Shown here piece after piece: positions 1-40,195 of a stretch of DNA of 40,195 bases. The DNA comes from Actinomycetes bacterium (GTDB lineage: Bacteria > Actinomycetota > Thermoleophilia > Gaiellales > Gaiellaceae), in contig JANYJX010000112.1 in assembly GCA_025358355.1 (NCBI GenBank), positions 1-40,195 of the forward strand, given 5' to 3'. The position numbers and the translations under genes are program-made. The notes beneath the pieces are model-generated. The model did no database searches, had not been told where the DNA came from, and saw only the letters and a list, made by a program, of their open reading frames with translations. Position 1 is the stretch's first letter. The number at the start of each line of letters is the position of its first letter.

Positions 1-346
1 CCGAGCTACTCGCCGCTCTCGGATCCCGCGCGCACGAGGTCTCGATCCGAACGGCAGCTCGACATTGACCGTAGCGGCGAGTCGCGCTCGTGCGAAGCGG
101 ACCCCATGGGACCTGCCCTCCGCGCACTCGAAGGGTCGATCGAGGCGTTACGACTCGGGCGCCGGCGGCTTCGTAGTTCGACGAGCGTCAGTCGCGGTGC
201 AAGCGGGATCCCGGAGGAGAAGAATCGTCTAGGCCACAAACAACAGCACGCTCCACGTAAGGAACCAGACGCGAGACCTCCACTGGCGCCGCAGGTCTGC
301 GGCACCCCGCTCGCCAGCCTACGAACACCGAAACGGTGAAACTCAC
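1..346. other. no convincing gene
   Basis: Long open frames exist on both strands, but they are rich in Arg, Ser and Pro with no recognisable domain, as expected from frames shadowing high-GC DNA. No tRNA 3' half, repeat array or integrase motif was seen here. Confidence 0.5.
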
Positions 347-562
347 ATGAACCAATCGGACCGTGCACCCGCACTCGACGTGCTCGGCACGCCTTACCCG
401 CCGGACATCGGCCAGGACAAGGAGAAGCAGCGAAGATGGAACCTCGCGTCGCAGGCCGCCCACGACGTGAGCTCGGCGCTCGAGCCAAGCGGTGAACCGG
501 ACCGCACATGGGTCTGGATGGCAACGAGGAGCCTCTACAGCGCATCAATCCCGACCGGCTAA
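347..562 (+). CDS. possible small hypothetical protein
   Basis: A 71-residue ATG-started frame, hydrophilic and of unknown function. The first ~50 codons have mostly G or C in the third position, as a real gene here should, but there is no clear Shine-Dalgarno sequence and I recognise no family. After the TAA at 560-562 the same frame stays open for about 20 sensible codons, to a TAG near 630. The gene may therefore be longer and interrupted by a mutation or error. It converges on the zinc-ribbon gene on the other strand. It could equally be noise. Confidence 0.25.
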   Translation: MNQSDRAPALDVLGTPYPPDIGQDKEKQRRWNLASQAAHDVSSALEPSGEPDRTWVWMATRSLYSASIPTG

Positions 563-595
563 GCCCAGCCCCTCGACGCCACCGTGCGCAGCGAA

Positions 596-1576
596 CTACT
601 CGACGTGCTGGCCGGCATCCGACGCTAGTGAGCCGCTCATACGACGCCTGCGCTCCACCACCAGATTGTCCAGGGCCTTCAGTGCGTGCTCTCTGAGAGA
701 CAAGCCTTGCTCGCTTGGAAGGTCGTCGAACGGGTTGCGGATGGACAAGCCCGCGTCCAGTCGGGTGCGCGCTAGTTCCAAACCGATGGCGCGTCGAGTT
801 TCGGTGTCGCTCTCGAAGTCTTCGCCAAACAGCTGACCACTCCAGGTTGGCCACTGGGCGTCCCGCGCTAGTTGGGCGGCAGCCCCGGAGGGCAGTGACA
901 CCCAGCGTGCTTCACGCGCCCGGATCGCCTCGAAGTACGACGCGCTGTCAGAGTCCTGTCTGCTTCTCGAGTCGCGCTCGAAGACCTGCCAGACGAAGTC
1001 ACGCTCCAGCCTCAAGATATCCCCGGCGATCCGAGCGTAGGTCGCGCGGTGCATCCCTTTCGGCCGCTTGGGCAAGTGGGCGCCGAAGTCCGGCTCACCT
1101 CCTAGTCTTCTTCGGAGCGAGAGCGCCCGCTCTCGCTGCCGCATCGACCGAGGAGTCTTCTCGCTCGCGTATGGGAGATCGACGCAGTGCCTACACACAA
1201 GGTGACCGAAATCGAGGTAAAGGATCCAGCCGCCCCGTCCGCAATCTGGCTCTGTGCACCACAGCCGCGGCCGCTCACCTCCGTGGTGCAGCGCCACCCA
1301 GTCGATCACGACTCTCGTGGTCGACTGCCGCACAACGGTGCCGCTCTCATAGCGCTCGAATTTGCAGACCAGGTTGTCTCTCGTGACTTTGACCGTCATC
1401 TCGTCCCGCCCTTCGTCGTCATTGTCGACAACACGAAGGTAGGGAGTGCGCGGCTTGCCCGCAGCGAACAGATCCGCTGCCCTCACCCTTACGAGGTCTT
1501 CGAGCGTTTTGCGATCGTCAGATACGAGCAAGGGGACCCCCCTTCCGGAGCCGAAAAGTATTGGCAAAAAGTACAA
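596..1576 (-). CDS. conserved zinc-ribbon protein of unknown function
   Basis: A 326-residue protein. Near the N-terminus it has a GSGR motif followed by a helix. In the middle are two cysteine pairs, CTEPDC and CRHC, about 20 residues apart, typical of a four-Cys zinc ribbon. Next come a YAS motif, an Arg-rich stretch, an RRLGG motif and a PKGMH-type motif, then a mostly helical C-terminal half. I remember this order (zinc ribbon, YAS, RRxGG, PKPKGMH) from an uncharacterised family scattered in bacteria; its function is unknown to me. Nucleic-acid binding is a reasonable guess from the zinc ribbon and basic segment. The gene is alone, and its 5' end lies ~65 nt downstream of a truncated tRNA-Arg on the same strand, so it may belong to an inserted segment. 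The N-terminal start is not supported by a strong ribosome-binding site. Confidence 0.6.
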   Translation of the reverse strand: MYFLPILFGSGRGVPLLVSDDRKTLEDLVRVRAADLFAAGKPRTPYLRVVDNDDEGRDEMTVKVTRDNLVCKFERYESGTVVRQSTTRVVIDWVALHHGGERPRLWCTEPDCGRGGWILYLDFGHLVCRHCVDLPYASEKTPRSMRQRERALSLRRRLGGEPDFGAHLPKRPKGMHRATYARIAGDILRLERDFVWQVFERDSRSRQDSDSASYFEAIRAREARWVSLPSGAAAQLARDAQWPTWSGQLFGEDFESDTETRRAIGLELARTRLDAGLSIRNPFDDLPSEQGLSLREHALKALDNLVVERRRRMSGSLASDAGQHVE

Positions 1577-1618
1577 CGGGCTGCGGATGGCATTCGGTCA
1601 AGTCGACGAAATAGCCCA

Positions 1619-1646
1619 TTCTGAAGCCGAAAACAGGACTTCAGAA
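1619..1646. repeat. inverted repeat at the tRNA break point
   Basis: Eight-base perfect arms, TTCTGAAG (1619-1626) and CTTCAGAA (1639-1646), flank a 12-base spacer. The right arm contains the anticodon of the truncated tRNA-Arg. The position suggests a recombination core or a hairpin at the edge of an inserted segment. This is inference, since no integrase is present. Confidence 0.5.
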
Positions 1647-1678
1647 AACCACTGCTCTATCCACTGAGCTACGGGGGC
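1641..1678 (-). tRNA. 5' half of tRNA-Arg(UCU), truncated after the anticodon
   Basis: Read on the minus strand, the acceptor strand GCCCCCG is followed by TA, a D-arm GCTC...GAGC with an AGTGGATA loop, an A, the anticodon stem strand GTGGT, then TT and the anticodon TCT at 1645-1643. These are the first 36-38 positions of a bacterial tRNA-Arg for AGA codons. The sequence should continue with ACCAC to close the anticodon stem, then the variable loop and a GGTTCGA T-arm. Instead it diverges immediately and no T-arm or 3' acceptor strand follows. The tRNA is therefore broken in the anticodon loop, by insertion of an element, an intron, or an assembly join. Confidence 0.7.
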
Positions 1679-1745
1679 GCCGCCCAAGTTTGGCAGGAAA
1701 CAAGGGTGCCAGGAACGAACCGAGCCCGCCTCTATCCTTCCTGCC

Positions 1746-2587
1746 GTGACGGAACGTCTGCGCAAGGCGCTCGGCTGGCGCACTCGGCCGGCGCGCTGGA
1801 GGCCTCGCATCGCGACCTCGTCGCTGCGTGCTAAGCCGACATTCCTGATCGTAGGCGCGCAGAAAGCTGGCACGACCTCGTTGCACGCCTACCTCGCGTG
1901 TCACCCCGACGTGCACACGGCGACCAAGAAAGTGGCCGAGTACTTCAGCCGCCACTACGCGCGAGGCGAAGCCTGGTACCGGGCGCACGTTCCGCTACCG
2001 CGGCGCCGCGGGTCACGCGCGGTCGGCGTGGCGTCGGCGACGTACCTCTTTCCCCGTTCGCGCCCGCTGGGTGCACACGTTCAACCCGGCGGTGAAGCTG
2101 ATCGTTGTCCTCCGCGACCCCGTCGATCGTGCGTACTCGCATCTACCAGATGGAATTCCGCTGGGGCCGCGAGGCGCTGCCGTTCGAGGAGGCGCTCGAG
2201 TGCAAGGAGCGCGAGCTCGGGCTTGAGCTGGAACGGATCGCGGCGGATCCATTGACGACCTCGTCGCTCCTGCTCACGTGCTCCTACGTCGCGCGTGGCC
2301 GCTACTTCGACCAGATCCAGCGCTGGCTCGAGCTGTTCCCGCATGACCAGTTCTTCTTCGTCGCGAGCGAGGAGTTGCTCGCCGACCCAGCGGGAGTCGT
2401 ATCGCGGATCTCGGCGTTCCTCGGCATCCGCGTGTGGCGGGACGAGAGCTACCCGCTGCGCGGCGTCTGCGAGTACGCCCCGATCGAACCGGCGGCACGC
2501 GCGCGACGAGCGCAGATCTTCGCCGCCGACAACCGGCGCCTCGCCGAGTTCCTCGGGCACGAGCTCGATTGGACCCGGCCCGCGTAG
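1746..2587 (+). pseudogene. PAPS-dependent sulfotransferase, frameshifted
   Basis: Sulfotransferases of this type move a sulfuryl group from PAPS to a carbohydrate or other hydroxyl acceptor. The N-terminal frame (GTG at 1746) carries the 5'-phosphosulfate loop VGAQKAGTTS. The reading then passes through a frame around 2070-2135 with the 3'-phosphate motif VVLRDPVDRAYSH. The C-terminal part (YQMEFRWGRE onward) lies in a third frame and ends at 2587. At least two, probably three, single-base indels are needed, near 2050, 2070 and 2137. At the last, TCGCATCTACCAG becomes the expected SHYQ if one T is removed. Either a decayed gene or sequencing error. The stop lies one base from the convergent alcohol dehydrogenase stop. 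Confidence 0.8.
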
Positions 2588-2588
2588 T

Positions 2589-3695
2589 TCAGTCGAAGTC
2601 GATCACACTGCGGATACCGTCCTGCGCTTCCATCAGCTCGAAGCCGCGGTTGACCTCGTCGAGTAGCAGCCTATGAGAGATGAACGGCTCGACATCGATC
2701 TCGCCCGCGAGCGCGCGCTCGACGAGCTGCGGTACCTGGTCGCGCCCCTTGACGCCGCCAAATGACGATCCGCACACGCGCCGGCCGGTGATCAAGTAGC
2801 GCGGGATGATGTCGAGCGTCTCGCCCTTCCCCGCGACGCCGGCGATCGTGCAGAGGCCCCAGCCCATCCGCGCCGACTCGACCGCCTGGCGCATCACCGC
2901 GACGAGTCCGGTCGCCTCGAAGGTGTAGTCGGCGCCGAAGCCGCCCGTCATTTCGAGGATCTGCTCGACGGCGTTAGGCCCGCCGACGAGCGTGTCGGTC
3001 GCGCCTTGTCCGCGCGCGAGCTCGAGCCGACCGGCGGAAAGATCGACGCAGACGATCCGCTCGGCGCCTTGGAGACGGCAGCCGGCGACCGCGCCGAGGC
3101 CGACCATCCCGGCACCGAAGACGACACACGTCGAGCCGGCCTCCACCTTCGCCGTGTTCATTGCCGCGCCGAGCCCCGTTGTGAGGCCGCAGGCGAAGAG
3201 ACACGCATGATGCAGCGGTGCCTCGGGCGTGATCCGCGCGAGCGCGATCTCCGGCATCACCGTGTACTCGGCGAACGTCGACGTGCCCATGAAGTGCCGC
3301 ACTGGCTCGCCGTCGAGCGACAGCCGCGCCGTCCCGTCCGGGAGAAAGCCCTTGTTCTGCTGCTCGCGAATCGCGAGGCAGAGGTTCGTTCGCGTGCTCT
3401 GGCAGTGGATGCACTCGCGGCACTGCGGCGAGAACAGCGTCACCACGTGGTCGCCCGGTCGCACCGATGTGACGCCGTCGCCGACGCGCTCGACGACCCC
3501 GGCGCCCTCGTGGCCGAGCACCGTTGGTGCGTAGCCGGACGGGTCGGCGCCGGACGCCGTGTAAAGGTCGGTGTGGCAGACGCCGCACGCGACGAGCCGC
3601 ACCAGGACTTCGCCCGCGCGAGGCTCGGCGAGGTCGATGTCGCGCACCGCGAGCGGCGCGCCGAACTCCTCCAGAACCGCTGCCTTGATCCGCAC
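2589..3695 (-). CDS. zinc-dependent alcohol dehydrogenase, class III-like
   Basis: A medium-chain NAD(P)-dependent alcohol or aldehyde dehydrogenase of ~368 residues. Catalytic zinc ligands are visible as C40 in GVCHTD and H61-E62 in GHEGAG. The structural zinc site is C92, C95, C98 and C106. The Rossmann motif (FGAGMVGLGAVAG) lies in the second half. The overall pattern resembles class III enzymes, including glutathione- or mycothiol-linked formaldehyde dehydrogenases, but the substrate cannot be read from sequence. I chose the GTG at 3695 because the protein there begins VRIKAAVLEE, the usual family start. An in-frame ATG at 3737 would add 14 residues and leave only 6 bp before the divergent PEP carboxylase gene. 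An apparent open frame upstream of these starts is a shadow of that gene. Confidence 0.9.
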   Translation of the reverse strand: MRIKAAVLEEFGAPLAVRDIDLAEPRAGEVLVRLVACGVCHTDLYTASGADPSGYAPTVLGHEGAGVVERVGDGVTSVRPGDHVVTLFSPQCRECIHCQSTRTNLCLAIREQQNKGFLPDGTARLSLDGEPVRHFMGTSTFAEYTVMPEIALARITPEAPLHHACLFACGLTTGLGAAMNTAKVEAGSTCVVFGAGMVGLGAVAGCRLQGAERIVCVDLSAGRLELARGQGATDTLVGGPNAVEQILEMTGGFGADYTFEATGLVAVMRQAVESARMGWGLCTIAGVAGKGETLDIIPRYLITGRRVCGSSFGGVKGRDQVPQLVERALAGEIDVEPFISHRLLLDEVNRGFELMEAQDGIRSVIDFD

Positions 3696-3743
3696 GGCGG
3701 CATTCTTCCCGATTCGGTGCGGGTCTTGCTGCACCATGGAGGA

Positions 3744-6185
3744 ATGGCAACTGGAGGCGGAGAGCGAGCGTTGCGCGCGAACGTGCGGCTGCTCGGCGAC
3801 CTGCTCGGGCGCGTGCTGGTCGAACAGGAGGGGCAGGAGTTTCTCGAACTGGAGGAACGGATCCGCGCTCTCGCGCGGCGGGTGCGGCGCGGCTCGCGAC
3901 GGCCTGAGGAGCTCGCGGCCGCGGTTCGCGGGCTTGGGGTGGCTCAGCAAGGTTCGGTGCTGCGTGCGTTCGCGCTCTTCTTCCAGCTCGCGAACATCGC
4001 GGAGCAGCACCACCGACTGCGCCGCAGACGCGAGTACGAGCACGAGGGCCGCGTGCCGCGCGAGTCGCTGAAGGACGCGGTCGAGCGGCTGCGCACCGCT
4101 GGGATCGACGACGAGAAACTGGCGCGTGCCCTCGCCGCGGCGCACGTCACGCCAGTCATCACGGCGCACCCGACCGAGGCGACGCGGCGAACGGTCCTCA
4201 CGGCGCACCGGCGGCTCCTCGCGCTCCTGCGCGAGCTGGACGACTCGGCGCTGCCGCCGACGCGCGCCGCGGAAGTAGAGGACACGCTCGCCGAGGAGAT
4301 CACGATCCTCTGGCAGACCGACGAGGTTGTCGCACGCCGACCACGTGTCGTCGACGAGATCCGCCACGGGCTGTGGTTCTTCGAGACGAGCTTCTGGGAT
4401 GCCGTGCCGGAGCTTGCGCGAGAGCTCCACCGCGACTTGCCCGGCGCTGTCGTTCCGCTGCGGTTCGGCACATGGATCGGCGGCGACATGGATGGCAACC
4501 CAAACGCTGGCGCGAAGACGATCGACGAGGCGCTCGAGCGGGCACGGCTGCTGGCGCGGGAGCTGTATCAGCGCGAGATCCGCCGGCTTGGTGAGGCGTG
4601 GGGGATGTCGGCGGATCTTCTCGGCCCGACGCCCGAGCTGCTGGCCGACGCGCCCGAGCCGTATCGCGCCGAGCTCGTGCGCGTCTGGGGGTATCTCGCA
4701 GACGACGGGTACGCGGACGGCGAGGCGTTACTCGTCGACCTGCGCTCGCTGGACTCGGCCTTGCGCGCGCACCGTGGAGATCGGATCGCCGACGGCGCTC
4801 TCGCAGACGTGATCGTGCGCGCCGAGGTGTTCGGTCTGCATCTCGCAGCCCTCGACGTGCGGGTTCATGCGAGCGAGGTTCGGGCTGGGAGCGACCGGTT
4901 CAAGGCCGCACTCGTCGCGATGGCGCGGGCGCAGCAGCGGCACGGTGGAGCGGCATTTGGTCGGTTGATCGTGTCGATGACCCACACGGCGGGCGATGTT
5001 CTCCGCGCCGAAGAGCTAGCTGCCGAAGCGGGGGCGCAGATCGCAGGAGTGCCGCTGCTGGAGACGATCGCCGACCTGCGCGGCGCGCGCGAGCTTGTAG
5101 GCGAGCTGCTCGACCGCCGGCCGCGGGCTACGCAAGAGGTGATGGTCGGCTATTCCGACTCCAGCAAGGACGGTGGTGCGTTCGCCGCCGGCTGGGAGAT
5201 CTATCGCGCGCAGGAAAACCTCGTTGCTCTCGCCCGCGAACGCGATGTCGAGCTGACGCTGTTCCAGGGTCGTGGCGGTGCGGCCGGCCGTGGCGGCGGG
5301 CCGGGTTACTCGGCGATCCTCGCGCAGCCTCCCGGAGCGATTGCCGGGCGGCTCAAACTGACCGAGCAGGGCGAGACGATCTCGTTCAAGTACGGGTTGC
5401 CGGGGCTCGCCGAGCGCAACCTCGAGGCATCCGTCGCGGCGACGTTGCTGACGGCGTTTCCTCGGCAAGCGGGTGTCGTCGCACCGCCGCGCGGTGCGCG
5501 CGCCGCGATGGAGTCGCTCTCGGCGAGCGCAAACGCGACCTACCGCGGCCTCGTCTGGGAAGACCCAGGTTTCTGGGCGTTCTTCCGCGCGTTCACGCCC
5601 GTTCGGGAGCTCGCAGCCTTGCCGCTCGGCTCGCGACCTGTTGTTCGTCCCGAAGCCACAGGCAGCGATGAGCTGAGCGCGTTGCGGGCGATCCCCTGGG
5701 TGTTCGCGTGGACGCAGAACCGCTGCCTGCTCCCTGCCTGGTACGGCACCGGGACGGCGCTGCACGAGCACGGTCTCAGCGGTCGATCGCTGCGGGGCCT
5801 GCGCCAGCTCTACAGCGAATGGCCGTTCTTCCGCGCACTCGTCGAGAACCTCGAGATGACGCTCGCGAAGTCGAGCCTCGAGATCGCCGAGGGCTACCTG
5901 CAACTGGTTCCGGCCGAGCTCGATCCGGCTCGCTACTGGCAGCTGATCGCCGCCGAGCACCAGCGCTCGGTCGAGGCCGTGCTGCTCGTCGTCGAGGCGA
6001 CGAAGTTGCTCGATCGCCAGCCGCTCGTCCAACGCTCGATCGAGCTGCGGAACCCTTATGTCGATCCGATGAACGCGATCCAGGTCGAGTTGATCGCCGC
6101 GCACCGGGCCGGCGACGAGGCTGCGCTACGGCCGCTTCTACGCTCGATCGCCGGCATAGCCGCCGGCCTGCGCAACACCGGCTAG
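3744..6185 (+). CDS. ppc: phosphoenolpyruvate carboxylase
   Basis: Cytosolic enzyme that carboxylates PEP with bicarbonate to oxaloacetate, refilling the TCA cycle. It has 813 residues, slightly shorter than the ~880 of E. coli Ppc. The hallmark motifs are present: TAHPTEATRR with catalytic His ~142, GGDMDGNPN near 246-254, a GYSDSSKDGG motif, the glycine-rich FQGRGGAAGRGGGP loop, and a C-terminal tail ending in RNTG. The ATG at 3744 lies directly after GGAGGA, too close for ideal spacing. An in-frame TTG at 3771 preceded by GGAG is an alternative start. The frame is open far upstream, but that part is antisense to the alcohol dehydrogenase. Its stop shares a CTAG with the convergent ABC permease. 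Confidence 0.97.
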   Translation: MATGGGERALRANVRLLGDLLGRVLVEQEGQEFLELEERIRALARRVRRGSRRPEELAAAVRGLGVAQQGSVLRAFALFFQLANIAEQHHRLRRRREYEHEGRVPRESLKDAVERLRTAGIDDEKLARALAAAHVTPVITAHPTEATRRTVLTAHRRLLALLRELDDSALPPTRAAEVEDTLAEEITILWQTDEVVARRPRVVDEIRHGLWFFETSFWDAVPELARELHRDLPGAVVPLRFGTWIGGDMDGNPNAGAKTIDEALERARLLARELYQREIRRLGEAWGMSADLLGPTPELLADAPEPYRAELVRVWGYLADDGYADGEALLVDLRSLDSALRAHRGDRIADGALADVIVRAEVFGLHLAALDVRVHASEVRAGSDRFKAALVAMARAQQRHGGAAFGRLIVSMTHTAGDVLRAEELAAEAGAQIAGVPLLETIADLRGARELVGELLDRRPRATQEVMVGYSDSSKDGGAFAAGWEIYRAQENLVALARERDVELTLFQGRGGAAGRGGGPGYSAILAQPPGAIAGRLKLTEQGETISFKYGLPGLAERNLEASVAATLLTAFPRQAGVVAPPRGARAAMESLSASANATYRGLVWEDPGFWAFFRAFTPVRELAALPLGSRPVVRPEATGSDELSALRAIPWVFAWTQNRCLLPAWYGTGTALHEHGLSGRSLRGLRQLYSEWPFFRALVENLEMTLAKSSLEIAEGYLQLVPAELDPARYWQLIAAEHQRSVEAVLLVVEATKLLDRQPLVQRSIELRNPYVDPMNAIQVELIAAHRAGDEAALRPLLRSIAGIAAGLRNTG

Positions 6186-6940
6186 CGAGCGCGCGGCTCC
6201 CAGCCGAAGTATCGCGCCGCGAGCGCGAGCCCGCCGATACCCCAGGCAGCGACCACCGCAATCGCGCCTGGCTTCGTCCAGATCTCGTGACCCTGAAGGT
6301 AGATCGCCTGGACGATGTCGAGATAGTGCTTCAGCGGCAGCACGTTGCCGATGTCGCGGAGCAAGGCCGGGTATTTGCGCGTCGGGCCGAACGAGCCCGA
6401 GAGGAACGCCATCGGCAGCACGATCACGGTGACGACCGCTGACGCGCCCTCCGACGAGCGGATCAGCGAGGCGGCGGCGAGGCCGAGGCCCGCGAACGCC
6501 GCAGCGCCGAGCAACAGGGCCAGGATCAGCGACACGATGTGGCCGGGCAGCGGCGTGCCGAAGAGCGTCCGCCCGATCGCGAACAACGCTGCGGTCTGCA
6601 GCAGGAACACGACGAGCGTTGAGGCCAGCACCGACGTGAGATAGGCGCGCGGCGGGAGCGGCGTCGACCGCAGCCGCTTGAGGATCCCGGACTCACGGCG
6701 GATGACGAGCGCGATCGCAAGCCCGGAGAACGCAGTGTTCGCGACCCCGTACCCGATCATCCCCGCGAGCAGCACGTTCGCCGACTTGTACGACGTGCCG
6801 TGAATGGTGATTCGGCTGGAGTAGACCGAGCCGAGCAGCAGGAACAGCAGGATCGGGAAGATGAAGATGAAGATCGCCGACTCGCGATTGCGCCAGAAAA
6901 TCTTCTGCTCGAGCCGCAGCTGGTGAAGCACGTAGCGCAT
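6182..6940 (-). CDS. ABC-2 type transporter permease
   Basis: An integral membrane subunit of an ABC exporter, 252 residues. A cytoplasmic N-terminus rich in charged residues (RNRESAIF) leads into a first hydrophobic helix. A loop and further membrane segments follow, at roughly residues 55-75, 100-125, 135-160, 168-190 and 225-245. This is the six-helix ABC2_membrane layout seen in drug, lipid or polysaccharide exporters such as the DrrB type. It is downstream of its ATPase partner, whose stop abuts the ATG here. The substrate is unknown. The stop codon overlaps the PEP carboxylase stop. Confidence 0.9.
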   Translation of the reverse strand: MRYVLHQLRLEQKIFWRNRESAIFIFIFPILLFLLLGSVYSSRITIHGTSYKSANVLLAGMIGYGVANTAFSGLAIALVIRRESGILKRLRSTPLPPRAYLTSVLASTLVVFLLQTAALFAIGRTLFGTPLPGHIVSLILALLLGAAAFAGLGLAAASLIRSSEGASAVVTVIVLPMAFLSGSFGPTRKYPALLRDIGNVLPLKHYLDIVQAIYLQGHEIWTKPGAIAVVAAWGIGGLALAARYFGWEPRAR

Positions 6941-7804
6941 TTACGACGCGACCTCGGCGGCAGGCTCGTCAACGAGGTCGAGGTACACGTCTTCGAGCGT
7001 CGGCCGCCGCACCTCGAGCCCTTCCAGTTCCTCGCCAGCGGCGACAGCGCGCGCGGTTAACTCGGCCAGCACGCGTGTTGGCGTTTCGGTCTCGACGACG
7101 ACGTCCTCGCCCGCCGCCGAGCGGTAGCGGATCTCGGTCGACTGCGTGCCACCGATCAGCTCAGCCGGCGTCCCTGTCCGGATGATCACGCCGCGCTGGA
7201 TCACGGCGACGCGGTCGGCCAGGTTCTGCGCCTCGTCGAGGTAGTGGGTCGTCAGCACGATCGTCTTTCCGAGATCGCGCAGCGCGCGAATCATCTCCCA
7301 CGCCGTGCGTCGCGCCGCAGGATCGAAGCCTGTCGTCGGCTCGTCGAGGAACACGAGATCGGGGTTGCCGATCAGCGAGATGCCGAAGTCGAGGCGGCGC
7401 TTCTGTCCGCCGGAAAGTGTCTTGACACGTGCGCCAGATTTCTCGCCGAGCCCGACGATCGCGATCACCTCGTCGGCGTCACGCGGCTTTGCGTAGTAGC
7501 CGGCGAACGCAAGATGCACCTCGCGCACGGTCAGGTTCGGCCACAGATCGGACTGCTGGAGTACGACGCCGATCCGTTCGCGGAACTCTCGGCCCGGCTT
7601 CTGCGGATCGTGGCCGAGCACCGAGACTGTGCCGCCGTCGCGCGAGCGGTAGCCCTCGAGGATCTCCACCGTTGTTGTCTTTCCCGCGCCGTTCGGCCCG
7701 AGCAGGCCGAAGACTTCGCCTTCCTCGACGGCGATGCTGATTCCGCGGACGGCTTCGACACCGCCGTAGGCCTTGCGCAGATCGCTGACGGCGATCGCGT
7801 TCAC
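6941..7804 (-). CDS. ABC exporter ATP-binding subunit
   Basis: A 287-residue ATPase. Walker A is GPNGAGKTT near residues 36-44, the signature is LSGGQKRR near 130-137, and Walker B with its catalytic Glu is VFLDEPTTGFD near 151-161. A C-terminal extension of ~70 residues is typical of DrrA/CcmA-type exporters. The GTG start at 7804 overlaps the stop of the upstream sixA-like gene by 4 nt (GTGA). The open frame further upstream belongs to the antisense of sixA. It works with the adjacent permease as a two-gene exporter. No substrate is indicated. Confidence 0.93.
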   Translation of the reverse strand: MNAIAVSDLRKAYGGVEAVRGISIAVEEGEVFGLLGPNGAGKTTTVEILEGYRSRDGGTVSVLGHDPQKPGREFRERIGVVLQQSDLWPNLTVREVHLAFAGYYAKPRDADEVIAIVGLGEKSGARVKTLSGGQKRRLDFGISLIGNPDLVFLDEPTTGFDPAARRTAWEMIRALRDLGKTIVLTTHYLDEAQNLADRVAVIQRGVIIRTGTPAELIGGTQSTEIRYRSAAGEDVVVETETPTRVLAELTARAVAAGEELEGLEVRRPTLEDVYLDLVDEPAAEVAS

Positions 7805-8196
7805 GGCTCGAGCTCGATCGTCGCGACGCCTGCCGGCGGGAAGCCGGGATCGCTGCCGGTCACGGCGACGGTGATCTCGGAGCAATCCGGCTGGTGGCCG
7901 ACGGTTGCTGCGCGGGCGCCGACTTCGCTCACCACTGCGCGTAGCTCGGCGAGTCCGGCTCCGGGCGCGAGTCGTGCGTCCACACGCAACTCCGCGCCCG
8001 TCTCACGCGCAACGCAAGCCGCCGTCTGCCGGGCACGCAATAACGGGCTCGAGACGACGACCGCAGGCGCTCGTCCATCGGACGCAAGCCACGCACCAAG
8101 ACGCACAGCCTGCGCCTCACCTTCCGGCGTCAGCGGTCGCAGCTCGTCCGGCTCACCGGGAGCGGCCTGCGCGTGGCGGCAGAGGAAGACGAGCAC
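7801..8196 (-). CDS. sixA: SixA-type phosphohistidine phosphatase
   Basis: A 131-residue histidine-phosphatase fold protein. The catalytic RHA motif (H8, the phosphate acceptor) is at the very N-terminus. An SPLLRARQTA motif lies near residue 50, and a second histidine sits in GHQPD near 100. The short length without an insertion fits SixA, which dephosphorylates phosphohistidine in relay proteins, rather than phosphoglycerate mutase. It is the first gene of a leftward operon with the ABC exporter, and its stop overlaps the exporter ATPase start. Whether it has any link to that exporter is unknown. Confidence 0.85.
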   Translation of the reverse strand: MLVFLCRHAQAAPGEPDELRPLTPEGEAQAVRLGAWLASDGRAPAVVVSSPLLRARQTAACVARETGAELRVDARLAPGAGLAELRAVVSEVGARAATVGHQPDCSEITVAVTGSDPGFPPAGVATIELEP

Positions 8197-8330
8197 GAGC
8201 GGGAGGATACGGACGGCAGCCCCGATAATGGATCGCTAACCACCGCGTAAGCCCCCTGTAAGACCCGCCCTCTACAACGGGTTGGGCAGATGGCGTGCAG
8301 TGCGCCGTCGAGAATCAGGAGGCACGCAGC
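8197..8330. promoter_or_regulatory. divergent intergenic region
   Basis: 134 bp separate the leftward sixA operon from the rightward molybdoenzyme operon, so both promoters should lie here. I see no convincing -35/-10 pair or palindrome. AGGAGG at 8317-8322 is a clear ribosome-binding site eight bases before the TTG at 8331. Confidence 0.5.
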
Positions 8331-8738
8331 TTGCGCAAGGCACTCGCAATCTCGCTCGTCACACTCGTTGCAGCACTCGGTCTGGTCGCGTCGGGTGGCG
8401 CGGCGACGGCTCAGCGGACGAGCATGATGCGCGACATCTCGATCACCAACTTCAAGGTGAACAACAAGACCGGCGTCGTCACCGTCTCGGTGAAAATCCA
8501 CGATTGGAAGATGTACCCGGCGCTCGTCGGCAAGAAGGTCAACAAGGCCAACGGCGGCCACTGGCACATCTTCGTCAACGGCAAGTACAACAACTACTCG
8601 GCGAACGCCACGAAGGGCGTCACGACGAAGTTGAAGAAGGGCGACTACAAGATCACCGTCGCTCTCGCCAACGACGACCACTCGCCCGTCAAGGGCACGC
8701 ATCCCTCGAAGGCCGTCTCGGTCATGGTCGACGGCTAG
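8331..8738 (+). CDS. secreted DUF4399-like protein
   Basis: A 135-residue protein with a classic signal peptide: positive MRK, a hydrophobic core to about residue 22, and an ASGGAATA-type cleavage region. The mature part is a small beta-rich domain with a GHWHIFVNG motif, a GDYKITV strand, a conserved NDDHSPV motif and a final VSVMV strand. I associate this order with DUF4399-like domains, whose function is unknown; the His-rich motifs could bind metal. The TTG at 8331 is chosen because AGGAGG precedes it at good spacing and the signal peptide starts there. It is the first gene of an operon with a molybdopterin oxidoreductase and a cytochrome b, so it may be an extracytoplasmic partner. Confidence 0.75.
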   Translation: MRKALAISLVTLVAALGLVASGGAATAQRTSMMRDISITNFKVNNKTGVVTVSVKIHDWKMYPALVGKKVNKANGGHWHIFVNGKYNNYSANATKGVTTKLKKGDYKITVALANDDHSPVKGTHPSKAVSVMVDG

Positions 8739-8752
8739 GCGGAGCGGAACGA

Positions 8753-9427
8753 ATGAATGATCGCCTCATCGGCCGTGCCGGCTTCCTGGGACTCCTGGGA
8801 GTCGGCACGGCGGGGCTCTTCTACGGGCGCAACGTCCAGGATTTCGTCGGGCGCGTTGTGCCCAAGCAGCTTCAGGCCATCGTGCCGACCGACGGCTGGC
8901 GGATCTACACGATCGGCGACTCCGTCCCGAACATTTCACCCGTTTCGTACAGGCTGGCGGTCGGCGGGATGGTCGACGGGCCGCGAACGTTCACCCTCGA
9001 CGACCTGAAGGCGCTGAAGCGCGTCGAACAGATCTCGACGTTCCATTGCGTCACCGGCTGGATCGTGAACAACGTCCACTGGGCTGGTTTCCGGATCAAG
9101 GATCTGCTCGACGAGGTCAAGCCGCACGCCGGCGCGACTGCGATCCGTTTCGTCTCGGCCGAGCCCGGCTACGACGATTCGCTCACACTCGACCAGGCGA
9201 TGCTCGGCGACGTGCTGCTCGCCTACGAGATGGACGGCGGCCCGTTGCCGCGTCCGCACGGCGCGCCGCTGCGGCTCGTGATCCCCGACATGTACGGCTA
9301 CAAGAATGTGAAGTGGATCACGCGGATCGAGCTGCTGCCCAAGCCGACGGCCGGCTACTGGGAGCAGCACGGCTACGACGTGAACGCGTGGGTCGGTCGC
9401 TCCAACGGGAATGGGCCCAGTGCCTGA
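8753..9427 (+). CDS. sulfite oxidase-type molybdopterin oxidoreductase
   Basis: A 224-residue protein of the oxidoreductase molybdopterin-binding fold (sulfite oxidase/MsrP family). An N-terminal hydrophobic segment (residues ~8-24) probably anchors or exports it. C99 in FHCVTGW is the expected molybdenum ligand. DLL, a PHGAPLRLV-type motif and GYKNVKWI complete the fold. There is no C-terminal dimerisation domain, as in MsrP-like enzymes. It is odd that the N-terminus has no twin-Arg pair, since exported molybdoenzymes usually use Tat. The start at 8753 follows GGCGGAGCGGAACGA. The cytochrome b gene overlaps its end, so electrons probably pass between the two. The substrate is unknown. Confidence 0.88.
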   Translation: MNDRLIGRAGFLGLLGVGTAGLFYGRNVQDFVGRVVPKQLQAIVPTDGWRIYTIGDSVPNISPVSYRLAVGGMVDGPRTFTLDDLKALKRVEQISTFHCVTGWIVNNVHWAGFRIKDLLDEVKPHAGATAIRFVSAEPGYDDSLTLDQAMLGDVLLAYEMDGGPLPRPHGAPLRLVIPDMYGYKNVKWITRIELLPKPTAGYWEQHGYDVNAWVGRSNGNGPSA

Positions 9428-10040
9428 AGCTGTGACGACACGCCCCGGCTACGTGCGGCGTTTCACGGTGACCGAGCGCATCGTCCACTGGACGCATGCG
9501 ACCGCGTTCTTCGCGCTGCTCGCGACTGGCCTGGTGCTCTATCTGCCGTCGCTTTCGGTGTGGATCAGCCGGCGCAATCTGGTGAAGAACATCCACATCT
9601 GGACGGCGGTCGCTTGGGCGGTCGCGCTCGTGGCGGTCTTCGTCGTCGGCAACCGGCGTGCGCTGCGCGACTCGTGGCGCGAGGTCGAGGCGCTCGATCG
9701 CGACGACCGCCGTTGGCTCGTTGGCGGCAAGGCCAAGCAGGGGCGCTTCAACGCGGGGCAAAAGGTGAACGTGATCCTCACCGTGGCGTTCGCGGTGCTG
9801 TTCGCCGTCTCGGGCTTCTTCCTGTGGCTCGGCGAGCGGAACACCACCTATCGGCTAGACGGAGCGGTGCCGCTGCATGACGCGCTGATGTTCGCATCGC
9901 TGCTGCTGCTCGTCGGACACCTTTACCTCGCCGTGATCCACCCGTCAACACGCCACGCGCTGCGAGGCATCACCCGAGGTGACGTGCGCGAGGACTGGGC
10001 GAAGAAGCAGCACTCGAAGTGGGTTAATCCCGACCAGTAG
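9411..10040 (+). CDS. membrane cytochrome b561-like subunit
   Basis: A ~209-residue di-haem membrane protein of the cytochrome b561/formate dehydrogenase gamma type. There are four membrane segments, at about residues 25-48, 60-85, 118-140 and 150-175. Histidines sit where haem ligands are expected (IVHWTHA, IHIWTA, LHDAL, GHLYLAVIHP). It presumably links the adjacent periplasmic-side molybdoenzyme to the quinone pool. The gene overlaps the molybdoenzyme stop. Either ATG 9411 or GTG 9420 could be the start, and the GTG has a better-placed GGGAATGGG. It converges on the MFS gene with only 7 bp between stops. Confidence 0.87.
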   Translation: MGPVPEAVTTRPGYVRRFTVTERIVHWTHATAFFALLATGLVLYLPSLSVWISRRNLVKNIHIWTAVAWAVALVAVFVVGNRRALRDSWREVEALDRDDRRWLVGGKAKQGRFNAGQKVNVILTVAFAVLFAVSGFFLWLGERNTTYRLDGAVPLHDALMFASLLLLVGHLYLAVIHPSTRHALRGITRGDVREDWAKKQHSKWVNPDQ

Positions 10041-10047
10041 CGTTGTT

Positions 10048-11481
10048 CTAGGCCTCGGAGAACTCGACCGTCAGGTCCGGCGCTTTCTCCGTCTCGAGCA
10101 CCACGACCGCGACGACGAACGCGGCGACGACGAGCACCGTCCCGATCAGGAACGCGAGGTGGTAGCCGCTCGTTAGCGCCGCCTTCGTGGCTGTGCCGTT
10201 GCTGATCAGGTTGTCGCTGCGCGTCGCGGATAGCGTCGCTAGCACCGCGAGGCCGAGCGCGCCGCCGACCTGCGCTGTCGTGTTGACGAGGCCCGATGCC
10301 AAGCCGGCGTCGCTCGGTGTCGCGCTCGACATGGCGACGGTGGTCAATGCCGGGAAGCACAGTCCGGCGCCGAAGCCGAACAAGATCATCGTCGGCAACA
10401 CGTCGCGCACGTAGTTTCCGTCGACCGGTGCTCGCGCGAAGTACGCGAGACCAAGCCCGATCAGCACGAGGCCGGGAAGCAGCGTCCGCCGCGCGCCGAA
10501 ACGTGTGATCAGCCCTTCCGAGTAGCGCAGCGACAGCGTTCCCATCACGATCGTCACGGGCAGGAACGCGACCCCGACCTTGAGGGCGTTGTAGCCGAGC
10601 ACCCGCTGCATGTAGAGGGAGCCGAGAAAGAAGACCCCGAACATGCCGGCGACCATCAGCGCCTGCGTCGCGTTCGCGCCTGAGACGTTCCGTGAGCGGA
10701 AGATGCGCAACGGAATGAGCGGATTGCTCGCCCGGCTCTCGCGCGCCACGAATGCGATCAGCAAGGCGATCGAGATCGTGCCGAGCGCCAGTGTGCGGCT
10801 CGCGCCCCAGCCGTCTTCGGCCGCGGGCTTGACGATGGTGTAGACGCCGAGCATCAGCGAGCCCGTGATCAGCACGGCTCCCGGGATGTCAGGCCCGCCC
10901 TTGCCGAAGCCGATTCCGGTCTCGGTTTCGAGCAGCCGCACCGCGACGACGATCGTTGCGATGCCGATCGGGATGTTGACGAAGAAGATCCAGTGCCAGT
11001 TGATCGCGCGCGTCAGGACGCCGCCAGCGAGGAGGCCGATCGACCCGCCGGCCGAGGCTACGAACGCGTAGACGCCGATCGCCTTCGCCTGCTCGCGCGG
11101 CTCCTGGAACATCGTCACGATCATCCCGAGGATCACCGCTGAGGTCATCGCGCCGCCGACGCCTTGGACGAAGCGTGCCACGATGAGCATCGTCTGGCTC
11201 TGCGCGAGCCCGCAGAGCAGCGAGGCGATCGTGAATACGGTGAGCCCAGCGAGGAAGATGCGCTTGCGCCCGACGATGTCGCCAAAACGCCCCGCCAGGA
11301 GAAGCAGCCCGCCGAACGCGATCAGGTACGCGTTCACGACCCACGCGAGGCTCGACTGCGTGAAGCCGAGGTCGTTCTGGATCGACGGCAGCGCCACATT
11401 TACGACCGTCACGTCGAGCACGATCATCAGCATCCCGCCGCAGAGGACGTAAAGCGCGATCCAGCGGCTGCGGTCAGTCAT
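10048..11481 (-). CDS. MFS multidrug transporter, DHA2 (14-helix) family
   Basis: A 477-residue proton-coupled exporter of the EmrB/QacA type. The long hydrophobic helices and the motifs FGDIVGRKRIF (motif A, near residue 65) and RFVQGVGGAM (motif B-like) are visible, and length and helix count fit DHA2. The ATG at 11481 (MTDRSRW) is preferred over the TTG at 11490 because the family starts just before the first helix. It overlaps the end of the SRPBCC gene and is the last gene of an ArsR-SRPBCC-MFS operon. Expression is therefore probably controlled by the ArsR protein. The ligand is unknown. Confidence 0.92.
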   Translation of the reverse strand: MTDRSRWIALYVLCGGMLMIVLDVTVVNVALPSIQNDLGFTQSSLAWVVNAYLIAFGGLLLLAGRFGDIVGRKRIFLAGLTVFTIASLLCGLAQSQTMLIVARFVQGVGGAMTSAVILGMIVTMFQEPREQAKAIGVYAFVASAGGSIGLLAGGVLTRAINWHWIFFVNIPIGIATIVVAVRLLETETGIGFGKGGPDIPGAVLITGSLMLGVYTIVKPAAEDGWGASRTLALGTISIALLIAFVARESRASNPLIPLRIFRSRNVSGANATQALMVAGMFGVFFLGSLYMQRVLGYNALKVGVAFLPVTIVMGTLSLRYSEGLITRFGARRTLLPGLVLIGLGLAYFARAPVDGNYVRDVLPTMILFGFGAGLCFPALTTVAMSSATPSDAGLASGLVNTTAQVGGALGLAVLATLSATRSDNLISNGTATKAALTSGYHLAFLIGTVLVVAAFVVAVVVLETEKAPDLTVEFSEA

Positions 11482-11999
11482 CGTTCGCAACGCTACCGTC
11501 GGCGAGAGCGAGCCATGCCGCTTGGGCGTGCTCGGCGATCGCGGCGATCTCGGGTTGGGCGCGGAATGCGTCCATGCCGAAATCGCCAGGAAGCGCGCCG
11601 CGGAGGATCAGCGCGAGCGCCGCGAGGCCGGCTCCCGGCCGGTTCCCGTCAGCGAGAGCGCATCGACGAAGTGCTTGTCCCACTCGATCGTCTGGCTGAC
11701 CGTTGCATGCTCGAGTTCGAGCATGGTACTGATGTTCTCGCCTAGGGACAGGCGCAACTCGACCTCGCCCACCGGGAGATTCGCGGCGCCCCACGTGACC
11801 CTGAGCAGGTGGAGCGGCTCACAGCGCCTAACATCGGCGCTCCCGAAGCCGCCTACATCGACCGTTTCGCCGACGCGCAGGTCTCCCGAGACGGTCGAGA
11901 GCCAGCGCTTCAGCCGCTCCGGGTCGGTGGACGCGTCCCAGACGTCCTCGATCGGCCGTATCGTTGCGGTTCGACGAATGGGCCTGTTGTCTCGCTCAC
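11474..11999 (-). pseudogene. SRPBCC (AHSA1-like) protein, frameshifted
   Basis: A START/Bet v1-like ligand-binding domain protein, commonly encoded beside ArsR regulators. The body (IRRTATIRPIEDVWDAST...DPERLKRWL) is in one frame. The expected start, GTG at 11999 overlapping the ArsR stop, reads VSETT in another frame, and the expected C-terminus (LAALALILRGALPGDF...) is in the third. One missing base after ACAACA near 11984, and one missing C in a GGCCTCG run near 11635, would restore a normal ~175-residue protein. The total length is not a multiple of three. This is either a recent pseudogene or consensus error. Confidence 0.8.
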
Positions 12000-12343
12000 G
12001 TAGTGCCTTTCGTGTCTGAGGTGGTGGCGATGCGGCGCGCTCGCTTGCCGCGGGCAAGCTCAGTGCCGAGTGCGTCGAGGCGCTGGTTCCAGAACTGCCG
12101 GTAGCGGTCAAGCCACACGTCGGCCTCCTGTAGCCGCGACGGATCGACGGCGTACAAGCGGCGCGCCCCTTCTGGGCGGACCCTCGCAAACCCGTTCTCG
12201 CGGAGCACGCGCAGGTGCTGCGACACGCCAGGCTGCGAGATCCCGAACTCCTGCTGGATTACTGCACCGATGTCGCCCGCAGCTCGCTCACCGTCGGCGA
12301 GGACCTCCAGGATCCGCCGCCGAACAGGATCGCCCAGGATTAT
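11996..12343 (-). CDS. ArsR-family transcriptional regulator
   Basis: A winged-helix repressor of about 115 residues. The frame reads LGDPVRRRILEVLADGE, then a recognition helix GISQPGVSQHLRVLRENG and the wing RPEGARRLYAV. The visible GTG at 12226 would cut the helix-turn-helix in half, so the real start must be upstream. However, no ATG, GTG or TTG lies in frame between the conserved N-terminus and a TGA at 12379-12377. ATA 12343, ATC 12340 or CTG 12337 are the only candidates, or a base is wrong. No metal-binding cysteine pair is seen, so the ligand is not evident. It heads the operon with SRPBCC and the MFS exporter and is divergent from the PhzF-like gene. Confidence 0.82.
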   Translation of the reverse strand: MILGDPVRRRILEVLADGERAAGDIGAVIQQEFGISQPGVSQHLRVLRENGFARVRPEGARRLYAVDPSRLQEADVWLDRYRQFWNQRLDALGTELARGKRARRIATTSDTKGTT

Positions 12344-12378
12344 GGGATACCTGATCGACCGCTGACTAGTCTGACGTC

Positions 12379-13223
12379 ATGGCCTCGTTCCGCTATGTCG
12401 TCGCCGATGTGTTCACGGACGTCGCCCTGGCTGGGAATCAGCTGGCCGTCTTCACGGACGCGCGCGCGATTCCCGAGGAGCTGCTGCAGCCGCTCGCGCT
12501 CGAGATCGGGTTCGCCGAGACGGTCTTCGTCTACACACCTGAGGCAGGCGGGCACGCGCGGCTGCGGATCTTCACGCCGGCCCACGAGCTTCCGTTCGCC
12601 GCCATCCGTGCCTCGGAACCGCGTTCGTGCTGGCCGCACCGATGCAGCTCGGCGTCATCGAGCTCGAGACCCTCCGCGGTATCGTCCCCGTTGTGCTCGA
12701 GCGCGACGAGAGCGGCCGGATCGTCTTCGGGCGGATGACCCAGCCGGTGCCGACCGTCGAGGAGATCGCCGACACGGCGCCGCTTTTCGCTGCCCTCGGC
12801 ATCTCGCGGTCCGAGCTGCCGGTCGAGCGCTACGACAACGGCGCCGTGCACATTTACGTCGCGCTCCCGTCGGAAGATGCGGTTGTAGCGCTGCGGCCCG
12901 ACTTGCCGGCGCTTGCGGAGCTGGGCGGTACTGGCATCAACTGCTTCGCCGGATCCGGCTTGCGGTGGAAGACGCGCATGTTCGGCCCGGCGGCTGGCGT
13001 CAACGAGGACGCGGCCACCGGGTCGGCGGCGGGGCCTCTCGCCTGCCATCTGGCGCGGCACGGGGTGATCGCTTGGGGCGACGAGATCGAGATCTCGCAG
13101 GGCGCCGAGATCGGCCGGCCCTCGACGCTGTACGCGCGAGCCGAAGGCGGGGACGGGCTGATCGACCGCGTCGAGGTCGGCGGCTGCGCGGTCGTCGTCG
13201 CGCGCGGCGAGTTCCGCCTCTAG
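12379..13223 (+). pseudogene. PhzF-family epimerase/isomerase, one frameshift
   Basis: PhzF-like proteins are diaminopimelate-epimerase-fold isomerases acting without cofactor. The N-terminal frame (ATG 12379) has the GNQLAVF motif and catalytic Glu ~47 in GFAETVF. The C-terminal frame, from about 12610, has the GINCFAGSG region and an EDAATGSAAGPL phosphate-loop-like motif, ending at 13223. The frames are joined if one G is restored at about 12600, where GCCGCCAT should read GCCGGCCAT to give the family motif FAGHPCLGTA. Apart from that the gene looks complete at ~281 residues. The next gene's GTG overlaps its TAG by one base, so the two are co-translated or were so recently. Confidence 0.85.
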
Positions 13224-14374
13224 TGGCTCGCCCGATCGGGATCGGGCTGGTTGGAGTTGGCTGGATGGGGCGTGTCCACTCGTCGGCGTACCGGCGCGTG
13301 CGCGACCACTTCCCGGATTGTGCGGGCGAGGCACGGCTCGTCGTCGCTGCTGACGAGACCGAGGCGCGTGCACAGGCCGCCGTCGACCAACTCGGCTTCG
13401 CGCGCGCGACAACCGACTGGCGCGACGTGATCGCCGATCCTGCGGTCGACGCGGTGAGCATCACAGCGCCGAACCACCTCCACCGCGAGGTCGCGCTCGC
13501 CGCTGCTGCCGCGGGGAAGCACTTCTGGTGCGAGAAGCCCGTTGGGCGCTCGGCCGCCGAGACCGCCGATGTCGCCGCAGCGGCCGAGCGCGCGGGCGTC
13601 AGAACGATTGTCGGCTTCAACTACCGTCAGGCGCCGGCGGTACAGCACGCGGCGCGGCTGATCTCGTCGGGTGCGCTCGGGCCGATTCGTCAGTACCGCT
13701 CGCAGTTCGTCGCCGGCTACGCGGCGAACCCACAGGGCGCGCTCTCGTGGCGCTTCCTTCGCGCAGCAGCCGGCCAAGGTGTCCTAGGCGATCTGATGTC
13801 GCACGCCGCTGACATGGCGCAGTTCCTGCTCGGCCCGATCGAGCGCGTGGTGGCTCATGTTGAGACGACCGTCACCGAGCGGCCGCTTCCCGGCGGCGAG
13901 GGCACGCACTTCGCGGTCGTCGAAGGCGGGCAGCTGGCGCCGGTCGAAAACGAAGACACGGTGCGCAGCGTCGTGCGCTTCGAGTCGGGAATCGCTGGGA
14001 CGATCGAGGCGAGCCGCGTCACGGTCGGCCCGCAAGCGCGCTACACATTCGAGGTCAACGGCGAGCGCGGTGCGGTTTCGTGGGACTTCGAGCGGATGAA
14101 CGAGCTGCTCGTCTACCTGCCGCTCGAGAACGGCGACAGCGGCTACTCGCGCGTGCTGATGGGGCCGGAGCATCCGCCGTACGCGCACTTCCAGCCGGGG
14201 GCCGGGCTGGCAATGGGCTACGACGATCTGAAGGTGATCGAGGCCTCGCTGTTCCTCGACTCGGTGGTCGATGGCGTGCAGCGCGAGCCCGGTGCGCGCG
14301 AGGCGCTCGCGGCGGCGCGTGTGCTGGAGGCGATGGAGAACTCGGGCGCATCAGGCGCCTGGGAGCTCGTCTAG
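13223..14374 (+). CDS. Gfo/Idh/MocA-family oxidoreductase A
   Basis: A 383-residue NAD(P)-dependent sugar or cyclitol dehydrogenase. The Rossmann motif GLVGVGWMG is near residues 8-16, the family EKP motif (catalytic Lys) is in WCEKPVG near 98-104, and the C-terminal alpha/beta substrate domain includes GDLMSHAADMAQF with the expected histidine. It is somewhat longer than IolG. GTG at 13223 is used because it overlaps the upstream TAG and the Rossmann strand begins five residues later. Its stop shares CTAG with dehydrogenase B, with which it converges. The substrate is unknown; neighbours suggest a cyclitol or sugar acid. Confidence 0.9.
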   Translation: MARPIGIGLVGVGWMGRVHSSAYRRVRDHFPDCAGEARLVVAADETEARAQAAVDQLGFARATTDWRDVIADPAVDAVSITAPNHLHREVALAAAAAGKHFWCEKPVGRSAAETADVAAAAERAGVRTIVGFNYRQAPAVQHAARLISSGALGPIRQYRSQFVAGYAANPQGALSWRFLRAAAGQGVLGDLMSHAADMAQFLLGPIERVVAHVETTVTERPLPGGEGTHFAVVEGGQLAPVENEDTVRSVVRFESGIAGTIEASRVTVGPQARYTFEVNGERGAVSWDFERMNELLVYLPLENGDSGYSRVLMGPEHPPYAHFQPGAGLAMGYDDLKVIEASLFLDSVVDGVQREPGAREALAAARVLEAMENSGASGAWELV

Positions 14375-15375
14375 TTCCACGCCCAGTCGGGGCCGACTGC
14401 GCGCGGGATGCAGTCGACTGCGCTCGCGCGTGCGGCGACGCCGGTTGCGACTGCTCGGCGATCGTCCTCGAGGTCTGGCCCACGAGGGCCGTCGCCGGAG
14501 CAGGCCGCGACGAACGCGGCTAGCTCGCCCCGGTACGCGTCGGTGAAGCGGCCGCGATAGTCGACGGGGAACTTCGGCGCGTCGCGGGCTGTCAGAACGA
14601 TGAGGCCGTCGCGGGTCGCCGCGTTCCCGATCAGGATCGAGCCTTCGCCGCCGACGATCTCGCAGCGGACGTCGTGGCCGAACGCGCAGGTGCGCGACAC
14701 ATGCGTTGTTGCGATGCCTCCAGCCCCGAAGCGAACCGTCACCACGGCGTTGTCAAGATCGCCGAGCGCGTCAAGCTCAGGAAACACGGTCGACTGGCGC
14801 ACTGCGAATGCCTCGATCGGCTCCTGACCAAGCAGCCAACACGCCGTGTCGTAATCGTGCGAGGCCATGTCGACGAGGAACCCGCCGGCGGGAATCGGGT
14901 CTTCAGGCTCGGGCGTCATGACATCGCGACTCAGCGAAAGCACGAGCAGTGGCTCGCCGATCGCGCCGCTCGCGACAAGCCGCTGCGCCTCCACGAACTC
15001 GGCGTCGTAGCGGCGGTGGTAGCCGACCTGGACGAGCTGGCTCGGGCGCGAGGCGGCTTCGGCAATCAGCGCGTCGTGCCCGGCGAGTGTGGTCGCGCCG
15101 GGCTTCTCGAGGAACAGGTGCTTGCCCGAGCGGAGGACATCGCAGCCGACCCGAGCATGGTCGATCGAGCGCGCCGCGACGACGATCGCGTCGATGTCGT
15201 TGGCGGCTACCAGCTCGTCGTACGTTGTGGCACGCACTCCCAATGCCCCGGCCACTTCGTGCGCATTGGCAGGGCGTGTCGATGCGACCGCAACCAGAGT
15301 CGCCCCGACCGTCGAGAGCGCGTTCCGCGCGTGAACGACACCCATCCCGCCAAGACCGGCGACCCCGATTCGCAT
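14371..15375 (-). CDS. Gfo/Idh/MocA-family oxidoreductase B, IolG-like
   Basis: A 334-residue dehydrogenase close in length and layout to myo-inositol 2-dehydrogenase. MRIGVAGLGGMGVVHARN forms the nucleotide-binding start, EKPGA carries the catalytic lysine near residue 97, and GGFLVDMASHDYDTACWLLG gives the substrate-binding Asp/His motif near 175. An AGGA sits seven bases before the ATG at 15375. It is divergently transcribed from a LacI regulator, with palindromic sites between them that could control both. It is the best candidate for an IolG equivalent in the window, but specificity cannot be assigned from sequence. Confidence 0.88.
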   Translation of the reverse strand: MRIGVAGLGGMGVVHARNALSTVGATLVAVASTRPANAHEVAGALGVRATTYDELVAANDIDAIVVAARSIDHARVGCDVLRSGKHLFLEKPGATTLAGHDALIAEAASRPSQLVQVGYHRRYDAEFVEAQRLVASGAIGEPLLVLSLSRDVMTPEPEDPIPAGGFLVDMASHDYDTACWLLGQEPIEAFAVRQSTVFPELDALGDLDNAVVTVRFGAGGIATTHVSRTCAFGHDVRCEIVGGEGSILIGNAATRDGLIVLTARDAPKFPVDYRGRFTDAYRGELAAFVAACSGDGPRGPDLEDDRRAVATGVAARASAVDCIPRAVGPDWAWN

Positions 15376-15435
15376 CCGAATTCCTCGATTCTCGACCGTT
15401 GGGGCTTGACAGCGCAGAGGCGAGTATGGCAGCGT

Positions 15436-15459
15436 CGCAATCGCTTGCGCAATCGATTG
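15436..15459. promoter_or_regulatory. two adjoining LacI-type operators
   Basis: CGCAATCGCTTGCG (15436-15449) is a palindrome apart from two mismatched pairs. It is followed directly by the perfect palindrome CAATCGATTG (15450-15459). Both have the central CG typical of LacI-family sites and share the half-site GCAATCG. They overlap candidate TTG starts of the LacI gene, which suggests autoregulation and possible control of the divergent dehydrogenase. Confidence 0.55.
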
Positions 15460-16491
15460 AATAGCGATCGGCGAGACCCTGAACGTGACGCGACCCTGGC
15501 GGATGTCGCGGAGTACGCGGGCGTCTCGTCTTCGACTGCGTCTCGAGCGCTGAACGGGCGGGGCGAGTTTACGGCGCAGACGCGTGCAGCGGTGCTCGAA
15601 GCGGCCGAAGCGTTGAAGTTCCAGCCGTCCGTGCTCGCGCGATCGCTGCGCACGCGCACCACCTTCACCGTCGGGTTCGTCGTCCCGGATGTCGCGAGCC
15701 CCTTCTACGCCGCCGCGCTGAAAGGCGCCCAAGGAGCGCTCGAGGAATCCGGCTATCGCGTGATGCTGATGAACTCCGGGCAGGAAGTCGCCGGCGAAGT
15801 GACCGCTTTGCAGACTCTGTTGAACCACCAGGTCGACGGGCTGCTGCTCTCGACCACTGGGATCTCGGCCAGCCGGTTCGACGAGACGGTCGGTCGGCGC
15901 GGCACGCCGTGCGTCTTCTTCGACAGCATGCTCGAAGGCGCTGGAGCCGGCGGTGTGCGGATCGACAACGCGCGCGGGATCGATCTCCTCGTCGACCATC
16001 TCGTGGAGCACGGCCACACGGAGATCGCGTTGCTTGCCGGGTCGCTCGAGGAGACGAGCGGGCGCGAGCGGCTCGATGCCTATCACCTCGCGATGGAGCG
16101 ACACGGGCTCACGGTCGGGCCTGACCGCGTGCGCGTTTGTCGCTGGTCGCAAGAGGCGGGGCGCGCCGAGACGAACGCGCTGCTCGGCCTGGCGAATCGG
16201 CCGACGGCGATCGTGGCGTCAAGCGCAGAGCTTGCCGTTGGTTGCCTCGCGGCGTGCCGCGAGCGCGGGTTGCACCTCCCAGGTGATCTCGCGGTTGTGA
16301 GCTTCGACGACCCGTACTTCGGTGCGCTGCTCGAGCCGTCGCTGACCGCTGTTGCCTACGACGCGGGCGCGGTTGGCAGCGTCGCCGCTTCGCTGCTCGT
16401 CGAGGCGATGCGTGAAGGTCACACGCGGCGCGAGCTGAGCATCCCGGTCAATCTGGTTCGCCGCCGCTCGTGCGGCTGCGAGGACGCATGA
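15457..16491 (+). CDS. LacI-family regulator of the importer operon
   Basis: A 344-residue repressor or activator. The N-terminal helix-turn-helix reads TLADVAEYAGVSSSTASRALNG, followed by the hinge helix ending in LARSLRTR. A periplasmic-binding-protein-like sensor domain follows, from FTVGFVVPDVASPFYA to the C-terminus, which ends in a CGC motif. The start is uncertain: TTG 15457 or TTG 15445, neither with a strong ribosome-binding site, both inside the operator region. The next gene's ATG overlaps its TGA (ATGA), so it is the first gene of the transporter operon and probably senses the transported compound. Confidence 0.9.
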   Translation: MNSDRRDPERDATLADVAEYAGVSSSTASRALNGRGEFTAQTRAAVLEAAEALKFQPSVLARSLRTRTTFTVGFVVPDVASPFYAAALKGAQGALEESGYRVMLMNSGQEVAGEVTALQTLLNHQVDGLLLSTTGISASRFDETVGRRGTPCVFFDSMLEGAGAGGVRIDNARGIDLLVDHLVEHGHTEIALLAGSLEETSGRERLDAYHLAMERHGLTVGPDRVRVCRWSQEAGRAETNALLGLANRPTAIVASSAELAVGCLAACRERGLHLPGDLAVVSFDDPYFGALLEPSLTAVAYDAGAVGSVAASLLVEAMREGHTRRELSIPVNLVRRRSCGCEDA

Positions 16492-17600
16492 GCGCGCACG
16501 CAGCGGCAGCTCAGCCGGCGGCGATCACCCTGCGCGGCGTGACGAAGCGCTATGGCGGCCACGTCGCGCTGAAGCCGATCGAGCTTGAGATTGCCGAGGG
16601 TGAGTTCTTCTGCCTGCTCGGTCCGTCCGGCTGCGGCAAGACCACGACGCTGAACCTGATTGGCGGGTTCATCGCGCCGACCGCCGGCGAGATCTTCATC
16701 CGCGACGAGCGAGTCGACCGGCTGCCGCCGCATCGCCGCAGCGTCAACACGGTGTTCCAGTCGTACGCGCTGTTCCCGCACATGACGGTGCGCGACAACG
16801 TCGGCTTCGGGCTCAAGATGGCTCGCATACCGTCGAGCGAATCGGCCGGCCGGATCGAGGAGGCTCTCGGTCTCGTCGGGCTCGAGACCTTTGGCGAGCG
16901 GCTGCCGACGCAGCTCTCCGGCGGCCAGCAGCAGCGGGTCGCGGTCGCGCGGGCGCTCGTCAACCGGCCGGCGGTGCTCCTGCTCGACGAGCCGCTCGGA
17001 GCGCTCGACCTCAAGCTGCGCAAGCGGCTCCAGGTCGAACTCACGCAGATCCACCGCGATGTCGGCACAACCTTCGTCTACGTGACGCACGATCAGGAGG
17101 AGGCGATGTCGATGTCGACCCGCATGGCTGTCCTCAACGACGGCCGGATCGAGCAGATCGGTACGCCCAGTGAGATCTACTACAAGCCGAACTCGCGCTT
17201 CGTCGCGGACTTCATCGGCGAGTCGAACTTTCTCGAGGTCGAGACCGGCTCGCAGAGCGGGGTCGTCCGGCTGGCCGACGGCCGCGGCGTACCGTGCAAC
17301 TCGAGCGCGACGGGTCGTGCGACGCTGATGGTCAGGCCCGAGGCGATCCACGTTTCGGACCCGCACGATGCCCCGGAGTCGTCGCTCAAGGGCAAGATCG
17401 TGCAGACCTCGTTTCTCGGGAGCCAGACGCGCATCGCCGTCAGCTGTGACGGCGTATCGCTCCCGCTTACCGCTTCGCAATTCGGTCGCGAGCGTCTCGC
17501 GGCCCGCGAGCTCACCCCGGACAGGGAGGTATCGCTCTGGTGGGACGCTGATGACGCTGTTCTACTTGCCAAGGAATCGATGGAGGAGGAGGTTGAGTGA
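16488..17600 (+). CDS. ABC importer ATPase, PotA/FbpC-like
   Basis: A 370-residue ATP-binding subunit for an importer of the spermidine/putrescine/iron class. Walker A is GPSGCGKT near residue 45, the Q-loop is in FQSYALFPHMT, the signature is LSGGQQQR near 143-150, Walker B is LLLDEPLGALD, and the H-loop is in VYVTHDQEEA. The C-terminal ~130 residues form the TOBE regulatory domain, with MVRPEAIHV. The gene starts within the LacI stop and is followed by the binding protein and two permeases. The family is usually linked to polyamines, but related systems take up other cations, opines, aminoethylphosphonate or thiamine. Confidence 0.93.
   Translation: MSAHAAAAQPAAITLRGVTKRYGGHVALKPIELEIAEGEFFCLLGPSGCGKTTTLNLIGGFIAPTAGEIFIRDERVDRLPPHRRSVNTVFQSYALFPHMTVRDNVGFGLKMARIPSSESAGRIEEALGLVGLETFGERLPTQLSGGQQQRVAVARALVNRPAVLLLDEPLGALDLKLRKRLQVELTQIHRDVGTTFVYVTHDQEEAMSMSTRMAVLNDGRIEQIGTPSEIYYKPNSRFVADFIGESNFLEVETGSQSGVVRLADGRGVPCNSSATGRATLMVRPEAIHVSDPHDAPESSLKGKIVQTSFLGSQTRIAVSCDGVSLPLTASQFGRERLAARELTPDREVSLWWDADDAVLLAKESMEEEVE
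17582..17592 (+). promoter_or_regulatory. strong ribosome-binding site
   Basis: GGAGGAGGAGG lies nine bases before the GTG at 17602 and favours it over the ATG at 17608 as the start of the binding-protein gene. It sits in the last codons of the ATPase gene and would allow high binding-protein synthesis, as importers usually need. Confidence 0.6.
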
Positions 17601-17601
17601 C

Positions 17602-18702
17602 GTGTCAATGACGGAAGGAAGGCTCAGTCGAGCCGGCCTGCTCAAGGCGGGCGCTGCGGGTGCGCTCGGCCTGTATGCGGCAGGCCCAGCGGCAGCGGCC
17701 GCCCTGCGCTTCGAGTCGACCACGCTGAACTTGCTCACGTGGTCCGACCATTACGCGAACGATCAGCTGAAGGCCGTCAGCAAGCTGTCTGGCCTCCAGG
17801 GTCGGCCGACGCTGTTCAGCGACAACGCCGACGCGTACCTGAAGATCAAGCAAACGGGCAGTCAGTTCGACATCGTCTCGGGTGACGCCTTGTGGGTGCC
17901 GAAGTACCTCAAGGACGGGCTGACAGAGTCGTTCGACCTGTCATCGCTGCCGGTCTCGAAGCAGCTCTACTCGCTCGCGAGGGAGTTCCCGTTCTGGAAG
18001 GACGGCTCGAACTACATGGGCTATCCGTTCTCGTGGTCGACCGTCCAGATCTACTACAACCCGAAGTACGTCACCACGAAGCCCGACTCGTGGCACGCGC
18101 TGCTCGACAAGAAGTACGCCGGGAAGATCTCGCTCGAGAACATCCCGACGGACATGATGGCCATCGCCGCACGGGCAACCGGGGGGAAGAAGCCATACGC
18201 CATGACGAAGGGCGAGATCTCCCGAGCCAAGGCGTATCTGAAGGCGCTGAAGCCGAACGTGCAGAAGCTCGCATCACAGAACAACGAGGTGATTCGCGCG
18301 CTGGCCGACGGTTCGGCGTGGATCGGGGTCACGAACCTCGGCTCCGACGACCGTGTCAAGGACGCCGGCGGGCCGACCGTGCTGCGGGCGTACCCGAAGG
18401 AAGGCACGATCGGCTTCATCGACTCCGAGCAGATCGTGAAGGCGTCGAAGAACAAGAGCTCGTTCGAGAAGTTCGAAAACACGATGCAACAGGCTCCGTG
18501 GATTGCGAAGAACTTCTTGACGAACGGCCGACCGCTGTTCAACGAGAAGGCCTACAAGATCCTGGTCAACACGGGCCACGGTGACCGCGCCCGGCGTCTC
18601 TCCTACAACAAGCCGGAGAACGCGCTGAAGATGACGATCAAAGGCCCTGCCGGAGACGAGCAGGCCTACGTCGACGCGTTCAACGAGGTGTTTGGCGCGT
18701 AG
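17602..18702 (+). CDS. extracellular solute-binding protein, PotD-like
   Basis: A 366-residue binding protein of the type that captures polyamines and related cations outside the membrane. The N-terminus (RLSRAGLLKAGAAGALGLYAAG) resembles the binding-protein leaders of actinobacteria that use Tat or Sec, though with a single rather than twin Arg. Mature features are the start TLNLLTWSDHY, the central SWSTVQIYYNPKYV hinge, and GTIGFIDSEQIVKAS near the C-terminal domain. There is no lipobox Cys. A negatively charged pocket would be needed for a cationic ligand and cannot be judged here. The downstream permease GTG overlaps its TAG. Confidence 0.9.
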   Translation: MSMTEGRLSRAGLLKAGAAGALGLYAAGPAAAAALRFESTTLNLLTWSDHYANDQLKAVSKLSGLQGRPTLFSDNADAYLKIKQTGSQFDIVSGDALWVPKYLKDGLTESFDLSSLPVSKQLYSLAREFPFWKDGSNYMGYPFSWSTVQIYYNPKYVTTKPDSWHALLDKKYAGKISLENIPTDMMAIAARATGGKKPYAMTKGEISRAKAYLKALKPNVQKLASQNNEVIRALADGSAWIGVTNLGSDDRVKDAGGPTVLRAYPKEGTIGFIDSEQIVKASKNKSSFEKFENTMQQAPWIAKNFLTNGRPLFNEKAYKILVNTGHGDRARRLSYNKPENALKMTIKGPAGDEQAYVDAFNEVFGA

Positions 18703-19622
18703 TGGCTAACGCCGAGGTCACTCCCTCGGTGCCTGATCCCCCGGGTGGTCGGAAGACCGCCCGGGGGCTTTCGCTCGGCCGGCTTGGCCAGTACGGCGGG
18801 TTCCTGCCGGCGATCGTCCTGTTCGGGCTGTTCTTCGCGGCGCCGCTCGGGCTGATCGTCGCGTACAGCTTCTGGCAGGTCGTCGACTACAACGTCGTCC
18901 ACGACTGGACGCTCGACAACTACCGCTATTTCTTCAGCGTCAGCACGTACGCGAAGACGTTCTGGGCCACGATCTGGGTGTCGGTTGCGGCGACGGCGCT
19001 GGCGATCGGAATCGCGTTCCCGTTCGCCTACTGGCTCGTGCGCTACATCCCGAAGCGGCTGCAAAAGGTGTTTTTGATCCTGGTGATCCTGCCGTTCTGG
19101 ACGAGCTACTTGCTGCGCGTCTACGCGTGGCTAAACATCCTCGGGCCAGAGGGCGCGATCAACCGCTTTCTGCACTGGATTCACCTGACCAGCCAGCCGG
19201 TCTCGTTCTTCCTCTACGACAGGCCGGCCGTGATCCTCGTGCTCGCCTATCTCTACTTCCCGTTCGCGGCGCTGACCTTGTACGCGTCGCTGGAACGCTT
19301 CGACTGGGATCAGTTCAAGGCCGCGATGGACCTTGGCGCGACGCCGTTCACCGCGGTGCGAAAGATCCTGTTGCCGCAGATCCGGCCGGGAATCACGACG
19401 AGCGTGATCTTCGTCTTCATCCCGATTCTCGGCGAGTACCTGACGCCGCAGCTCGTCGGTGGCGCGAAGGGCGTGATGATCGGCAACCTGATCGCGAACT
19501 TCTTTGTCGGCGCGCAGTACACGCGTGGCGCGGCGGCGGCGTTGCTGATCACGGCGCTGATCGTGGTGCTGCTGATCGTCTTCCGTCGCTCGCTCGAGGT
19601 GAGGGACGCCTATGCCCCGTGA
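18702..19622 (+). CDS. ABC importer permease, PotB-like
   Basis: A 306-residue inner-membrane permease. After a ~28-residue polar N-terminus there are about six hydrophobic helices, the first at 33-55 (FLPAIVLFGLFFAAPLGLIV). The EAA loop that contacts the ATPase reads AAMDLGATPFTAVRKILLPQIRPG near residue 210-232. It pairs with the PotC-like permease immediately downstream, whose ATG lies inside this gene's last codons. GTG at 18702 overlaps the binding-protein stop by one base, implying translational coupling. Confidence 0.93.
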   Translation: MANAEVTPSVPDPPGGRKTARGLSLGRLGQYGGFLPAIVLFGLFFAAPLGLIVAYSFWQVVDYNVVHDWTLDNYRYFFSVSTYAKTFWATIWVSVAATALAIGIAFPFAYWLVRYIPKRLQKVFLILVILPFWTSYLLRVYAWLNILGPEGAINRFLHWIHLTSQPVSFFLYDRPAVILVLAYLYFPFAALTLYASLERFDWDQFKAAMDLGATPFTAVRKILLPQIRPGITTSVIFVFIPILGEYLTPQLVGGAKGVMIGNLIANFFVGAQYTRGAAAALLITALIVVLLIVFRRSLEVRDAYAP

Positions 19623-20448
19623 GCTCGAAGTCGTCTCGCCGCGCGCGGGGCTCATGCGGTTCGCCCTGTCGAGCTGGGCGGCCCTCGTCTACCTGTTCTT
19701 GTTCGTGCCGATCGGGCTGCTCGTTGCGTTCAGCTTCAACTCGAACAAGTACGGCACGTTCCCGTTCACTGGCTGGACGACGAAGTGGTACGGCCAGGTT
19801 TTCGGCGACTACCAGATCAAGGATGCGTTGACGACGACGTTACGGGTCGCGCTCTTCGTGACCATCATCAGCACGATTGTCGGGACCGCTGCTGCGTTCC
19901 CACTCGTGCGTTCGAAGCTCCGGTTCCGCAGCGCCGTACGGGTGGGCATGACGCTGCCGATCATGATCCCGGGGCTGCTGATCGGCGTGAGCCTGCTCGT
20001 GTTCCTGACGAACGTCTTCCACCTACAGCTGTCGGTGTGGACGGCGATCGTCGGGCAGAGCGTTTACACGACGCCGTTCGTGCTGTTGATCGTGGCCGCG
20101 CGGCTGCAGGGGTTCGATCAGTCGCTGGAGCGCGCGGCGAGCGACCTCGGAGCGAACACGTTCAACCGGCTCCGCTACGTCGTGCTGCCGCTGATCGCGC
20201 CGGCGGTCTTTGCGGGCGCGCTGTTCGCGTTCACGCTCTCGCTCGACGAGTTCATCATCACGCTGTTCCTGATCGGCGGCTCGAACACGCTGCCGCTCTA
20301 CATCTACACGCAGGTCAAGTTTGGGATCACGCCTGAGGTCAACGCGCTCGCGACCTTGCTCCTGGGTGCGTCGGTGCTCCTGATCGCGCTGGCGTTTCTG
20401 CTGCCAACCGCGGTGCGCCGCGCGCGGCTCGCGCTGCGCACGCGCTAG
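19612..20448 (+). CDS. ABC importer permease, PotC-like
   Basis: A 278-residue second permease, with helices near residues 20-45, 70-95, 105-130, 140-160, 200-222 and 250-270. The EAA loop reads RAASDLGANTFNRLRYVVLPLIAP. SLDEFIITLFL is the typical PotC signature after it. It overlaps the PotB-like gene by 11 nt and ends the rightward importer operon. Its TAG shares the CTAG at 20445-20448 with the convergent dehydrogenase gene, leaving no room for a separate terminator. Confidence 0.93.
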   Translation: MPRELEVVSPRAGLMRFALSSWAALVYLFLFVPIGLLVAFSFNSNKYGTFPFTGWTTKWYGQVFGDYQIKDALTTTLRVALFVTIISTIVGTAAAFPLVRSKLRFRSAVRVGMTLPIMIPGLLIGVSLLVFLTNVFHLQLSVWTAIVGQSVYTTPFVLLIVAARLQGFDQSLERAASDLGANTFNRLRYVVLPLIAPAVFAGALFAFTLSLDEFIITLFLIGGSNTLPLYIYTQVKFGITPEVNALATLLLGASVLLIALAFLLPTAVRRARLALRTR

Positions 20449-21488
20449 GCGACGTCAGTCCAGGTGCCGCCGGCTCGCGCGCTCGTGACCGCGGCCTCGA
20501 CGAGCGCGACACCGCGCTGCCCATCGGCGAACGTGGGAAACGGGTCGTGCGGCTCGCCGGCGATTGCGGCGTAGACATTGCGGAACGTGTTCTGGAAGGC
20601 ACCGCCGTAGCCTTCGCCGTGCCCGGCCGGGTAGCGCGAGAGCCCACGGGCGGACGGCGCGTTGGTCGCGGGGTCCTTGACGACGAGTTGCGGTGCATCG
20701 GTCGCGCTCCGCGCGAGCAGCTTCGTCGGCTCCTCCTGATCCCACGTCAAGCCGCCGGTCGTTCCCTCGCATTCGAACAGCAGTTGGTTCTTGCGTCCCG
20801 CGACGCCCGCCGAGAGCACGAGCGAGCCCGAGACGTGCGCCCCGAAGCGCAGCAGCAGCGTCGCGTAGTCCTCGAGCGGCCCGCCGGAGAACGAGCGGAA
20901 GTCGGCGGCAACCGCCGTGACGTGGAGGCCGGTGACGTGCTCGGCTAGGTCGAGCCAGTGCGTGCCGAGGTCGCCGACGACGTACGACGGCCCAGATCGA
21001 GCCGGGTCGATGCGCCAGCCGGACGCGGGGAACAGCACGTCGTCGCAGACGTAGCGGCCGTGGACGAACGTGACCTTGCCGATCGTGCCGGCGGCCGTGT
21101 CGGCCCGCATCTGCTCGACCAGTGGGTAGCCGCGCACGTGGTAGCAGGTCGCGCCGACGAGCCCGCGCTCGGCGGCGGCGGCGATCAGCGCGGAGCTCTC
21201 GGCGGTTGTGACGGTGAGCGGTTTCTCGCAGATGACGTGAATCCCGCGTCCGAGTGCTGCGAGTGCCTGCGCTGCGTGGCCGTCGTTCGGGGTGCAGATG
21301 TGCAACGCATCGATCTGCTCCGCGTCGAGCAGCTCGGCGAGGTCGGCGTACGGTCGGCCTTCGCCAAAGCTCTCCGCTCCCGCCAGCGTGCGCCCGCAGA
21401 CTGCGACGACCTCGACCCCGATCGCCCGCAGTGCGATGGCATGCACGCGGGCGATGAACCCGGTGCCGACGATTGCGGCGCGGCTCAT
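20445..21488 (-). CDS. Gfo/Idh/MocA-family oxidoreductase C
   Basis: A 347-residue NAD(P)-dependent dehydrogenase with AAIVGTGFIARVHA at residues 4-17, HICTPNDGHA near 65-75, CEKPLT with the catalytic Lys near 92, and VVGDLGTHWLDLAEH near residue 165-180 in the substrate domain. It is the last gene of the leftward IolE-IolB-IolD-aminotransferase-dehydrogenase operon, and its ATG overlaps the stop of dehydrogenase D (ATGA). The family covers inositol, inosose, glucose, sugar-nucleotide and rhizopine oxidation. The operon favours a cyclitol or cyclitol-derived substrate. Confidence 0.9.
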   Translation of the reverse strand: MSRAAIVGTGFIARVHAIALRAIGVEVVAVCGRTLAGAESFGEGRPYADLAELLDAEQIDALHICTPNDGHAAQALAALGRGIHVICEKPLTVTTAESSALIAAAAERGLVGATCYHVRGYPLVEQMRADTAAGTIGKVTFVHGRYVCDDVLFPASGWRIDPARSGPSYVVGDLGTHWLDLAEHVTGLHVTAVAADFRSFSGGPLEDYATLLLRFGAHVSGSLVLSAGVAGRKNQLLFECEGTTGGLTWDQEEPTKLLARSATDAPQLVVKDPATNAPSARGLSRYPAGHGEGYGGAFQNTFRNVYAAIAGEPHDPFPTFADGQRGVALVEAAVTSARAGGTWTDVA

Positions 21489-22579
21489 CGAGAAGACGCG
21501 AGGAACATCTGCGTCAGCACGTCGATGTCGACGCGCGCCTGCTCGGGCGGTGTCCGGCACGGCGTCCCGTCGACCACGCAGCTGTGGAAGTGGACGAGCT
21601 CGCGCGAGAACGCCTCGTCGTACGACTCCGCGATCCGCACGTCATTTATCCCGCCCGCCGCCTGGCTGCGCCGATAGACCGTCGGGAACTGCTTGAGCCA
21701 CGGCGACGGGAACTCGAGCGTGCGCACCGAGTGGTCGAAGATCAGCGTGATCGTCTCGCGGTACTCGAACGTTTCGAGCACCTGGATCCACGTGCCGTCG
21801 AAACGCGCGCCGTTCGCGAGCCGCACCGAGCCCGAGACCGCGCGGCCTTCGTTCCACCAGTCGCCGGCGATCACCGTGGCCGGCAGCGGCTCGCCCATCC
21901 GCTCGAGCAACCCGTGCACGGCGTTGAGGTCGTGGAGGAGACTGCCGAGGAAGCTCTCCGAGAATGCGCGCACGACATCCGGGTCGCCCGAGCCGACCGC
22001 CGCCTCTACCTGCTCGGCCTCGCCCTTGCGCGTCGCGTCGATCAGATCCTGCGGGACATCGGTGCCGCGGACGACATCATCCGGGCCGAAGTACGGCGCG
22101 AACTCCGGGTCGTTGACGACGACGCTGATGTAGCGCAGCTCGTCTGCGGACTCTGGCAAGTCGGCGAGCAGCGCCTCGTACGCCGGGTCGTAGCGCTTCA
22201 TCGTGCCGACCTGGACGACGCGCCCGGCGCGGTCGCGCGTGGCGATGATCGCGTCGGCGTCGGCGAGCGTGATGCACATCGGCTTCTCGACGAGCACATG
22301 CAAGCCGGCTTCGAGCGCGGCGATCACAACCTCGGCGTGCGTCCCGGCGGGCGAGCAGACGATGACTGCGTCCAGCCCGCCGGCGTCGAGGAGCGAGCGA
22401 TAGTCGGCGTGGAGGCCTGCGATCCCGTAGCGCGCGCCAAGCGCCTCGCGCACGATCTGGCTCGGCTCGGCAAGCGCGGCCAGCTCGAACCGCTCGCGAT
22501 GCGCCGAGAGGTACGGGATATGCATCGCCTGCGCGACGAGCCCGCCGCCGACGACGCCCATCCTCAGCTTCTGGCTCAC
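21485..22579 (-). CDS. Gfo/Idh/MocA-family oxidoreductase D
   Basis: A 364-residue dehydrogenase with a Rossmann start (MGVVGGGLVAQAMHIPYL), IVCSPAGTHAEV, then VEKPMCITLADAD with the catalytic Lys near residue 98. QVGTMKRYDPAYEALL marks the end of the nucleotide domain. The C-terminal domain includes HDLNAVHGLL in place of the usual DxxxH motif, and is more divergent than in A-C. The GTG at 22579 overlaps the aminotransferase stop by 4 nt. Two different dehydrogenases in one operon suggest two oxidation steps or an oxidation-reduction epimerisation. Confidence 0.88.
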   Translation of the reverse strand: MSQKLRMGVVGGGLVAQAMHIPYLSAHRERFELAALAEPSQIVREALGARYGIAGLHADYRSLLDAGGLDAVIVCSPAGTHAEVVIAALEAGLHVLVEKPMCITLADADAIIATRDRAGRVVQVGTMKRYDPAYEALLADLPESADELRYISVVVNDPEFAPYFGPDDVVRGTDVPQDLIDATRKGEAEQVEAAVGSGDPDVVRAFSESFLGSLLHDLNAVHGLLERMGEPLPATVIAGDWWNEGRAVSGSVRLANGARFDGTWIQVLETFEYRETITLIFDHSVRTLEFPSPWLKQFPTVYRRSQAAGGINDVRIAESYDEAFSRELVHFHSCVVDGTPCRTPPEQARVDIDVLTQMFLASSR

Positions 22580-23823
22580 GCGAGCACCCCGTTCGCGACC
22601 TTGCTAAACGCGAGCGCCAGCTCGTCGAGGTCCTGCTCGTCGCACAGCGGCGACAGGTCTATGTGGATCGCACGGCCGACGAGATCGAGCGTGCGCGGGC
22701 AGTCCGGCGCGGGGCGGCCGGAGCGCACGATCGCGTCGAGCACCGGCTTCCAGTACGGGTAGATGTGCAGGTCGATGAAGTCGGGTGAGTAGATGCGCAT
22801 CGCGCCGACTCCCTCCGCCTTGAGCGCATCGACTGCGTCGGCCGCGAGCGCCGCCGTCTCCGCGAAGGCGATCAGGCAGATTCCGGCATCGCCGCCTTCG
22901 TCTGTACCGCGGCGCAACGTCAGGCCGGGAAGCTCCGCGACGCGCTCCGCTAGCCAGTTCTGGTTTGCGCGCATCCGCTGGAGCAGGCCGTCGAGCCGCC
23001 CGAGCTGCACGCGTGCGACCGCGCCCTGAAGCTCGGAGGCGCGGAAGTTGTAGCCGGGGAACTGCGGCAGGCCGATCCCGCGTCGCACCGAGCCGGCACA
23101 GTCGTGGACGTCGATCGCCATGTCATAGACATCGTCGCGATTGGTGATCAGGACGCCACCCTCGCCGGTGGTGAGGATCTTGTTGAACTGGAGGCTGAAC
23201 GCGCCGGCGTCGCCGAAAGTGCCGAGCCGCTTGCCGTTGAACGTCGCACCTGCCGCCTGACAGACGTCTTCGATCAGCGCCAGCTCGTGGTCGCGCGCGA
23301 TCGCGGTGAGCGCGTCCATGGCGGCCGGCGCGCCGCGCATATGCACCGGGAGCACAGCCTTCGTCTCGGGTGTGATCTTGGCTGCGACATCGACCGGGTC
23401 GAGCGTCAGCGAATCGTCGACCTCGGCCAGCACCGGAATCGCCCCCGTTGCGAGCACCGCGTTGGCGGTCGCGTTCCACGTGTAGGCGGGGATAATTACC
23501 TCGTCGCCCTGGCCGACGCCCGCGCCGATCAGGCCGCAAATCAGCGCCGACGAGCCGGCGTTGACGGCGAGTGCGTGCGTCGCGCCGAGGTGTGTCGCGA
23601 ACTCGCGCTCGAACGTCGCGACTTCCTGCGGGCCGTCGCCGACGCCGTAGTAGCGGAAGACGTTCTTGCTGCGGAGGACGCGCGTGACGGCCTCGACCTC
23701 TTCTTCTCCGATCTCCATGCCGCCGGGGAACATCGGCGGTTCGGGACGGGTGCGGGCGGGCGGGCCGCCATCGCGGGCAAGGCGTTGGTCAAGCACGGGT
23801 GGGTCGAGGCGCGTTTCGGTCAT
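22576..23823 (-). CDS. DegT/DnrJ/EryC1/StrS-type aminotransferase
   Basis: A 415-residue PLP enzyme of the sugar/cyclitol aminotransferase fold type I. NAGSSALICGL binds the cofactor phosphate, an EDVCQAAGA motif gives the ring-contacting Asp, and SLQFNKILTTGEGG holds the PLP-forming lysine. HDCAGSVRRG and GYNFRASELQGAVARVQL are further family blocks. Members interconvert keto and amino sugars, and one branch makes scyllo-inosamine from scyllo-inosose. Here the gene sits between an IolD gene and two dehydrogenases in a catabolic-looking operon. The reverse direction, removing an amino group from an aminocyclitol, is a possibility but unproven. ATG 23823 is chosen over upstream ATG 23832 and GTG 23841. 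Confidence 0.9.
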   Translation of the reverse strand: MTETRLDPPVLDQRLARDGGPPARTRPEPPMFPGGMEIGEEEVEAVTRVLRSKNVFRYYGVGDGPQEVATFEREFATHLGATHALAVNAGSSALICGLIGAGVGQGDEVIIPAYTWNATANAVLATGAIPVLAEVDDSLTLDPVDVAAKITPETKAVLPVHMRGAPAAMDALTAIARDHELALIEDVCQAAGATFNGKRLGTFGDAGAFSLQFNKILTTGEGGVLITNRDDVYDMAIDVHDCAGSVRRGIGLPQFPGYNFRASELQGAVARVQLGRLDGLLQRMRANQNWLAERVAELPGLTLRRGTDEGGDAGICLIAFAETAALAADAVDALKAEGVGAMRIYSPDFIDLHIYPYWKPVLDAIVRSGRPAPDCPRTLDLVGRAIHIDLSPLCDEQDLDELALAFSKVANGVLA

Positions 23824-23866
23824 GCGAGCCATTCTGGACACAGGTCCGCGCTATCGCAAACGACGC

Positions 23867-25702
23867 TCACCAGCCGACCCGCTGGTGGCTCTTGCCGTCG
23901 ATCTGGCGCGCTCTTGCGGCATCGACTTCGGGGCGCGTGGAGCCCTCGGGAACGCCTACTTCCCAGAACGCGCCGCCGCTCGTCCACGCGTGCGGCGCGG
24001 TACGGATCGCGATCACCGTCGTCCGGTCGGCGGCTCGCGCTCTCGTGAAGGCGTTTTCCAAATCGGCGATGGTTGTGGCCGCCTCCGCGATGCAGCCGAG
24101 CGATAGCGCGTGCGCCACCCAGTCGACCTCGACGCGATTCGGGCCGACGTCCTCGAACAGGTTGTTGAACGCGACGTTGCCCTGGCCGACCTGTAGCCGG
24201 TCGATCACCGCGTAGCCGCCGTTGTCGCAGAGCACGACGATCAGTTTGCGGCCGCTGAGCACCGAGCTGAGCAGATCCGAATTCAGCATCAGGTACGAGC
24301 CGTCGCCGACGAAACAGATCACGTCGCCTTCGGGCCGCGCGATTCGCGCTCCCCAGGCGCCGGCGATCTCGTAACCCATGCATGAAAAGCCGTACTCGCA
24401 GTCGAACGTGGCGACGCCTTTCGAGAGCCAGTTGATGTTCAGCTCGCCGGGGAGCCCGCCGGCCGCGGTCAGCGCGTAGTCGTCGGTGCTGGCCAGGCGG
24501 TTGACGGCTCCGACGACCTGGGCGTAGGTCACCGGCTCGGTCGCTGGCGCGGTGTTCACCGCGATGAACGTGTGGAAGGCGTCGTGCTCGGCGCGAGTGC
24601 GCTCGACCCACGTCGCGTCCGCCGTCCAGCCGGTGAGTTGCTCCCCGAGCTCGGCGAGGCCTTCGCGCGCGTCAGCGACCAGCGGCAGCGAGAGATGTTT
24701 CGTCGCATCGAACCGCCCGACGTTGAGCGTCACGATGCGCGTCTCCTCGCCGAAGATCGTCCACGAGCCGGTCGTGAAGTCCTGCAGCCGAGTCCCGATC
24801 GCAAGAACGACATCCGCCTCCGCGGCGAGCCGGTTTGCGTGGTCGCAGCCGGTAACGCCGATCGGGCCGACGTAGTTCGGATGCTCGGCGAGCAGGCACG
24901 ACTTGCCGGCGACGGTTTCGGCGACCGGGATGCCGTGCGCTTCGGCGAACGCGCGCAGCTCAGCCTCGGCGAGCGAGTAGTGAACGCCGCCTCCTGCGAT
25001 CAGCAGTGGCCTTTGTGCGGAACGGAGAGCCGCCGCGGCCGCTTCGAGCTGCCTCCGGTCGGGCCGCGGCCGTCGGAGTTCGTGAACGCGCGTTTCAAAC
25101 AGCGCGGCCGGGTAGGCGTACGTCTCGGCCTGAATGTCTTGCGGCAGGCCGATGAACGCCGGGCCGCAGTCGGCCGGGTCGAGCATCGTTTCGACGGCAA
25201 GCGGCAGCGACTGCACAACCTGCTCGGGCCGGACGATGCGATCCCAGTAGCGCGTCACCGCGCGGAACGCGTCGTTGACCGTGACCGATGGCGCGTCGAA
25301 GTGCTCGACCTGCTGCAGCACGGGATCGGGAATCCGACTCTGGAAGGTGTCGCCGGAGAGAATCAAGATCGGTAGGCGATTGGCGTGAGCGACCCCCGCA
25401 GCGGTGACCATGTTCGTCGCGCCTGGCCCGACGGATGAGGTCGCGACCATGATCTGGCGGCGACGCCGTGCTTTCGCGAAAGCGACCGCTGCGTGCGCCA
25501 TGCCTTGCTCGCTTTGCCCGCGGTACGTCGGCAGGACATCGCGCGCTTCCTCGAGCGCACTGCCGAGGCACGTCACGTTGCCGTGACCGAAGATCGCAAA
25601 CACGCCGGGGAAGAGGGGGACTTCTTCGCCGTCGACGATCGTGCGCTGCGCGACCAGGAACCGGACGATCGCCTGCGCCATCGTCAGCTCGACGGTCTTC
25701 AT
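23867..25702 (-). CDS. iolD: 3D-(3,5/4)-trihydroxycyclohexane-1,2-dione hydrolase
   Basis: A thiamine-diphosphate enzyme of 611 residues that opens the cyclitol diketone ring to 5-deoxy-glucuronate in inositol breakdown. The N-terminal pyrimidine-binding domain has the activating Glu ~65 in YRGQSEQGMAHAA. The central domain follows. The C-terminal diphosphate-binding motif is VGDGSYLMLNSDLLSS...CDNGGYAVI. GYEIAGAWGARIA precedes it. The length matches IolD and the next gene is iolB, its product's user. The ATG at 25702 overlaps the iolB stop by 4 nt. This is the strongest pathway marker in the window. Confidence 0.96.
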   Translation of the reverse strand: MKTVELTMAQAIVRFLVAQRTIVDGEEVPLFPGVFAIFGHGNVTCLGSALEEARDVLPTYRGQSEQGMAHAAVAFAKARRRRQIMVATSSVGPGATNMVTAAGVAHANRLPILILSGDTFQSRIPDPVLQQVEHFDAPSVTVNDAFRAVTRYWDRIVRPEQVVQSLPLAVETMLDPADCGPAFIGLPQDIQAETYAYPAALFETRVHELRRPRPDRRQLEAAAAALRSAQRPLLIAGGGVHYSLAEAELRAFAEAHGIPVAETVAGKSCLLAEHPNYVGPIGVTGCDHANRLAAEADVVLAIGTRLQDFTTGSWTIFGEETRIVTLNVGRFDATKHLSLPLVADAREGLAELGEQLTGWTADATWVERTRAEHDAFHTFIAVNTAPATEPVTYAQVVGAVNRLASTDDYALTAAGGLPGELNINWLSKGVATFDCEYGFSCMGYEIAGAWGARIARPEGDVICFVGDGSYLMLNSDLLSSVLSGRKLIVVLCDNGGYAVIDRLQVGQGNVAFNNLFEDVGPNRVEVDWVAHALSLGCIAEAATTIADLENAFTRARAADRTTVIAIRTAPHAWTSGGAFWEVGVPEGSTRPEVDAARARQIDGKSHQRVGW

Positions 25703-26592
25703 GGTCGTGCTCCGGCGGCAGTTGTCCCGGCGTGAGTTGTCATGGGGCAGCGCGAGTCGGTCGCCTGACTTACCCACGAGTCGCGGATCCAGCCGTAGCG
25801 CGGATCGTCGGCGATCTCCATCCGTCGCTCGGCCGCCGGGCCGGCCATCACGTTGAGGTAGTAGAGGGGATAACCCGGCGCCGCGACGCACGGGCCGTGG
25901 TAGCCGCGCGGGACGAGGAAGATATCGCCGTCGGCAACAGTCACGGTCGCATCGATCGAGCTGTCGGCCGTATAGGTGCGGTGCAGCGCAAGCCCGTCCG
26001 GCGCGTACGCGGTCGTCCCGGCTCGGCCGATGCGGAAGTAGTAGATCTCCTCGTTCCACACCGGGCTGCCGGCCGTGTCGTCGTGCTTGTGCGGCGGGTA
26101 CGACGACCAGTTGCCGTCGGGCGTGAGCACCTCGCAGCAGATCAGCTTGTCGGCGTCGGGGAACGCCTCAGGTGTCATGAAGTTCGTCACCTGACGCGTG
26201 GCTTGGCCGGCGCCGCGGAGCTCGACCGCGACATCTTCGGCTGCGACACGTACCGCGTCGTAGCGCCGGATCGCACGCGCGGAGGCGAGTGCGAGCTCGC
26301 AGCCGGCGGCGCTCGTGAGCCGCAGCTCGCTGTCGATCGGCGCGTAGGCCCAGTCTGTGACGCGTGCGAAGACGGTCTCGCGGCCGTCGAGCCCGAGCCG
26401 CTTGCCGGCGATCTCGACGACGGACGAGCCGCCCGAGAGCGGCACGATCGCCATCTCGTCTTCGCCGGTCGTGAGGGTGAGCGACGCACCCGGCTCGAGC
26501 TGGACGACTCTGAGTCCGCAGTACACCCAGCCGGCCGACTCCGGCGTGACGAGAACCTCGGCGCCGCCGGTCGGCACATGAAGCTCGTGCAT
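25699..26592 (-). CDS. iolB: 5-deoxy-glucuronate isomerase
   Basis: A 297-residue bicupin enzyme that converts 5-deoxy-glucuronate to 2-deoxy-5-keto-gluconate. The metal site is seen in SYPPHKHD near residue 167-172 and EEIYYFRI near 185, with a further conserved block VPRGYHGPCVAAPGYPLYYLNVMAG. Length and order of blocks match IolB. It overlaps iolD by 4 nt and follows the IolE-like gene by 2 bp. The last ~20 residues are an Ala/Thr-rich tail of no clear role. Confidence 0.95.
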   Translation of the reverse strand: MHELHVPTGGAEVLVTPESAGWVYCGLRVVQLEPGASLTLTTGEDEMAIVPLSGGSSVVEIAGKRLGLDGRETVFARVTDWAYAPIDSELRLTSAAGCELALASARAIRRYDAVRVAAEDVAVELRGAGQATRQVTNFMTPEAFPDADKLICCEVLTPDGNWSSYPPHKHDDTAGSPVWNEEIYYFRIGRAGTTAYAPDGLALHRTYTADSSIDATVTVADGDIFLVPRGYHGPCVAAPGYPLYYLNVMAGPAAERRMEIADDPRYGWIRDSWVSQATDSRCPMTTHAGTTAAGARP

Positions 26593-26594
26593 TC

Positions 26595-27491
26595 CTATGC
26601 GGACTCGTCTTGAAGCGCCCGCAGGAAGTCGATGCTGCGCTGGACGCTTGCGGTGGCGGCACGCTCGGGCGAGACATCGTCCGCGCTCAGCGAGATGTCC
26701 TGCTCGAGCACGTACCAGCCGTCGTAGCCGGCCTTCTCGAGTGCGCGCACCGTCGCGGCAACCGGCGCGTCGCCGTCGCCGAGTGGCCTGAACAGCCCTT
26801 CCTTGACGGCCGGCACAAGCTCGATCTCGCCCGAGCGAAGCCGGCCCCCGATTGCGTCGTCGGCGTCCTTCAGGTGCGCGTGCGCGATCCGCGAGCCGGC
26901 CGCCTCCGCGAACTCGACGGGATCGGTCTGGCCCAGAGCGAGATGGCCAGTGTCGAGGCAGAACAGCACTTCGCACTCTTCGAGCGTGCGCCAGACTTCA
27001 TCGCGCCGCTCGGCGAGCGTGCCCCAATGCGGGTGCAGCACGTGCGTCAGGCCGTGGTCGTGCGCGAGCTCGTCGAGCCGCAGAAAGCTGTCGTAGACCC
27101 GCTTCCATTCGTCGCGCGAGAGCGGCCTCGGGGCGGACCAGTCGAAATCGAGAACGAGCGCCGAGACGAGGAACGACGCGCCGAGCGCCTCGAACCGCGT
27201 GGCCGTCTGCCGAGCCGACGCCATCGTTGCAGCCAAGGCGCCGGAGTCGTGGAGCACAACAGGCAGGAAGCCGCCGATCAGCTGCAGTCCGTGCTCTTCG
27301 AGGAGCCTCCCGATCGCGGTCGCGTCGTCGCCGAGGTACCCGTCGGGGCCAGCCTCGGTCGCGGTGATCCCGAGCGAGCTCATCTCCGGCAGCACACGCT
27401 CCGGCGGCAGCTGGACGCCCCAACCCGGGACCTCGCAGAGTCCCCAGGAGGTCGGCGCGCCGGCTAGACGATCGAGAATCGGTCTGGAGAT
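26595..27491 (-). CDS. inosose dehydratase-like TIM barrel (IolE/MocC-like)
   Basis: A xylose-isomerase-like TIM-barrel protein of ~295 residues. The N-terminus reads LDRLAGAPTSWGLCEVPGWG, close to IolE, which dehydrates scyllo-inosose to the diketone used by IolD. Metal ligands are suggested by TEAGPDG, LHPHWGT, LDTGHL, HAHLKD and the late YVLEQD. Related family members act on rhizopines or as isomerases, so IolE activity is likely but not certain. No ATG, GTG or TTG lies in frame upstream of the conserved start. ATC 27491 has GGAAGAG six bases before it, and ATT 27479 is the other option. ATG 27383 would delete a conserved strand. It heads the leftward operon, downstream of an 18-bp palindromic operator. 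Confidence 0.85.
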   Translation of the reverse strand: MSRPILDRLAGAPTSWGLCEVPGWGVQLPPERVLPEMSSLGITATEAGPDGYLGDDATAIGRLLEEHGLQLIGGFLPVVLHDSGALAATMASARQTATRFEALGASFLVSALVLDFDWSAPRPLSRDEWKRVYDSFLRLDELAHDHGLTHVLHPHWGTLAERRDEVWRTLEECEVLFCLDTGHLALGQTDPVEFAEAAGSRIAHAHLKDADDAIGGRLRSGEIELVPAVKEGLFRPLGDGDAPVAATVRALEKAGYDGWYVLEQDISLSADDVSPERAATASVQRSIDFLRALQDESA

Positions 27492-27521
27492 GGCTTGCTC
27501 TTCCGGAGGAGGGCCAAGTAG

Positions 27522-27539
27522 CGTTAGAGCGCTCTAACG
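27522..27539. promoter_or_regulatory. 18-bp perfect palindromic LacI-type operator
   Basis: CGTTAGAGCGCTCTAACG reads the same on both strands and has the central CG of LacI-family operators. It sits between the divergent IolE-like gene and the LacI gene, about 30 bp from the first and 10-50 bp from the second. It is well placed to control both promoters. Confidence 0.8.
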
Positions 27540-27591
27540 AGGAGAGGCGATTATCAGACGGCCACCGGAACGTGTCAAGCGAGAGCCGACG

Positions 27592-28584
27592 ATGGACGAC
27601 GTCGCACTGGAGGCCGGCGTCTCGCGGGCACTCGTTTCGCTCGTCTTGCGCGAGAGCCCGAAGGTGAGCGACGAGCGACGCGCGCGGGTCGTCGCGGCGG
27701 CTGCGAAGCTCGGCTACCGCCCGAATGCTTGGGCGCGTGGGCTCGCGAGTCACCGCAAGAAGACGATCGGCGTGCTGCTCAACGAGCTGCACAACCCGTT
27801 CTACGCCGAGATCATGGATGGGATCGATGCCGGCGCGGCTGAGGCCGGCTACCGCGTCGTTCTCGGCACGGCTGGCAGCCGGCCGGGCGGCGAGCAGACG
27901 GCGCTCGACACGTTCCTCGAGCTGCGCGCCGACGGAGCCGTGTTGGTTGGTCCGCGGCTCGCGACCGCCGAGATCGCGCGAGCGGCTGCGTCGATGCCGG
28001 TGGTCGTCGTCGCGCGCGGCGTGCGCTCGAAGGCGGTCGACTCGATCACGAACGATGAGCGCCACGGTGCAAGGCTCGTCGTCGAGCATCTCGTAGGGCT
28101 CGGGCATCGTGCGATCACACATGTCGACGGCGGGAGCGGCGCCGGCGCGGCGGCGCGGCGCGCGGGTTACGAGGAGGCGATGCGCGGGGCGAGCCTCGCG
28201 CGTGAGATTCGCGTCGTCGCCGGCGACTACACCGACCTCGCAGGACTCGCCGCCGCGGACACGATTCTTCGCTCGCGGCGGCTGCCGACCGCGATCTTTG
28301 CCGCGAACGACCTCGCCGCTGCCGCGATGATCGACCGCTTCGAGACTGCCGGCCTGAGTGTTCCGGCGGACATCTCGATCGTCGGCCACGACAACACGTT
28401 CCTCGCTGCCCTCCACCACATCTCGCTTACGACGGTCGACCAGCCGCGGCCCGAGATGGGTCGTCGCGCGATGGCGCTGCTCGTCGAGCGCATGGACGGG
28501 GTGCGAACGACATCCGTGAATGTGCGCGTCACGCCGTCGCTCGTCGTCCGCTCGACGACCGGCCCGCCACGGCCGGCCAGCTAA
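27592..28584 (+). CDS. LacI-family regulator of the iol-like operon
   Basis: A 330-residue (from ATG 27592) regulator. The helix-turn-helix reads MDDVALEAGVSRALVSLVLRE, with the hinge at GYRPNAWARGLAS. The sensor domain runs from KTIGVLLNELHNPFYAEI to the C-terminus, with IFAANDLAA and a DQPRPEMGRRA block. The ATG start leaves no residues before helix 1, which is tight. An ATT at 27550, preceded by GGAGAGG, would add RRPPERVKREPT and give a more usual N-terminus. The gene is divergent from the IolE-like gene across a perfect palindrome, so it very likely represses that operon until a cyclitol intermediate binds. Its stop is adjacent to the convergent mntH stop. Confidence 0.9.
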   Translation: MDDVALEAGVSRALVSLVLRESPKVSDERRARVVAAAAKLGYRPNAWARGLASHRKKTIGVLLNELHNPFYAEIMDGIDAGAAEAGYRVVLGTAGSRPGGEQTALDTFLELRADGAVLVGPRLATAEIARAAASMPVVVVARGVRSKAVDSITNDERHGARLVVEHLVGLGHRAITHVDGGSGAGAAARRAGYEEAMRGASLAREIRVVAGDYTDLAGLAAADTILRSRRLPTAIFAANDLAAAAMIDRFETAGLSVPADISIVGHDNTFLAALHHISLTTVDQPRPEMGRRAMALLVERMDGVRTTSVNVRVTPSLVVRSTTGPPRPAS

Positions 28585-29904
28585 CTAAGCGAAGAAGGTT
28601 TGCTCGAGCAAGAAGACGTTCAGCGAGACGATCACCGCCGCGACGATCACCGCCGCAATCGTTGTCGGGCGGCGGTTGACGAGTGTCCCCATCAGCCCGC
28701 GGTTGCTGCAGAAGAGCACGAGGGGGATCAGTGCAAATGGGATTCCGAACGAGAGAACGACCTGGCTGAGGACCAGCGACCGCGTTGGGTTGACGCCGAT
28801 CGCGAGCACGATCAAAGCCGGTGTCATCGTCACGGCGCGCCGCACGAACAGCGGGATCTGACGCTTGATGAATCCCTGCATCACGACCTGGCCCGACAGT
28901 GTCCCGACGCTCGACGAGGAGATCCCCGACGCGAGCAAGCCGATGCCGAAGAGCAGGTCGGCGTGGTGGCCGAGGTGGGTGCCGAGCCCGTTGAACGTCT
29001 CCTGCAGGTCGTCGCCGACGTTGACGAGCCCGCGCGTGTGAAACACCGCGGCTGCCGTGATCAGCATCGCTGCGTTCACGAGCCCGGCGAGGCCCATGGC
29101 GATCATCACGTCGATCAGCTCGAAGCGGAAGATCTTGCGCCTTGCCTCCTCGGTCGCGCCGACGATCCGCCGCTGCGTCAGCGACGAGTGCAGGTAGATG
29201 ACGTGCGGCATGACTGTCGCGCCGATGATGCCGACGGCGAGCAGAAGGCTTTCCGTTCCCTTGAGCCCGGGGATCAGGCCGTGCGCAACCCCGCCCGCCG
29301 ACGGTTTCGCCACGAACACCTGCACGCCGAAGGCAATCACGATCACGCCGACGAGCCCTGCGATCGCCGCTTCGAGCCGGCGGAAGCCGCGGGCTTGGAG
29401 CGCGAGGATCCCGAACGCGCCAACGCCGGTGACCAGGCCGGCGAGGAACAGCGGGATCCCGAAGAGGAGGTTGAGGCCGAGTGCGGCGCCAAGGAACTCG
29501 GCGAGATCGGTCGCCATCGCGATCGCCTCGGCCTGGACCCACAGGCCGATCGTGACGGGCCGCGGGAACCGTTCGCGGCAGACCTCAGGGAGGTTCATGC
29601 CGGTCGCGATTCCGAGCTTGGCGCTCATCGCCTGGATGAGCATCGCCATCAGGTTCGCGCTCAGGATCACCCAGATCAGCAGGTAGCCGAACTTGGCGCC
29701 GCCGGCCATGTTCGTTGCGAAGTTGCCGGGATCGACGTATGCAACCGAGGCGATGAAGGCGGGGCCGAGGAACGGCCAGAGTGCTCGGAGGCCGCGGCGC
29801 TCACCCGATAAGGACTCGGCGGCGGCTCGGAAGACGCGCGCCTCGCCGGGCAGGACATCTTCGGGCCGGGCGCTGTGGAGGACGGGGGTAGGCTCGTCCA
29901 GCAC
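28585..29904 (-). CDS. mntH: Nramp-family manganese/iron transporter
   Basis: A 439-residue proton-coupled divalent metal importer with about eleven membrane helices. The metal-site helix 1 reads DPGNFATN near residues 58-65. Helix 6 reads MPHVIYLHSSL, supplying the Met and His of the MPH motif. EAIAMATDLAEFLGAA matches helix 3. It uses GTG at 29904 with no Shine-Dalgarno, and a DtxR-type box ends at the base just before it, so the mRNA may be leaderless or the annotated start slightly off. Regulation by a DtxR, MntR or IdeR-type repressor is likely. Confidence 0.93.
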   Translation of the reverse strand: MLDEPTPVLHSARPEDVLPGEARVFRAAAESLSGERRGLRALWPFLGPAFIASVAYVDPGNFATNMAGGAKFGYLLIWVILSANLMAMLIQAMSAKLGIATGMNLPEVCRERFPRPVTIGLWVQAEAIAMATDLAEFLGAALGLNLLFGIPLFLAGLVTGVGAFGILALQARGFRRLEAAIAGLVGVIVIAFGVQVFVAKPSAGGVAHGLIPGLKGTESLLLAVGIIGATVMPHVIYLHSSLTQRRIVGATEEARRKIFRFELIDVMIAMGLAGLVNAAMLITAAAVFHTRGLVNVGDDLQETFNGLGTHLGHHADLLFGIGLLASGISSSSVGTLSGQVVMQGFIKRQIPLFVRRAVTMTPALIVLAIGVNPTRSLVLSQVVLSFGIPFALIPLVLFCSNRGLMGTLVNRRPTTIAAVIVAAVIVSLNVFLLEQTFFA

Positions 29905-29923
29905 GAGGTTTAGCCTAGCCTAA
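29905..29923 (-). promoter_or_regulatory. DtxR/IdeR/MntR-type metal box before mntH
   Basis: On the minus strand the site reads TTAGGCTAGGCTAAACCTC. It agrees at 15 of 19 positions with the DtxR/IdeR consensus TWAGGTWAGSCTWACCTWA as I remember it. It directly abuts the mntH GTG and contains the stop codon of the upstream BNR gene. Confidence 0.7.
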
Positions 29924-30315
29924 ATTTCGAGCCAGGCCACGGCGGTTATCTCGTGGAACTCTGTTGTGAGCACCTCCCAGAAGCGGCCGCCGTCGCGCGA
30001 GAGGTGGATTCGACTGCGGCTCGCGTAGAGCATCAGGTCGGGATGCGTGGGCGAGATGGCGATCGCGTGACCGGGTGGAAGGCCCGCTCCCGCCTCGCGC
30101 CAGGTCGAGCCGCCATCGCGAGAGATCACGAGCGGCGGGCGGCGCGCGACGAGCGCGACAATCGTCGCCCCGTTCTGATCGGCGGCGACGAGTAGCGGTA
30201 GCGCGAGCGTCACATCCGGCCGGGCGAGGCTGAGATCGGCATCGTGCTCGATGATCTCGTCCTCTTCGAGATCGAAGACGACAACGCCGTCAGCGCTTTC
30301 GACGGCCGCGGTCAC
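29920..30315 (-). CDS. short BNR/Asp-box repeat protein
   Basis: A 131-residue protein with two Asp-box motifs (SRDGGSTWREA near 65-75, SRDGGRFWEV near 105-114), the beta-hairpin turns of sialidase and YCF48-type propellers. A full propeller needs 250 or more residues, so this is a partial propeller, an oligomerising fragment or a remnant. It has no signal peptide. GTG at 30315 overlaps the upstream kinase stop by 4 nt, so it is in the iolC operon. Function unknown. Confidence 0.7.
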   Translation of the reverse strand: MTAAVESADGVVVFDLEEDEIIEHDADLSLARPDVTLALPLLVAADQNGATIVALVARRPPLVISRDGGSTWREAGAGLPPGHAIAISPTHPDLMLYASRSRIHLSRDGGRFWEVLTTEFHEITAVAWLEI

Positions 30316-31133
30316 GTCTGGGTCTGGAGCCGATCTTCCAGCATCTCGGCGACGATCCGGCTCGCGCTCGCAGCGGCTGCGACTGGGTCGCCGCCGTCGC
30401 TTCGCGCGACGATGTACGAGACCATGAACACGTCACCGGCGCCGGTTGTCTGCACCCCGAGCACCGGTCGGGCTGCGGACACCGCGGTCTCGACGCCGTC
30501 CGCATAAACGATCGAGCCACGCGAGCCAAGCGTCAGCAGCACCTCCGGAACGCCGAGCCCGAACGCGACTTCGGCGTCGAACGTCCGCGGTGCCGCGATC
30601 ACCTCGGCCTCGTTCTCGGCCAGCTTCAGGACGGTGATGTGCCGGAGCACAGCCGGGTCGTAGTCGCCGTTTTCGAGCATCGGGCCGACCTGTGGGACAC
30701 GGACGAGACCTTGCCCGTCGACCGAGACCTTCCGCCCGCCGGCAGCCAGCGCGGCGAGCGTCTCGGCGGGAAAGTCGCTGCGCAGCAGCGGCGCCACGTG
30801 CACCCACTCGACGCTTGGCTTGAGTACGGCGGCATCGGCCGGCTGCCAAATCGGGCCGATCTCGGTGACGGTCATCGCTCGATCCTCGCCGCTGTAGTCG
30901 AGCGCGAAGCCGCTTGTCGCGTCGGCCGGCAGCAGCGTGATCGGCTGCACCACCGCCGCGAGTGCTGGCCCGAAGATCGCGTCGTCAGCGTGTGCGTGGC
31001 GTGTTGCGATCTGGCCGGCTCGACCGACTCGGCGCAGCGCCTCGACAGCGAAGAAGGCGCAGCCGCCCGGGCGTGGCGCGCCGCCATCGACGCGGTCGCG
31101 CGAGAGGTTGCCGACAACCGCGACGCGAGGCAT
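30312..31133 (-). CDS. PfkB-family carbohydrate kinase
   Basis: A 273-residue ribokinase-fold kinase. The N-terminal signature is short and unusual (VVGNLSRDRVDG...RPGGCAFFAVEALRR). The C-terminal PfkB signature TTGAGDVFMVSYIVA holds the catalytic Asp near residue 235, and LTLGSRGSIVY binds nucleotide. It lies 10 bp after iolC, so it probably phosphorylates a sugar or cyclitol in the same pathway. Inositol or nucleoside kinases of this fold are alternatives. The substrate is not assignable. Confidence 0.85.
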   Translation of the reverse strand: MPRVAVVGNLSRDRVDGGAPRPGGCAFFAVEALRRVGRAGQIATRHAHADDAIFGPALAAVVQPITLLPADATSGFALDYSGEDRAMTVTEIGPIWQPADAAVLKPSVEWVHVAPLLRSDFPAETLAALAAGGRKVSVDGQGLVRVPQVGPMLENGDYDPAVLRHITVLKLAENEAEVIAAPRTFDAEVAFGLGVPEVLLTLGSRGSIVYADGVETAVSAARPVLGVQTTGAGDVFMVSYIVARSDGGDPVAAAASASRIVAEMLEDRLQTQT

Positions 31134-31143
31134 GGGCGCCAGC

Positions 31144-32037
31144 CTACGTCGCGGCAGCGAGTGCGGTCTCGAGCTCTTCGAGGCTCGGCATCGCCTCGGA
31201 GCACGCGAGCCGGCCCGCGACGATCGCGCCCGCGACGGTTCCCCGCCGCACCGCGTCGACGAGGTCGTGGCCGCTCAGCAGCGCTTGGCCGACCGCCGCG
31301 GCGAACGAATCCCCGGCGCCCAGGCCGTTGATGACTTCGACCGGAACCGGCGGGATATCGGTGCGCGTGCCGCGGTCGAACACGGTCGCGCCGCGTTCGC
31401 CGCGCTTCAGCACGAGCCGCGGCACGTCCTTCACCTGGGCTGCCGCGACCTCTTCCTCGTTGCCGATCACGATGTCGGCCGAGGCGGCAGCCTCTGCGGC
31501 GAGAGCGGGATACAGAGCAGCGTCGTCCCACAGCGACGGCCGCCAGTCGAGATCGAAGATCGTCGTCCCGCGATGCGCGGCGAGGGCGGCGAGCGTCGTC
31601 TCGCGGCTCGGCGACTGCGCGAGCCCCGTCCCAGTCGCGTACAGGAGCGGAGCCGCCGCAACCGTCTCGGCGTCGTAGTCCTCGGGCGAAATCTGCCAGT
31701 CGGGAGCGGTCGGTCGCCGGTAGAACGTGATTGGGAAACGATCCGGCGGCCACACCTCGCAGAACGTCGGCGGCGTCGGCCAGTGCGGGTCGGTGCGCAG
31801 GAACCCGACATCGACGCCTTCGCCTTCCAGCCACTCGCGGACGAAGTCGCCGTGCCCTTCGGCACCGACGCGCGAGACGATCGCCGGCCGCACGCCGAGT
31901 CGGGCGAGCCCCGTCGCAACGTTGCCTGCGAACCCGCCTACGAAGCGCGTGTACGTGCTGACGTGGCGCAGCGGTGTAGAGAGCTGGTTCGGGTAGAGAT
32001 CGATCCCGACCCGGCCGATGACGACGGCGTCGATCAC
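31144..32037 (-). CDS. iolC: 5-dehydro-2-deoxygluconokinase (PfkB family)
   Basis: A 297-residue kinase that phosphorylates 2-deoxy-5-keto-gluconate, the product of IolB. The N-terminal block VVIGRVGIDLYPNQ...TPLRHVSTY followed by FVGGFAGNVATGLARLG is the typical IolC start. DLDWRPSLW is a further shared block. GLGAGDSFAAAVG contains the catalytic Asp near residue 240. It starts with GTG at 32037, two short gaps from its neighbours. It completes the IolG-E-D-B-C series apart from the aldolase IolJ and dehydrogenase IolA, which are not in the window. Confidence 0.88.
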   Translation of the reverse strand: MIDAVVIGRVGIDLYPNQLSTPLRHVSTYTRFVGGFAGNVATGLARLGVRPAIVSRVGAEGHGDFVREWLEGEGVDVGFLRTDPHWPTPPTFCEVWPPDRFPITFYRRPTAPDWQISPEDYDAETVAAAPLLYATGTGLAQSPSRETTLAALAAHRGTTIFDLDWRPSLWDDAALYPALAAEAAASADIVIGNEEEVAAAQVKDVPRLVLKRGERGATVFDRGTRTDIPPVPVEVINGLGAGDSFAAAVGQALLSGHDLVDAVRRGTVAGAIVAGRLACSEAMPSLEELETALAAAT

Positions 32038-32041
32038 GCGC

Positions 32042-32464
32042 TCAGGCTGACGCGCTCTGCGCGAGGGAGTCCAACGCGCCGGAAACTTCGTGGTCGGCGG
32101 GCACGATGCCGTCCGGCGTCACGTGGTCGACGACGGCCGGGAGCACCTGCGAGATGGCCGAGGCGGCCTCGTCGTGGCTCAGCCCGGTCTGCGCCGCGAC
32201 CTGGGCGACGGCATCGTGGCCGAGAACCTGCTGCACCTGATCCGGCGTGACGCTCTGGTTCTCACCCTTGCCGACCCACGAGCCTGCGACGTTCCCGAGG
32301 CCGTGCGACTCGAATTGGCCGATGATCTTCTGCAGCCCGCCGCCCGCGATCAAGCCGACCACGGCCGGAAGGAGCATGTTGGTGAGGCCACCCATCTGAC
32401 CGCCGCGGCTGCCACCGAGGCCGCCGAGGACACTCCCGAGAATGCTGTCGAGCGGCGAGGCCAT
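32042..32464 (-). CDS. YidB-like protein (DUF937)
   Basis: A 140-residue protein of the YidB/DUF937 type. A Gly-rich N-terminus (SVLGGLGGSRGGQMGGL) is followed by a hydrophobic segment, LLPAVVGLIAGGGLQKII. A second half of paired helices has VTPDQVQQVLG and ISQVLPAVVDHVTPDG. Its role is not known to me. It lies between the NCS1 permease and iolC genes, 4 bp from iolC, and is probably co-transcribed by position rather than function. The start ATG has GGAGAAC upstream. Confidence 0.85.
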   Translation of the reverse strand: MASPLDSILGSVLGGLGGSRGGQMGGLTNMLLPAVVGLIAGGGLQKIIGQFESHGLGNVAGSWVGKGENQSVTPDQVQQVLGHDAVAQVAAQTGLSHDEAASAISQVLPAVVDHVTPDGIVPADHEVSGALDSLAQSASA

Positions 32465-32473
32465 GTCGTTCTC

Positions 32474-33829
32474 CTATTCGTTTGGGTTGGCGAGTATGGC
32501 TGGTGCCAGGAGCCTACGGCGTTCGAGCACTGCGATGACGAGCGCGAGTGCGAACGCGCAGGCGAAGCTCGGTACGGTCGCGCCGATGCCCCAGTTCGGC
32601 GGACTCAGCTTCGCGACGAGGTCGACCCACCAGTGTGGGCCGGTCGGATACAGCCACTGGTAGAGCGCGAATCCGGCGAGCCACGCGGCGACCGAGCCGG
32701 GTCGCCAGGCTGGCCCATCGAAGATGTCTTCGCGGGTATAGACGCCGCCGGCGAGCAGCCAGTCGGCGAGCAGCACGGCAAACAGCGGCACGAAGACGGA
32801 GCCGAGCAGCAGGAGGAAGGTTTGGTAGCTCGCGAGATTGATCGTCAGCGCGCCGACGGTCCCGAGCGCGGTCGTCAACGTGACGAGCAGGCGCAGCGGT
32901 GCGCGCGGGGCCAGGTTCTGCAGCGAGACGGCGGCGGAGTACGCGTTCGCGAAAGCGTCGTCGCTCTCGCCCACGGTCAGCGCGAAGAGCGCGAGCACGG
33001 CTGCGGCACCGCCGGCGACGACCGCAGCGGGAAGCGATCCCGCATCGAAGATGTTTCGCGACAGCACGATCACGGTGCCGAGCGCGAGCAGCGCGATGTT
33101 CGGGACGAGGTAGCCGACGAAGCTTCCTGCGAGTGCGCTGCGTCCGTCGCGCGAGAAGCGCGTGTAGTCGGCCGCGAGCGGGATCCACGAGACCGTGATC
33201 CCGACGACGACATCGGCGCCCTGCCAGATCGATAGCCCGCCTGTGCCCGGCTGGTGCCAGATCGCGGAGAGGTGCGAGCCGTGCAGTGCCCACCACGTGA
33301 GGTAGGCGAGCGCAAGCGGGATCGCCCAGACCGTGACGCGGCGGATGAATGTGCGGACGACGCCGATCGGCCCGGCGAGACCGAATCCGAGCGCAACCGC
33401 ACCGAACACGAGGGTCCAGAGCCATTGCGCGCGGAACCCGAACAGCCGGTTCGAGAGCGCTGCTGCCGCCGTGGCGATGACGAGCAGCTCGAAGACGGTC
33501 CAGCCGAGCGTTTGGACGACGTTGACGACCGTGGGGAGGGCCGAGCCACGGCGGCCGAGCGGGGCGCGCATCAGCACCATCGCGGGCACGCGCGCCTGCG
33601 CGCCGATTGCGGCGGCGGCCGAGAGCATCGTCTGCCCGATCAGCCCGCCGACAACGATCGCGACGAGCGCGTCCGGCAACGAGAGCACGGGCACGAGGGC
33701 GGCGCCGGCAACGATCACGAGCAGCGAGACGCCGAGGTTGCCCCAGAGCAGGCTGTTGTCGAGGAAGCCGAGCACGCGCAGCCGGTCCGGGACCGGCTCG
33801 ATCCCCCAGGTTGCCTGGTCGTCGCTCAC
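32474..33829 (-). CDS. NCS1-family nucleobase/vitamin permease
   Basis: A 451-residue secondary transporter of the cytosine-permease (NCS1) family, with about 12 membrane segments. WGIEPVPDRLRVLGFLDN at the N-terminus, LRVLGFLDNSLLWGNLGVSL in helix 1, and VSWIPLAADYTRFSRDG in the middle are typical of the group that carries cytosine, hydroxymethylpyrimidine, allantoin or hydantoin with Na+ or H+. Sequence alone does not choose among these. GTG at 33829 overlaps the stop of the P-loop gene by 4 nt. It could also be a cyclitol-related uptake route, but no family precedent supports that. Confidence 0.88.
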   Translation of the reverse strand: MSDDQATWGIEPVPDRLRVLGFLDNSLLWGNLGVSLLVIVAGAALVPVLSLPDALVAIVVGGLIGQTMLSAAAAIGAQARVPAMVLMRAPLGRRGSALPTVVNVVQTLGWTVFELLVIATAAAALSNRLFGFRAQWLWTLVFGAVALGFGLAGPIGVVRTFIRRVTVWAIPLALAYLTWWALHGSHLSAIWHQPGTGGLSIWQGADVVVGITVSWIPLAADYTRFSRDGRSALAGSFVGYLVPNIALLALGTVIVLSRNIFDAGSLPAAVVAGGAAAVLALFALTVGESDDAFANAYSAAVSLQNLAPRAPLRLLVTLTTALGTVGALTINLASYQTFLLLLGSVFVPLFAVLLADWLLAGGVYTREDIFDGPAWRPGSVAAWLAGFALYQWLYPTGPHWWVDLVAKLSPPNWGIGATVPSFACAFALALVIAVLERRRLLAPAILANPNE

Positions 33830-34269
33830 GCCGACAGGGTACGGGCGAGAGCAATCAGTGGAGCGATCTCGACCGGCGCCGACGTATCGACCTCGACGCG
33901 TTCGCCCGGCAGATCAAGTGCGTTGTGGGCACCGCTCGAGAGGCGCGCGTCGAGCGCCGACTTCTGCTCTGCATTGAAGTGGCCGGGACGGCGCTCACCG
34001 GTCGTCGCTCGCCTTCGCCAGCGCTCGCGCAGGACATCGTCGGGCACCGCGCAGACAACCCGCATGAGCCGATGCGCCGGGAGCTCTCGCAGCTCGCTCT
34101 CGGCGCCTAGCGGGTCGAACAGCCGCTCCTGGATTGCTTGCTTCGCGATCAGCGGGAGGCGGAGCTCGTCGCTGAGCGCCGCGGCGAGCGTGGTCTTGCC
34201 GGCGCCCGGCATGCCGGTGACGATGATCAGAATGGGCTTGTCGGCAGTGTCCATGTCCGAAGTGGTCAT
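33826..34269 (-). CDS. P-loop kinase-like protein with missing middle
   Basis: A 147-residue AAA/zeta-toxin-like kinase. Walker A is GMPGAGKTTLAAAL near residues 16-26, then LIAKQAIQERLFDPLG. After that the sequence jumps to RLMRVVCAVPDDVLRERWRRRA and an ERRPGHFNAEQ block. In the relatives I know, roughly 50-60 residues, including the acidic substrate-binding stretch, lie between these two parts. The reading frame is intact, so this looks like an in-frame internal deletion that probably inactivates it. ATG 34269 or 34254 may be the start. Confidence 0.7.
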   Translation of the reverse strand: MTTSDMDTADKPILIIVTGMPGAGKTTLAAALSDELRLPLIAKQAIQERLFDPLGAESELRELPAHRLMRVVCAVPDDVLRERWRRRATTGERRPGHFNAEQKSALDARLSSGAHNALDLPGERVEVDTSAPVEIAPLIALARTLSA

Positions 34270-34332
34270 CTTGTCGCGCGCCGCCGACATCGCGATCATG
34301 GAGGCGTGAGCGGCGTTGTCGATCGCGAAGAC

Positions 34333-34456
34333 GTGAACGCTATTCTTTTGGGGCGTCTTCGACATCAACACGAAACTGGCGCAGATGAACCAGTACCTCG
34401 AGAAGATCACGACGTGGTTGGAGGGCGACGATGATCCGCCAGGTCCCACCGGCTGA
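34333..34456 (+). pseudogene. tiny GVFDIN-type protein, probable frameshift
   Basis: From about 34350 one frame reads FWGVFDINTKLAQMNQYLEKITTWLEG and then an acidic tail, ending at the TGA at 34454-34456. I recall short acidic proteins starting like this in actinobacteria, function unknown. No start codon is in that frame. GTG 34333 (VNAI) would supply one if a single base were removed in the TTCTTTT run near 34345. The next small ORF begins inside its end. Confidence 0.45.
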
Positions 34457-34565
34457 GTTGCAAGCCCAGCACGAGAAGACGCAGCAGATCCTTGCCGAGC
34501 GGATTGCCTTCCACGAGGCGAAGATCGCGGAGGAGCGCGCCGAGCGGGAGCGCGAGGCCAGCTAG
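34431..34565 (+). CDS. 44-residue coiled-coil-like small protein
   Basis: ATG at 34431 is preceded by GGAGGG at 34420-34425, a good ribosome-binding site. The 44 residues are almost wholly helical and charged (QILAERIAFHEAKIAEERAEREREAS), suggesting a short coiled coil. It overlaps the end of the GVFDIN-type ORF, so the two are probably translated together. Function unknown. Confidence 0.5.
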   Translation: MIRQVPPAELQAQHEKTQQILAERIAFHEAKIAEERAEREREAS

Positions 34566-34616
34566 AGCTGCGGCGGTGACGGAGGGGTCCACGACTCGCT
34601 CGACGGCATCGATTGA

Positions 34617-35008
34617 GTGCAGGCGAAGGCCGGTCTCGCCGCCGACGACTTTGACAACGGCCGCTCGCGCGAAGGCCTGCACCGGTCGTTCCAGCAGTCG
34701 CAGCATGTGGCAATCGCGTGGGACGAGGAGCGCGCGTCGGAATGGCCCGGCTGCTCTCGTACGGCGTCTGCAACGCGTTTCTCGTCGATGTGTGGACGGC
34801 GTCGTCGCACCGGAGACGCGGCATCGGCTCGGAGCTCGTCAAGCGGTTGCTGGAACAAGTGGCGGGTCAGTACGTCGGGCTCCAGACCGACGACGCCCAG
34901 CAGTTCTACGCCTCGCTCGGCTTCAGGCCGCAGCCAGAGTCGTGGTCGCGTGTCGTCGGAAGGTGGGTTGACAACGACACCGCGACAGCGGCGTCAACCC
35001 ACAGCTAG
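34617..35008 (+). pseudogene. GNAT-family acetyltransferase, frameshifted
   Basis: The N-terminal frame (GTG 34617) reads QAKAGLAADDFDNGRS...QQSQHVAIAWDEER. The C-terminal frame, from about 34745, gives GMARLLSYGVCNAFLVDVWTASSHRRRGIGSELVKRLLEQV, with the acetyl-CoA loop RRRGIG, and YASLGFRPQ near the end. One base lost near 34736 splits them. The start may lie further upstream in another frame (GTG 34576). The TAG shares a CTAG with the convergent aconitase stop. The substrate is unknown. Confidence 0.75.
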
Positions 35009-37821
35009 TTCGCGAGCATGCGCCGCAGCACGTACGGGAGGATGCCGCCGTGCCGCAGGTAGTCGCGCTCGCGCGGGGTGTCGAGCCGCACCGTTGCACG
35101 GAACTCCACGGCGTCCGCGCGCACCGTCACCTCGCGCGCTTCTCCATTCTCGACGCCGAGCACGGAGAGCTCCTCGCGCCCGGTTAGCCCGAGCGACTCG
35201 CGGCTTTCGCCGGCCGGGTACTGCAGCGGCAGGATCCCCATCATCAGCAGGTTCGAGCGGTGGATCTTCTCGTAGCTCTCCGCGATCACGGCCTTCACAC
35301 CCAAGAGCTTCGGCCCTTTCGCCGCCCAGTCGCGTGACGAGCCCGAGCCGTATTCCTTGCCCGCGAGCACGACGAGCGGCACGCCGTCTGCGAGATAGCG
35401 CTCGGCCGCGTCGAAGATCGTCGCCTCTTCCCCGTCTGGGAAATGCTCGGTCCACGTCCCCTCCGATCCGGGGACGAGCTGGTTGCGCAGGCGGACGTTG
35501 GCGAACGTCCCGCGCACCATCACCTCGTGGTTGCCGCGACGCGAGCCGTACGAGTTGAAGTCCTTGCGCTCGATTCCGTGCTCAATGAGGTACGCGCCCG
35601 CCGGTGACTCGAGCTTGATCGAGCCCGCGGGGGAGATGTGGTCGGTGGTGACCGATGCGCCGAGTTTGGCGAGGCAACGGGCCCCGACGATGTCGACAAG
35701 CGGGAGCGGTTCGGGGCTGATCCCGTCGAAGAACGGAGGCCGGTGGACGTACGTCGAGGTGTCGTCCCATTCGAACCGCTGGCCGGACGCCACCTGCAGG
35801 CTGTTCCATCGGTCGTCTCCGGCGAACACCGAGCCGTATGCGTCGGTGAACATCTCGGACCGGAGCGAGTCGCGGATCGTCTCGTTCACCTCGGCCGGCG
35901 AGGGCCAGATGTCGGCGAGATAGACCGGGGCTCCTCGGGTGTCGACGCCGAGCGGGTCGCTGGTGAGGTCGGTGTCCATCGTGCCAGCCAACGCGTAGGC
36001 CACGACGAGCGGCGGCGACATCAGGTAGTTCATGCGGACATCGGGGTTGATCCGCCCCTCGAAGTTGCGGTTTCCCGACAACACCGACACCAGCGCGAGG
36101 CGCTCGGCGACGGCCGACAACGCCGGATCGATCGGCCCGGAGTTGCCGATGCACGTGGTGCAGCCGAATCCCACCAAGTGATAACCCAGCGCCTCCAGAT
36201 AGGGCAGCAGCCCGCTGCTCTCGTAGTAGTCCATCACCACCCGTGAGCCGGGAGCCAGCGACGTCTTCACCCACGGCTTGACGGTGAGGCCCCGTTCCAC
36301 AGCGTGCTTGGCCAACAGCCCCGCGGCAATCATGACTGCAGGGTTGGACGTGTTGGTGCAGCTGGTGATCGCGGCGATGACGACGTGGCTGTGGTCGATC
36401 TCGCACCGAGTGCCGTCGGCCAGCGCAACCATGGTCGGGGTAGAGATCGCGGGACCTGGGTCATCGAGGTCGGCCTGCAGGCGGGGCCGCTTGATCCGGG
36501 CTGTCGGGCCGCTGGCGGCAGGCGGATCGCTGGCCGGGAACGACTCGGCCGACGCTGCGTCGAGACCGCCGTCGACCAGCTCGCGTCGCTCCCTGACCAG
36601 TACGGGCGTCTCGTTGGAGGGCCCAGGAGATGGCGGAATGACCCGGGCCACGGCAGCGCGCTGAACGCGCCGCGCATCGCGTAGCCCGACACGGTCCTGC
36701 GGCCGGGTGGGTCCAGCGAGGCACGGCTCGATCGTTGACAGATCCAGCTCGATCCGGGCCGAGAAGACCGGTTCGGCGCCTGGTTCGTGCCACATTCCTT
36801 GGCTCTTCGCGTATGCCTCCACCAAGGCCACCCGATCGGCGGAGCGACCCGTGAACCGTAGGTAGCGCAGGGTCTCGTCATCGATCGGGAAGATGGTGAC
36901 GGTCGATCCGTACTCCGGCGACATGTTGCCGATGGTGGCGCGGTTCTCGAGCGAAACGTTGGCGACGCCAGGCCCGTAGAACTCCACGAACTTGCTCACC
37001 ACGCCGTGGCGACGAAGCTGCTCGGCGATGGTGAGCACCAAGTCGGTCGCGGTCGCGCCCGCCGGCAGCTCACCGTCGAGCTTGACGCCGACAACCCGGG
37101 GGATCAGCATGCTGATCGGCTGACCGAGCATTGCCGCCTCGGCCTCGATGCCACCCACACCCCATCCGAGAACACCCAAGCCGTTGACCATCGGTGTGTG
37201 CGAGTCGGTGCCGACCAGCGTGTCCGGGTAGGCCATCCCGTCGTCGTCGCTGAACACCACCCTCGCCAAGTACTCGAGGTTGACCTGATGGCAGATACCG
37301 GTGTCGGGCGGCACCACCCGAAACCCGTCGAACGCCTGCTGACCCCATCGGAGGAACTGGTAGCGCTCCCGATTGCGCTGGAACTCCAACCCGGCGTTGA
37401 GGTGGAACGCGTCGGTGGTGGCGAAGTGGTCGACGATGACCGAGTGGTCGATCACCAATTCCGTCGGCACCTGTGGCTTCACCCTCGCCGGGTCGCCGCC
37501 GAGCGCCTCCACGCCGTCGCGCATTGCCGCCAGGTCCACCACCGCCGGCACCCCTGTGAAGTCCTGCATCAGGATCCTGGCCGGAGAAAACGCGATCTCG
37601 TCGCTCGGCTCAGCGTCCGGATCCCACATCGCGAGTGTTTCGATGTCGTGTGCGGTCACCGAGACGCCATCCTCGTTGCGGAGCAGGTTCTCGAGCAGGA
37701 TCTTCAACGAATAGGGCAGTCGCTCTACGCCAAAACGGTCCAGCGCTGACAGCGAGAATACCGAATAAGACTGATCACCGACCGCCAAACCGCTGCGACT
37801 CGCGAAGCTGTCGCTGCTCAT
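35005..37821 (-). CDS. acnA: aconitate hydratase A
   Basis: TCA-cycle enzyme interconverting citrate and isocitrate through cis-aconitate. It has 938 residues and looks complete from [12 protein letters not shown] to VLRRMLAN. The 4Fe-4S cysteines are C488 in SCTNTSNP and C554/C557 in [39 protein letters not shown] and [14 protein letters not shown] are the usual blocks. Between residues ~385 and 455, where many aconitases are shorter, there is a Pro/Ser/Arg-rich insert containing SFPASDPP at 427-434. Base use in the N-terminal two-thirds (about 35,930-37,821) appears different from the C-terminal third, which looks like the rest of the window. Recombination or a join within the gene is conceivable. 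Downstream stop overlaps the GNAT stop. Confidence 0.95.
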
Positions 37822-37935
37822 GGCTGACTGCTGGTTCGCGGGGTCGAGCCGTCCATCTGCTGTGTCCTCTCGTTGGTCATCAACATGCTCGCATAGCGGC
37901 GACCTGTCGACAACCGACGAGCATTGCGCCCGCGA

Positions 37936-37986
37936 CGATCGGGGGGCGCCCGCGATCGGAGGGCGGGCGATCGGTGGGCCGGCGAT
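37936..37986. repeat. short imperfect tandem repeat
   Basis: CGATCGGxGGGC occurs at 37936, 37953 and 37968, with a final partial CGAT at 37983 (spacing 17, 15, 15). It lies upstream of the aconitase gene. No function is evident. Confidence 0.5.
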
Positions 37987-37987
37987 G

Positions 37988-38038
37988 CGCCTGATGTAAC
38001 GCCGTGGCAGTCTGACAGCCGCCGCATGACATCAGGCG
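37988..38038 (-). terminator. stem-loop after the HYR gene
   Basis: CGCCTGATGT (37988-37997) is perfectly complementary to ACATCAGGCG (38029-38038), with a 31-nt loop. It lies just downstream of the HYR gene stop on the minus strand. There is no T-run, so it may be a factor-independent end point or simply an RNA structure in the aconitase leader. Confidence 0.35.
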
Positions 38039-38098
38039 GCGAGATCGTCCTCGTTGCAGCCGGTGACATCGACCGGACGCCGTCCGCCGGTCGTGAGA

Positions 38099-39871
38099 TC
38101 AGGTCAGGGTGAACAGGGTGAGCAGACCCGGGCTCGGGTCGCCGATGATCCGTGTCCAACCGACGTAGCAGTTCCAGGTGGGCAGCGAAGGCTTGGCCGG
38201 CACCTGGACGCCGACGTTGAACTGGCCGCTCGAGAACTTGACCGACGTCGTCTGGCCTGTTCCCCCAGAGATCGGGACGACAACGCGAGTGGGGTCCGCG
38301 CACACGTTGCGGTCCGGCAAGGGCGTCTTGCCAGGCAGCGTCGGGAACAGGCCCCGGAACTGCGCGTACGTCATGAACTGGATCTCGACGCGGGCTGGGT
38401 CGGTGATCTCTGCCCCGGTGGCCTTGTCGAACGCCTCCCACTTGAACGGAACGTTGCGCCCGCCGTTGACGCTGTTGACGGTGAGGTTCAACCCGTAGCT
38501 GTCGACTGCACCCATGTTGATCGGCGAGAAGAAGCCGTTGTAGCGGTACGGCTGAAGGACCGTCACGGTGAAGGACTTGCTGGTGCTGATGTTGCCGGCG
38601 CCGTCCGTCGCAGTGCAGGCGACCGTCGTCGTGCCGAGCGCGAACGTCGCGCCGCTGGGCGGCGTGCAGACCGGTGCAACTGAGCCGCTGACGATGTCGG
38701 TGGCCGTCGCCACATAGGAGACGACGGCTCCCGTTGCCGAGGTGGCCGTGGTCGTGATGTTCGCGGAAACGGTGAGGCTCGGTGGCGTGGTGTCACGGAC
38801 CGTCACCTGGAACGTCTTCGTCGCCGTGTTGAGAGCGCCGTCCGTCGCGGTGCACGTGACGGTCGTGGCGCCAACAGCGAACACAGAGCCGGACGCGGGG
38901 CTGCATGTCACCGGCACCGAGCCGCTGACCGTGTCGGTTGCACTTGGCTTCACGTACGAGACGGTCGCTCCGCCGAGCGTGTTGCCCTCGATCGGGCCGA
39001 TGTTCGGCGCCGCCGAGAATACGGGTGCGGTGGTGTCACGGACCGTGACGGCGAACGACCCGGACGAGACGTTTCCGGCCGCGTCGCGCGCGCTGCAGTT
39101 CACCGTGGTGGTGCCGAGCGCGAAGGTCGCGCCGCTGGGCGGGGTGCAGACCGGTGTGACGGGCCCACTGACGGTGTCGGTAGCCGTCGCCACGAAAATC
39201 ACGACGGCGCCGGCAGGGCTGGAGGCCTCGGCCGGTCCCGGTGCGGGCAGGGTGAGAACGGGCGGGACCGTGTCGACGACGTTCACGGTGAAGGCGATCG
39301 TCACGTTTGCAGTGCCGCCACTTCCCGGTACCGTCACGCCGATGACGTAGGTCCCCGGCGTGGAGAGCGACAGGGTGTTCGTCTTGGCGCTGCCGTCGGT
39401 GGTGCCCGGCGCCGAAGTCCCGTTGACGGTGAAGGCCGCGCCGGCGTAGAGCTCGCCACCGGCCACGACGGTGACGCCGTTGGCCGCGCTGAACGAACCG
39501 TCGGAATTCTTCGTACCGGACACGATGACGACGGTCTGCGAGGCGACGGATGAGGTGTTTCCGGCGACGTCGGCGGCCGTCTCGTTGTCGAGGGTGTAGC
39601 CGTGGCCGCCGACGCTGACGGTCGTGGACGCCAGCTGTGTGCAGCGGGTGGCACCCGAACCCGGCACGGGATCTGTTGCTGCGCATGTTGGCGCAGGGAC
39701 GGGGTCGCCGGCGGCGATCACCGACAGCGCCGGTGCCAGTGTCGCGGTGGGCGTCCGCGTGTCCTTCTGCACGACGAGCACCGGCGGCGCTGGGGCACTA
39801 CTGCCAGAAGGCGGTGAGAACGCGATCCGGGTGGCCCCTTCGGGGACGTCGAAGGGCCCGCCGTAGGGCCC
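38099..39871 (-). CDS. HYR-repeat/PxKF surface protein, N-terminus missing
   Basis: A secreted or surface-type protein. From the broken end there are a Ser/Thr/Gly-rich beta region and an Ig-like segment (GELYAGAAFTVNG...). Three HYR repeats of ~83 residues follow, each with PPSGATFALGTTTV-like and CTATDGAGN-like motifs and a cysteine pair. The last ~170 residues resemble a PxKF-type domain (FFSPINMGAVDSYGLNLT, VPFKWEA, VKFSSGQFNVGVQVP). HYR domains are Ig-fold adhesion modules. The frame formally continues to 40180, but the part beyond ~39871 is antisense to a TonB receptor, so the real gene is cut there and its signal peptide is lost. Confidence 0.8.
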   Translation of the reverse strand, partial: GPYGGPFDVPEGATRIAFSPPSGSSAPAPPVLVVQKDTRTPTATLAPALSVIAAGDPVPAPTCAATDPVPGSGATRCTQLASTTVSVGGHGYTLDNETAADVAGNTSSVASQTVVIVSGTKNSDGSFSAANGVTVVAGGELYAGAAFTVNGTSAPGTTDGSAKTNTLSLSTPGTYVIGVTVPGSGGTANVTIAFTVNVVDTVPPVLTLPAPGPAEASSPAGAVVIFVATATDTVSGPVTPVCTPPSGATFALGTTTVNCSARDAAGNVSSGSFAVTVRDTTAPVFSAAPNIGPIEGNTLGGATVSYVKPSATDTVSGSVPVTCSPASGSVFAVGATTVTCTATDGALNTATKTFQVTVRDTTPPSLTVSANITTTATSATGAVVSYVATATDIVSGSVAPVCTPPSGATFALGTTTVACTATDGAGNISTSKSFTVTVLQPYRYNGFFSPINMGAVDSYGLNLTVNSVNGGRNVPFKWEAFDKATGAEITDPARVEIQFMTYAQFRGLFPTLPGKTPLPDRNVCADPTRVVVPISGGTGQTTSVKFSSGQFNVGVQVPAKPSLPTWNCYVGWTRIIGDPSPGLLTLFTLT

Positions 39872-39875
39872 GGCG
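39855..39875. other. probable chimeric junction
   Basis: GGGCCC occurs twice within 18 bases here. Left of it lies an HYR gene cut at its 5' side. Right of it lies a TonB receptor gene cut at its 5' side and pointing the other way. Two unrelated genes losing their starts at one point suggests an assembly join or a rearrangement. Confidence 0.6.
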
Positions 39876-40195
39876 CGTTCGGAGCGTCCGGCCAGCAGCC
39901 AGCGCTGAACACCGCGCTCCGCACGCTGACTCCGGCAGCGGGCCCCAACAACACGGGCGTGCTGAGCCCGAACACGCTCGGCAACCCCGACCTGAAGCCA
40001 GAGCGCGTGCTGGGCACCGAAGTGGGCTTCGAGACGGGGATGTTCAACGATCGTCTCGGCATCGACTTCACGTACTTCCGTGATGTCTCGAAGGACGCGA
40101 TCCTCTCGCGCGCCGTCGCGCCAGGCACGGGCTTCGGCGCATCGAACCAGTTCTTCAACGCCGGCGAGATCACCAAGCACGGCATCGAGGCGCTG
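39872..40195 (+). CDS. TonB-dependent receptor, internal fragment
   Basis: About 108 codons, open at both ends. AFGASGQQPALNTALRT, NPDLKPERVLGTEVGFE, NDRLGIDFTYFRD and NAGEITKHGIEAL are the typical C-terminal beta-barrel strands of SusC/RagA-like outer-membrane receptors, which import glycans or siderophores in diderm bacteria. I associate this wording with Gemmatimonadota or Bacteroidota. The plug domain and most of the barrel are absent. Outer-membrane receptors do not fit the monoderm actinobacterial genes of the rest of the window. Confidence 0.85.

Follow-up and report, generated by a model that had tools for sequence, protein, structure and literature searches.

A conserved cassette of a polyamine-type importer, dehydrogenases and a StrS-fold aminotransferase may feed the inositol pathway of uncultured soil actinobacteria

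Here, we identify a conserved gene cassette centered on a DegT/DnrJ/EryC1/StrS-fold aminotransferase of the KdnA-side clade (AT) in a 40,195-nucleotide contig stretch (the window) from an actinobacterial assembly of 2.9 Mb (G000:C27). The unit extends beyond AT itself: the LacI-family regulator LacI1, a PotADBC-type importer, an iolG-like dehydrogenase (iolG_c), AT and the Gfo/Idh/MocA dehydrogenases GFO1 and GFO2 form, by comparison of loci, a conserved and separately regulated set predicted to serve uptake and deamination. We see about an even chance that AT carries out deamination within an inducible catabolic cassette supplying the inositol pathway. The most likely substrate would be an amino-inositol, such as one of the inosamines or streptamine-like aglycones. 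The cassette suggests an undescribed route by which uncultured soil actinobacteria eat an amine-bearing sugar or cyclitol.

On the minus strand of the window, the genes follow one another in the order iolE (26595..27491, with no ATG, GTG or TTG before the conserved N-terminus, making its start unsure), iolB (25699..26592), iolD (23867..25702), AT (22576..23823 from an ATG, with an alternative GTG start at 23841), GFO1 (21485..22579, GTG start) and GFO2 (20445..21488), the last two both with an EKP motif. A plus-strand operon converges on GFO2 and consists of LacI1 (15457..16491, its TTG start being an estimate), the potA-type ABC ATPase gene (16488..17600), potD for a solute-binding protein with an altered binding pocket (17608..18702), and the permease genes potB (18702..19622) and potC (19612..20448), of which potC overlaps GFO2 by 4 nt. 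The minus-strand gene iolG_c (14371..15345) is divergent from LacI1, a second regulator gene, LacI2 (27592..28584, plus strand), is divergent from iolE, and iolC lies further on (31144..32037, minus strand). IolD (TIGR04377, 824 bits, cut-off 715) and IolB (TIGR04378, 279 bits, cut-off 205) score above the curated NCBIfam cut-offs; IolE (112 of 290 bits), iolG_c (221 of 355) and IolC (295.5 of 300) score below theirs, with the right family as the best match in each case. The initial annotation placed AT 43 bp behind iolD and in a 4-nt overlap with the downstream dehydrogenase, and the open reading frames bear this out: 43 bp separate the iolD stop codon (23869-23867) from the AT ATG, and a GTGA is common to the AT stop and the GFO1 GTG start. 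GFO1 and GFO2 overlap by an ATGA.

Comparison of loci indicates that the cassette forms a unit, has a predicted operator of its own and depends on a genome with iolD. First, AT orthologs with 62-79% identity are present in loci L008 (genome G305), L009/L031 (G039), L010/L032 (G189), L011 (G299), L030 (G063) and L012 (Ilumatobacteraceae), and in five loci of the family (the window, L008, L010-L032, L011 and L009-L031) the cassette has stayed together. In the window, L008, L010/L032 and L011, AT-GFO1-GFO2 is followed in the same order by the converging potC-potB-potD-potA, with LacI1 and iolG_c beyond potA where the contig extends far enough. The pot genes of L009/L031 are eroded to fragments, L030 is a partial cassette with a creatininase-family gene in the place of GFO2, and in L012 the genes run in a single direction as LacI-AT-GFO1-GFO2-potA-potD-potB. 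That the set survives rearrangement and spans bacterial families argues for one function for the whole set.

Second, the divergent LacI1/iolG_c promoter contains a predicted LacI1 operator, CGCAATCGCTTGCG (15436..15449, no strand). The palindrome CGCAANCGNTTGCG between these genes, for which 0.017 exact matches are expected per 40 kb, is exact in the window (at 15436), L031 and L009, has one mismatch in L058 and L011, and is also found upstream of AT in L010/L032; the predicted operator is, then, common to LacI1/iolG_c and, in L032, to AT. In the window, comparison with L031, L011 and L032 points to a probable decayed half of this operator, GTCGTTTGCGAT, upstream of AT (23853..23864, no strand). 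The gap before AT also holds TGTCCAGAATGG (23829..23840, minus strand), a conserved element with the −10-like motif CAGAAT, which is kept with small changes upstream of AT in the window, L008, L031, L011 and L032 and has the counterpart CGCCAGAATGG in L030. Because it lies 6-11 nt before the likely AT start codon in reading frames that differ among the orthologs, it is conserved as DNA and not as protein. Our reading is that it forms the −10 region for a near-leaderless AT start, so that AT probably has its own promoter. The suggested co-transcription of AT with iolD is likely but weakened by this promoter-like element; in the window and L008, the position behind iolD probably contributes no more than read-through.

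Third, among the genomes compared, the cassette appears confined to those with the iol pathway. AT is matched at E ≤ 1e-90 in 7 of 103 genomes of the family, six of which have the cassette; in the seventh, G229, a divergent AT occurs with no cassette. iolD is present in 20 of the 103 genomes and, in addition, in G299, where a frameshifted copy lies immediately upstream of AT (L011). Accordingly, each of the family's six cassette genomes carries iolD, versus about 21 of 103 genomes family-wide (p about 4e-5, hypergeometric, relatedness uncorrected). In G189, iolD and the cassette are on different contigs, and the L012 genome has two iolD copies, both on other contigs. The genomes of the cassette-less AT relatives L013-L015 yielded no iolD over the cut-off. 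The window resembles a bacterial iol operon in having iolE, iolB, iolD, iolC, an iolG-like gene and a LacI regulator, but differs from the locus of the sister genome G003 of the same genus, which has an iol operon and a sugar-type ABC importer but no AT-GFO1-GFO2 unit among or behind the iol genes. The predicted operator of the window's iolE/LacI2 promoter, TTAGAGCGCTCTAA (27524..27537, no strand), is exact in the G003 iol operon. An aminotransferase gene beside a Gfo/Idh/MocA gene is very common (15,139 cases; PMC10949010); because this pair alone means little, the importer, the regulator and the dependence on iolD carry the argument.

AT is predicted to have the DegT/DnrJ/EryC1/StrS aminotransferase fold with the catalytic lysine. 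Its NCBIfam matches are to this superfamily (to E 1e-49), all below cut-off. Among solved structures, AT is closest in sequence to KdnA of Shewanella (PDB 5k8b; 196 bits), which is also nearest to the predicted fold (AF2, pLDDT 83; Z 45.7, next entry 42.1); the best 50 PDB rows are all of the same family or dehydrase relatives (Z 38-46). The pyridoxal phosphate (PLP) lysine K215 in FNKILTTGEGG is invariant across the AT clade, in place of the histidine of the dehydrase branch. In a tree of 33 rows with thin reference sampling, from which MosB, NtdA and StsA were left out and in which several PDB rows are partial, the aminocyclitol aminotransferases (StsC-like from a StrI/StrB1 locus, BtrR and RbmB) form a clade of their own without AT (support 100/99), and the nucleotide-sugar aminotransferases (PerA, WbpE and six other paralogs of the window genome) are likewise separate from AT (100/95). 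AT and its relatives form one group, placed in the same part of the tree as KdnA and some proteins of proteobacteria. By phylogeny, AT would therefore be neither an aminocyclitol (StsC/BtrR) nor a nucleotide-sugar aminotransferase: the kinship with L-glutamine:scyllo-inosose aminotransferases considered in the initial annotation was not recovered, and neither was the clustering with nucleotide-sugar enzymes that it named as refuting a degradative role.

StsC, BtrR and RbmB share superfamily, fold and PLP lysine with AT, for which their type of reaction is proposed to be reversed, but are located in antibiotic biosynthesis clusters. KdnA, although close to AT in sequence, structure and tree position, is only 35% identical to it. 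KdnA is biosynthetic, an 8-amino-8-deoxy-Kdo aminotransferase of lipopolysaccharide synthesis that acts on a free, non-nucleotide sugar, and we know of no iol or importer context for it. Relatives of AT at 46-53% identity are found in clusters without iolD, and the AT clade is thus not cyclitol-specific. More distant relatives on rhizobial plasmids (38-39%) adjoin genes for a GMC oxidoreductase, a phosphopantetheinyl transferase and NRPS/PKS; because of these neighbors they look biosynthetic and are no guide to the function of AT.

An importer of the Pot type suggests that the ligand is cationic. In a weak alignment read by hand against the polyamine-binding residues of E. coli PotD, the cassette PotD keeps W34 and D257 and has Asp at E171, while Y37 is changed to His, Y85 to Leu, D168 to Ile, W229 to Asn and W255 to Phe. 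Because most of the aromatic clamp is gone, the protein may not bind polyamines; its structure prediction (pLDDT 35) gives no fold-based clue to the ligand. A sugar-type binding protein used as a query from L008 was unmatched in the window genome, in a search with no positive control, so that the Pot-type importer is the one evident route of uptake.

We suggest that a small, positively charged cyclitol or sugar with an amine group would enter through the Pot-type importer and that AT would pass the amine on to a keto acid, with a keto-cyclitol (or keto-sugar) as the product. GFO1, GFO2 and iolG_c, each of which forms one well-supported group across loci in a dehydrogenase tree (where StrI of L065 sits on a very long branch and its placement is uninformative), could then relocate or adjust the keto group in oxidation-reduction steps to give 2-keto-myo-inositol (scyllo-inosose), where IolE needs it. 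IolE, IolD, IolB and IolC, assigned to their families by sequence, would break down the scyllo-inosose. The degradative role put forward in the initial annotation is supported by this setting, i.e., the importer, the LacI repressor with its operator, the co-occurrence with iolD and the lack of biosynthetic partners, while the chemistry and direction of the enzyme are inferred. A more specific form of this model, in which the cassette is a dedicated pathway for amino-cyclitols (inosamines or aminoglycoside aglycones) with the first degradative DegT/StrS-fold aminotransferase and a repurposed polyamine-type importer feeding iol, is tentative, and we consider it somewhat doubtful as a whole. The position of AT outside the known inosose aminotransferases, its relatives in iolD-less clusters and the core iol genes that are not all adjacent in L012 and L032 count against the reading of AT as the deaminating enzyme of a cassette that feeds iol. 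Moreover, were the substrate simply scyllo-inosamine, its deamination by AT would by itself supply IolE, with no need for three dehydrogenases. A precedent for the chemistry is MosB, a described aminotransferase homologue that uses glutamate to turn inososes into inosamines (PMC6668481).

An alternative that we regard as unlikely, yet worth weighing, is that the cassette degrades a non-cyclitol amino sugar, e.g., a 3-amino-3-deoxy sugar, with a Gfo/Idh/MocA enzyme and AT acting via a 3-keto intermediate and with the iol link reflecting shared induction or partial use of the iol enzymes. This fits with the best-scoring model for GFO2, levoglucosan dehydrogenase, with the relatives of GFO1 in haloarchaeal sugar-acid loci, with the AT relatives L013-L015 outside iol genomes, two of three of which are beside sugar ABC transporters, and with KdnA, whose substrate is a keto form of Kdo, a sugar acid and not a cyclitol. 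However, it leaves unexplained why iolD is present in every cassette genome and why an IolG-like enzyme is part of the cassette. An alternative inositol route by IolN, IolM and IolO is not supported: the zinc dehydrogenase at 2589-3620 is of the class III/formaldehyde type and was rejected as IolM, the creatininase-family gene near AT in L032 reaches only 64 bits against IolN (cut-off 245), and that of L030 has no IolN match.

Transaminases are reversible, and the biosynthetic direction is hence also open to AT. The cassette could oxidize inositol or an imported cyclitol and aminate it to an aminocyclitol, as do StrI/StsC or Hyg17/Hyg8, and aminocyclitols are classically made by an aminotransferase paired with a Gfo/Idh/MocA enzyme (PMC10949010; StsC-StrI-StrB1 locus L065). 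Hyg8 and Hyg17 of hygromycin A resemble the cassette in this pairing with an inositol dehydrogenase but belong to a large antibiotic cluster. We consider biosynthesis improbable: an importer and a repressor with an operator head the set, ring-opening iol genes are co-located with AT, AT falls outside the aminocyclitol clade, and the scanned neighbors include no aminocyclitol kinase, amidinotransferase, glycosyltransferase, nucleotidylyltransferase or NRPS, in keeping with the initial remark that the window lacks antibiotic biosynthetic partners. Three dehydrogenases would fit conversion of an amine-free inositol isomer or cyclitol, and control by LacI proteins usually goes with neutral sugars; AT would then have a side role, e.g., in detoxifying amine analogues or in nitrogen disposal. 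There is little likelihood of this, given that AT is among the best conserved cassette enzymes and heads AT-GFO1-GFO2 in all loci and that the importer is of the polyamine type. Finally, that AT is a nucleotide-sugar (wall polysaccharide) aminotransferase adjoining iolD by chance is very improbable despite the common superfamily and the NCBIfam matches to LegC, PseC and ArnB (far below cut-off), because of its separate clade, the conserved association with importer, regulator and iolD, and the lack of nucleotidylyltransferase, NDP-sugar dehydratase and glycosyltransferase genes among the scanned window genes (a few small ORFs were unscanned).

The model of a catabolic cassette that feeds the inositol pathway has a counterpart in the mos/moc system of Sinorhizobium meliloti, in which MosB makes inosamines from inososes and rhizopine is a carbon and nitrogen source. 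The rhizopine catabolic genes mocRABCDEF list no such aminotransferase, and the function of MocC is unknown (PMC10107442). The moc system uses MocR and the MocB binding protein (PMC10107442), whereas the cassette has LacI-type regulators and a PotD-type binding protein, and neither a MocR regulator nor a MocB-type binding protein was found at the window locus. The literature searched, mostly without subscription papers, offered no case of a catabolic DegT/StrS aminotransferase within an iol locus and no named enzyme that removes the amine from inosamines in rhizopine degradation. A degradative member of the DegT/StrS family would be new, the characterized members met in this analysis being biosynthetic. 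The gene set, the repressor with its predicted operator and the binding protein make the substrate findable by direct binding. If it is an amino-cyclitol, soil actinobacteria could eat rhizopines or aminoglycoside cores.

The gap between iolE and the divergently oriented LacI2 regulator gene contains a perfect LacI-type palindrome, TTAGAGCGCTCTAA (window 27524-27537), and the same sequence is present in G003, the sister genome of the same genus (L051 5465). ATG, GTG and TTG are all absent ahead of the conserved iolE N-terminus, APTSWGLCEVPGW (window 26595-27491); iolE may start at ATT or ATC or, alternatively, the assembly may contain an error. GFO3, a levoglucosan-dehydrogenase-like gene (window 13265-14374), adjoins the IolG-like iolG_c, and a PfkB-family gene (window 30312-31133), in which the match is limited to the C-terminal part of the family, adjoins iolC. 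The G003 iol locus holds relatives of both, with that of GFO3 placed within the iol operon, between iolB and iolD.

Near the aminotransferase gene AT, creatininase-family genes are found in the ortholog loci L030 (3311-4117) and L032 (7050-7868), and the L032 gene has weak similarity to IolN, the 3-dehydro-scyllo-inosose hydrolase. On a Streptomyces plasmid, IS5 elements flank a small StsC-StrI-StrB1-GMC oxidoreductase set (L065 5965-11011). On rhizobial plasmids (L023 and L024), relatives of AT belong to a conserved gene unit that also includes genes for GMC oxidoreductase, for phosphopantetheinyl transferase and for NRPS/PKS enzymes; this unit may be an uncharacterised natural product cluster. 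Haloarchaeal relatives of the dehydrogenase gene GFO1 (L061 and L062) are accompanied by a mandelate racemase-type enzyme, an aldolase and a TPP enzyme, a gene set that probably represents a sugar-acid pathway.
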